From Propionibacteriales bacterium (GTDB lineage Bacteria; Actinomycetota; Actinomycetes; Propionibacteriales; Nocardioidaceae): 40,891 nt of DNA. The notes below the pieces were generated by a model that was not told the origin of the DNA, searched no databases, and saw nothing but the letters and a program-made list of their open reading frames with translations. The number at the start of each line of letters is the position of its first letter. Positions within the stretch are counted from its first letter, which is position 1. The stretch is taken from positions 1 through 40,891 of the forward strand of contig WHTJ01000037.1 of the NCBI GenBank assembly GCA_009377795.1, given 5' to 3'. A program made the translations under genes and the position numbers. Below, one piece after another: positions 1 to 40,891 of this stretch.

Positions 1-112
1 CCTGGTTTCGCCTCACTTGTCAGTCTTCAACTGCGCGTCCGGACAATCCCGGGCCGGTCCGTGCTTTGGACGATCAGTCGTCCGTGGTCCTCAGCGCCCC
101 CGTGCCCCGGTG

Positions 113-1009
113 TCATGTACGTCCTCTACGCCAAGTCCCCGCCGCGGACTGTGACGCATCCAGCAGTTCACGTCGCCACTTCTCGGTCTGGTGCAGCTCG
201 TTGAACGTGAAGATGTGGAGGCCGCGGATCTCGGTTCGAGCGTTCGACGCGGAAGTCTCGAGGCTTCGAGCGAGCTTTGTCGGGCCATACGCTCCGGGTA
301 GGAGAAAGCGCCACAGGAGGCTGCGCTGCTTCTGCAGGAAGCGCGCAGACTGACCGAGTCCCAGGCGGGATGAGATCCTGATGAGCTTCTGGCGATTCAC
401 CGGCCCCGGTAGACCTACGTGTACCGGTAGTTCGACACCTGCGCAGGAGATGTCCCGGGCCCACTCAGAGGTGGTCGTGGCGTTGAAACACATCTGCGTG
501 ACGATGCGCGTCGCATAGGGTGACTTCTGCTTGAGCGCCAGTTCGAGCGCCTGGTCGGGGATCCCCGCGCGACCTTCCGGATAGCCGGCGATGGCGACGT
601 CCTTGAACGGACGGCCCATGTTCTCCAGTGACCGCAACAGGGAGAATGCGTCGGGAAACCTCCCGACGGGGTGAGATGCATCCCCGCCGATCACCAACAC
701 TGCGTGGATGGACGCCTCTCGCAGCCGGGCTACCACTTCGGCCAAGTGACCCTCGTCTGACACGAGCCGGGCGGGTAGATGTGGGGCGACACTGTAGCCG
801 TGACCAGTCAGGCGTTCAGCGAGGCTCACCGTCACCGAGATCCCCTTGGCCTCGGTCACTGTGACGGTGAGGGGTATCGACGCCGGAACATCGGCCAAGA
901 CGGCCTCCTCTGTTCCCTTGAACGGCATCACCTCGTAGGTTGTATTGCACAGCAGGCTTCGAAGATCAGGCCGCTCGTGTACGGAGTCGATGCCGTCGGT
1001 GACACCCAT
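113..1009 (-). CDS. Methylenetetrahydrofolate reductase family protein
   Basis: The 298-aa product has the length and fold pattern of the MTHFR/MetF family, which interconverts 5-methyl- and 5,10-methylene-tetrahydrofolate with FAD. Family-like stretches are VLVIGGDASHPVGRF in the middle, the strand IAGYPEGR after it, and TQMCFNATTTSEW where MetF proteins read TQ.(F/C)F. The ATG at 1009 is preferred over upstream codons because GGAGGTGAG lies about 8 nt before it. The gene is downstream on the same strand as the GntR and DUF6282 genes and about 2.7 kb from a LigM-type demethylase. In Sphingobium SYK-6 a metF gene accompanies ligM, where LigM hands the aromatic methyl group to tetrahydrofolate. 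That pairing is established there and inferred here. The C-terminal third (residues 200-298) is Arg/Leu-rich and less typical, so a role as dedicated partner rather than housekeeping MetF is likely. Confidence 0.82.
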   Translation of the reverse strand: MGVTDGIDSVHERPDLRSLLCNTTYEVMPFKGTEEAVLADVPASIPLTVTVTEAKGISVTVSLAERLTGHGYSVAPHLPARLVSDEGHLAEVVARLREASIHAVLVIGGDASHPVGRFPDAFSLLRSLENMGRPFKDVAIAGYPEGRAGIPDQALELALKQKSPYATRIVTQMCFNATTTSEWARDISCAGVELPVHVGLPGPVNRQKLIRISSRLGLGQSARFLQKQRSLLWRFLLPGAYGPTKLARSLETSASNARTEIRGLHIFTFNELHQTEKWRRELLDASQSAAGTWRRGRT

Positions 1010-1209
1010 ACGCGTCTCACCTCCGTCGGACCGTCCGCGGCGCACCATGAGGCTAGGCCGGGCTGGACGGACCCTCCAGGGGCTAATGACGCCTTCGCTG
1101 CGCGCCAGTATGGCGAGCCGTGTAGGACAGATTGCCTACAGCGGTGCGGGCGTATAGATCCGTCGTCGACGGCGTGGGACGACGCTCGGCGCTGACCGGC
1201 GTTCGGCTC

Positions 1210-2187
1210 CTATGCTCCTTCGTCCATCGCCGGATGCGCCTCTCCTTCGTTGACGGGTTGGGTCTCCAGTGGCTTGGCGCCCACCAGCCAGCGGCTGTTG
1301 TGCACCGTCATGAGGCGGACCTCGTCGTCGCTGAACCCGGCGCCGAGCAGATAGTCGGCGCACAGCGCGAGGCCGTCCTCGACCGGCGGGTTGAACGGCT
1401 GCCCCAGATCACTGGACACCACCGAGTGCTCCGGGCCGACCTCGCGGATGTTGTGGAACCACACGTCCCACTCGACCTTGCCGGTGTACGGGGTCGTGAG
1501 GCAACGCTCCATCAGCGCGCCTCGCGCGGCCATCTCGCGCTGGCGTCCGACTCCGACCCGCTGCGACGTGAACTCGGGGTGGGTGACCACCATGCGCCGG
1601 ACACCCTCGGCGGACGCGGCCTCGATCACGGCGAGGATCTCGTCGGTGTGCAGGTGGCCGGTGGCGAGCACCATGTCATGCCGGGCGATCAGCCGGAGCA
1701 CCTGACGCGCGGCGTCGAGCAGGGCCCCGTCGGAGTCGACGACGTCGACGGGGTCCGCGGCCATGCCGGCGGCGCTCAGCTCGTCCTGGATCTGAGCCCA
1801 CATCGGCGGGGTGGCGCCCTCTGGCTCGGTCGCGCGGCTCTCCCGCTGGTTGCGACTGTCCACGGTGGGAAACCAGACGAACTTGGCGCCGCTGCGCGCG
1901 GCGATCTCCACGGCGAGCGGGTTGAGGCCACCCACGGAGGCATTGAGCGTGACGGCCCCGAGCGCGTGCGCGCCATGCGCGTGACGTACTACCGCGGCCC
2001 GTTCGGCGGTCGGCATGTAGTGCGACTTGAGCACGAAGCCGTCCAGGCCGACGGAGGCGAACCGCTGGGCCACGGTGAAGTCGTCGATGCGTCGCTTCAT
2101 CACGTCGGGCCCGACGTGCAGGTGTACGTCGTACGCGCCGCGCACCAGCTCACGCGCCCGCCTCGACGGTTGGGGATGCCCGGCCAT
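1210..2187 (-). CDS. DUF6282 family protein (amidohydrolase-like)
   Basis: This 325-aa protein carries DVHLHVGPD near residue 20, the HxH signature of a metal-dependent TIM-barrel hydrolase, followed by GLDGFVLKSHY and a second barrel segment VWFPTVDSR. Later candidate metal or catalytic residues are in LATGHLHTDE and VVTHPEF. The pattern matches the proteins called DUF6282, whose reaction is not established. AGGAGCGG stands just before the ATG. It lies 76 nt downstream of the GntR gene and is probably co-transcribed with it. DUF6282 genes of this kind often sit in catabolic clusters, so it may hydrolyse a lactone, amide or similar intermediate in the neighbouring aromatic pathway. That last point is inference from position only. 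Confidence 0.75.
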   Translation of the reverse strand: MAGHPQPSRRARELVRGAYDVHLHVGPDVMKRRIDDFTVAQRFASVGLDGFVLKSHYMPTAERAAVVRHAHGAHALGAVTLNASVGGLNPLAVEIAARSGAKFVWFPTVDSRNQRESRATEPEGATPPMWAQIQDELSAAGMAADPVDVVDSDGALLDAARQVLRLIARHDMVLATGHLHTDEILAVIEAASAEGVRRMVVTHPEFTSQRVGVGRQREMAARGALMERCLTTPYTGKVEWDVWFHNIREVGPEHSVVSSDLGQPFNPPVEDGLALCADYLLGAGFSDDEVRLMTVHNSRWLVGAKPLETQPVNEGEAHPAMDEGA

Positions 2188-2263
2188 CGGCCGCTCCTAT
2201 TGCTGTCGGCCCTACAGCCAAAATTGCGGACAATCCTGCGCGACCGTCAAGGGTGTACGGCGG

Positions 2264-2944
2264 TCAGCCGGCGCCGGCCACGCTCGCCTCCGCGGCCTCC
2301 GCCTGGCGCAGGGCATCGATCACGCTCGCCAGGTGCCGGCGCGCGGCCCGGTCCGCGGCCGCGGTGTCGCGGGCGCAGATGGCCTCGATGATCGCGAGGT
2401 GCTCCGGCAGCGAGACCGAGGGCCGGCCGGGCTGCGTCGCCAGCCGGAACTGGTGGCGTACGCTCTGCGCGCGCAGCCGGTCGAGCACCCGCGCGGCGGT
2501 GCGCTGCCCGCTGAGCTCACGCACCCGCCGGTGCAGCAGCTCGTTCAGCCGGGAGTACCCGAACACGTCTCCGGCGGACACCGCCGCGCTCATGCGTTCG
2601 CCGATACTCTCGAGCTCGGCGATGCCGTCGTCATCGATGTGCTCGGCCGCCTTGGCCGCACACAGCGCCTCCAGCATCATGCGCACCTCCGAGATCTCGA
2701 TCGCATCATCGAGCGAGACGGCGCGGACCCGCGCGCCGCGGTTCTGGACCTTCTCGACGAGGCCCTCGTTGGTGAGCTCCAGCAACGACGACCGCACGGC
2801 CGCGCGGCTGGCGCCGAACATGTCGGACAGATCCGCTTCCACCAGCCTCTGGCCCGGTACGAAGTCCCCCCGAATGATGGCTTCCTTGATCGCGTCCGTG
2901 ACCCCGCCATGGGATGTGGGGCGCCGCTCATGGTTCGCTGCCAC
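2264..2944 (-). CDS. GntR-family transcriptional regulator, FCD subgroup
   Basis: The N-terminal winged helix-turn-helix (about residues 15-75) includes IIRGDFVPGQRLVEADLSD and GASRAAVRSSLLELTNEGLV. A C-terminal all-helical FCD ligand domain follows, with the typical ISEVRMMLEALCAAKAAE and NELLHRRVRELSG helices and a final SLPEHLAIIEAICARD helix carrying the conserved His. Such proteins are usually repressors that release DNA on binding a carboxylate metabolite. I place the start at the GTG at 2944 (226 aa), because AGGGGGT stands just upstream and the longer reading frame would run into the divergent gene's leader. It is divergent from the oxidoreductase at 3043, with candidate operators between them, and heads the DUF6282/MTHFR genes. 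A metabolite of the aromatic pathway is the probable effector, by inference. Confidence 0.88.
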   Translation of the reverse strand: MAANHERRPTSHGGVTDAIKEAIIRGDFVPGQRLVEADLSDMFGASRAAVRSSLLELTNEGLVEKVQNRGARVRAVSLDDAIEISEVRMMLEALCAAKAAEHIDDDGIAELESIGERMSAAVSAGDVFGYSRLNELLHRRVRELSGQRTAARVLDRLRAQSVRHQFRLATQPGRPSVSLPEHLAIIEAICARDTAAADRAARRHLASVIDALRQAEAAEASVAGAG

Positions 2945-2971
2945 AGGACCCCCTGCCGGTATGCCTACGAG

Positions 2972-3001
2972 ATTGTCGCCAATATTGTGGTCAGAGTACC
3001 A
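2972..3001. promoter_or_regulatory. Candidate GntR operator in divergent promoter
   Basis: Between the divergent GntR and oxidoreductase genes there are two overlapping dyads. CAATATTG (2980-2987) is a perfect 8-bp palindrome within ATTG-TCGC-CAAT. TGGT-N6-ACCA (2988-3001) uses the TGGT/ACCA half-sites known for FadR-type GntR proteins. Autoregulation is the usual arrangement for such regulators. Binding is not shown. Confidence 0.4.
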
Positions 3002-3042
3002 AGCGGGGTGTTCCGAGATCTCAGGTGGGAGAGGTAATCGCG

Positions 3043-3654
3043 ATGTCGTCTGCCGCACCAGTCATAGCCCTGCTCGGTTTCGGCGAGGCGGGTTCGGCGT
3101 TCGGCCGCGATCTGCTGCGGCGTGGTGTGACGGTACGGGTCTACGACCCCAAGGTGGTGGCCGAGCGCCCGGCGGTCGCCACCGACAGCGAGGCCGACGC
3201 GGCCCGCGGCGCGGACCTGGTGCTCAGCGTCAACAGCGCGCACGACGCGCCCGGCGCCCTCGCCTCCGGTATCCCGGGCGTCGAGCCGCACGCCGCCTGG
3301 GCGGACATGAACACCGCGTCGCCCAAGGCCAAGCAGCAGCTGGCGGCCACGGCCCGCGAGCACGGCATCCCGTTCGCGGACATCGCGATCATGGCACCGG
3401 TGCCCGGCAAGGGATGGTCGGTGCCGATGCTCGTGAGCGGATCGGCGGCGGAGCCGGTCGCGAACATGCTGCGAGAGCTCGGTGCCAGGATCGACGTCCA
3501 GCCCGGCCAGGCGGGTGCGGCGGCGCAACGCAAGCTGCTGCGCAGCGTGTTCTTCAAGGGGCTCGCCGCCGCGGTGTACGAGGCACTGGAGGCGGGCCGG
3601 GCCGCGGGTTGCGAACAGTGGCTGCACGACCACCTCGTCGAAGAACGGCAGTGA
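3043..3654 (+). CDS. NAD(P)-dependent oxidoreductase, 6PGDH/DUF1932-like, C-terminally truncated
   Basis: The protein opens with a Rossmann nucleotide-binding motif (LLGFGEAGSAFGRDLLRRG), continues with DMNTASPKAK and APVPGKGWSVPMLVSG, as in 6-phosphogluconate/beta-hydroxyacid dehydrogenase relatives, and enters a DUF1932-type helical domain (RKLLRSVFFKGLAAAVYEAL). The ATG at 3043 follows GGGAGAGG. At 203 aa it stops shortly after the catalytic-type Lys helix, whereas relatives run to about 270-300 aa. The last 60-90 residues of the substrate domain are therefore missing, and no continuation appears in the other frames before the convergent ligM gene ends at 3702. It could be a decaying gene or a shortened functional form. 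It is divergent from the GntR regulator and probably controlled by it. The substrate is unknown. Confidence 0.72.
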   Translation: MSSAAPVIALLGFGEAGSAFGRDLLRRGVTVRVYDPKVVAERPAVATDSEADAARGADLVLSVNSAHDAPGALASGIPGVEPHAAWADMNTASPKAKQQLAATAREHGIPFADIAIMAPVPGKGWSVPMLVSGSAAEPVANMLRELGARIDVQPGQAGAAAQRKLLRSVFFKGLAAAVYEALEAGRAAGCEQWLHDHLVEERQ

Positions 3655-3701
3655 CACCGGACGACCGGCCGCCTCCCCGCGCCGGAGACGCGGCGGTCAG
3701 G

Positions 3702-5472
<1,771 letters not shown>

Positions 5473-6024
5473 GTGACCCACGTGATCAAGACCGTCAACC
5501 GGGCGCTCCACTATGTCGCCGGCGCGCTGATCATCGGCGTGATGGCGTTCACCGTCTACAACGTGCTCGGCCGCTCGCTGTTCGGCGCCCCCCTGCGCGG
5601 CACGGTGGAGCTCACGCAGATCGCCATGATCGGCGTCGTCTTTCTCGGCCTCGCCTACGCCCAGGACAAGAACAACCACATCGCCGTCGACCTGCTCTAC
5701 CAGCGGCTCGGCCGGCGCGGCCAGCTGGTGCTCGACGTGTTTTCTACCGTGCTGAGCATGCTCGTGCTGACCCTCGTCGCGTGGCGGCTCTACGACTACG
5801 CGGCTGTGCTGGATGCCGGGGGCCGCACCACAGCCTCCCGTGACATCCCGCTCTACCCCTTCGCCTACCTCGCCATCGTCGGCGTGCTCGCGTTCATCCT
5901 GGCGTACGCGACCACGCTGATCGAGCACCTTCGCGGAACCGGCCCCGACCGCGACACCAGTGCTGGTCCGGGCGGCCCGGACGGCCCAACCGACTCCGAC
6001 CTGACGACGCGGGCGCCGCTGTGA
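5473..6024 (+). CDS. dctQ: TRAP transporter small membrane subunit (DctQ)
   Basis: The 183-aa protein has four hydrophobic segments (about residues 12-35, 48-64, 85-110 and 122-146) and the DctQ-type NVLGRSLFGAPLRGTVELTQ and NNHIAVDLLYQRL stretches. DctQ pairs with the large DctM permease, and the pair accepts substrate from a DctP binding protein using an ion gradient. The GTG at 5473 is chosen because AGGAGA lies about 12 nt upstream and the membrane protein begins right after it. The stop overlaps the dctM start as GTGA, which indicates coupling. The C-terminal tail (residues 155-183) is hydrophilic and Gly/Pro-rich. The binding protein of this system is most likely the dctP at 11467. Confidence 0.85.
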   Translation: MTHVIKTVNRALHYVAGALIIGVMAFTVYNVLGRSLFGAPLRGTVELTQIAMIGVVFLGLAYAQDKNNHIAVDLLYQRLGRRGQLVLDVFSTVLSMLVLTLVAWRLYDYAAVLDAGGRTTASRDIPLYPFAYLAIVGVLAFILAYATTLIEHLRGTGPDRDTSAGPGGPDGPTDSDLTTRAPL

Positions 6025-7328
6025 CGCCCGAGATCGTCGGGGTAGTCGGCTTCGTCGCACTCCTGGTTCTACTCGCGCTGCGGGTGCAGGTGGGCATCGC
6101 CATGCTGACCGTGTCCCTTGTCGGCTACGCGTACGTGCTCACACCCGACGCCGCACTTGCCCGGCTCGGCTCGGACGCGTTCACCGGTGCCGCGACGTAC
6201 AGCCTCAGCGTGATCCCGCTGTTCGTCTTCATGGGATTGCTACTCGCGCAAGCCGCTCTGGGCAAGGATCTCTACGCGCTGCTGGACGCACTCCTCTGGC
6301 GGTTGCGCGGCGGGCTGGCGATGGCCACGATCGGCGCCTCGGCCATCTTCGGTTCGGTGAGCGGTTCGGCAGTGGCGTCCGCCTCGACGATGTCCGTGGT
6401 CGCCACCCCGGAGATGCGCCGGTACCGGTACGACCCCGGGCTGGCCGCCGCCTGCACGGCCGTCGGAGGAACGCTCGGCGCGCTGATCCCGCCCAGCGCC
6501 GTGCTCGTGCTCTACGGGATCCTCACCGAGGAACCCATCGGGCGGATCCTCATCGGCGGCATCCTGCCCGGCATCATGACCACGTTGGTGCTGATGGCCA
6601 CCGCCTGGCTGGTCGTGTGGCGGCGGCCCCACCTAGCCCCGGAGGTGAACCGGTCCAACCGGGAAGGACCGTCGATCCCCCGCCTCGCCGGCCGGGTCTG
6701 GGCGGTCCCCGTGATCTTCGGCCTGTCAATGGGGGGCCTGTACTTCGGTGTCTTCACACCGACCGAGGCCGGAGCCGTCGGTGCCGGGCTGGCCCTCCTC
6801 TACGGAGTACTCACGAGACGGCTCACCTGGTCGACGTTCTGGCTGGCCACCAGCCAGACGGTCCTGGTCACCGCGGTGATCTTCCTGGTTGTCGTCGCCA
6901 GCCGGATGTACGGCTTCTTCCTGTCCGTCACCCGCATCCCGCGCAACCTCGGCGAGTTCGTCGACAGGCTCGACATGGCGCCGTTCCTGGTGATCGCGGT
7001 GATCTTCCTGATCTACTTCGCGCTCGGCGCGCTGATGGACGAGATCGCGATCCTGGTCATCATGACGCCGATGATGTACCCGATCGTCACCGGCCTCGGC
7101 TACGACGGCGTCTGGTTCGGCGTGGTGTCGATCATGATGCTGCTGAGCGGCCTGCTCACACCGCCGGTCGGTTTGATCGCCTACGTGGTGAGCAGCATCA
7201 GCGGGGTGCCGGTCGCCCAGGTCTTCCGCTCGGTGGCGCCGTTCTGGGTCGGGCTGATCGTCGCGGTGGCGCTGGCCGCGGCGTTCCCGCAGATCGTGAT
7301 GTTCCTGCCGGACCTGATGCGCGGTTGA
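6021..7328 (+). CDS. dctM: TRAP transporter large permease subunit (DctM)
   Basis: The 435-aa integral membrane protein shows about 12 hydrophobic segments and DctM-typical stretches: FMGLLLAQAALGKDLY, GSVSGSAVASASTMSVV, GGTLGALIPPSAVLVLYG and FTPTEAGAVGAGLALLYG. Its length matches the family (about 425-440 aa). It is the translocating subunit of a TRAP importer for a carboxylate. The GTG start overlaps the dctQ stop. The neighbouring demethylase and ring-cleavage genes suggest an aromatic acid such as methylgallate or gallate as cargo, by context only. It is convergent with the dioxygenase gene ending at 7386. Confidence 0.9.
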   Translation: MTPEIVGVVGFVALLVLLALRVQVGIAMLTVSLVGYAYVLTPDAALARLGSDAFTGAATYSLSVIPLFVFMGLLLAQAALGKDLYALLDALLWRLRGGLAMATIGASAIFGSVSGSAVASASTMSVVATPEMRRYRYDPGLAAACTAVGGTLGALIPPSAVLVLYGILTEEPIGRILIGGILPGIMTTLVLMATAWLVVWRRPHLAPEVNRSNREGPSIPRLAGRVWAVPVIFGLSMGGLYFGVFTPTEAGAVGAGLALLYGVLTRRLTWSTFWLATSQTVLVTAVIFLVVVASRMYGFFLSVTRIPRNLGEFVDRLDMAPFLVIAVIFLIYFALGALMDEIAILVIMTPMMYPIVTGLGYDGVWFGVVSIMMLLSGLLTPPVGLIAYVVSSISGVPVAQVFRSVAPFWVGLIVAVALAAAFPQIVMFLPDLMRG

Positions 7329-7385
7329 CCAGCATCCCCATGATCATCGGCACGTAAGCGGGTCATGCACCCCAGGCGCTCCGCG

Positions 7386-8390
7386 CTACTCGGAGCCCTC
7401 AACCGGCGGGGTTCCGTGGGTGTGGAACGTCTCGATCGTCTTCATCCCCCACGCCTGACCCTTGCGCCGCTCGGCCTCCGTCCACTCGATCGTCGTCCAG
7501 TCCGGCGCGAGGATGAGCCTGGCGCCCGCGTTGCAGAACTCGAGGCGGTTGCCACCGGGCTCGTAGATGTAGAGGAAGAACGTCTGCTGAATGGCGTGCT
7601 TGTGTGGCCCGGACTCGATGAAGATGCCGTTCTCCAGGAAGATGTCAGCGGCCTTGAGGATGTCCTCGCGGGTGTCGGTGGCGAACGCCACGTGGTGCAG
7701 GCGGCCGGTGCTGCCGGTCCAGTCCTCGGAGTACACCAGGTCGTAGCTCTTGTTGGTGAAATGGAACCACTGCGCGGCGATCCGGCCGTTGTCGAGGCGG
7801 ATCAGTTCGGTGGCGCGACCGCCGAGAACATCGGCGACGAACCTCCCGTTCTTCTCCACGTCGGCGCCCAGGTAGTTGACGTGGTCGAGACGGCGCGCAT
7901 TGACCCCGCGGCCGGGGAACCGCTCCGCCTGATTCTTCAGCGCCGGCAGCGCCTCGTCGGGTGCCACATGCCAGGTCGTCTCGTAATAGATCTCCATCGG
8001 GTGACCGTCCGGATCGGTGAACCGGTAGGTAGGCCCGATACCGTGGCCACCGTCGGTCCAGCCGATGCCCCGACCGGCGGTCTCGATGGCGGCGACCCGG
8101 TGCTGGAGGGCCTCCTCGCTCGACGCGCGCAGCGCCACAGTGGCGATTCCCGACGTCTCGTGCGCGGTGAGCTTCAGGGTGAACCGCTCGTAGTCGTCCC
8201 AGGTGCGCAGGTAGACAGAGTCGCCGTCGCGGTCCACCTCCCGCATTGCCAGGATCTCGGAGAAGAACCACAGGCTCTGGTCGAACCGGGGCGTCAAGAG
8301 CTCGATGTGGCCGATGTGGGCGACATCCCGGAACGCGCTGCCGAGGAAGTCTGTGGTGCCGGAGCCGATGCCGTGGGTCGGGCGGTCCAT
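7386..8390 (-). CDS. VOC-fold (type I) extradiol ring-cleavage dioxygenase
   Basis: The 334-aa protein has two VOC modules in tandem, as in catechol 2,3-dioxygenase and BphC-type enzymes. The N-terminal module starts at VAHIGHIELLTP. The C-terminal module holds the Fe(II) 2-His-1-Glu triad, seen as RLDHVNYL, LHHVAFATD and GGNRLEF. FFLYIYEPGGN before the Glu is characteristic. AAAGGAG precedes the ATG. It is the last gene of the galB-galC-galD operon, 73 nt after galD. By position it should open the ring of gallate or a related catechol to give 4-oxalomesaconate. Known gallate dioxygenases (GalA, DesB) belong to the unrelated LigB (type II) family, so this would be a non-orthologous replacement. 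Cleavage of another catechol remains possible. Confidence 0.85.
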   Translation of the reverse strand: MDRPTHGIGSGTTDFLGSAFRDVAHIGHIELLTPRFDQSLWFFSEILAMREVDRDGDSVYLRTWDDYERFTLKLTAHETSGIATVALRASSEEALQHRVAAIETAGRGIGWTDGGHGIGPTYRFTDPDGHPMEIYYETTWHVAPDEALPALKNQAERFPGRGVNARRLDHVNYLGADVEKNGRFVADVLGGRATELIRLDNGRIAAQWFHFTNKSYDLVYSEDWTGSTGRLHHVAFATDTREDILKAADIFLENGIFIESGPHKHAIQQTFFLYIYEPGGNRLEFCNAGARLILAPDWTTIEWTEAERRKGQAWGMKTIETFHTHGTPPVEGSE

Positions 8391-8463
8391 TGCTGGACTC
8401 CTTTCTGCCGGGTCGTCGTACCGGGTCGGGTCGTCGTGCCGCGGGCGTCCGTCCGGGGGTCGG

Positions 8464-9552
8464 TCAGTACGAGCGTGGGAAGACGGTGCCGTCGAAGAGC
8501 TTGCGTGCGGTTCGCATGGCGGCCGAGGCCGTCGCCGTCGGGGACCGGCCGGTCAGGTCGAGCGCGACCGAGACGTCGAAGAAACCACTGGGGTGCTCGA
8601 TCCGCAGCGTGCCGGCGTCCTCCCCGCTGGCATTCGCCGACGGCAGGGCGGCGAGGTCGTGGCCGATCGTTCCGGGTAGCCGGATGCCGGCGCCGACGGT
8701 GGCCGCGCCCAGCACGCCGATCGCCCGGTGGCAGCGGACCGGGAGGAAGCTGCGGGTGGAGATGGCACCCCCGTCGCGGGCCGGCGACAGCAGCACCACC
8801 TTCGGAACGGTGGCCGACGGGTCCGCCGGCAGACCCATGAGCTCGGCCGCGGCCAGCCGGATCTCCAGTACGCGCTCGGCGAGGTCGGGCTTGGCCTCGA
8901 GTTCGGCGGGGTCCTCGGTTCCGGCCACGCCGAGGTCGGCCGCACGCAAGAGCACGGACGGCATGCCGTTGTCCACGCAGGTGACCGTCACGCCCGCCAC
9001 CTCGTCCTGCGGGTTGCCGGTGGGCAGCAACGCCCCGGTCGACGAGCCAGCGGTCCCCTCGAAGGTGAGCGTGATCGGCGCGGCCGTGCCAGGGACGCCG
9101 TTCATGGCGAGATCGCCGGCGTACTCGACCCGACCGCCGGGTGCGCCGAAATCGGCTACGGCCACGCTGCCGGTGTTGACCATCCGGATGCGCACGCTCG
9201 CCATGTCCGCCGGCGGCGGCACCAGTTCGCGTTCGACGGCGAATGGCCCGACGCCGGCGAGCAGGTTGCCGCAGTTCTGTCGGTCAGAGACCACGGCCTC
9301 GTCGACGGCCACCTGGAGGAACAGGTAGTCGACGTCGGTGGACCGGTCAGCCGACGGCGCGACCACCGCGACCTTGCTGGTCAGGGGGTGCCCACCGCCG
9401 ATGCCGTCGATCTGAGCCGGATCGGGGCTGCCCATGATCCGCAGCAGGAGAGCGTCGCGCTCGGCGCTGTCGGCAGGGAGGTCGTCGGCCAGGAAGTACG
9501 CCCCCTTGGATGTGCCGCCGCGCATGAGCATGCAGCGGATGCCGTCAGTCAT
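8464..9552 (-). CDS. galD: PrpF-family isomerase, probable 4-oxalomesaconate tautomerase (GalD-like)
   Basis: The 362-aa product is a PrpF/diaminopimelate-epimerase-fold protein. It starts with IRCMLMRGGTSKGAYFLADD, the PrpF signature, and has GIGGGHPLTSKVAVVAPS and RQNCGNLLAGVGPFAVE, where the Cys region forms part of the epimerase-like active site. GalD of Pseudomonas putida, in this family, interconverts keto and enol 4-oxalomesaconate so that GalB can hydrate it. The ATG at 9552 is chosen because the family motif starts within five residues and GGAAGGCGG lies upstream. It overlaps the galC stop by 8 nt, consistent with coupling. PrpF relatives also isomerise aconitates, but the flanking galB and galC genes favour GalD. 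Confidence 0.85.
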   Translation of the reverse strand: MTDGIRCMLMRGGTSKGAYFLADDLPADSAERDALLLRIMGSPDPAQIDGIGGGHPLTSKVAVVAPSADRSTDVDYLFLQVAVDEAVVSDRQNCGNLLAGVGPFAVERELVPPPADMASVRIRMVNTGSVAVADFGAPGGRVEYAGDLAMNGVPGTAAPITLTFEGTAGSSTGALLPTGNPQDEVAGVTVTCVDNGMPSVLLRAADLGVAGTEDPAELEAKPDLAERVLEIRLAAAELMGLPADPSATVPKVVLLSPARDGGAISTRSFLPVRCHRAIGVLGAATVGAGIRLPGTIGHDLAALPSANASGEDAGTLRIEHPSGFFDVSVALDLTGRSPTATASAAMRTARKLFDGTVFPRSY

Positions 9553-10237
9553 CGTGGGCCGCCTTCCGGTACTCGACACCGAGATCGGCGAGCAGCGACC
9601 GCAGGCCGTACCGGTCGAGGCCCAATTCGCCCGCCGCCAGCGCGGCGCGGGTCTGCTCCTCCTTCGCCACGCGGGCGGTGGCCGCCTCGATCGCGACGGC
9701 CGTGTCGCGCCGCGGGACCAGCACGATCCCGTCCTCGTCGGCGACCACGACGTCCCCGGGCCGCACCACAGTCCGGCCGATCGCGACCGGGACGTTCACC
9801 GAGCCCGCGGTGGCCTTGACCGTGCCCTGGGCGCTGACCGCAGCCGACCAGACGGGGAACGACATCGACCGCAGCTCCTCGGTGTCGCGGACGCCGGTGG
9901 TGGTGACCAGTCCGCGAACCCCGCGGGACTGGAACGAGGTGGCGAGCAGCTCGCCGAAGACACCGTCGGTCGACTCCGAGGTCGTGGTGACCACGAGAAG
10001 GTCGCCCGGGCGGCACTGCTCGACGGCGGCGTGGATCATCAGGTTGTCTCCGGGCCAGCATTTGACGGTGACGGCCGTACCGGCGACGCGCACGCCGGTC
10101 TGGATCGGCCGCAGCCGCGGGTCGAGCAGGCCAACCCGGCCGATCGCCTCGTGAATGGTGGCGACTCCGAACTGCTGCAGCCGGTCAACCTCGTCAAGCG
10201 ACGCCCGGGGTGGGCCGGTGATTATGACCCGTCCCAT
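9545..10237 (-). CDS. galC: RraA-fold 4-carboxy-4-hydroxy-2-oxoadipate aldolase (GalC/LigK-like)
   Basis: The 230-aa protein is a class II pyruvate aldolase of the RraA/HMG aldolase type. It has FGELLATSFQSRGVRGLV followed by TTTGVRDTEEL, where the Arg-Asp pair of G.RD binds substrate and Mg2+, and VVRPGDVVVADEDGIVLVPR near the end. LigK/GalC splits 4-carboxy-4-hydroxy-2-oxoadipate to pyruvate and oxaloacetate, and also decarboxylates oxaloacetate. Length fits the family (about 225-240 aa). It sits 25 nt after galB and overlaps galD. The operon order hydratase-aldolase-tautomerase-dioxygenase fits a complete lower pathway. Confusion with the RNase E inhibitor RraA is unlikely because the protein is longer and lies in this context. 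Confidence 0.87.
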   Translation of the reverse strand: MGRVIITGPPRASLDEVDRLQQFGVATIHEAIGRVGLLDPRLRPIQTGVRVAGTAVTVKCWPGDNLMIHAAVEQCRPGDLLVVTTTSESTDGVFGELLATSFQSRGVRGLVTTTGVRDTEELRSMSFPVWSAAVSAQGTVKATAGSVNVPVAIGRTVVRPGDVVVADEDGIVLVPRRDTAVAIEAATARVAKEEQTRAALAAGELGLDRYGLRSLLADLGVEYRKAAHDD

Positions 10238-10262
10238 ACCATCCCTCGTCAGTGAGTCGTCG

Positions 10263-10997
10263 TCAGTTCAGGACCGCCGTGACCTGCGGGTAGTACCGCA
10301 TGAATGCCTCGGCCTTGGCGTCGGTGGGGAACCCGAGGTTGGGGCCCGCGTTGCGCCGCAGCTGGACACCCCGGCGGGTCGCGAGGTCGGAGTAGTAGCT
10401 CCACATGTGCTGCTGCGCCGGCAGGCACTTCATCGCCCGTTCCTTGGCGGGGTATGCCTCGGTAATGTCCAGCAGGACGTTCGGCTTGAAATCGCACTGT
10501 TCGGGCTGGTGTGGCTCGAAGAAGAACACCGGTGGTGCGCCGAGCGGATCGCCGGGCGCGTCGTAGCCGATGGCCTGGGCGAGGACCCGGGCGTGCAGCG
10601 CGAGCTGGGCCGCAACCGGGTGGTCGCCGTTGTACGGGTCGACCAGCGGATGGGTGAGCACCACGTCCGGTACGACCTCACGGTAGATACGGACGAGCGC
10701 GTCGGTGAGATCGTGGCTGGGCACGAGCGGGTAGTCGCCTGCGTCGAGGAAGCGTACTTCGGCGCCGAGCTCCTTGGCGGCCGCTTCCGCCTCGGAGCGG
10801 CGCATCGCCGTGATCTCCTCGAGGCATTTGCCGGCCCGCCACGCGCTCGCCGACTCGCCGCGCTCACCGTACGAGAGGCACACCACGACAGCACGCTCGC
10901 CGCGCTGGGTCGACGAGGCGATGACGCCCCCGGCGCGCCAGACAAAGTCGCCGGCGTGCGCGCTGACGACCAGTACGGTCCGCTCCGCGTTGCTCAC
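10263..10997 (-). CDS. galB: PIG-L-fold 4-oxalomesaconate hydratase (GalB-like)
   Basis: The 244-aa protein has the PIG-L/LmbE zinc-hydrolase fold. Its metal motif reads SAHAGDFVWRAGG instead of the deacetylase-type AHPDD. It then has VVCLSYGERGES, FLDAGDYPLVPSHDLTD and VLTHPLVDPYNGDHPVAAQL, which supplies the later His ligands. GalB from Pseudomonas putida is a PIG-L relative that hydrates 4-oxalomesaconate rather than deacetylating sugars, and the GERGES and DFVWRAGG features fit it. I chose the GTG at 10997 because AAGGAACG precedes it and the fold starts 7 residues later. It is the first gene of the operon, facing a divergent regulatory region with two dyads. Confidence 0.87.
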   Translation of the reverse strand: MSNAERTVLVVSAHAGDFVWRAGGVIASSTQRGERAVVVCLSYGERGESASAWRAGKCLEEITAMRRSEAEAAAKELGAEVRFLDAGDYPLVPSHDLTDALVRIYREVVPDVVLTHPLVDPYNGDHPVAAQLALHARVLAQAIGYDAPGDPLGAPPVFFFEPHQPEQCDFKPNVLLDITEAYPAKERAMKCLPAQQHMWSYYSDLATRRGVQLRRNAGPNLGFPTDAKAEAFMRYYPQVTAVLN

Positions 10998-11064
10998 GAC
11001 GCGTTCCTTCCGCCGATTTGACGGTCCTGACCTGTGGAGCAAAGCACAGTCCGCACAAAATCGT

Positions 11065-11093
11065 CAACAATAATGTTGCCATACCACAGTGGT
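11065..11093. promoter_or_regulatory. Candidate operators upstream of the galB operon
   Basis: In the 212-nt gap between galB and the ligM remnant there are two dyads. CAACAATAATGTTG (11065-11078) has 5-bp perfect arms (CAACA/TGTTG). ACCACAGTGGT (11083-11093) is a perfect 11-bp inverted repeat with ACCA/TGGT ends like FadR-type GntR half-sites. The same half-sites occur near 2988-3001, so one GntR protein could bind both. The local AT content is higher than in the surroundings, as expected for a promoter. Confidence 0.4.
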
Positions 11094-11181
11094 GTGGCTA
11101 TAGATGACCTAAGCGGTACGCCGCCCCAGCGAACGCAATACGTCTCAGACCGAGGTGTTCTCCGGCGAGTCAATCCTGTGA

Positions 11182-11427
<246 letters not shown>

Positions 11428-11466
11428 TAGCAGCGCGGGCCCGGCCCGCGCGAGAGAGGAGTAATA

Positions 11467-12543
11467 GTGAGACGACTGACATCGAGGTGGGGCGGAGCGA
11501 CAGCGGCCGCCATGGCGGCGATGCTGATCCTCGCCGCCTGTGGGGACGGTGATGACACCGCCGCTCCGGAAGATGGGACGGAGGACCCGGCCGGGGCGGA
11601 GGACATGGGTGACCCGGTCACCCTCAACTTGGCCCACCCGTTCCCGGCTGAGCACCACATCCAGGTGAACATGCTCGAGCCGTGGATCGAGGAGGTGGCC
11701 GCCGCCACGGACGGCACGGTCACCATCGAGACCCACCCGGCAGGAGCCCTGACGGCGCCCGAAGATGCCTACGAGAACGCGGCGGCCGGTGCCATCGACA
11801 TCGGGTGGGCGCTGAATGGGTACACGCCCGGCCGGTTCCCGCTGACCGACGTGGTGGAGATGCCGTTCACCTTCGAGAGCGCCACACAGGCCACCGACGC
11901 GCTCTGGGGCCTCTACGAGGAGTTTCCTGAGTTCCAGGAGGAGTACGGCGACGTCAAGGTCCTCGCCCTCTACACGCACGACGTCGGCAACCTGTACACC
12001 GTCGGGAACGAGATCACCGAGCCTGACCTGTCCGGGCTGACCCTGCGTGCGCCGAGTCCGACTCTGACCGCAGTGATCGAGGCCATGGGCGGGGCAGGCG
12101 TCGGGATGCCGGCACCGGAGCTCTACGACTCGCTGGACCGCGGCGTGATCGACGGCCTCATGATCGGCGACACCGGAGTCAACAGCTTCGCGCTGTACGA
12201 GGTCGTCGACCACGTGACGGTGGGCAACTTCTTCGTCGGTGCGGAGTTCATCGTGATGAACCAGGGCGCTTGGGACTCGCTCTCGTCGGCCCAGCAGGAC
12301 GCGATCGACGGGCTCATCGGGCGCGAGTGGTCGCAAGTCGGCGCCGAGAGCTACGACCGGGGCAACCAGGAGGACGTGGACTTCGAGGAGTGGGGATTCA
12401 TGGTCACCGACGTGCGCGACGACATCGAGCCCTGGCGCGAGGCCGTTCAGCCGGTGATCGACGACTGGATCGCCGAACGTGAGGCCGACGGACTTCCGGG
12501 CCAGGCCATCTACGACCGGCTGCAGGAGATCGTCGGCAACTGA
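11467..12543 (+). CDS. dctP: TRAP transporter substrate-binding lipoprotein (DctP)
   Basis: The 358-aa protein has a lipoprotein signal with lipobox LAAC (Cys25), an acidic linker (residues 26-48), and a DctP/TRAP periplasmic-binding fold beginning VTLNLAHPFPAEHHIQVN. Further on come GAIDIGWALNGYTPGRFPL, LTLRAPSPTLTAVIEAMG (the strand with the conserved Arg that binds the substrate carboxylate) and ELYDSLDRGVIDGLMIGDTG. It delivers a carboxylate to DctQM. The GTG start follows AGAGAGGAG. It lies 4 kb from dctQM, across the gal operon and after a ligM fragment, suggesting rearrangement of a once compact ligM-TRAP unit. Followed by two hairpins. Confidence 0.9.
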   Translation: MRRLTSRWGGATAAAMAAMLILAACGDGDDTAAPEDGTEDPAGAEDMGDPVTLNLAHPFPAEHHIQVNMLEPWIEEVAAATDGTVTIETHPAGALTAPEDAYENAAAGAIDIGWALNGYTPGRFPLTDVVEMPFTFESATQATDALWGLYEEFPEFQEEYGDVKVLALYTHDVGNLYTVGNEITEPDLSGLTLRAPSPTLTAVIEAMGGAGVGMPAPELYDSLDRGVIDGLMIGDTGVNSFALYEVVDHVTVGNFFVGAEFIVMNQGAWDSLSSAQQDAIDGLIGREWSQVGAESYDRGNQEDVDFEEWGFMVTDVRDDIEPWREAVQPVIDDWIAEREADGLPGQAIYDRLQEIVGN

Positions 12544-12591
12544 TCGCTGCTACGGCCGCCCCGGACTGGCGGCCGGCCGTTGAAACAACGT

Positions 12592-12627
12592 GGCGTCTCC
12601 CACCCTTTCCGTGTGGCGGGAGACGCC
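12592..12627. terminator. Hairpin between convergent genes
   Basis: GGCGTCTCCC (12592-12601) pairs perfectly with GGGAGACGCC (12618-12627) around a 16-nt loop. It lies about 50 nt after the dctP stop. There is no U-tract, which is common for actinobacterial terminators. Confidence 0.55.
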
Positions 12628-12650
12628 GTGTTCGTACGACCCGTCGAACG

Positions 12651-12692
12651 ACAAGGGGTTGCCCCGAGTTCGATCTCGGGGCAACCCCTTGT
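12651..12692. terminator. Perfect 18-bp stem hairpin, probable bidirectional terminator
   Basis: Positions 12651-12668 and 12675-12692 form a perfect 18-bp stem with a 6-nt loop (TTCGAT). It lies between the 3' ends of dctP and the repeat-containing secreted protein gene, so it could stop transcription from both sides. No T-run follows on either strand. Confidence 0.6.
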
Positions 12693-12743
12693 TCAAAAAC
12701 AACACGGACATGAAAGAGCAATGCCCGTGTATCCATCCGAGCG

Positions 12744-13244
12744 CTATTCCGCCCCACCAATACCCGAGACTCCGGCGGCGGCACCCGAGGCTGCCGCACG
12801 TTCGGAGACGTCGAGAACGCTGTGTGGGACGCCGATCCAAGCGCTGCTCACCAACTGAGCAGCACCCTGACCGACCAGAGCACCACCCTCATTCCAACGG
12901 TCCCACGCCATCTGGGTGGTCGGAGAGAGGCCGCGCTCCTGGGCGACAAGATCCAGGAGGCTGTGGGGAACGCCGATCCAAGCGCTGCTCACCAACTGAG
13001 CAGCACCCTGACCGACCATGCCGCCACCGGTATTCCAGCGATCCCACGCCAGTCGTGTGGGTTCGGAGAGCCCATCGTCTTCGCTGATCTGCTCCACAAG
13101 GTCACGTGGAACGGGCACCAAGGTGTCCTCTGACACCCCCGAGAGCCCGCTTGTGTCGGCGGCCGTAGCCGGGGCCATGCTCACGGCAAACGTCGTAGCT
13201 ATGGTTCCGGCAAGAACCGCCAGGCTGCGAGCGATGTTGCGCAT
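12744..13244 (-). CDS. Secreted protein with tandem 47-residue repeats, function unknown
   Basis: The 166-aa product starts with a Sec signal peptide (positively charged start, hydrophobic core, cleavage likely after APATAA). The mature part is built of repeats with period 47 residues, each containing AWDRWN, then VGQGAAQLVSSAWIGVPHS and LLDLVAQERGLS-type helix. Two full copies are nearly identical. The sequence before them (VPRDLVEQ, GLSEPTRLAWDRWN) and after them (VPHSVLD) are partial copies, so about 2.5-3 units are present. I chose the ATG at 13244 because AAGGAG lies 10 nt upstream and the signal peptide begins there. I recognise no family. The AWDRWN and WIGVP patches suggest an aromatic-rich helical hairpin. 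It stands alone between two catabolic blocks. Confidence 0.72.
   Translation of the reverse strand: MRNIARSLAVLAGTIATTFAVSMAPATAADTSGLSGVSEDTLVPVPRDLVEQISEDDGLSEPTRLAWDRWNTGGGMVGQGAAQLVSSAWIGVPHSLLDLVAQERGLSPTTQMAWDRWNEGGALVGQGAAQLVSSAWIGVPHSVLDVSERAAASGAAAGVSGIGGAE
12829..13018. repeat. 49-bp direct repeat inside the secreted protein gene
   Basis: Positions 12829-12877 and 12970-13018 are identical over 49 bp and lie 141 bp (47 codons) apart. They encode the QLVSSAWIGVP part of the protein repeat. Identity at the DNA level, including third positions, indicates recent duplication or gene conversion. Confidence 0.9.
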
Positions 13245-13445
13245 CTTGGTGCTACTCCTTTCGAGTCTGCCCTCCCGCGTGCATAACCGCACGGTTTGGG
13301 CTCCATTCGGCAAATACGGACTGGTGATGCGAGACAATCAAACGCCTGCTACCACCAGCGGTAACAGTCATACATCACCGGGCACGGACGGTACTGACCC
13401 GAATACTTCAAGTCAAACGACTCGCGGTGACTTGCTACATCCTGT

Positions 13446-13459
13446 CTCAGACGTCTGAG
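13446..13459. promoter_or_regulatory. Perfect 14-bp palindrome
   Basis: CTCAGACGTCTGAG is fully self-complementary. It lies in the 278-nt gap between the secreted protein start (13244) and the OB-fold gene end (13523), about 200 nt upstream of the former. It may be an operator. No regulator can be assigned. Confidence 0.3.
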
Positions 13460-13493
13460 CAAAGTCCCGTGAGGGAAATCGAACGCCAGAGGG

Positions 13494-13522
13494 CCTCCGA
13501 CTTCACTTTGCGCCTTCGGAGG
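13494..13522 (-). terminator. Terminator after the thiolase/OB-fold operon
   Basis: CCTCCGA (13494-13500) pairs with TCGGAGG (13516-13522) around a 15-nt loop, immediately after the OB-fold stop codon on the minus strand. It is followed on that strand by a pyrimidine-rich stretch. Confidence 0.5.
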
Positions 13523-13924
13523 TCAGGAATCGGATTCTGTGTCGAGTCGGAACGTGGGTAGCCCGTCGTTGAAGACGGCGACCACTTCGGCGCCCGGATG
13601 CACATCCTCGATGTCCTCGGCCTCGACCCGTGAAAGCAGCCTCGCACCTTCCCTGGTCTCGACGACGGCCACCGCAAAGGGCACCTGTGTACCGGCGCCG
13701 AGGCGGCGAACGATGGAGACGGCAAGGAGGCGGCCGTGGCCGCTGGACACACGTAAGCGGGCGTCACTGGAGCCGCAGTGGGCGCAGCGCGCTCGCGAGT
13801 AGACCCACGACGCACCACATTCGCACTGCCAGATCCGAAGTTCTTCCTCGGAAAGTCCGACCCACCATGCAGACGAGTCGGAGGTGCCCATTGAAGGCGG
13901 GGAACTGGGCCAGTCGCGTGTCAT
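13523..13924 (-). CDS. Zn-ribbon/OB-fold protein (DUF35 family)
   Basis: The 133-aa protein has an N-terminal zinc ribbon (WQCECG at about 33-37 and CAHCG at 47-51) followed by an OB-fold (GRLLAVSIVRRLG, PFAVAVVETREGARLLSRV). This is the DUF35 layout. DUF35 proteins partner with thiolase-fold enzymes. In steroid side-chain degradation the DUF35 domain of ChsH2 is required by the aldolase Ltp2. Here the start overlaps the stop of the thiolase-fold gene (ATGA), supporting a physical complex. The first zinc pair has CxC spacing rather than the more common CxxC. Last gene of a three-gene operon, followed by a hairpin. Confidence 0.85.
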   Translation of the reverse strand: MTRDWPSSPPSMGTSDSSAWWVGLSEEELRIWQCECGASWVYSRARCAHCGSSDARLRVSSGHGRLLAVSIVRRLGAGTQVPFAVAVVETREGARLLSRVEAEDIEDVHPGAEVVAVFNDGLPTFRLDTESDS

Positions 13925-15099
13925 CGGTGCGTCTCCCCCGAACCGAGAAGAAGAGTCGCGTGCGTACCCATCACGCCTCCGATGCCGTGCACCAGGGCAG
14001 TCTTGGCTCCTTGCACCTGGCGCTCGCCAGCCACGCCATGGAGCTGGTGGATCCCTTCAACCACGTGGAAGAGGCCTCCCGCAACTCCAGGATGACCTGC
14101 GGAGAGCAGTCCCCCATGAGTAGTCACCGGGAGCCTGGAACCAGGGCCTATCCCCTGCTCGGCGACCATCGCACCGGCTTCGCCCTTGTCACAGAACCCT
14201 AGGTCCTCGAGCAGTATCAGCACGGCGATGGTGAAGCAGTCGTAGAGCTCAAGCACGTCGATGTCCTTCGGCTGCAGCCCGGCCATCCGAAAGGCCGCAA
14301 CTCCGGACTCGACTGCGCCGCAGCTCGTGGGGTCCTCGGCGTCACCGATCCACGCGTGTCGTGTCCCATACCCGACGCCCAGTATCCCTACCTCGTGGGA
14401 CGCAGACGCACGCTCCGAGCTGGTCACAACGACGGCAGCGGCCCCATCGGCGATGACTGAACAGTCGAGTTTGTGCAGGGGGTCTGACACCACCGGACTG
14501 CTCAGAATCTCCTCGAGCGTCAACAGCTCCCGTTTGAAGGCATTGGGGTTGAGAGATGCATGGGCACGTATGTCACGCGCGATGCAGGCCAGCTGCTGCC
14601 GGGTTGTCCCAAAGCGTCGCATGTGCATGTCCGTGATGAGCGCATACGTCGTAGGCAGAAGGGCTTCGTGGCCGGCCTCGAACTCCGGATGCATGGGACC
14701 GTTCTGCGCGAGCTGCTCGACGACGCGTGGACCCGATGTTCGGGTGAGCAGGTCCTGTCCTCCCAGCACGACCACTGTCTCGGCCAGCCCATGCTCGACC
14801 GCCATGACCGCGTGATGAACCATGGCCACTCCGGATGCCCCGGCCAAATCGATGTTCGCGAGATAGCTGGGTTGCATGGACAGGTAGTGTGCGAGCGCCT
14901 CAACCGGGTTGGACCATCCGTCCGTACGCGAGGTGCACGTGATCAGACCGTCGACTTTCGACCAGTCGAGCCCTGCCTCAGAGAGGGCATCCGACGCCGC
15001 CGCGGCCATGAGTGGGAGTGATGAGCCGGTGTTCAACCGTCCGAGGGGCGTGGTCGCCGCCCCTGCGATCACCGCCTCCCTGTGATTGCGGCTCCTCAT
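13921..15099 (-). CDS. Thiolase-fold protein lacking catalytic cysteines; probable aldolase or atypical thiolase
   Basis: The 392-aa protein has the thiolase fold of the SCP2/acetyl-CoA acetyltransferase group: VIAGAATTPLGRL at the start, LYDCFTIAVLILLEDLGF, then THGGLLSAGHPGVAGGLFHV. The N-terminal nucleophile motif, normally CASG, reads GASG (Cys replaced by Gly87). The C-terminal Cys motif is replaced by HGIGGVMG. Ltp2-type retro-aldolases also lack these Cys residues and need a DUF35 partner, which is the next gene here. It probably cleaves a beta-hydroxyacyl-CoA rather than performing thiolysis, by inference. The ATG at 15099 overlaps the stop of the CoA synthetase gene (ATGA). The longer frame to 15216 lacks family sequence. 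Confidence 0.85.
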   Translation of the reverse strand: MRSRNHREAVIAGAATTPLGRLNTGSSLPLMAAAASDALSEAGLDWSKVDGLITCTSRTDGWSNPVEALAHYLSMQPSYLANIDLAGASGVAMVHHAVMAVEHGLAETVVVLGGQDLLTRTSGPRVVEQLAQNGPMHPEFEAGHEALLPTTYALITDMHMRRFGTTRQQLACIARDIRAHASLNPNAFKRELLTLEEILSSPVVSDPLHKLDCSVIADGAAAVVVTSSERASASHEVGILGVGYGTRHAWIGDAEDPTSCGAVESGVAAFRMAGLQPKDIDVLELYDCFTIAVLILLEDLGFCDKGEAGAMVAEQGIGPGSRLPVTTHGGLLSAGHPGVAGGLFHVVEGIHQLHGVAGERQVQGAKTALVHGIGGVMGTHATLLLGSGETHR

Positions 15100-17339
15100 G
15101 TCTGGCTCTTCAGGGTCACAAGGCCGTCCACGACACTGACGCCCATGCCCTTCTGATGGACGATGAGGGGGTTGATATCCACCTCTTCCAGCACGTCGCG
15201 GAGGCTGAACAGCCACCTGGAGAAATCTGAGATTGCCTGGGCAGCTGCCTCCACATCAGACGGTGAAGCACCCCGCACTCCATCCAGGACCTGGTTGGCA
15301 CGCAATTCACGAAGCATCACCTCGGCAACTCTCGCCGAGACGGGCGCCAACCTGATTACCCGGTCATTGAAGACCTCCGCCAGCACCCCACCCATACCCA
15401 CGACCACCACTGGCCCGAAGACGGGATCACACCTCCCACCCAGCAGAAGTTCAAGGCCAGGCTCGGCCATCCGCTGCACCAGCACCTCGAATGCTGCCCC
15501 AGGCCACGAACGGGTGAAGGCCGACACCAGCTCGTCGAACGCGGCGCCGGTCTCATCCTCGTCTGCAAGTCCGAGTCGGACCAGTCCGAAGTCTGTCTTG
15601 TGCGGAGCCGACGGAGAACAGATCTTGAGCGCCACCGGGTATCCCATGGTGGCAGCGGCCGCCGTGGCCTCCTCCTGCGTCCCGGCCATCCGCCACGCGG
15701 GTAGGGGGAGACCGATGCTGGCGAACTCCCCGAACAGATTTCCCTGCAGGGCCAGATCTGGGCGCTGGTTATCACCGAGGGTCCCCTGAGGTCGAGCGAA
15801 CGCCCTGAGCCGTTCACGGTCGTGTCCGATCAGGAACTCGTGGTGGCTGATCGCGGATTCCAGGGCACGAAGAAGCTGACTTGGACGGGAAAAGGTAGGG
15901 ATCCCGCTCCTCACGAGGTTTTCCGGCTCAAGTTGCTTCTCCAACGCGCCACCGACCCAAAGTGCAACGTGCGGGCGATCAACCGATTCCGTGATCTCAC
16001 GCAGCGTTTCGATAATCGTGTCCGGCACATGCGTGAGAATGGACACGACCACATCGACGACGGGATCATTGGCTACTGCCGACAGCGACTTCACGACAAG
16101 GTCCGGGTCGTTGATACCCGCGGTTGTGGCATCCAGGGGATTACCGATCTGAGCGTAGTCAGGCAGGAGTGGCGACAGCCGTTCCGATGTACGCGCCGAC
16201 AAAGCAGGGAAGGAGAACCCACTCTCGCCGGCCAGATCACTCAGCAAGGCGTTGTTCCCTCCCGATACGGAAACACCACCGAGACGGCGGCCGCGGATGG
16301 GCTGACGCAGGCTAAACAGCTGCGCCGCATCGACGAGCTCATCGGCGTCTCTTACACGAATGACGCCGAACTCCTGGCAGGCAGCGTCGACCACGTCGTC
16401 GGAACCCGTGACGGCTCCCGTGTGGGAGAGAGCCGCGCGCGCACCCGCTTCCGACCGTCCGATCTTCAGCAGTAGCAAGGGGACGCCTCGTTCGGCTGCC
16501 TCTACGGCCAACGCCGCGAACTCCCAACCACTCCTGATGCTCTCCAGCACCAGCGCGACAGCGCCGGTGTCGGGGAGACTGACGAGGTAGCGAGCGAAGT
16601 CCAAGGCGCCCAGGTCCGCGTCGTTGCCCGAACTGATCTGGTGGGAGACGCCGACACCAACCCTGTGGGCATTCCACATGACGTTGACCTGGCCCAGCCC
16701 CCCGCTCTGGCTCACCACGGCCATCCTGCCCGGTGGGCACGGCCAGTCCAGAGTCGCAGTGGTCGTCAGTGCGAACCCGGCCGGGACGTTGATGATGCCG
16801 TTGCAGTTGGGGCCGATGACTCGTAGCCCGGTCCGCCGCACAACATCGACGATGCCTGTCTGCGCGGATCCCCCTGCCGCCGTGCCCAGCTCCGCGTACC
16901 CGCCGGAGAAGACCGTGGCCACGTGGGCCCCTGCGTTATGGGCGTCCTCCAAACATCCCACGACGCCGCCTGAGGGTACGGCGACGGCGACGTGGTCCGG
17001 CGCTCCAGGGAGGGCACCAAGCGTCGGGTATGCGGGGATGCCCATGACCGTCTCACGTCGTGGGTTGACGGGCCAGATGTCTCCCCCGAAGCCTGAGCCG
17101 ACCAGACGAGCCATGAGGCGACCGCCGAACTTCGAGGAGTCCTCGCTGGCCCCAACCACCGCAACGCTACGCGGTGCGAAGACCGGCCACAGATCTGAAG
17201 GCGCCAGTGATTCCGTCCGGGCCTGATGTGCTGCGGCCGGAGGGGTTGGAGAGCACGTTCCAAGATGACCGTTCATGACGCCTGTGCCCGACCACCGGTC
17301 CAACGATTGATCGCTCCCGCCACCAGGATCCTTCTCCAT
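15096..17339 (-). CDS. ADP-forming acyl-CoA synthetase (acetate-CoA ligase family)
   Basis: The 747-aa single-chain enzyme has a CoA-binding domain (VFAPRSVAVVGASEDSSKFG), succinyl-CoA synthetase-like domains (VIGPNCNGIINVP, VSQSGGLGQ), the phospho-His loop (SHTGAVTGSDDVVDAAC), and a C-terminal ATP-grasp domain (GYPVALKICSPSAPHKTDFG and ELLLGGRCDPVFGPVVVVG). It makes an acyl-CoA from an acid, ATP and CoA, or runs in reverse. Homology starts about 50 residues in, so the start is uncertain: ATG 17339 has GGGG 5 nt upstream, and ATG 17276 is also possible. It heads the operon with the thiolase-fold and OB-fold genes. Two GTTCC-N7-GGAAC sites lie in its upstream region. Confidence 0.85.
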   Translation of the reverse strand: MEKDPGGGSDQSLDRWSGTGVMNGHLGTCSPTPPAAAHQARTESLAPSDLWPVFAPRSVAVVGASEDSSKFGGRLMARLVGSGFGGDIWPVNPRRETVMGIPAYPTLGALPGAPDHVAVAVPSGGVVGCLEDAHNAGAHVATVFSGGYAELGTAAGGSAQTGIVDVVRRTGLRVIGPNCNGIINVPAGFALTTTATLDWPCPPGRMAVVSQSGGLGQVNVMWNAHRVGVGVSHQISSGNDADLGALDFARYLVSLPDTGAVALVLESIRSGWEFAALAVEAAERGVPLLLLKIGRSEAGARAALSHTGAVTGSDDVVDAACQEFGVIRVRDADELVDAAQLFSLRQPIRGRRLGGVSVSGGNNALLSDLAGESGFSFPALSARTSERLSPLLPDYAQIGNPLDATTAGINDPDLVVKSLSAVANDPVVDVVVSILTHVPDTIIETLREITESVDRPHVALWVGGALEKQLEPENLVRSGIPTFSRPSQLLRALESAISHHEFLIGHDRERLRAFARPQGTLGDNQRPDLALQGNLFGEFASIGLPLPAWRMAGTQEEATAAAATMGYPVALKICSPSAPHKTDFGLVRLGLADEDETGAAFDELVSAFTRSWPGAAFEVLVQRMAEPGLELLLGGRCDPVFGPVVVVGMGGVLAEVFNDRVIRLAPVSARVAEVMLRELRANQVLDGVRGASPSDVEAAAQAISDFSRWLFSLRDVLEEVDINPLIVHQKGMGVSVVDGLVTLKSQT

Positions 17340-17377
17340 CCCAGCCCCGGCAGTGAATGGCCGGGGACCTCACTCAC

Positions 17378-17394
17378 GTTCCTTTGAGAGGAAC
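17378..17394. promoter_or_regulatory. GTTCC-N7-GGAAC operator, copy 1
   Basis: The 17-bp dyad GTTCCTTTGAGAGGAAC has arms that are perfect over 6 bp. It lies about 40 nt upstream of the CoA synthetase start, within its leader or promoter. It is one of four sites with identical arms and spacing in block 2. Confidence 0.65.
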
Positions 17395-17545
17395 ACACAC
17401 GCTGGCTCGGACATCGACTAGCCAGGGCCCTCGACCGCCGGCCTCTGGGGAAATGTGTGCAATCTATCTCAATGTAGAAGGCCTGTACAACCCTTGACCC
17501 CTCGCTCGCCGCTCTGTCAACATCAAGACAACCTCTGGGCCCAGT

Positions 17546-17562
17546 GTTCCTCTTAGGGGAAC
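17546..17562. promoter_or_regulatory. GTTCC-N7-GGAAC operator, copy 2
   Basis: GTTCC-TCTTAGG-GGAAC extends to 7-bp perfect arms (GTGTTCC/GGAACAC, 17544-17564). It lies 83 nt upstream of the isochorismatase-like gene. TTGACC at 17494 could be the -35 box of that gene's promoter, placing the site just downstream of the start of transcription. The -10 assignment is weak. Confidence 0.65.
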
Positions 17563-17644
17563 ACTCTCGATGATGTGCGCGGGAACGACTCGAGGCGTCG
17601 ACTACCGAGGGCGGGGGCGGAGCTGAGACAACGAGGAGTGGTGC

Positions 17645-18304
17645 ATGAGCGGTCAAAGTCCGCCAGACGAGTTTGCGGTCACTGATGCCGTTGCCGAGGT
17701 TGCACGCGAGCGAACCGCACTGCTGGTCGTCGACATGCAGAAAGCGTTCATGCAGTCGACGTCCTCGCTGAGCCAGGTTGGACTCGATCCTGAGCGCCTG
17801 CGGCCTGCCATCCCCGGCACTCTGCAACTGGTCGAGGCCGCCCGTCGAGCAAACGTCCCGCGGATTTTCACCAGGTACGTCTATCTCCCGGGTATGGCCG
17901 ACTTCGGACCCGTCCGAACGCGCAGATCGGCGCTCCGACGGCAGATCGGCTCATTGGCATTCGGCTCCACGGAGTCCGAACTTCTGGACGAGCTGCGCGT
18001 CGAGGATGACGAGTTCATCATCGACAAATCACGTCCCAGCGCGTTCTATGGAACTCGCCTGGAGCCGCTCCTGCGAAGCCTCGGCACCCAGGCTCTCGTC
18101 GTGTGCGGGGTTACGACCAACATCTGTGTGGAGACGACAGTTCGGGACGCAGGCCAGAGGGACTACGACACGTTCGTTGCACGCGATGCGGTGGCGGAGT
18201 ACAGCGACTCACGGCACAACCACGCGCTGGAAGCCATCGCTTGGACCTTTGGGCAGGTCGTCTCGGTACGTGACGTGGTGCTCGCCTGGACGGATGACAC
18301 CTGA
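17645..18304 (+). CDS. Isochorismatase-family cysteine hydrolase
   Basis: The 219-aa product has the isochorismatase-like fold with the Asp-Lys-Cys triad visible: Asp30 in ALLVVDMQ, Lys128 in IIDKSRPSAFYGT, and Cys161 in GVTTNICVETTVRDA, preceded by the usual cis-peptide region. These enzymes hydrolyse amides such as nicotinamide, N-carbamoyl compounds or biuret. The triad favours amidase activity rather than true isochorismatase. GAGGAG precedes the ATG. It is transcribed divergently from the CoA synthetase operon and shares the GTTCC-N7-GGAAC regulatory region, so it probably releases the acid that is then activated to a CoA thioester. The substrate is not identifiable. The N-terminal 20 residues are an extension. 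Confidence 0.88.
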   Translation: MSGQSPPDEFAVTDAVAEVARERTALLVVDMQKAFMQSTSSLSQVGLDPERLRPAIPGTLQLVEAARRANVPRIFTRYVYLPGMADFGPVRTRRSALRRQIGSLAFGSTESELLDELRVEDDEFIIDKSRPSAFYGTRLEPLLRSLGTQALVVCGVTTNICVETTVRDAGQRDYDTFVARDAVAEYSDSRHNHALEAIAWTFGQVVSVRDVVLAWTDDT

Positions 18305-18390
18305 GGTTGCCGCCTGGAATGAGGGTCTCGACTCTCGTATGACGGCCCTGCGGTGGGTCGGGGCCATCCATACCAGTACGGCACTCGGCC

Positions 18391-19533
18391 CTACAGCGGG
18401 GCACCAATGCCCATGTGCCTGGCGATGAGTTCACGTTGAATCTCGTTCGAGCCTTCGCCAAACGAGAAGAGGCGAGCATCGCGCCAGATGCGCTGCATGG
18501 GCGACTCCACCGTGTAGCCGGCGCTGGCGAGGATCTGCATCCCGTGATCGGTCACGAACTGCAAGGTCTCGGTGCCTACAGTCTTGCCGATCGCAGACCA
18601 TCGTCGACTGTCGGCGCCGGTCGAAATGAGATGAGCAAGGTGCCTGGCCGTGAGGCGCGCCAGGTCGACCTTGATCTGCATGTCGACCAGCCGGTGACGA
18701 ATCACCTGGTTCGTCGCGAGGGCCCGTCCGAACTGAATACGCTCCAGTGAGTGCTGTCGCGCCACGTCGACGGCGCGTTGGGCAGCCCCCACTGTCGTGG
18801 ATGCGACCGAAGCTCGAGAGTAGTGGAGCGTTGAAGACAGGTGTGACATTCCGTGTCCTTCAGTGCCCATCAGTGCGTCCTCCGGAACTTCGACATCGTC
18901 AAAGCCGATGTCGAAACTGGGCATTGAGTTGTTGCCTACCTTCGGAATCACACTCATGCTCACACCCTGCGCATCCGAAGGAATGAGCAGCACGGAGAGC
19001 CCCTTGGTTCCCGATGAATGCGCGTCGGTTCGGACCACAGTCACAAGATGAGATGCGCCCTGGGCGTCGCTGATCCACGTCTTGCGACCGGTGACTACCC
19101 AGCCCCGGTCCGATCGTCGTGCCCGGGTCCTGACAGCCCCAACGTCGCTCCCAGCGTCCGGTTCGGAGAGGGCGAGTGTGAAGAACCGCTTGCCTGAGAT
19201 CAGATCTGGAAGGTGAGTCTCTCGTTGCGCCTCCGAGCCGTACTCTGTCAATGACATGCCGCCGAAGGCCACCACGCGGGAAAGAATCGACCCGAGCGCG
19301 TACCAGCGGTGCGCCAACTGTTCCTGAACGTGGCTCACGACTGTCCAAGGGGCATCGTATCCGCCATAGTGGGCAGGAAATGGTATTCCGAAGAGACCGA
19401 GGTTTGCCAGTCGCGGAAGGAAATCATAGGGGGTCCGATGGTCCTGGTCCCAAGCCTCGACCGCATCGAACGGGACTTCTCGGTCCAGGAAACTCCCCAC
19501 GGACTCCAGAAGGTCGTCTATCGGGACGTCCAT
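18391..19533 (-). CDS. Acyl-CoA dehydrogenase
   Basis: The 380-aa flavoprotein has the full acyl-CoA dehydrogenase layout: an N-terminal helical domain, the FAD/substrate segment FTLALSEPDAGSDVGAVRTRA, WVVTGRKTWISDA, the helical C-domain with GRALATNQVIRHRLVDMQI, and GEGSNEIQRELIARHMG at the end, which carries the catalytic-type Glu/FAD-binding motif. It introduces an alpha,beta double bond into an acyl-CoA. The ATG at 19533 is chosen because GAGGAGGT stands 8 nt upstream. The previous gene's stop is 14 nt before it. It is the last gene of the nine-gene operon led by the ABC binding protein, and acts after the CoA ligase. Confidence 0.92.
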   Translation of the reverse strand: MDVPIDDLLESVGSFLDREVPFDAVEAWDQDHRTPYDFLPRLANLGLFGIPFPAHYGGYDAPWTVVSHVQEQLAHRWYALGSILSRVVAFGGMSLTEYGSEAQRETHLPDLISGKRFFTLALSEPDAGSDVGAVRTRARRSDRGWVVTGRKTWISDAQGASHLVTVVRTDAHSSGTKGLSVLLIPSDAQGVSMSVIPKVGNNSMPSFDIGFDDVEVPEDALMGTEGHGMSHLSSTLHYSRASVASTTVGAAQRAVDVARQHSLERIQFGRALATNQVIRHRLVDMQIKVDLARLTARHLAHLISTGADSRRWSAIGKTVGTETLQFVTDHGMQILASAGYTVESPMQRIWRDARLFSFGEGSNEIQRELIARHMGIGAPL

Positions 19534-19547
19534 GACCACAGACCTCC

Positions 19548-21008
19548 TCACAGCTCCGGGAGCTCGGACACCAACAGGTCCTTACGGATCTTGCCGAGCG
19601 CGTTCTTCGGAAGGCTATCCACCGCGAACACTTCGCGGGGCCACTTATAGCGGGCCAGCTGTTCCCGGCAGATCGACATGAGAACGTCCGACGTGACTTC
19701 CTCGGACAGGACCACGAAGGCCGCAACCTCCTCGTTGAACTCCTTGGATGACCAGCCGACCACGGCGCACTCGACCACGGCTGGGTGACTCAGGAGGACG
19801 GACTCGACGTCCGACGGGTAGATGTTGACACCGCCTCGGATGATCATGTCCTTGGATCGCCCACGGATGCGGAGGTACCCATCTTCATCCAAGGAGCCCA
19901 AGTCACCGGGATAGAACCAGCCATCCCTGAAGGCATCCCCCACCGGTTCGTCGCCGTAGTAGGAGTTGGCCACCGACGGTCCGCGGTAGCGGATCTTGCC
20001 GGTCTCACCCACGGCAACCTCTTGTCCTGCATCGTCGGCACACATAACGTCGACCCCGAGCACGGGCCGCCCGACGGTTGCACTCTTACCGTCAGCAGCA
20101 TCCCCTCGTAGAAGGCTGATCCCGCCGCCTTCTGTCGATGCGTAGTACTGCAGGAATCCTGGTCCGAACACGTCCAAGAGGCGGTCTCGCTCATCAGCGT
20201 GTAACGCCGCGCCGGAAGAGATGACGGTCTCCACTTGCGACATTCGCTTAAGCGTTTGATCGCCCGCCTGGAGGAACCGTCGCAGTATTGTCGGGACAAG
20301 GAAGGCAGAGTCGATTCGGAACTCTTCTGCATAGTCCGCAAATCGCTCGGGCGTGTACGGGTTGCGCATCAGTACGACGGTGCCGCCCGAGTAGAGCACG
20401 TGAAGAGCGAACGCACGGCCCCCTCCGTAGTAGAGCGGCGTGCACGACAGGAAGCGTGAGCGCCCGTTCAGGCCCAGCTCGGCCCAGAACACACGGAACC
20501 TGGAGAGGAACTGGCTGGTCCTCAGCAGGGGTCCCTTCGGACGTCCCGTCGTACCCGATGACAAGGAGAGGATCAGCGGAGGATCCGAGGCGTCGGGTAC
20601 TCCGACATCGAGGCCGCTCAGGTCCGGGAGGCGGTCGTCGCCACCGACGACCATCCTGGGAACTCCGGGCACGGCCTCAGCATCCGGCTCGCTCACAACG
20701 AGCGAAGCGCGAAAGGCCGTCAACGCCTGAGCCTTCTCTGCGGCGGTCCACCGGCAGTCAACCGGTTGGATCACCGCGAGCGCTCGGGCGCAGGCGAAGA
20801 GCATGACAAGGTGTTCAACGGTGTCTTTCAGATCCAGCCCAACGATGTCTCCCTCGCGGACTCCCTGGTTGATCAGGCGGCTGGCTCCAACTGACACCAG
20901 CTCCTCCAGATCTCGGTATGTGATCGATCTATCGGCCTCCGGGTCCAGAATAGCGATCTGATCACCCCGGTATCTCGCATGCAAGGGCAGCGTCTCGGAC
21001 AGGTTCAC
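19548..21008 (-). CDS. AMP-forming acyl-CoA synthetase (AMP-binding family)
   Basis: The 486-aa adenylate-forming enzyme shows the phosphate-binding loop LSLSSGTTGRPKGPLL, YYASTEGGG (A5), GWFYPGDLGSLDEDGYL (A7), RGRSKDMIIRGGVNIYPSDV (A8) and the catalytic-Lys motif PKNALGKIRKDLL (A10). It activates a carboxylic acid via the acyl-AMP to a CoA thioester. At 486 aa it is on the short side but complete. The GTG start overlaps the hydrolase stop (GTGA). Two CoA-activating enzymes are thus present in the regulon, this one and the ADP-forming one at 15096, suggesting two acid products from one substrate or successive activation steps. Confidence 0.92.
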   Translation of the reverse strand: MNLSETLPLHARYRGDQIAILDPEADRSITYRDLEELVSVGASRLINQGVREGDIVGLDLKDTVEHLVMLFACARALAVIQPVDCRWTAAEKAQALTAFRASLVVSEPDAEAVPGVPRMVVGGDDRLPDLSGLDVGVPDASDPPLILSLSSGTTGRPKGPLLRTSQFLSRFRVFWAELGLNGRSRFLSCTPLYYGGGRAFALHVLYSGGTVVLMRNPYTPERFADYAEEFRIDSAFLVPTILRRFLQAGDQTLKRMSQVETVISSGAALHADERDRLLDVFGPGFLQYYASTEGGGISLLRGDAADGKSATVGRPVLGVDVMCADDAGQEVAVGETGKIRYRGPSVANSYYGDEPVGDAFRDGWFYPGDLGSLDEDGYLRIRGRSKDMIIRGGVNIYPSDVESVLLSHPAVVECAVVGWSSKEFNEEVAAFVVLSEEVTSDVLMSICREQLARYKWPREVFAVDSLPKNALGKIRKDLLVSELPEL

Positions 21009-21883
21009 CGTGACTCCTCAAGACTGTCATCTAGGAATTCGTCTATCACACGCGCCAGGGCATCGAAATGGGTCTCCAGGCGATCAGCCTCGATGAACCG
21101 TGACACGGCTGCGGGTGTCGCGGCGCTCAATTCCTTGAAGTAGGGCGCAAGCACATCCTGTTCTCCCACGGTGACGAGGCACGGAAGGCTCAGTTGTGCA
21201 AGCTTCTCCCTCTTGGGGTATCGGAAGGCTGCAAGATATGAGTGGCGGAACGTCGAAAGCGCTTTCAGAACCTCCACGGACTTGATGTGCAGGAAATCTG
21301 GATCAGGGACGGAGACCTTGGTCCGGCTGGCCGCGCTGCGTGAGAACCAGGGAAAGGACATGTAGCCTCTCGTCACAAAGTGCCACACCCAAGCCAGGTG
21401 GGAGCCGTGATCGGTGGGCTCGACGGCTGGACAGTACTCCTCCTCGAAGTCGGCGCTTTCCGACCGAGAGTAGAGACCCATACCGTCGATCACTAGGTGT
21501 TTGATCCTCGCTGGGTGAGTCAGAGCCAGCTCCACCGCCAGATGTGCGCCGGTATGGCTCCCATAGACGTCAACCTCGGAGAGACCCAAACCCTGCATGG
21601 CCTCGTAAGCCACATGGGCGAAATCCTCAATCCCGCGAACGGAGTCACTCGGCGGGCAAGAGTCCCCATTGCCCAGTGTGTCCAAGGCATAGACGGATCG
21701 TGAGGGCCGGATACGTGCCATCAGCGGGAGGAGCATGGCCGCACTCCCCGGCGAAGCATGAAAGAGCACGAGTGGGCGACCGCTGCCCTGCCTGTACCGG
21801 TAGTGGACCTGACCTTGAGAGGTGTCGACGAAACCACGCCTGAACACCTCGTCGCCGAAGATCCCGCCGCTCGGCCAGGTCAT
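21005..21883 (-). CDS. Alpha/beta-fold hydrolase with non-canonical nucleophile elbow
   Basis: The 292-aa protein has the alpha/beta-hydrolase pattern: oxyanion strand RPLVLFHASPGSAAM, YALDTLGNGDSCPP, elbow VDVYGSHTGAHLAVELALTHP, acid loop TVGEQDVLAPYF and late His in RLETHFDAL. The elbow reads G-S-H-T-G, so the residue at the nucleophile position is His110, not Ser, Cys or Asp. Ser109 is adjacent. The protein may therefore use a different mechanism (a cofactor-free lyase or retro-Claisen type reaction) or bind without hydrolysis. It overlaps both neighbours by 4 nt. Its role in the pathway is unknown. Confidence 0.85.
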   Translation of the reverse strand: MTWPSGGIFGDEVFRRGFVDTSQGQVHYRYRQGSGRPLVLFHASPGSAAMLLPLMARIRPSRSVYALDTLGNGDSCPPSDSVRGIEDFAHVAYEAMQGLGLSEVDVYGSHTGAHLAVELALTHPARIKHLVIDGMGLYSRSESADFEEEYCPAVEPTDHGSHLAWVWHFVTRGYMSFPWFSRSAASRTKVSVPDPDFLHIKSVEVLKALSTFRHSYLAAFRYPKREKLAQLSLPCLVTVGEQDVLAPYFKELSAATPAAVSRFIEADRLETHFDALARVIDEFLDDSLEESR

Positions 21884-22764
21884 GCACCAACCGCCGGCGC
21901 CTCGACATCCGCCAGGTCATACAGGCGCAGCGCATTGTCACGCATGAACTTGCGCATGGAGTCCTCACGGATCCCCAGTTCCTCGATCTCTTGCACGGCC
22001 CGCTCAGGATCGATGACCGGATAGTCCGTGCCGAACAGAACTTTGTCCGAGCCCCATGAGTCGATGAACTTGACGAAATTGGGAGACCAGTGCCGGGGTG
22101 CGTAAGCATCCGATCCGATGTAGACGTTCGGGTGCTTGTAGGCAACCGCGATCATCTCTTCATCCCACGGCCACCCAATGTGAATCCCGACGATCTTCAA
22201 CTCCGGGAAGTCGCAAGCAATCGTGTCGAGCGTGATGGGCCGTCCCACACTCTTCAACGGACGCTCATCCGTGTAACGGAGGCAGTGGCCCACTTGCATC
22301 TGAATCGGGATGTCCAACTCACAGCACTTGGCGTAGATCGGGTAGTAGCGTGCGTGGTCCGGGGCCATCTCGAACCAATGCGGGTACAGGTGAGCGCCGA
22401 TGAAGCCGAGGTCCTTCACAGCGTGCTCAAGCTCCCGCAGGCCCGCCATTCCCTCCGTGGGGTCTACGCCCGCAAGCCCGCTGAAGCGGTCCGGGTACCG
22501 CTGAACAACGTCCGCCACCTGTTCATACGAGATCCGGCGGTGGATCTTATGCATGCGACTGCCAGACTTCACCGCGGCGAGGAAGGAGCGCTCCACGCCG
22601 GCCCTGTCCATCTTGGCCACGTAGTCCTCGACGCTGAACCGGCCGACCGCCTCGTCCTTGTTGCCGATCTTCCCCTTGATGAAGTCGTCCAGCCACGCGG
22701 GCCTTTCGTCGATGGCTTCCTCGAACTCGAAGTTGGTGACCGCATCGATCGCGTTCGTGATCAC
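21880..22764 (-). CDS. Amidohydrolase-2 family TIM-barrel protein (ACMSD-like)
   Basis: The 294-aa protein fits the amidohydrolase-2 group, which includes decarboxylases and hydrolases. Seen are DRFSGLAGVDPTEG, GFIGAHLYPHWFEMAPD, PIQMQVGHCL, LKIVGIHIGWPW and DKVLFGTDYPVID, giving His ligands on strands 5-6 and the catalytic-type Asp on strand 8. The first-strand HxH metal motif is absent: the start reads AIDAVTNFEFEEA. Some actinobacterial members share this, so zinc may be bound by fewer ligands or a different metal used. The GTG at 22764 overlaps the preceding ATPase stop (GTGA), with GAGGGAGA upstream. It could decarboxylate or hydrolyse the imported compound. Confidence 0.85.
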   Translation of the reverse strand: MITNAIDAVTNFEFEEAIDERPAWLDDFIKGKIGNKDEAVGRFSVEDYVAKMDRAGVERSFLAAVKSGSRMHKIHRRISYEQVADVVQRYPDRFSGLAGVDPTEGMAGLRELEHAVKDLGFIGAHLYPHWFEMAPDHARYYPIYAKCCELDIPIQMQVGHCLRYTDERPLKSVGRPITLDTIACDFPELKIVGIHIGWPWDEEMIAVAYKHPNVYIGSDAYAPRHWSPNFVKFIDSWGSDKVLFGTDYPVIDPERAVQEIEELGIREDSMRKFMRDNALRLYDLADVEAPAVGA

Positions 22765-23750
22765 GACATGTCTCCCTCGTCTGTGTTTGGAAAGTGGCAT
22801 GCGACACGACTCTGCCCCCGAACGTGGGCGAGGTCAGGGCGCTCTTCTCTGCATAGGTCCTGGACCTTCCAGCAACGGCTGGCGAACGGACACCCCGGTG
22901 GCGGGTTTGCAGGATCAGGAAGCTCGCCCCTCACGGCTACTCGGGCAGGGCGCGGCGCCGTCGGCGTGTCCGGAGGGATGGCATTGAGCAGCGCCAGCGT
23001 GTAGGGATGCTGAGGGTCGTCGAAGACGTTCTCGGCAGGCCCTTCCTCAACTACCTGGCCGAGGTACATCACGGCCAGGTAGTCGGAGACATGGCGGACG
23101 ACGGACAGGTCATGGGAGATGAACAGGTACGAGAGCCCATGCAGTTCCTTGATCCTATTCAGGAGATTGAGAACTTGTGCCTGCACCGACACGTCCAAGG
23201 CAGAGACGGCCTCATCGAGCACGATCACCTTCGGATCCAGGGCAAGCGCACGAGCGATCCCTACGCGCTGGCGCTGTCCCCCCGACAACTCGTCCGACCG
23301 GCGTGTCAGGTAGCCCTCGTCCAGTCCAACCTCCAGCAGAAGCTCGACCACCTTGCTCCGATACTTCTTCGACGATCCGCCGAACTGGACCCTGAGCGGT
23401 TCCGACACCACGTCCAGAACTTTCCAGCGCGGGTTGAGGGACGACGCTGGATCCTGAAACACCATCGATACGGTGCGTCTGTGCTTTCGCAGTGCGGAGC
23501 CCTTCATGGCTGACATGTCGTGACCCAGTACCCGAACCGCCCCTTCCGTCGGTGCCTCCAGCGCAACCGCGACCTTCGCTAACGTCGACTTGCCGCATCC
23601 GGACTCACCGACCAGGGCAACGGTCTGACGGGGATGGACGGTGAGGGTCACGCCGTTCACGGCCCTGACGTCGCGCGTGCCCGTCACACCTCGTTGGCGG
23701 TACCGCTTCACGATGTCCTTGAACTCGAGTGCCGGCTCGTGGGAACTCAC
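22761..23750 (-). CDS. Peptide-type ABC transporter ATP-binding protein (DppF/OppF-like)
   Basis: The 329-aa ATPase has Walker A GESGCGKS (48-55), the signature LSGGQRQRVGIARALA, Walker B VIVLDEAVSALD, and the C-terminal oligopeptide-transporter extension with CPFASRCWKVQDLC, whose Cys residues bind a cluster in related Opp/Dpp proteins. It energises the importer together with the DppD-like ATPase encoded just upstream. The GTG start overlaps that gene's stop (GTGA). Confidence 0.93.
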   Translation of the reverse strand: MSSHEPALEFKDIVKRYRQRGVTGTRDVRAVNGVTLTVHPRQTVALVGESGCGKSTLAKVAVALEAPTEGAVRVLGHDMSAMKGSALRKHRRTVSMVFQDPASSLNPRWKVLDVVSEPLRVQFGGSSKKYRSKVVELLLEVGLDEGYLTRRSDELSGGQRQRVGIARALALDPKVIVLDEAVSALDVSVQAQVLNLLNRIKELHGLSYLFISHDLSVVRHVSDYLAVMYLGQVVEEGPAENVFDDPQHPYTLALLNAIPPDTPTAPRPARVAVRGELPDPANPPPGCPFASRCWKVQDLCREERPDLAHVRGQSRVACHFPNTDEGDMS

Positions 23751-24793
23751 TGCATGTCCTCATTTCCTGGCTCCGGCGGAAGCGTCCACGCTGCGCCGTC
23801 CCCGTCCCAGGTGGCGCGGTGGCAGGCAACCAGGTGTCCGGTGGCGCCAGTCAAGGGCGGCTCAATCGAGTCGCATCCCGCCGAGTGGTCGCTGAGTGGA
23901 CAGCGCGGATGGAAGCGGCAACCGTCGATCTTGCTCGATGCGGAAGCAGCCATTCCGGGGATAGCGTCCAACGATGGCTTGCGCTCGCTCATCAGAGGAC
24001 GACTTCTCATGAGGGCCTTCGTGTAGGGGTGCCCGGGATTTTCGAACAGCCGCTGGACCCAGGCGGTCTCCACGATGCGGCCGGCGTACATCACAGCCAC
24101 CTCGTCACACATCTCGGCGACGACGCCCAAGTCATGCGTGATCAGGAGCACCCCTGCCCCGGTCTCTTCCTTCGCACGTTTGAGCACTCGAAGAACCTGA
24201 TCCTGAATGGTGACGTCCAGGGCGGTCGTGGGCTCGTCAGCGATGATGAGCTTGGGGTCGTTCGCGATCGCCATGGCGATCATGACGCGTTGGCGCATGC
24301 CGCCGGACAGCTCGTGGGGATAACGCGAGAGCTGGGTCCTGGGCTCCGGAAGGTTCACGAGTGAGAGCAGCTCCACGGCGCGCTCGGTCGCATGCCCACG
24401 GGAGATCTCGGGCTGATGCGCCCTAATGACGCCGTTCAGTTGGCGTCCCAGAGTCAATACTGGATTAAGCGCGGTCATGGGGTCCTGGAAGACCATTGAG
24501 GCCACGCTTCCCCGGATATCGGTCAGTTCCTTGTCACTCAGACCGAGGAGGTCTCTGCCCAGAAGGCGAATGGAGCCAGACTGGACGACGCGGCGCTTGT
24601 CGTGGAGGCCTAGGACAGACATTGCGGTCACACTCTTACCGGATCCCGACTCGCCAACGAGTCCCATGACGCGTCCTGGCGCCACATCAAGGGTCACACC
24701 TCGAACCGCCTGCATGGTGCCCGAGGGGCCCTGAAAGCCAACACGAAGGTCGTTGATCTCCAGCAGCTGTCCACGGCCGTCCGCATCAATCAT
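23747..24793 (-). CDS. Peptide-type ABC transporter ATP-binding protein (DppD/OppD-like)
   Basis: The 348-aa ATPase has Walker A GESGSGKS (47-54), signature [16 protein letters not shown], Walker [15 protein letters not shown] and the C-terminal extension [16 protein letters not shown]. The ATG at 24793 is chosen because GGGGGAG lies 5 nt upstream inside the permease gene and the fold starts shortly after. The ORF extends to 24841 but would overlap the permease by 56 nt. Overlap with the permease stop is 8 nt (ATGATTGA). Confidence 0.93.
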
Positions 24794-25646
24794 CGAGCTC
24801 CCCCGTCCATCGCCGACTGCCGAAGTTGATCCCAGCGACAAGGAGGAAGATCAACAGACCCGGCAGGATGATCATGTGAGGTGCCGTCGAGACGTAGGAC
24901 TGTGCTTCGAACACAAGGAGGCCCCAACTCGTGGCGGGCGGCCGTACACCCAGGCCTAAGAACGAAACGGTGGCCTCCAGCATCACCATCTCCCCAACGT
25001 CGATGGCCGCGACGATCGCGATGCTCCGGACCACGTTCGGCGCCAGGCTCCGAGACATGATCCGCGGGGCGCTGGCTCCGCTGAGGCGTGATGCGCTGAC
25101 GTAATCCATCCGGCGCAGCTTCCGGGTCTGGGTTCTGGCCACTCGCGCGTAGGGCATCCAACTCGACAACCCGAGAGTTACCGTGATGACGCCGGCGTCT
25201 CGTGGAAGGAGAGCCATCGCTGCCACGAGCAGAAGCACGCGCGGAATGGACAACTGGACATCGGCCAGGGTGGTGACGCCGCGTTCCACCACACCGCCCA
25301 AATACCCAGCGAGGATGCCGAGCACTGTACCGAGCACGGAGGCGATGAGGGTCGCTCCCAACGCAATTCGCAGGGCGTAGGTGCCAGCCAGCGCCAACCT
25401 GCTCGCGAGGTCACGACCGAGCTGGTCAGTCCCGAGGATATGCAGATTGCCTTCCGGGTCTGACTCGAATGGCCCCAACAGAGCTCGGCTCACATCCTGT
25501 CCCGACGGGTCGTATCCCGGCAACAGGGGAGACATGGTGACGAAGAGCAGGACGCTGATCAGGAATGTCGCGCCGACCCAGGTCGATGCGTCCCATCTCC
25601 GTCCCGGGCGTGATCTCTTCTTTGGGATGGTGGAGGTGCTAGTCAT
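24786..25646 (-). CDS. Peptide-type ABC transporter permease (DppC-like)
   Basis: The 286-aa permease has an N-terminal membrane segment (about 30-50), the DppC stretch HILGTDQLGRDLASRL, several further membrane helices, and the ATPase-coupling EAA loop near YVSASRLSGASAPRIMSRSL. It forms the translocation channel with the DppB-like permease, whose stop it overlaps by 8 nt. The cargo may be a peptide-like or amide compound. Many members of this transporter class import non-peptides. Confidence 0.92.
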   Translation of the reverse strand: MTSTSTIPKKRSRPGRRWDASTWVGATFLISVLLFVTMSPLLPGYDPSGQDVSRALLGPFESDPEGNLHILGTDQLGRDLASRLALAGTYALRIALGATLIASVLGTVLGILAGYLGGVVERGVTTLADVQLSIPRVLLLVAAMALLPRDAGVITVTLGLSSWMPYARVARTQTRKLRRMDYVSASRLSGASAPRIMSRSLAPNVVRSIAIVAAIDVGEMVMLEATVSFLGLGVRPPATSWGLLVFEAQSYVSTAPHMIILPGLLIFLLVAGINFGSRRWTGELDD

Positions 25647-26562
25647 GGCGAACTCGCGTCCGTGGGTCTAGAAGTCCGACGATGATGTCGACCACGAAGT
25701 TGGCGAACACGAAGATTGTGGAGATGAGGATTACACCAGCCTGGAGAACCGCGTAGTCGCTGTTCTCCACGGCATCGATCATCGCCCTTCCGACTCCGGG
25801 CCAACTGAACACGGTCTCGGTCACCACGGTGCCGCTGAGCAGGACCGCGAAGTTGATCCCTGCCAGAGTGACCACCGGAAGCACGGCATTCGGCATCGCG
25901 TGCTCGAAGAGAATCCTTCGTCGGGAGATTCCCATGGCCTTGGCCGTTCGGATGTGGCCAGATGCGTACTCGGACCGGAATTCTGAGGCCATGAGCCGCA
26001 GGTACACAGCGACCTGGATGGTCGCCAGCGTTGCCACCGGCAACACGAGGTTGGCCAGACTGCCCTGCCCCAGTGCCGGCAGCCAGCCCAGCCACACCGA
26101 GAAGACGAGAATGAGCAGCCAGGCGAACCAGAAGACTGGGATTGCCTCGCGTCCTAATGCGACCCAGAGGAAGAAGGTCTGCAACTTACGGCTGCCCGTC
26201 AGTTGGACGAGAATGGTAATCCCGAAGGCGATCACGAGGCCGATGATGAAGGCTGGCACCGCGATGTCGAGTGTCGCCGGGATCTTCTCGACAACGACGT
26301 CGAATGCGGGACGAGCCTCGTAGAACGACTCTCCGAAGTCTCCACGAAGAGTTCCGCGGATGTAGGAGAGGTACTGGACGAGGATGGGCTCGTCCAGCCC
26401 AAGCTCTCGCCGCATCTGCGCAATCTGCTCGGCCGTCGCCCCTTCGCCGACCAACTGGGACGTCGGGTCACCGGTGACTCGACCCAGGAAGAACACCAGC
26501 GTCACGACGCCCCATACAGATACCAGCATCTGGAAGACCCGCTTGGCGGCGTAGACAGCCAT
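25639..26562 (-). CDS. Peptide-type ABC transporter permease (DppB-like)
   Basis: The 307-aa permease starts with the typical DppB N-terminus (RVFQMLVSVWGVVTLVFFLG), has LVQYLSYIRGTLRGDFGESF, six predicted membrane helices, and the EAA loop around TAKAMGISRRRILFEHAMPN. AAGGAGG precedes the ATG. It lies 26 nt after the binding-protein gene. Confidence 0.93.
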   Translation of the reverse strand: MAVYAAKRVFQMLVSVWGVVTLVFFLGRVTGDPTSQLVGEGATAEQIAQMRRELGLDEPILVQYLSYIRGTLRGDFGESFYEARPAFDVVVEKIPATLDIAVPAFIIGLVIAFGITILVQLTGSRKLQTFFLWVALGREAIPVFWFAWLLILVFSVWLGWLPALGQGSLANLVLPVATLATIQVAVYLRLMASEFRSEYASGHIRTAKAMGISRRRILFEHAMPNAVLPVVTLAGINFAVLLSGTVVTETVFSWPGVGRAMIDAVENSDYAVLQAGVILISTIFVFANFVVDIIVGLLDPRTRVRHD

Positions 26563-26588
26563 CGGTGACCTCCTTCGCTATCTGCGGG

Positions 26589-28181
26589 TCATGATGCGGG
26601 GGTAACCTCCTTGACCCGAACCTGCGTGTCCGCCCGGGGAGCCCAGTCGAACTCTGCCGACACGCCACCCGTCTGAAGCTCCGTGAATAGCCACACGTAC
26701 GGAGCGTCCTCGCTGGCGGCTTGGAACAGCTCCGAGATGGCATCCGCGCGCGCGGCCTCGTCGTCCTCCGCCAACTGCTCGGCAGTCAACTGGTTCACGG
26801 TTTCGTTGCTGTAGGAGGTACGGGTCGGGTTGGTGAGGAACTCCTGGATCGGAGTGGCCGCGTCCATGCCGCTCGGACCGTAGGTGTGAAGATAAATGCC
26901 CTTCAGCGACTTCTTCGCGTCGAACCAGTCGGAGAGGAAGCTCGAATACTTGACCGGCGCGAGTTCCACATTGATACCGGCCTCCTCGATCTGGCCCGCG
27001 ATCAACTGGGCAAGATTTGTCATCCACGGGGTGCGGTCCGTCGGATAGGTGAACGTTATCGTCTCCCCTTCGTAGCCGGACTCGCTGACCAGCTCTTTCG
27101 CAGCCTGGAGGTCTCGTGTGGGCACAGGCATGTCCTCATCGAACCCGAACGTGGCCGGCGTGACCGGTTGGCCGTTCGGCTTGGCCTGTCCCGCGAGGAC
27201 GGTGACCATGGCCTCACGGTCGACCGCCGCAGCGATCGCCTGGCGGAAGCTGTTGTCGGACAGGGGTCCGTCCTCCAGGTTCATGCCGAGGTAGGCCACA
27301 CGGTTGGTCTCGGCAGTTTCGAGCTCGATGTTCTCCGCAGACTCCAGACTCTCGATCTCCTCCGGAGGAACCGTCGGAACGATGTCGACGTCACCGGCGC
27401 GAAGGGCTGAGACGGCCGAGGTTACGGACGGAACGATTTGGAACGTGGCCCGCTCCACCGCGGGAGCGTCTCCCCAGTACTGCTCGTTGGCAGAAAGTTC
27501 CATCACAGTGTCGACGGCCCACCGGGCAACCTTGTAAGGACCCGACCCGATGGGCTTGGTGGCGAAGGCCTCGGGATCCTCGGCGTACGCCTCATCCGGG
27601 ACTATGGAGAAGACGTTGAGCAGGCGGCCCCAGTCGCTACGCGGACTGTCGTGGACAAAGCGCACAGTCGTGTCGTCCACCTTCTCGACCGCCGTCAAGG
27701 TCGCAACCGCAGCGGCGTAGGGCGACGTCTTGTCCTTCTTGATGGTTTCGAAGGTGAACACAACGTCATCGGCCGTGAGGGGTTCGCCGTTGGAGAATTT
27801 CACCCCATCTCGCAAGGTGAACTCCCACACCTTGCTCTCCTCCGTGACCTCCCATTCGGTGGCCAGTACGCCCTCCAGCTCACCGTCCGTAGAGATGGCG
27901 GTGACTGTGTCGAAGATGTTGCTGTACGTCCCGGTGGCGTTTGCGGAGTACTCCTTGGTGGGATCCAGCGTGGACACGTCCTGCTGAAGAGCGATCACCA
28001 CGGGCTCACCGGCGTCGCCCTCGCCCCCGCTCTCGCCGCCACCGGATGTGGCCGCCGAGCACGCCGACAGCCCGACCGCTGCGATGAGAGCCAACGCCAC
28101 GGCGGCGGATCGTGGCCGACCAGCGGTGCCCGCGTCGCTCCGCTCAACGAGATCTCGACGTACATCGACTCCTAGTCGCAC
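26589..28181 (-). CDS. ABC transporter substrate-binding lipoprotein (SBP_bac_5 family)
   Basis: The 530-aa protein has an N-terminal signal ending in the lipobox LSAC (Cys41), a Gly/Ser/Glu linker, and the family 5 binding fold: VIALQQDVSTLDPTKEYSAN, LATEWEVTEESKVWEFTLRD, GVKFSNGEPLTADDVVFTFE and IGSGPYKVARWAVD. It captures the substrate outside the cell for the Dpp-like permeases. I chose the GTG at 28181, since GGAAGGGAG lies 7 nt upstream. An ATG at 28220 has no ribosome binding site and would overlap an operator at 28198-28214 and the presumed transcription start. First gene of the nine-gene operon. Confidence 0.92.
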   Translation of the reverse strand: MRLGVDVRRDLVERSDAGTAGRPRSAAVALALIAAVGLSACSAATSGGGESGGEGDAGEPVVIALQQDVSTLDPTKEYSANATGTYSNIFDTVTAISTDGELEGVLATEWEVTEESKVWEFTLRDGVKFSNGEPLTADDVVFTFETIKKDKTSPYAAAVATLTAVEKVDDTTVRFVHDSPRSDWGRLLNVFSIVPDEAYAEDPEAFATKPIGSGPYKVARWAVDTVMELSANEQYWGDAPAVERATFQIVPSVTSAVSALRAGDVDIVPTVPPEEIESLESAENIELETAETNRVAYLGMNLEDGPLSDNSFRQAIAAAVDREAMVTVLAGQAKPNGQPVTPATFGFDEDMPVPTRDLQAAKELVSESGYEGETITFTYPTDRTPWMTNLAQLIAGQIEEAGINVELAPVKYSSFLSDWFDAKKSLKGIYLHTYGPSGMDAATPIQEFLTNPTRTSYSNETVNQLTAEQLAEDDEAARADAISELFQAASEDAPYVWLFTELQTGGVSAEFDWAPRADTQVRVKEVTPAS

Positions 28182-28197
28182 CTCAAAGCTCCCTTCC

Positions 28198-28227
28198 GTT
28201 CCGCCAGACGGAACAGACATGAATATA
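28198..28227 (-). promoter_or_regulatory. Probable promoter and GTTCC-N7-GGAAC operator, copy 3
   Basis: GTTCC-GCCAGAC-GGAAC occupies 28198-28214. On the minus strand a -10-like TATATT (complement of 28222-28227) ends 7 nt before it, so the operator would cover the transcription start of the ABC/catabolic operon, a typical repressor position. The -35 box is weak. Confidence 0.6.
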
Positions 28228-28317
28228 GGTCGCTAGTGTTCCACTGCAGATTCCGTGCGTCAATGGCCACTCCCTCGGGGCCCGATCCATGTTGTCGATG
28301 GACCACGGCTCAGAGCG

Positions 28318-28334
28318 GTTCCTTTCAGGGGAAC
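28318..28334. promoter_or_regulatory. GTTCC-N7-GGAAC operator, copy 4
   Basis: GTTCC-TTTCAGG-GGAAC lies exactly 120 bp upstream of copy 3, on the far side of the presumed promoter. Paired sites could allow looping. Spacer bases (TTTCAGG) resemble those of copies 1 and 2. Confidence 0.6.
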
Positions 28335-28401
28335 ACGGACGCCGGGTCTCCACTCGGCGGCGGCCCCGCTCAGCAGCCGCTGATACGGCCTGGGGAAACC
28401 A

Positions 28402-28530
28402 TCGCGCAGAGAGGGCGAAATCGGCCGACAGGTCGATCGCGACGTACCCGGCCGGATCGCCGGCGCCGGAATCGACGTGGTCGACGAGGAGCCGCTGAAC
28501 CCAGACAGCCCGTGGCGGACACTTGGACAG
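28402..28530 (+). pseudogene. Fragment of a D-2-hydroxyacid dehydrogenase gene
   Basis: One frame reads REGEIGRQVDRDVPGRIAGA followed by GIDVVDEEPLNPDSPWRTL. This is the C-terminal NAD-domain signature of D-isomer-specific 2-hydroxyacid dehydrogenases (GRIAGAGIDV..EEPL). The expected LTPH continuation with the catalytic His is missing, and no start or upstream domain is present. It is a decayed remnant in the 790-nt gap between the binding-protein gene and the IS110 element. Confidence 0.6.
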
Positions 28531-28699
28531 CGTCGCGCCGGCGACGCATGTTCGGAGGCGACACCGAGGGGACGGACCCGCTCGTCCGCCGACCTCGTCG
28601 CCGCGGCCGCGTTGGAGTTCGCCCGAACGGACAAGAGCCGCGCGCCGCGCCCGATCCCTACCAGCTCACCGGTGGAGCAGTTGCTGCCGCCGCCGCTCG

Positions 28700-28810
28700 T
28701 GCCAGCACCACAATCGCCGGGTACGTCTCCGCGGAGGTAGCCCGCCGCGCCGGCCTCCCCTCGGGCACACCGGTCGTGTCCGGCGCTGCCATTTCCGCCG
28801 GGATCCACGC
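28700..28810 (+). pseudogene. Possible fragment of an FGGY-type sugar kinase gene
   Basis: The frame through 28718 gives GYVSAEVARRAGLPSGTPVV, resembling the FGGY kinase segment before the second ATPase lobe (A..tGLPaGTPVv.G). It has no intact gene around it, and the match is short. It lies directly upstream of the IS110 left end. Confidence 0.35.
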
Positions 28811-28893
28811 GAGCTCCCTGAGCGTTAACAGCTCCGAGTTGTACAACGGCTAGACGGTATGACGTGACTGGCTCGATCTGAGCTGGTTGCGGG

Positions 28894-28975
28894 CCGGGGC
28901 CTCACTCACAAGATTCGTGGGTTACCGAGCAGGGGCTGCCTGCTCGGCCTATCCGACAGTTGTGGGAGGCCCCGG
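28894..28975 (+). other. Structured left end of the IS110 element (candidate bridge-RNA region)
   Basis: CCGGGGCCTC (28894-28903) is perfectly complementary to GAGGCCCCGG (28966-28975). Nested inside is a perfect 9-bp hairpin CCGAGCAGG (28925-28933) / CCTGCTCGG (28939-28947). IS110 recombinases use a structured bridge RNA transcribed from a non-coding end to choose target and donor DNA. This region has the right position and fold potential. No expression evidence is available. Confidence 0.4.
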
Positions 28976-30066
28976 TGTTTACCGAGCGTACGAGTGTGGG
29001 GCTCGACGTGCACGCCCGATCGGTCGCGGCAGCCGCGATCGATGGCGTCACGGGCGAGCTGTTCCAGACGAAGCTGACTCCGTCTTATGGCCACATCCGC
29101 GCGTGGGTCCAGGGTCTGCCCGGCCCGGTGGCGGTGGCCTATGAGGCCGGCCCGACCGGGTTCGGGCTGCATCGCGATCTGACGGCGGCGGGGATCCGGT
29201 GCGAGGTGGTCGCGCCGAGCAAGTTGCAGAAGCCTGCAGGTGACCGGGTCAAGACCGATGCCAAGGACGCGATCCACCTGGCTCGGCTGCTGCGGTTGGA
29301 CGAGATCACTTCGGTGTCGATCCCGACCGTCGACCAGGAAGCTGCCCGGGATCTGGTCCGGGCGCGGGAGGACTGCCGTGGTGACTTGATGCGGGCCCGG
29401 CACCGGTTGTCCAAGTTGTTGTTGCGGCACGGGATCGTCTACGACGGCGGGGACGCGTGGACCGGAAGACACGACGTCTGGTTGGGTCACGAAGCGCTGC
29501 CACAACTCACATCCAAAGCGACCCGGCTGACCTTCGACGCCGACTACGAGGCCGTGCTCGCGACGAAGGCACGGCGTGACCGGCTGGATGCGTCGATCGA
29601 ACAGATGGCCGCCGAGTCCGAGTTCACCCCGATGGCGCGGCGGCTGGGGTGTCTGCGTGGGATCAGCACCCTGACCGGGTTCGGGTTGGCGGTCGAGATC
29701 GGTGACTGGCACCGGTTCACTGGCAACACGATCGGCTCCTTCGTCGGTCTGATGCCCAGCAAGTGCTCCTCGGGGACATCGCGGGTGCAGGGGTCGATCA
29801 CCAAGACCGGCAACACTCATGTGCGCAGGCTGCTGGTCGAGGCCGCCTGGCACCACCGTCCCCGCTACCGGGTCGGGAAGACCATGCGTGACCGCTGGGA
29901 CCTGGCCCCTGCGGCCGCACGCATCCGGGGCGACGAGGGCAACCGACGACTCCACCACCGGTGGGTGCGATTCATCGAGCGACGCAAGAGGAACACGGTC
30001 GCCAACGTCGCCATCGCACGCGAGCTGGCCGGCTGGTGCTGGTCGCTGGCCACGATGGAGGACTAA
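28975..30066 (+). CDS. IS110-family DEDD transposase/recombinase
   Basis: The 363-aa protein has the RuvC-like DEDD domain at its N-terminus, with Asp11 in VGLDVHARS, Glu57 in AYEAGPTGFGL, and Asp95 and Asp98 in KTDAKDAIHLARLL. The C-terminal Transposase_20 domain follows (LRGISTLTGFGLAVEIGD, GSFVGLMPSKCSSGTSRVQG, ITKTGNTHVRRLLVEAAW), with the serine region SSG that joins the composite active site. All catalytic positions are intact, and length is normal for the family. The GTG at 28975 follows GGGAGG by 5 nt. A TTG at 28960 is less likely. Confidence 0.93.
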   Translation: MFTERTSVGLDVHARSVAAAAIDGVTGELFQTKLTPSYGHIRAWVQGLPGPVAVAYEAGPTGFGLHRDLTAAGIRCEVVAPSKLQKPAGDRVKTDAKDAIHLARLLRLDEITSVSIPTVDQEAARDLVRAREDCRGDLMRARHRLSKLLLRHGIVYDGGDAWTGRHDVWLGHEALPQLTSKATRLTFDADYEAVLATKARRDRLDASIEQMAAESEFTPMARRLGCLRGISTLTGFGLAVEIGDWHRFTGNTIGSFVGLMPSKCSSGTSRVQGSITKTGNTHVRRLLVEAAWHHRPRYRVGKTMRDRWDLAPAAARIRGDEGNRRLHHRWVRFIERRKRNTVANVAIARELAGWCWSLATMED

Positions 30067-30350
30067 CACCCCACGAACTGCTTCGTCGCCCACCGGGCCG
30101 GTGGCAGCGCGTGGAACGACCCGCGAAACAACTATGAGCAGCCCGACCCATCGGGCGACGCTCGACCCTAGACACGCGGACACGCTTCAGCCGAACCACC
30201 GTCCAGCGGTAACCAACCCGCGCATACCAGTCTAACCGCGCGCCGCCAACGACACGCTCACCAAGCCCCCACCACGACGAAGTACGAGGCGCCCGCCCCG
30301 AACACTCGAGACGGGCGCCTCACCCTGCCTCTTGACAGGAAGTCACTCCA
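30067..30350 (+). other. Non-coding right end of the IS110 element with three hairpins
   Basis: No gene is supported here. Three stems are visible: CCACC/GGTGG (30090-30104), GCCCGA/TCGGGC (30141-30156), and a perfect 10-bp stem GAGGCGCCCG (30286-30295) / CGGGCGCCTC (30312-30321). The last could terminate recombinase transcription. In the IS1111 subgroup the guide RNA comes from this side, so the bridge RNA could lie here rather than at the left end. Confidence 0.45.
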
Positions 30351-30649
30351 TATCAGCTGAGCAACGGCCACGGGAGGTCGTCCTTTAGCGGGTCCGCGGA
30401 GGATGTTTCCTGGCCGTGCTGATGGCTACTGCGAAAAGGGCGTAGTGGAGGGACCACATCTGCGCCCGAAACGTACCACGGTGCCTGGCATGTGACGTCA
30501 GCCTGGAGGTGGTCGCGGGGTTTGGGTAGTGCGAACGGTGAGTAGTTTTTGGTGTACTGCTTGCGGTCACATCCGGTATTTTGGTAAAATCGTTACGCCG
30601 CGTTGGGGCCCGCGGGGTATTCGACCTCGGCGCGGGAGGGGCGTTACAG
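30351..30649. promoter_or_regulatory. Intergenic leader with candidate promoter before the RHS-like fragment
   Basis: No gene is supported. The stretch has lower GC and T-runs near its end. A promoter-like pair is TTGCGG (30561-30566), an 18-nt spacer, and TAAAAT (30585-30590) on the plus strand, about 60 nt before the GTG at 30650, which has GGGAGGGG upstream. Confidence 0.4.
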
Positions 30650-30928
30650 GTGAATGTTCGGCGTCGGTCTTCTTTTATTTTCGGTGGTTTCTGTTTTCGT
30701 GTGGCCGCGGTCGCGGCCCGTTTGCCAGTTGTCGCGAGCCTGCTTGCCGAGTTGTCCGACGGTCGCCGGGAGGTCGAACTGTCGACGGGTCCGGTTCATT
30801 ATCGGGCGGATTCTGGCCAGTGGCGGGCGACCGACACCACGGTGCGGTCGACGGATGAGCCGGGGCTCGGTTCGCAGGCATCTACCGCCAAGCACGTCCC
30901 ACTAAAACAGCGTGCCGACAACACGTGA
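30650..30928 (+). pseudogene. Truncated secreted protein fragment, RHS/YD-repeat N-terminus-like
   Basis: The 92-aa frame starts with a basic-hydrophobic signal-like segment (VNVRRRSSFIFGGFCFRVAA) and then reads LAELSDGRREVELSTGPVHY followed by RADSGQWRATDTTV. The GPVHYR..G.W...DTT pattern resembles the start of secreted RHS/YD-repeat and polymorphic-toxin proteins of actinomycetes, which are usually over 1500 aa. Here the frame stops after 92 residues, so only the export and leader portion remains. It might instead be a small independent protein. The recognisable part is short, so the assignment is moderate. Confidence 0.45.
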
Positions 30929-30979
30929 AGCGACCAATCTGCTGACGGACTTGCACGATCAGGAAAGGTTGCAACCAGA

Positions 30980-31684
30980 ATGCGCGACGGCAAGGCTCAT
31001 ACAGCGGAATGGAAAACACAGCTTCAGAACGGCAATAAAGAGTCAGCCGATCACGATATCACGCCGGAACGATCTGTGCGGGTAGTGGCCTTTGCGCAGG
31101 GACCATCTCTCGAAACTGCGGCGCTTCATGCTCTCCTGACGTCCCTTCCGAGCATTGAGCTAGCAGCGATTGTGACCACCTATGATGAACTCATACCCTC
31201 AATCGAGCGTCATAGTCCTGAGATTGGCCTTATCGTCGTTCAGAGGGCCGACACGATGCTTTTTAATTTGGCACATGTGCTACGCGAACATCCAGGGGAC
31301 GCTCGTGCAGTAGTCGTGGCCGAAACCATGGCTTCAAGCCAGGTCCAGGGCCTTATAGAGCTCGGAGTTCACGGGATGTTTCTAGCCCAGATCTCTCCCC
31401 AGCAGCTCGTTGCTGCGCTGCGAGCGATTCAGCTTGGGCAGATCGTGCTGGACCCGATGCTGATGCTTGGCCTCAACCACCAGGGTCGAGAGTTATCCGC
31501 TCGGCAAGAACAGATAATTGAGTTACTCGTCCGTGGTGCGCAGAATGAGGTGATCGCTCGGCGGTTGTCGATAAGCAACTCCACACTCAAACGAGAGTTG
31601 AAAGAAGTCCGCGCTAAGTTGAACGTGAAGGATCGGACGGAAATAGTTTCTTATGCCATTAATGCTGGCTTTATTCTTTGGTGA
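30980..31684 (+). CDS. LuxR/NarL-type regulator with degenerate receiver domain
   Basis: The 234-aa protein ends in a LuxR-type helix-turn-helix (residues about 165-230: ELSARQEQIIELLVRGAQNE, VIARRLSISNSTLKRELKEV). The preceding 120 residues fold like a receiver domain (VRVVAFAQGPSLETAALHAL, PEIGLIVVQRADTM), but the acidic pair after strand 1, the phospho-acceptor Asp after strand 3 (VVQR in its place) and the strand-5 Lys are all absent. It probably responds to something other than phosphorylation. AGGAAAGG lies about 11 nt before the ATG. Codon use is visibly less GC-biased than in neighbouring genes (many T/A third positions), suggesting transfer. No histidine kinase is adjacent. Convergent with the FixH-like gene. 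Confidence 0.8.
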   Translation: MRDGKAHTAEWKTQLQNGNKESADHDITPERSVRVVAFAQGPSLETAALHALLTSLPSIELAAIVTTYDELIPSIERHSPEIGLIVVQRADTMLFNLAHVLREHPGDARAVVVAETMASSQVQGLIELGVHGMFLAQISPQQLVAALRAIQLGQIVLDPMLMLGLNHQGRELSARQEQIIELLVRGAQNEVIARRLSISNSTLKRELKEVRAKLNVKDRTEIVSYAINAGFILW

Positions 31685-31755
31685 AGTGGAGCCGCAGGCG
31701 GTGCCTGAGTGGGAAACTGAGAACCAATCGACGACCAAATTTTACACCCGACACG

Positions 31756-32346
31756 CTACTGTTCTCTCTGAGATACGGTGCCAACGGTAATGACTTGATG
31801 GCCGGTTCCGGAAAGTGGAGAGCGAGCTTCGACATGTATGTCGTAGTCCCCGACCATGGCAACTTTCGTAGTGGCCTCGTAGTACCCAGGTTGGCCCGGA
31901 ACCTCGGTGAGTGTAATCGGTCCTTGACGGTGCGCGAGCGGCATGGCGCTCATATCTGTGAACGCGACTGCATCGGCTCGAAGCAACGCGGAGTCCGAGG
32001 CCGCTGAACTGATGCGTGCCTCGATGTGAACCCGGAGATTGCCCAGATGCTTGGCTTTCACGTCAACGTTGGCTTGGGGCGTGGCGCTGTCCGCAGGGTC
32101 GTTCGCGGCTGCAGGATCGACCTGGCCCTGATGGTCATGCGCTTGGAATTCCGGGCTGGGCCCGAACAGGACGGCCGCTATGACGATGGCTAGGGCAGCG
32201 GTCAGCCCAGCGCCAAAACCTGTCAGCAGACCTCGCCTATAGGCGGCCTTTACGGCAGGCCGACGGTACGGCTGCCTTGTCATCGGCCGGGAGACTCGGC
32301 TATGACCAGACGCGGAGGGACGACGGTCCTTCGTCACGAGCGCCAT
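31756..32346 (-). CDS. FixH/YtkA-like membrane-anchored protein
   Basis: The 196-aa protein has a basic N-terminus, one transmembrane helix (about residues 42-63, LLTGFGAGLTAALAIVIAAV), a linker, and an extracytoplasmic beta-sandwich domain with LTEVPGQPGYYEATTKVAMV then GDYDIHVEA, the pattern of FixH/YtkA-like domains (G.Y...v.l...G.w.l.v). Such domains occur next to copper and cytochrome oxidase genes. The ATG at 32346 follows GGGAAG. A TTG at 32400 would lengthen it by 18 residues. A GTG-initiated 20-codon frame starting at 32410 and ending just before this ATG could act as a leader. Its upstream DNA is an inverted near-copy of the oxidase gene's upstream DNA, suggesting common control. 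Confidence 0.7.
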   Translation of the reverse strand: MALVTKDRRPSASGHSRVSRPMTRQPYRRPAVKAAYRRGLLTGFGAGLTAALAIVIAAVLFGPSPEFQAHDHQGQVDPAAANDPADSATPQANVDVKAKHLGNLRVHIEARISSAASDSALLRADAVAFTDMSAMPLAHRQGPITLTEVPGQPGYYEATTKVAMVGDYDIHVEARSPLSGTGHQVITVGTVSQREQ

Positions 32347-32421
32347 GGTCAGGACTTCCCGTCGCGCCCTACGTCTGTGAGCACGGATCGGTGCAAGCAA
32401 GGATCTATCACAGGGTGACCA

Positions 32422-32611
32422 CCACCTCCATAGGCCAAAGCCACGTCCTAGTCGCGGGTCATCGCAACCCGGAACCCGGAGGGACTCCTTACCAACCCAA
32501 GGTCACCTAGCCGTGTGCGGTCATTCAAGAGCCTGCGTAGAACACGGACCACAAGGCTCACACATTGAGCCAAGAAGGCCATGTCCTTGGTCCCGAATGG
32601 TTCAGTGGACG
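32422..32611 (-). repeat. 190-bp inverted duplication, left arm
   Basis: The reverse complement of this segment aligns end to end with 33001-33190 at roughly 85-90% identity, including one 40-bp identical run and a hairpin GGCTCA-N5-TGAGCC. It lies immediately upstream of the FixH-like gene and includes a GGAGGTGG sequence at its inner end facing that gene. Confidence 0.85.
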
Positions 32612-32741
32612 AGCCCGTCAACTCGAAGAACCCGCTGCCAGCCGCGCCGCCATCCCGTGATTGTCGGCAGAAAGCTCCGGCCTGCCGAAGCCCCACCTGA
32701 TCGACAGTCATGCGGTCGGCAACCAGCGTGTAAGTGAGCTT

Positions 32742-32766
32742 CCCCCGCCTTTCCGGGGGGTTTGTT
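32742..32766 (+). terminator. Hairpin with T-rich tail
   Basis: CCCCC (32742-32746) pairs with GGGGG (about 32755-32759), followed by TTTGTTAT on the plus strand. It resembles a rho-independent terminator in the IS3 remnant region. Confidence 0.4.
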
Positions 32767-32799
32767 ATCTGGCATCGGCCGATTCGGTTTGCAGGGTAA

Positions 32800-33010
32800 C
32801 CGGTCGAGTTTGATCTTGCTGTTGGGTGTAGTGGGCGGCCTCGTACTCGTCGGGTGATAGGCCGCCGAGTCGGGCCGGAATGCGGTGGGTTGTACCAGCC
32901 GTCGATGTGCGGAACAGTGCGTTGTCGGCCTCGTCGCGGGTGCGCCAGGTGTTGCGATACACCAGTTCGATCTTGAGCGTGGACCATAGGTTCTCGGCAT
33001 CGTCCGCTGA
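32800..33010 (-). pseudogene. IS3-family transposase C-terminal remnant
   Basis: The minus-strand frame ending at 32765 reads AENLWSTLKIELVYRNTWRT then GGLSPDEYEAAHY, the end of an IS3-type OrfB (DDE transposase: AE..fstLK.El...., then the (L/G)G.LSP.EYE tail). Between these the expected IDGWYN segment appears in a different frame (HIDGWYN), so at least one frameshift is present. The N-terminal two-thirds and OrfA are absent. It lies between the arms of the 190-bp inverted duplication. Confidence 0.8.
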
Positions 33011-33190
33011 GCCATTTTGGACCAGCGGCATGGCCTTCTTGGCTCAATGTGTGAGCCTTGTGGTCCGTCTTCTACACAGACTCTTGAATGACCGCACACG
33101 GCTGGGTGACCTTTGGGTTGGCAAAGTGTTCCTCCGCGTTTCGGGTTGCGATGACCCGCGACTGAGACGTGGCTTTGGCCCAGGAGGTGG
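33001..33190 (+). repeat. 190-bp inverted duplication, right arm
   Basis: This is the partner of 32422-32611 in inverted orientation. Its last bases (AGGAGGTGG, 33182-33190) are the ribosome binding site of the multicopper oxidase gene, so the repeat covers that gene's whole leader and probably its promoter. Confidence 0.85.
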
Positions 33191-33195
33191 ACTGC

Positions 33196-36100
33196 GTGGA
33201 GTCCTCGATCGGTGCAGCAGACGCCACAACGCTGATATTCGGGTTAGTGCTGATCGGGGTAGTGCTCACCCGGATCAGCCGGATCAGAGTGCGCCGCGCC
33301 CTGGCGCAGCTGCCCGCCGCGGCGGCGCTGGTGGGATGGTGGGCGTTGACCGCGGTGGCGGTGTGGTTCGGCGCCACGACAGTGGCTGCGGCGGCGACCG
33401 ATCCGCCGCAGGCGACCGATCCGGGTAATCCGTGCACGTCCGGGGCGACGGTGCGCAATTTTGACGTCTCGCTGATCAACATCCCGCTGTTCCTGAACCG
33501 CTTCGGGGATGTGGTGCCCGAGGGACGCATGTACGTGCTGGATGAGAACATCGCGCAGGTACGGGCGACCTTCACGGATGCGGCCAACCCGTTCGAGCCG
33601 AAGGACCTCATCGAGCCGTTGGTCTTGCGGGTGAACCGTGGCGACTGCGTGGAGATCTCGTTCACCAACCGGCTGCACGAGCCGGCCCCCGACTTCAACC
33701 GGAATGATTCGATCTTCACCCTGCCCGGCGAGACGCTGCTGGCCCCGGGGGCGGACACATCGCCGGCGCGGCAGTTCGCGCCCGCCCTCACGGAGCCGGA
33801 CAACGACTTCGATCCGGCCAACGCGCCGCCGGCGTCGATGCACTTCGACGGGCTGAGCTATGACGTGAAGGGCTCGGACGGTACCGCAGTGGGGAACAAC
33901 CCGAACTCCACCGCACAGCCGGGGCAGGCTGTGGTGTACCGGCTGTTCGCCGATATCGAGGGTGAGTTCCAGTACAAGGACGGCGCCGACCTGTCCTCGC
34001 ACCAGGCGGATGCCGGCCGGTTCATCGGGTCCACCGGCTTCGGGGCCTTCGGCGGGATCATCGTGGAGCCGGAGGGGGCAAGCTGGTTCGACATCAACAC
34101 CGGTGAGCCGCTGGCGTCCGGCACCCGGGCCGTCATCAAGCAGCCTAATCGGCCGGACTTCCGCGAGAACACCATGTTCATGCACGACGAGGTAGAGGCC
34201 GAGCCGGGGATCCTGACCCGCTTCTGCGTGCCTGGCGGTGGCTGGAACAGGGGCGGCGATGACGGGGCCGGGTCAGGCGACGAGTGCATCCGCCCGACCC
34301 AGGCTCAGATCGACCTGCTCTCCGCGGGCACGTTCGACAACCTCTCCGGCGGGGACGCCGACGCGCTGATCCACGGGGAGATCCCGGTCAAGCTGGAGTG
34401 GTTCGCGTTCAACTACCGCTCGGAGCCGGGAGTCAACCGGGAGGAGGTCGGCTGCCCGGAGCTGAACGACCCGAACAGGCCGTTCAACGCGCCGGCGTGC
34501 GTCGGCGAGGAGACCAGCCTGAGCTCGTGGCCGTTCGGTGACCCGGGCGGTGGGGACCTGGTGTTCCACGGCTACCGTAACGAGCCGACCGTCCAGCGGC
34601 TGTTCCACACGGCCGAGCAGGAGACGCACACCTTCCACCAGCACGTGCAGCGGTGGCCGTTCGACCCCGAGGACGAGGGCGGCCAGGACGAGATCTTCGA
34701 CCGGGCCTTCGCCACCCAGGTGAGCAACCCGATCGATGTGCAGTCGGTTAGCCCCGGCTCGCACTACAGCCTGGTGCTCGAGGGCGGTCTGGGCAGCCCG
34801 GACGAGAACGTCGACGGCAGCATCGGGGACATCATCTTCCATTGCCACCTGTATCCACACTTCGCCAGCGGGATGTGGGGCCTCAACCGCTCCCACGACG
34901 TACTCGAAACCGGTGGCCGGCTGCTGCCCGACGGCACGCCAGTGCTCGCACTCGAGCCGTTGGAGGATTTCGACTACGAGCCGGACACCTCACAGATCAT
35001 CGACCCGCCTCCGAGCCCGGACGCGAACAACCCGGGGTTCCCGTTCTTCGTGCCGGGCCAGTTCGGGTTCAAGGCGCCCAAGCCGCCGCTGGGTGTGCCC
35101 TCCCGCCGGGAGCTTGCCGACGGGGGAACATTCCCGCCCACGCAGTTGGAGCGCAACGCAGCGTCTGACGACGCTCAGGTGCCGGGCGCGTTCTTCGTTG
35201 ACCACTGTCCTGCCAGCGCCCCAGTCAAACGCTTCGATGTGGTGGCCGTGCAACCCCCGCGGCTGCAATACAACGCCGACAAGGAATGGACCAATCCGCA
35301 GCCCAGGGTGTATGTGCTCGCCGAGGACAGGGAGGCGGTGGAAAGCGGGGCGATGAAACCGGAGCCGTTCTCGCCGCTGCTCAATGTCGGGGACTGCGTG
35401 GAGTACCACCTGACCAACGGGCTACCGGACGAGTACGGGGGCACCGTCTTCGACCGACTACAGGAAACCAACGAGACCGGCATCCACCAGCACATGGTCG
35501 AGTTCGACGTGCTGTCCTCGGACGGGGCCGCCAACGGGTGGAACTATGACCAGGGCGCCGATGCCGAGACCGTGCTCGGCAACGATGACACGATCATCTA
35601 CCGGGACTATGTACAGTCGCCGGTACGCACCAACTCGTTCCATGACCACTTCTTCCCCAACGTCACGCAGGACGCGGGCCTGTTCGGCGGCGGGTCGGTG
35701 CATCCGGCCGGATGCACGTTCCACGACCCGGTATCCGGCAAAACTGTGGAGGTCGGCACGATCGTGGACATCCACTGCCCCGGGAACGATGACGACTACC
35801 GGAACGTGTCGCTGTTCATCGAGGATCAGGTCCCCATGTTCCAGCGCGAGGACCCGAATCTCCCGAACGACCAGGACTTCATCGACCCGTTCGCGAGTAA
35901 CTTGCTGGGTTTTGACGCGGTGCCGATCTTCCCAGCGAAGTTCCCCTCCAGCGCGGACGACCGGGGATCGATGGGGATCAACTACAGCCTGGAGCCGTTC
36001 GAGGCTCGCCGCGGTGGCGGGGGCGCGAACCTGTTCAATTCCAAGTTCTGGGGGGATCCGGCCACCCCGATGCCGCGGGCGTTCGCCGGTGACCGGGTGA

Positions 36101-37806
36101 CCTTCCGACTATTCCAGCTCTCCCAGGAGGAATCGCACGGGTTCAACCTGCACCGGCTGCGATGGAAGTTCGAACCCGACGACCCGGAGTCCGCCCTGAC
36201 GCAAGCCCAGCACATCGGGATGCTGGAGTACTTCGAGTCGAGAATCCCCACCGACAAGGAGAACGCCGACCCCAAGGGTTTTGAGCTGCGCGACTACCTG
36301 TACAACTACGGCGGGGCCGACGACTGGTTCCTCGGCGCCTGGGGGCTGCTGCGGGTCTCCGGCTGCGACTTCCATCAGCAACTGAAAGACCTCAACGATA
36401 TCTACGCTCATCCGGATATCAAGTTTGACCAGCTGCGCCAGCTGCCCGACAACTCGGTCGCCAACTGCCAGCAGCAGAGCGATCCCGTCGTGCGTCAAGC
36501 CGGCCAGCCATGCCCGACCGGTGCGCCGGTACGCGACTATCGCGTGGTGGCGTTCAACCAAGATATCCCCTACAACGACATGCAAGATGCCGACCCGACC
36601 ACCGTCGAACACGACCCGAACGGGGTGATGTATGCCCTCGAAGAAGATGTGGCAGCAATCCGAGACGGGACCAAACCACCCGAGCCGCTGATCCTGCGCG
36701 CCAACCAGGGCGACTGTATCGAGGTCACCCTGAGCAACGAGATCGACTCGACACTGATGCAGCCACACTGCTTCGAGGCCATCGAGCCGGGGCAACTGGC
36801 CACCACCGCAGCGAACACCTACCCCGACTGCATCGACGTCCCACCGAAGAATGAGGCGAACGTGCCGGGCTTCTTCCCGTTCCCGGTCGGCTCGCGGGTG
36901 TCGCTGAATCCGCACGGGGTGAACTATCACATCGGCTCCGACGGAGCCAATGTCGGGCTGAACTTCGACACCACGATTGCGCCCGGTGAGTCCATCCTCT
37001 ACCGGTGGTTCGCCGAGGAGGAGTTCGGCCTGGGCATGCTGCACGACCGCGCCGATGTGCAAAACCACCTGCACCATGGGCTCTACGGTGGGCTGATCAT
37101 CGAACCGCCCGGGTCCACATACCTCGACCCGCGCACCGGCGGGGATCTGCGCAGCGGAGAGCAGGCCATCGTCGTGGACCCGAACGGGCCCGACTTCCGG
37201 GAGAACGTCGCGTTGATGAACAGCGATCTGGCGCTGTTCCGCAACGACGGCACCCCGGTACCTGACAACGTGGACCTCGCCGTCGGACCCAGCCAGGAAG
37301 CCGACGACCCGGAGGATCAGGGCGAGTTCTCCATCAACTACCGCAACGAACCCTGGAACCACCGGTTCGCCGACAACAACGACGTCTCGCTGATGTTCAG
37401 CTCGTTCGTCCACGGCGATCCGGATACTCCACTGTTCCGCGCGTACCCGGGAGACTTCGTACGCTTCCGCGTCGGCCAAGCGGTCGGGGACCCACGGTCC
37501 ACCGGGTTCGCGCTGCACGGACACCGGTGGCAACGCACACCGGGTGACCCCGAGTCGCAGATCGCCGCTTTCCAAGGCCAGTTCAACCCCGCGGTCCGCT
37601 ACAACATCCACCTCGACCCCAACAGCCCCCGGTCCAACCCAGTGGGCGGAGCCGGAGGCCCGAATGAGGTTCCGGGCGATTACCTGTATCGCAGCAACAC
37701 CCTGATCCGGCACCTACCCGGCGGCCAATGGGGCATCTTCCGAGTACTACCGGGTGCCGACCCCAGCCTGGTGGAACTGCCCGACAACCCCGCACCACAA
37801 CCGTGA
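33196..37806 (+). CDS. Very large three-module multicopper oxidase
   Basis: The 1536-aa protein has two N-terminal hydrophobic segments (about 11-25 and 40-65, likely export/anchor) and three repeated cupredoxin modules. Each opens with a CP.GAPVR.(F/Y).VVA-like strand and a MYVL.ED..A.R segment (modules near residues 80, 670 and 1110). Copper-type motifs include HTFHQH (478-483), the full type 1/type 3 motif HCHLYPHFASGM (549-560), IHQHMVEF (764-766), FHDHFFP (816-818), HGFNLH (981-986) and LHGHRW (1441-1443). Modules 2 and 3 end without an HCH motif (FLGAWGLLRV, GGQWGIFRVL), so only one complete mononuclear site is visible. Large bacterial multicopper oxidases of this sort include the MnxG manganese oxidase, which is a possible but unproven analogue. 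The GTG at 33196 follows AGGAGG. Confidence 0.88.
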   Translation: MESSIGAADATTLIFGLVLIGVVLTRISRIRVRRALAQLPAAAALVGWWALTAVAVWFGATTVAAAATDPPQATDPGNPCTSGATVRNFDVSLINIPLFLNRFGDVVPEGRMYVLDENIAQVRATFTDAANPFEPKDLIEPLVLRVNRGDCVEISFTNRLHEPAPDFNRNDSIFTLPGETLLAPGADTSPARQFAPALTEPDNDFDPANAPPASMHFDGLSYDVKGSDGTAVGNNPNSTAQPGQAVVYRLFADIEGEFQYKDGADLSSHQADAGRFIGSTGFGAFGGIIVEPEGASWFDINTGEPLASGTRAVIKQPNRPDFRENTMFMHDEVEAEPGILTRFCVPGGGWNRGGDDGAGSGDECIRPTQAQIDLLSAGTFDNLSGGDADALIHGEIPVKLEWFAFNYRSEPGVNREEVGCPELNDPNRPFNAPACVGEETSLSSWPFGDPGGGDLVFHGYRNEPTVQRLFHTAEQETHTFHQHVQRWPFDPEDEGGQDEIFDRAFATQVSNPIDVQSVSPGSHYSLVLEGGLGSPDENVDGSIGDIIFHCHLYPHFASGMWGLNRSHDVLETGGRLLPDGTPVLALEPLEDFDYEPDTSQIIDPPPSPDANNPGFPFFVPGQFGFKAPKPPLGVPSRRELADGGTFPPTQLERNAASDDAQVPGAFFVDHCPASAPVKRFDVVAVQPPRLQYNADKEWTNPQPRVYVLAEDREAVESGAMKPEPFSPLLNVGDCVEYHLTNGLPDEYGGTVFDRLQETNETGIHQHMVEFDVLSSDGAANGWNYDQGADAETVLGNDDTIIYRDYVQSPVRTNSFHDHFFPNVTQDAGLFGGGSVHPAGCTFHDPVSGKTVEVGTIVDIHCPGNDDDYRNVSLFIEDQVPMFQREDPNLPNDQDFIDPFASNLLGFDAVPIFPAKFPSSADDRGSMGINYSLEPFEARRGGGGANLFNSKFWGDPATPMPRAFAGDRVTFRLFQLSQEESHGFNLHRLRWKFEPDDPESALTQAQHIGMLEYFESRIPTDKENADPKGFELRDYLYNYGGADDWFLGAWGLLRVSGCDFHQQLKDLNDIYAHPDIKFDQLRQLPDNSVANCQQQSDPVVRQAGQPCPTGAPVRDYRVVAFNQDIPYNDMQDADPTTVEHDPNGVMYALEEDVAAIRDGTKPPEPLILRANQGDCIEVTLSNEIDSTLMQPHCFEAIEPGQLATTAANTYPDCIDVPPKNEANVPGFFPFPVGSRVSLNPHGVNYHIGSDGANVGLNFDTTIAPGESILYRWFAEEEFGLGMLHDRADVQNHLHHGLYGGLIIEPPGSTYLDPRTGGDLRSGEQAIVVDPNGPDFRENVALMNSDLALFRNDGTPVPDNVDLAVGPSQEADDPEDQGEFSINYRNEPWNHRFADNNDVSLMFSSFVHGDPDTPLFRAYPGDFVRFRVGQAVGDPRSTGFALHGHRWQRTPGDPESQIAAFQGQFNPAVRYNIHLDPNSPRSNPVGGAGGPNEVPGDYLYRSNTLIRHLPGGQWGIFRVLPGADPSLVELPDNPAPQP

Positions 37807-37819
37807 TGAGGAACTGACC

Positions 37820-37906
37820 ATGGACCTGGCCGCGGCCCTGGCAAACCAAATGCCTGGAGCCCACACCAAAGGCTCCCTCGTACTGCAACCAGACGAGAAG
37901 GAGTAA
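37820..37906 (+). CDS. Possible 28-aa small protein between oxidase and CHRD genes
   Basis: ATG at 37820 is preceded by GAGGAA 7 nt upstream and starts 13 nt after the oxidase stop. The 28-codon frame (MDLAAALANQMPGAHTKG, then SLVLQPDEKE) ends at a TAA 2 nt before the next ATG, and its last codons contain the AAGGAG ribosome binding site of the CHRD gene. It is amphipathic with no signal peptide. It may simply couple translation of the two flanking genes. No family is recognised. Confidence 0.4.
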   Translation: MDLAAALANQMPGAHTKGSLVLQPDEKE

Positions 37907-37908
37907 AC

Positions 37909-38460
37909 ATGCCCAGTTCGAGACGATGGCTGGTGAGGATCTCCATTGCCGCTGCTCTCACCACCGCGACCCTCACGCCATCAGCCGCGGCCGAGTCCGC
38001 AACGTGTACACAGACCCTGCTCGCACCCAAGACAGGGACGCTGGTCGCCGAATGCATGACCGGCGACCAGGTGTTGCCGCCACCAGGCGACCCCGACGGG
38101 TCGGGCACGGCGACCATCTGGATCGACATGAACACCGAACAGATCGCATGGGACGTCGACACCGAGATGCTCGAACCCCCGTTACGGGCTGCGATGGTCC
38201 ACGAGGCTCCAGAGGGAGAGACGGGCCTGGTTGAGTACATAGTGTTCGAGAACGGCGAGTTCGACCTGCGCGAAGACGTGACCGGCTGTGATCAAGGCCT
38301 GGACCCCGAGGTCCGTGATCTGCTGCAGAAGTCGGCCGACTTCTACCTCGAGATCCGTGACAGCGGCGACGATCAGCCCGCTGATAATGGAGCTATCCGA
38401 GGTCAGCTCAAGTACGTGGACAAAAACGACTGGCCGGACTTCTGCACGTCCACGTCATAG
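37909..38460 (+). CDS. Secreted CHRD-domain protein
   Basis: The 183-aa product has a Sec signal peptide (cleavage likely after PSAAA near residue 28) and a CHRD domain: GSGTATIWIDMNTEQIAWDV, LEPPLRAAMVHEAPEGETG, and the closing DNGAIRGQLKYV, which matches the family's terminal GGAIRGQL motif. CHRD domains were named from chordin, and their bacterial function is not settled. Here the central HIH-type motif is reduced to a single His (MVHEA). Three Cys residues may form disulfides. It directly follows the multicopper oxidase, so it may bind or protect the oxidase or its metal product. Confidence 0.78.
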   Translation: MPSSRRWLVRISIAAALTTATLTPSAAAESATCTQTLLAPKTGTLVAECMTGDQVLPPPGDPDGSGTATIWIDMNTEQIAWDVDTEMLEPPLRAAMVHEAPEGETGLVEYIVFENGEFDLREDVTGCDQGLDPEVRDLLQKSADFYLEIRDSGDDQPADNGAIRGQLKYVDKNDWPDFCTSTS

Positions 38461-38515
38461 ATTTGGCCGGTGAGTGATCCTCGGGGATCGCGAGATTCAC
38501 GCAGGAGGAACAAAA

Positions 38516-38635
38516 ATGACACACCGGGCGCTTTCCCTACCTGGTGCAGTCACTCTGGTGGTGGCGGCCAGCAGCATGCCGTCTCTCGCTACCGGGGCCC
38601 AAGACTTCTGTGAAGTGGAGGAGAGGAAAGCATGA
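38516..38635 (+). CDS. Short secreted peptide (39 aa), unknown
   Basis: ATG at 38516 follows AGGAGGAA by 6 nt. The 39-codon frame begins MTHRALSLPGAVTLVVAASS, a signal-peptide-like hydrophobic run, with likely cleavage after LATGA, and ends QDFCEVEERKA. The mature part would be about 11 residues with one Cys. It may be a real small secreted peptide or the stub of a gene truncated after its signal sequence. Confidence 0.4.
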   Translation: MTHRALSLPGAVTLVVAASSMPSLATGAQDFCEVEERKA

Positions 38636-38742
38636 GATACGGTGACTCCGCGGAGTAACACGTCGGAGTTCTCCGAAGCCGTCCAGGTGACGGATTCAGC
38701 TGAGCACTCCGTAGAGATCCAGCAGTTGAGAAGGGAGTTTCC

Positions 38743-39201
38743 ATGCGACGTATTGGACGGCTCGTTGTCGTGGGCCTGGGGGCCTCATTGTTTCTCGCAT
38801 CGGCACCAGCAGCCCAAGCCGATCTCGACAGAGCTCTGAGCGAACCGAACGGAGACCTTTCCGTTACGTCCGACTCTGGCGCCACAACGGACCATGACAG
38901 GGATGGCGACTACACGACCATGACGCAGGCGGACAAGGGCGGGCTCTTCCACGCGGTGTTCAACCTATCTTCAGCTGCGCAAACCGTGCACATCACGGTT
39001 GTCCTCGATGGGCCAGGCACTGCTCAGGACGCGGTCCTGCTGGACGACGACTTCCATCTTGACCCGGGTAAGTCAGAGCAGGGCACGACCGATATCAAGG
39101 TTAGGAGGAAGGACTGGCCCGAGGGTACCTATTCGCTCAGCGTCACCGCCTCCGGCACCGAGTCGGCAACCGCAGTCTCCACGTTCACTGTCGCCTACTG
39201 A
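38743..39201 (+). CDS. Secreted beta-rich protein of unknown function
   Basis: The 152-aa product has a clear Sec signal peptide (MRRIGRLVVVGLGASLFLAS, cleavage after AAQA) and a mature domain of alternating beta strands (FHAVFNLSSAAQTVHITVVL, EGTYSLSVTASGTESATAVS), suggesting an Ig-like or cupredoxin-like sandwich. An acidic Asp/His segment (DHDRDGDY) could bind metal. AGAAGGGAG precedes the ATG. I do not recognise a family. Its position between the CHRD and CopC genes links it to the extracytoplasmic oxidase/copper cluster. Confidence 0.72.
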   Translation: MRRIGRLVVVGLGASLFLASAPAAQADLDRALSEPNGDLSVTSDSGATTDHDRDGDYTTMTQADKGGLFHAVFNLSSAAQTVHITVVLDGPGTAQDAVLLDDDFHLDPGKSEQGTTDIKVRRKDWPEGTYSLSVTASGTESATAVSTFTVAY

Positions 39202-39289
39202 TGCGATTGCCGGGTCATGGCGGCTCCGCAAGCCGTTGTGGCAGTGCGCCACGGCCGCCGGCCACTTACGCCACGACGGGAGTCCTCGA

Positions 39290-39952
39290 ATGACGACCCG
39301 CCCTTTAACTGCGGTCCGCCGGGGGGCAGCTGTGATCACGGCCGCCCTTATCGCCGCGGTGGCCGGGCTTGGGTTCGGTGCCCCATCCGCTACTGCCCAC
39401 ACCTCACTGATCGCGAGTACGCCGGAGGATGGGGCGACGGTGGACGAGGCGCCGTCCGAGGTGGTGTTGGAGTTCGACGAGGCGGTCCCGCCGGAGTTCA
39501 CGCAGGTTGTCGTGCTCGACGCAGGGGATGAGCACCATGCCGAAGGTGAGCCCGAGGTTGTCGGGACCCGGGTGATCCAGGCCGTTGGCTCGCTGCGGCC
39601 GGGCGAGTACCGGGTCAGTTACCGGATCGGCTCGTCCGACGGTCACCCGATCAGCGGTGTGGTCACGTTCGCCGTCGCCGAGCAGGCCGGCGGGTCAGCA
39701 GCAGGCTCCGCCGAGCCGACCGGCGAGCCTGCTGCGCCGCCGACCGAGGAGGCGGCGCCAACTCCGACCACCGAGCCCGCGGCGCCAACTCCGACCACCG
39801 AGCCCGCGGCGGCGGACGACGGGAGTAACGTCTTGCAGTGGGTCGGAGGAGTCGCCGCCGCCTTGGTCGTTGTCGTCGGAGTGGCCGCCGCCTTGATCGT
39901 TGCGCGGCGTCCGAGCGCTGGTCCCGATGACACGTCCGGCTCCGGTCCATGA
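39290..39952 (+). CDS. copC: Copper resistance protein CopC, C-terminally membrane-anchored
   Basis: The 220-aa protein has a Sec signal ending at ATA, so the mature chain starts with His37 (HTSLIASTPEDG), the N-terminal Cu(II) ligand of CopC. The other ligands are seen as Asp117 and His119 in SSDGHPISG, where the D.H spacing matches CopC. Then come an Ala/Pro/Thr/Glu-rich linker with two copies of PTPTTEPAA and a C-terminal transmembrane helix (about 180-200), the usual actinobacterial form. It carries copper outside the membrane for CopD. The ATG at 39290 follows GGGAG. The longer frame from 38999 overlaps the preceding gene and is rejected. Confidence 0.92.
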   Translation: MTTRPLTAVRRGAAVITAALIAAVAGLGFGAPSATAHTSLIASTPEDGATVDEAPSEVVLEFDEAVPPEFTQVVVLDAGDEHHAEGEPEVVGTRVIQAVGSLRPGEYRVSYRIGSSDGHPISGVVTFAVAEQAGGSAAGSAEPTGEPAAPPTEEAAPTPTTEPAAPTPTTEPAAADDGSNVLQWVGGVAAALVVVVGVAAALIVARRPSAGPDDTSGSGP

Positions 39953-39959
39953 CGTGACA

Positions 39960-40891
39960 ATGACAACGGCGACGCGTCGGCGTCCTCGGTTGCCCGGCGC
40001 CCCTCCGGCCTGGCGCTGGGTGACAGGTGCCGCGGTGGTCGCCGTGGGTGTGCTTGTGGCGGCGTTGGCGGCCGGCGGTGGTGGCACCGCCGGGCCTGTT
40101 CCGGGGTTGTCAGATCCTGGAGGAGTCGTCCGCTGGGGCCTACCCGTGGCCAAGGTCATCTTCAACGCGGCGGGCGCGGTCACGGTGGGTCTCGTGCTGC
40201 TTGCTGTGATGCTGCCCGCGCCCCGCGACGAGCTGGGAGGCGACGCCCTGCGCGTGTTGCGCTCGGCGGCCATCACGGCACTGGTCTGGGCGGCGGCCGC
40301 CGCCGCGGTCGGCTTGCTCACGCTGTCCGAACTGCTCGGTGTTCCGCTGCTGGAGGCGGTGTCCGGCCAGTCGTTGCTGACGTACACGCAGAGCATGGGT
40401 CAAGGGCAGGCCTACGCCTCGGTCTTCGTCCTGGCGCTGGCCATCGTCCCGGCGGCCCAGCTCACTATCAGCCGGGGCGGCGCCATCGGAGTGCTCTTCC
40501 TGGCCGTGGGCACCTTCGTCCCGCCGGCGCTGGCCGGCCACGCGGGCACCGGGGACTACCACCACTCGGCGCAGGTGTCGCTGCTGGTCCACGGCGTGGC
40601 GATCTCATTGTGGGTGGGCGGGCTGATCGCGCTGTCTTGGTACGCCGCTCAGCGCGGCGGCGAGCTTGCTCGGCTGGTCCGGGGGTACTCGTCGGTGGCG
40701 CTGGGCTGTTTCGTGCTGGTGGCCGCCAGTGGGGTGCTCAACGGATGGGTGCGGATCAGCTCGCTGACCGACCTGGTGACCACGGCCTACGGGTGGCTGC
40801 TGCTGGGCAAGGTGGCCGCCCTGGCGGCGTTGGGATGCTTCGGAGCCCGGCACCGCGCGCGCACCATCCCGGCCCTCGACGCCGGCCAGCG
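39960..40891 (+). CDS. copD: CopD-family copper transport membrane protein, partial at window end
   Basis: An open frame from ATG 39960 runs off the window, giving at least 310 aa. It has a basic start (MTTATRRRPRLPGAPPAWRW) and at least seven membrane helices. CopD-like features are the helix with ALAGHAG and then HHSAQVSLLVHGVAISLWVG (His residues that could pass copper) and the conserved GVLNGWVRI segment. It starts 7 nt after copC and is surely in the same operon. CopD imports copper delivered by CopC, consistent with supplying the copper-rich oxidase upstream. Some CopC-CopD genes are fused. Here they are separate. Confidence 0.88.
   Translation, partial: MTTATRRRPRLPGAPPAWRWVTGAAVVAVGVLVAALAAGGGGTAGPVPGLSDPGGVVRWGLPVAKVIFNAAGAVTVGLVLLAVMLPAPRDELGGDALRVLRSAAITALVWAAAAAAVGLLTLSELLGVPLLEAVSGQSLLTYTQSMGQGQAYASVFVLALAIVPAAQLTISRGGAIGVLFLAVGTFVPPALAGHAGTGDYHHSAQVSLLVHGVAISLWVGGLIALSWYAAQRGGELARLVRGYSSVALGCFVLVAASGVLNGWVRISSLTDLVTTAYGWLLLGKVAALAALGCFGARHRARTIPALDAGQ

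What the first reader, a model, noticed from the sequence alone, without database searches (positions are those of the whole stretch)
7386..10997. Gallate lower pathway wired to a type I (VOC) dioxygenase
GalB-, GalC- and GalD-like genes form one operon, and its fourth gene is a ring-cleavage dioxygenase. Characterised gallate dioxygenases (GalA, DesB) are LigB-fold type II enzymes, yet this one is VOC-fold type I with an intact 2-His-1-Glu triad. If it cleaves gallate or 3-O-methylgallate to feed 4-oxalomesaconate to GalB/GalD, it would be a non-orthologous replacement and an unusual actinobacterial route.
Basis: partly seen in the sequence, partly recalled or inferred. Interest (0 to 1): 0.72.

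Follow-up and report, generated by a model that had tools for sequence, protein, structure and literature searches.

The report
Alternative gallate ring-opening enzyme operon
This bacterium carries a gene set for breaking down gallic acid (from tannins and lignin) in which the usual ring-opening enzyme appears to be replaced by an unrelated one, and the same replacement recurs in many other bacteria, so a common step of plant-carbon breakdown has probably been overlooked; no enzyme test has been done yet.

Summary
On the minus strand, window 7386-11042 holds galB-galC-galD-VOC. GalD and GalC pass curated NCBI cut-offs, GalB's best solved relative is 4-oxalmesaconate hydratase, and the fourth protein is a two-domain type I extradiol dioxygenase with the 2-His-1-Glu triad. 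Nearby lie LigM, an MTHFR-like gene, TRAP transporter genes and a relic of a second LigM.

The arrangement recurs. Of 80 relatives (62-79% identity), 47 have GalB, GalC and GalD near the VOC gene; none has a LigB-type gene there. In 396 genomes of the phylum, 8 of 9 with certified GalD have the VOC gene next to it; the ninth has a LigB cluster instead. Tannase genes lie near it in Agrobacterium pAt and 7 of 80 loci. Fourteen of 47 VOC genomes searched have no LigB-family match.

Best reading: a non-orthologous gallate dioxygenase, probably giving 4-oxalomesaconate. It is not specific to actinobacteria. The clade has Tyr where studied relatives have the catalytic His (His200 of HPCD). Substrate and product are untested; 3-O-methylgallate remains possible, and some relatives lack gal genes.

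The parts
7386..8390 (-). VOC type I extradiol dioxygenase, proposed gallate dioxygenase (334 aa); triad H170, H233, E284; Y216 at the catalytic-His position; clade-typical H263, R291, R308
8464..9579 (-). GalD/LigU-like 4-oxalomesaconate tautomerase/isomerase (PrpF family); start codon may be further in
9545..10237 (-). GalC/LigK-like 4-carboxy-4-hydroxy-2-oxoadipate aldolase (RraA family)
10263..11042 (-). GalB-like 4-oxalomesaconate hydratase (PIG-L/LmbE family); start uncertain, GTG near 10997 likely
11221..11346 (+). relic of a second LigM-type gene (42 aa, 81% identical to LigM residues 33-74), divergent to galB
3702..5192 (-). LigM vanillate/3-O-methylgallate O-demethylase (tetrahydrofolate-dependent)
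113..1048 (-). methylenetetrahydrofolate-reductase-like protein (46 bits, far under the cut-off), plausible partner of LigM
5500..6024 (+). TRAP transporter small permease DctQ
6021..7328 (+). TRAP transporter large permease DctM
11467..12543 (+). TRAP transporter solute-binding protein DctP
2264..3058 (-). GntR-family regulator, recurrent neighbour of the module
3043..3654 (+). NAD(P)-binding dehydrogenase related to DUF1932 proteins, shorter at the C-terminus than its relatives; recurrent neighbour, role unknown

Best explanation
The operon is a gallate catabolic unit in which a VOC-fold type I extradiol dioxygenase takes the place of the LigB-fold gallate dioxygenase (GalA/DesB). Proposed flow: a TRAP transporter imports a lignin- or tannin-derived aromatic acid. 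LigM, working with folate enzymes, removes the methyl group of 3-O-methylgallate. The VOC enzyme binds gallate through two vicinal oxygens on Fe(II) or Mn(II) (2-His-1-Glu) and, with O2, opens the ring to 4-oxalomesaconate. GalD tautomerises or isomerises it, GalB hydrates it to 4-carboxy-4-hydroxy-2-oxoadipate, and GalC splits that to pyruvate and oxaloacetate. SHOWN here: gene identities, operon order, conservation, co-occurrence, absence of a GalA-like gene from the host assembly. INFERRED: substrate, cleavage site, product, metal, transport substrate, and the role of Tyr216 with His263/Arg291 in a site rebuilt for a carboxylated trihydroxybenzene.
For: (1) Operon and family scores. (2) Same partners in different gene orders: galB-galC-galD-VOC in 35 of 80 loci and several permutations in others; galB-VOC-galC-galD in Agrobacterium, A. 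vitis, Thioclava and Rhizobium; VOC-galB-galC-galD in Roseibium. (3) Tannase near it in pAt of Agrobacterium and in 7 of 80 loci, all PF07519 at 335 bits or more. (4) 14 of 47 VOC genomes searched have no PF02900 match at E 0.001, and three of these also carry the tannase (L013, L041, L054); 4 of 47 have a match above 200 bits. (5) In 396 phylum genomes, 8 of 9 with certified GalD have the VOC gene adjacent; the ninth has a class III extradiol beta subunit (502 bits, cut-off 317), two amidohydrolases, GalD and GalC together. (6) The host has PcaG/PcaH-like genes on one contig with PcaB-, PcaD- and PcaIJ-like ORFs (read by eye), so protocatechuate has its own route; it has one copy of this VOC gene. 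(7) LigM in the window and near 17 of 80 relatives, in 12 of these directly beside and divergent from galB, where the window keeps a LigM relic. (8) The VOC clade is separated from AphC, Thermus C23O, XylE/LapB and HPCD (95/90 support for the 91-row clade) and has its own residue signature.
Against: No assay. 14 of 80 loci have no gal gene nearby: 11 of one Bradyrhizobium-type clade, two Sinomonas (LigM but no gal genes; one of them, G432, has a 305.6-bit LigB elsewhere), and one with its contig end 197 bp upstream; L084 has molybdo-hydroxylase genes beside the VOC gene and its genome has no GalD. At 430 bits or more, 8 further phylum genomes have the VOC protein without a GalD match; of 4 fetched, 3 have GalB and GalC beside it and one has no gal gene on its 8-kb contig. 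Roseomonas keeps a class III extradiol gene one gene away. In alphaproteobacteria only 4 of 39 genomes with certified GalD have the VOC gene; 15 of 39 have a strong LigB (152 bits or more) within 10 kb of GalD; 16 of 39 have neither. An actinobacterial LigB-type protocatechuate 4,5-dioxygenase is known to convert gallate too (PMC8431788, passages). Loss of the catalytic His could mean altered chemistry; one gal-linked relative (L105) keeps the His.
Confidence: 0.77

Rival explanations
1. The VOC enzyme cleaves 3-O-methylgallate (or both it and gallate), giving 2-pyrone-4,6-dicarboxylate or a methyl ester of 4-oxalomesaconate that then enters GalD/GalB/GalC; LigM mainly serves vanillate.
For: LigM (vanillate/3-O-methylgallate O-demethylase) in the window and near 17 of 80 relatives; amidohydrolases of the sulfomuconolactone-hydrolase type (LigI-like, the kind that would open a pyrone; label inferred) in 5 of 80 loci. 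In SYK-6, 3-O-methylgallate is opened by DesZ/LigAB to such products (PMC6888825, passages).
Against: Tannase-linked loci deliver gallate, not 3-O-methylgallate; 63 of 80 loci have no LigM within 9.5 kb; the LigI-like gene is not found in 75 of 80 loci nor in the window.
Confidence: 0.12
2. It is a protocatechuate 4,5- (or 2,3-) dioxygenase of type I whose product is oxidised by the DUF1932 dehydrogenase to a pyrone and then reaches 4-oxalomesaconate.
For: A DUF1932-type dehydrogenase is a recurrent neighbour (28 of 80 loci; also in Agrobacterium, Thioclava, Roseomonas, Methylobacterium); LigM makes protocatechuate from vanillate.
Against: The host has PcaG/PcaH-like genes; a LigI-like pyrone hydrolase is not found in 75 of 80 loci or in the window; tannase linkage points to gallate.
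Confidence: 0.06
3. An ordinary catechol 2,3-dioxygenase that happens to sit beside the gal genes.
For: TIGR03211 score 318.2, only 2 bits under the cut-off; public annotation of several relatives as catechol 2,3-dioxygenase.
Against: Recurrent coupling to galBCD across phyla with different gene orders; no 2-hydroxymuconate pathway genes seen beside it, unlike the Thermus C23O with dmpG and acetaldehyde dehydrogenase; different residues from XylE, AphC, LapB and HPCD at 216, 263, 291 and 308.
Confidence: 0.05

Closest known systems
GalA (Pseudomonas putida KT2440) / DesB (Sphingobium SYK-6) gallate dioxygenases
   Same: proposed reaction and the partner genes GalB/GalC/GalD (or LigK/LigU)
   Different: those are LigB-fold type II enzymes (DesB: PMC3962378 passages; AromaDeg, PMC4250580 passages, lists gallate dioxygenases under the LigB superfamily); this is VOC-fold type I
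AphC alkylcatechol dioxygenase of Rhodococcus RHA1 (3lm4, 7q2a)
   Same: same fold over nearly the whole length (Z 43.6, 315 residues, rmsd 1.8), metal triad
   Different: 33% identity; His instead of Tyr at position 216; Tyr instead of Arg at 291
Homoprotocatechuate 2,3-dioxygenase HPCD
   Same: type I enzyme acting on a carboxylated catechol; HPCD Arg293 (carboxylate role recalled) aligns with Lys310, but XylE also has Lys there, so this says little
   Different: catalytic His200 replaced by Tyr216; 26-28% identity
PDB 9wgj (labelled 'Catechol 1,2-dioxygenase')
   Same: closest solved sequence, 403 bits; also has Tyr at 216 and Arg at 308; joins the clade at 98/95 support
   Different: branches outside the 91-row clade; Ser263, Tyr291; title, organism and any function paper not seen
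LigM of Sphingobium SYK-6 (5x1i)
   Same: 703 bits over nearly the full length; in SYK-6 ligM forms an operon with metF (PMC6888825 passages), and an MTHFR-like gene lies in this window
   Different: sits with a VOC-GalBCD operon instead of DesB/LigAB

Membership tests
Type I (VOC) extradiol dioxygenase | two VOC domains with the extradiol-dioxygenase fold | tested here: met
   PF00903 in two stretches; model pLDDT 83 with Z 34-44 to AphC, C23O and HPCD entries
Type I (VOC) extradiol dioxygenase | 2-His-1-Glu metal triad | tested here: met
   H170, H233, E284 align with XylE, HPCD, AphC, LapB
Type I (VOC) extradiol dioxygenase | second-sphere catalytic His (His200 HPCD, His199 XylE) | tested here: not met
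   Tyr216 in 91 of 91 rows of the clade; His in 8 of 8 outgroup rows; 9wgj has Tyr; L105 and L106, more distant, have His
Catechol 2,3-dioxygenase equivalog TIGR03211 | score over the curated cut-off | tested here: not met
   318.2 versus 320.2 bits
LigB-type gallate dioxygenase (GalA/DesB) | LigB fold / PF02900 | tested here: not met
   the VOC protein matches only PF00903 in Pfam; neither of the host's two PF02900 genes is GalA-like
Gallate dioxygenase (by function) | gallate to 4-oxalomesaconate | not testable with these tools
   needs enzyme assay
gal lower pathway | 4-oxalomesaconate tautomerase GalD | tested here: met
   NF033377 474.1 over 440; 6p3j 378 bits
gal lower pathway | CHA aldolase GalC | tested here: met
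   NF006731 325.3 over 179, though TIGR02798 292.6 is under 304.5; 3noj 251 bits
gal lower pathway | 4-oxalomesaconate hydratase GalB | tested here: met
   by similarity only: 5cgz 247 bits; 49% identical to a Pantoea protein annotated galB
Protocatechuate 4,5-cleavage (LigABCIJKU) | LigA subunit in the host | tested here: inconclusive
   PF07746 0 matches, but its control rang nowhere
Protocatechuate 4,5-cleavage (LigABCIJKU) | LigC dehydrogenase and LigI hydrolase in the host genome | not tested
   no whole-genome search made; only the window was checked for a LigI-like protein, none at E 1e-5
LigM O-demethylase | score over the curated cut-off | tested here: met
   NF047885 883.7 over 580

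The most novel reading that the evidence does not exclude
A VOC-fold clade spread over Actinomycetota and plasmids of Alpha- and Gammaproteobacteria is the main gallate dioxygenase of actinomycetes, convergent with LigB-type GalA, and opens the trihydroxylated ring with a tyrosine where studied type I extradiol enzymes use a catalytic histidine.
Probability: 0.6. Interest if true: 0.72.

Novelty: new variant of a known kind. Interest (0 to 1): 0.62.

Why it matters
Gallate is a hub for tannin and syringyl-lignin breakdown, and the gallate dioxygenases met in the papers seen here are LigB-fold. If this clade does the job, many genomes now annotated only with a generic catechol 2,3-dioxygenase or 'VOC family protein' gain a complete gallate pathway, lignin-valorisation work gains a new enzyme type, and the missing catalytic His makes a clean test of how extradiol cleavage manages proton transfer.

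Tried and rejected
Literature: nothing on a type I/VOC gallate dioxygenase showed in the listings of eight searches of the held open-access library. I read passages of seven papers (PMC8671467, PMC9867520, PMC4250580, PMC8431788, PMC10760822, PMC3962378, PMC6888825) and no others; papers in subscription journals are not covered. 9wgj: no paper; it is not listed, whose library ends in April 2026, so its title is unknown. Bacillus ligniniphilus BLC23O as a precedent: no activity on protocatechuate or pyrogallol, gallate not among the substrates listed (PMC8671467 passages). LigB-family genes of the host as gallate dioxygenase: rejected. LigA absence: inconclusive. LigI-like amidohydrolase as a general replacement of GalB: rejected; of the 80 loci only 4 without GalB have it, and L013 and L014 score under the cut-off of the sulfomuconolactone hydrolase model. 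Tyr216 as an absolute marker of gal linkage: rejected, L105 has GalB and GalC and His. Lys310 as a carboxylate-binding marker of the clade: weakened, XylE has Lys there too. Tree: the outgroup branches are long, so only the separation of the clade is used.
Full report
WHAT IS THERE. The window's minus strand encodes, in order of transcription, GalB (10263-11042), GalC (9545-10237), GalD (8464-9579) and a VOC dioxygenase (7386-8390), with gaps of 25, -35 and 73 bp. Family scores make GalD a certified 4-oxalomesaconate tautomerase (474.1 over 440) and GalC a certified CHA aldolase by NF006731 (325.3 over 179), though 12 bits under the TIGR02798 cut-off. Best solved relatives agree: 5cgz 4-oxalmesaconate hydratase for GalB (247 bits), 6p3j OMA delta-isomerase for GalD (378 bits), 3noj CHA aldolase for GalC (251 bits). 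The VOC protein scores 318.2 on the catechol 2,3-dioxygenase model, just under its cut-off of 320.2, and its predicted structure (mean pLDDT 83) matches AphC (Z 43.6), XylE (38.9) and HPCD (34-36) over nearly its whole length.

SURROUNDINGS. LigM (883.7 bits over a cut-off of 580; 703 bits to the solved LigM), an MTHFR-like gene (46 bits, far under the cut-off), a GntR regulator, a short DUF1932-related dehydrogenase and a three-part TRAP transporter flank the operon. Between galB and dctP, at 11221-11346 on the plus strand, lies a relic of a second LigM: 42 residues, 81% identical to LigM. In 12 of the 80 relatives' loci an intact LigM lies directly beside galB in the divergent orientation, most of them Microbacterium, so the relic looks like the remains of that arrangement (inference).

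The host assembly (96.8% complete) has two LigB-superfamily genes. One resembles 4,5-DOPA dioxygenase (158 bits; cut-off 233), the other is a 285-aa divergent protein scoring 75.9 bits on the gallate dioxygenase model with a cut-off of 412. No gal gene lies in the 20 kb around the second. There is one copy of the VOC gene. The host has three PF00775 intradiol matches: two adjacent on a 10-kb contig, one on another contig. The ORFs beside the pair (read by eye: PcaB-, PcaD- and CoA-transferase-like) look like a beta-ketoadipate cluster, so protocatechuate, the other LigM product, has its own route.

CONSERVATION. Within 9.5 kb of the VOC gene, GalD is found in 64 of 80, GalC in 62, GalB in 50, all three in 47, two in 16, one in 3, none in 14; GntR in 47, DUF1932 in 28, LigM in 17; a relative of the Roseomonas class III extradiol gene or of the small gene before it in 0 of 80 (contigs differ in length, and 64 of 80 have 6 kb on both sides). 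The commonest order is galB-galC-galD-VOC (35 of 80). On plasmids the order differs: galB-VOC-galC-galD in Agrobacterium pAt, A. vitis, Thioclava and Rhizobium Q54, VOC-galB-galC-galD in Roseibium, split over about 8 kb in Pantoea piersonii, only GalC in Methylobacterium, and no nearby gal gene in Pantoea At-9b. The same partnership in different orders argues for function rather than common descent alone.

TANNASE. The Agrobacterium pAt operon is followed by a tannase gene. Five of 80 loci have a tannase-like gene at 250 bits or more to it, two more score 137-165; these seven and the pAt gene are all PF07519 at 335 bits or more. More distant tannases were not sought. Tannases release gallate (established knowledge).

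PHYLOGENETIC PROFILE. In 396 genomes of the phylum, 17 have any GalD match and 9 pass its cut-off. VOC matches of 500 bits or more occur in 8 of these 9, 42-124 bp from the GalD match, and in none of the other 387 genomes (one search scored the best five candidates of each genome). The ninth, G349, has a 273-bit LigB 2.3 kb from GalD; that protein is a class III extradiol beta subunit by NF009903 (502 over 317), and a small gene with weak similarity to the one in Roseomonas, two amidohydrolases, GalD and GalC lie with it, which looks like the classical protocatechuate 4,5-cleavage layout. At a looser threshold 8 more genomes have a VOC match of 430-470 bits without a GalD match. Of four fetched, three have GalB and GalC beside the VOC gene, two of them LigM too, and one has none on a short contig. 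In 385 genomes of the class of a Bradyrhizobium (alphaproteobacteria), 39 have certified GalD. Of these 4 have the VOC gene, three within 2.1 kb of GalD; 15 have a LigB of 152 bits or more within 10 kb of GalD (two of them are among the 4); 6 have one elsewhere and no VOC; 16 have neither. So in that class the VOC version is a minority solution.

GENOMES WITHOUT LIGB. Fourteen have no PF02900 match at E 0.001, and all 14 carry GalC, GalD and VOC at the locus. Three of the 14 (L013 Arthrobacter agilis, L041 Streptacidiphilus, L054 Microbacterium) also carry the tannase. Four of 47 have a match above 200 bits. A tannase and 4-oxalomesaconate enzymes in a genome without any LigB-type match leave the VOC protein as the obvious ring opener; draft genomes may of course miss genes.

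PHYLOGENY AND ACTIVE SITE. In a 100-row tree the 91 gal-type rows (window included) form one clade (95/90), with 9wgj next to it (98/95), apart from AphC/Thermus/Rhodococcus, XylE/LapB and HPCD; outgroup branches are long. The residue aligned with the catalytic His200 of HPCD and His199 of XylE is Tyr in all 91 rows and in 9wgj, and His in the 8 others. Passages seen state that His200 accepts and passes the proton and that without it the HPCD rate is vanishingly small (PMC10760822), and that the catalytic His of DesB (type II) corresponds in position to that of BphC (PMC3962378, figure legend). The clade also has His263, Arg291 and Arg308; XylE, HPCD, AphC and LapB have other residues at all three, 9wgj at the first two. 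Lys310 aligns with HPCD Arg293 (whose part in carboxylate binding is recalled), but XylE also has Lys there, so it is weak evidence. That Arg291 or Lys310 holds the gallate carboxylate is inference. Limits: the Tyr is not an absolute marker, since the distant gal-linked L105 keeps His, and the model has low confidence at 313-324.

RESULTS AGAINST. Fourteen of 80 loci lack gal genes nearby: eleven of a Bradyrhizobium-type clade, Sinomonas L064 and L079, and L022 at a contig end. L084 has molybdo-hydroxylase genes beside the VOC gene, and its genome has no GalD match. The Sinomonas L064 genome has a 305.6-bit LigB elsewhere. Roseomonas has a class III extradiol gene one gene away from the VOC gene, so there the VOC enzyme may do something else or share the work. 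An actinobacterial LigB-type protocatechuate 4,5-dioxygenase also turns gallate into 4-oxalomesaconate (PMC8431788, passages), so LigB-type gallate cleavage exists in this phylum too. The DUF1932 dehydrogenase recurs without an explained role.

VERDICT. Real, conserved and functionally coherent: most likely a non-orthologous (VOC, type I) gallate dioxygenase in an otherwise known pathway. No report of it showed in eight searches of open-access papers; work in journals not held, or behind PDB 9wgj, may exist. On rechecking I lowered the main confidence from 0.78 to 0.77 and raised the catechol-dioxygenase rival from 0.04 to 0.05, because Lys310 proved not to be special to the clade.

Noticed in passing
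window 11221-11346 (+): Relic of a second LigM-type O-demethylase gene between galB and dctP, 82% identical in DNA over 123 bp to the intact ligM.
   Followed up: yes
window 3043-3654 (+): DUF1932-related dehydrogenase of 203 aa; six relatives with open frames of 258-326 aa align only up to its end, so the C-terminal part seems missing.
   Followed up: partly
L103, L104, L105: In other families of the phylum (f18, f42) a VOC-GalB-GalC group without a GalD match, with LigM nearby in L103 and L104; the tautomerase step may be done by something else.
   Followed up: partly
L076: The record titled Frankia sp. RB7 carries a VOC gene placed inside the Bradyrhizobium rows of the tree on a very short branch; probably contamination of that assembly.
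   Followed up: no
L018: Record titled Rhodococcus MAG, but the tree tool's taxonomy calls it Cyanobacteriota; mislabelled or mixed assembly.
   Followed up: no
L002 / L093 (host contig C149): A divergent LigB-like protein beside a thiolase-like and a short ORF (by eye); the window has a thiolase and a short ORF at 13523-15216 too.
   Followed up: no
L006 and nine of the 80 loci (e.g. L027, L037, L054): A MetE-like (Meth_synt_2) protein recurs near the gal-VOC module, possibly a second methyl-handling enzyme.
   Followed up: no
window 33169-37806 (+): A 1545-aa open reading frame that reads like a secreted multicopper-oxidase-type protein (by eye; not searched).
   Followed up: no
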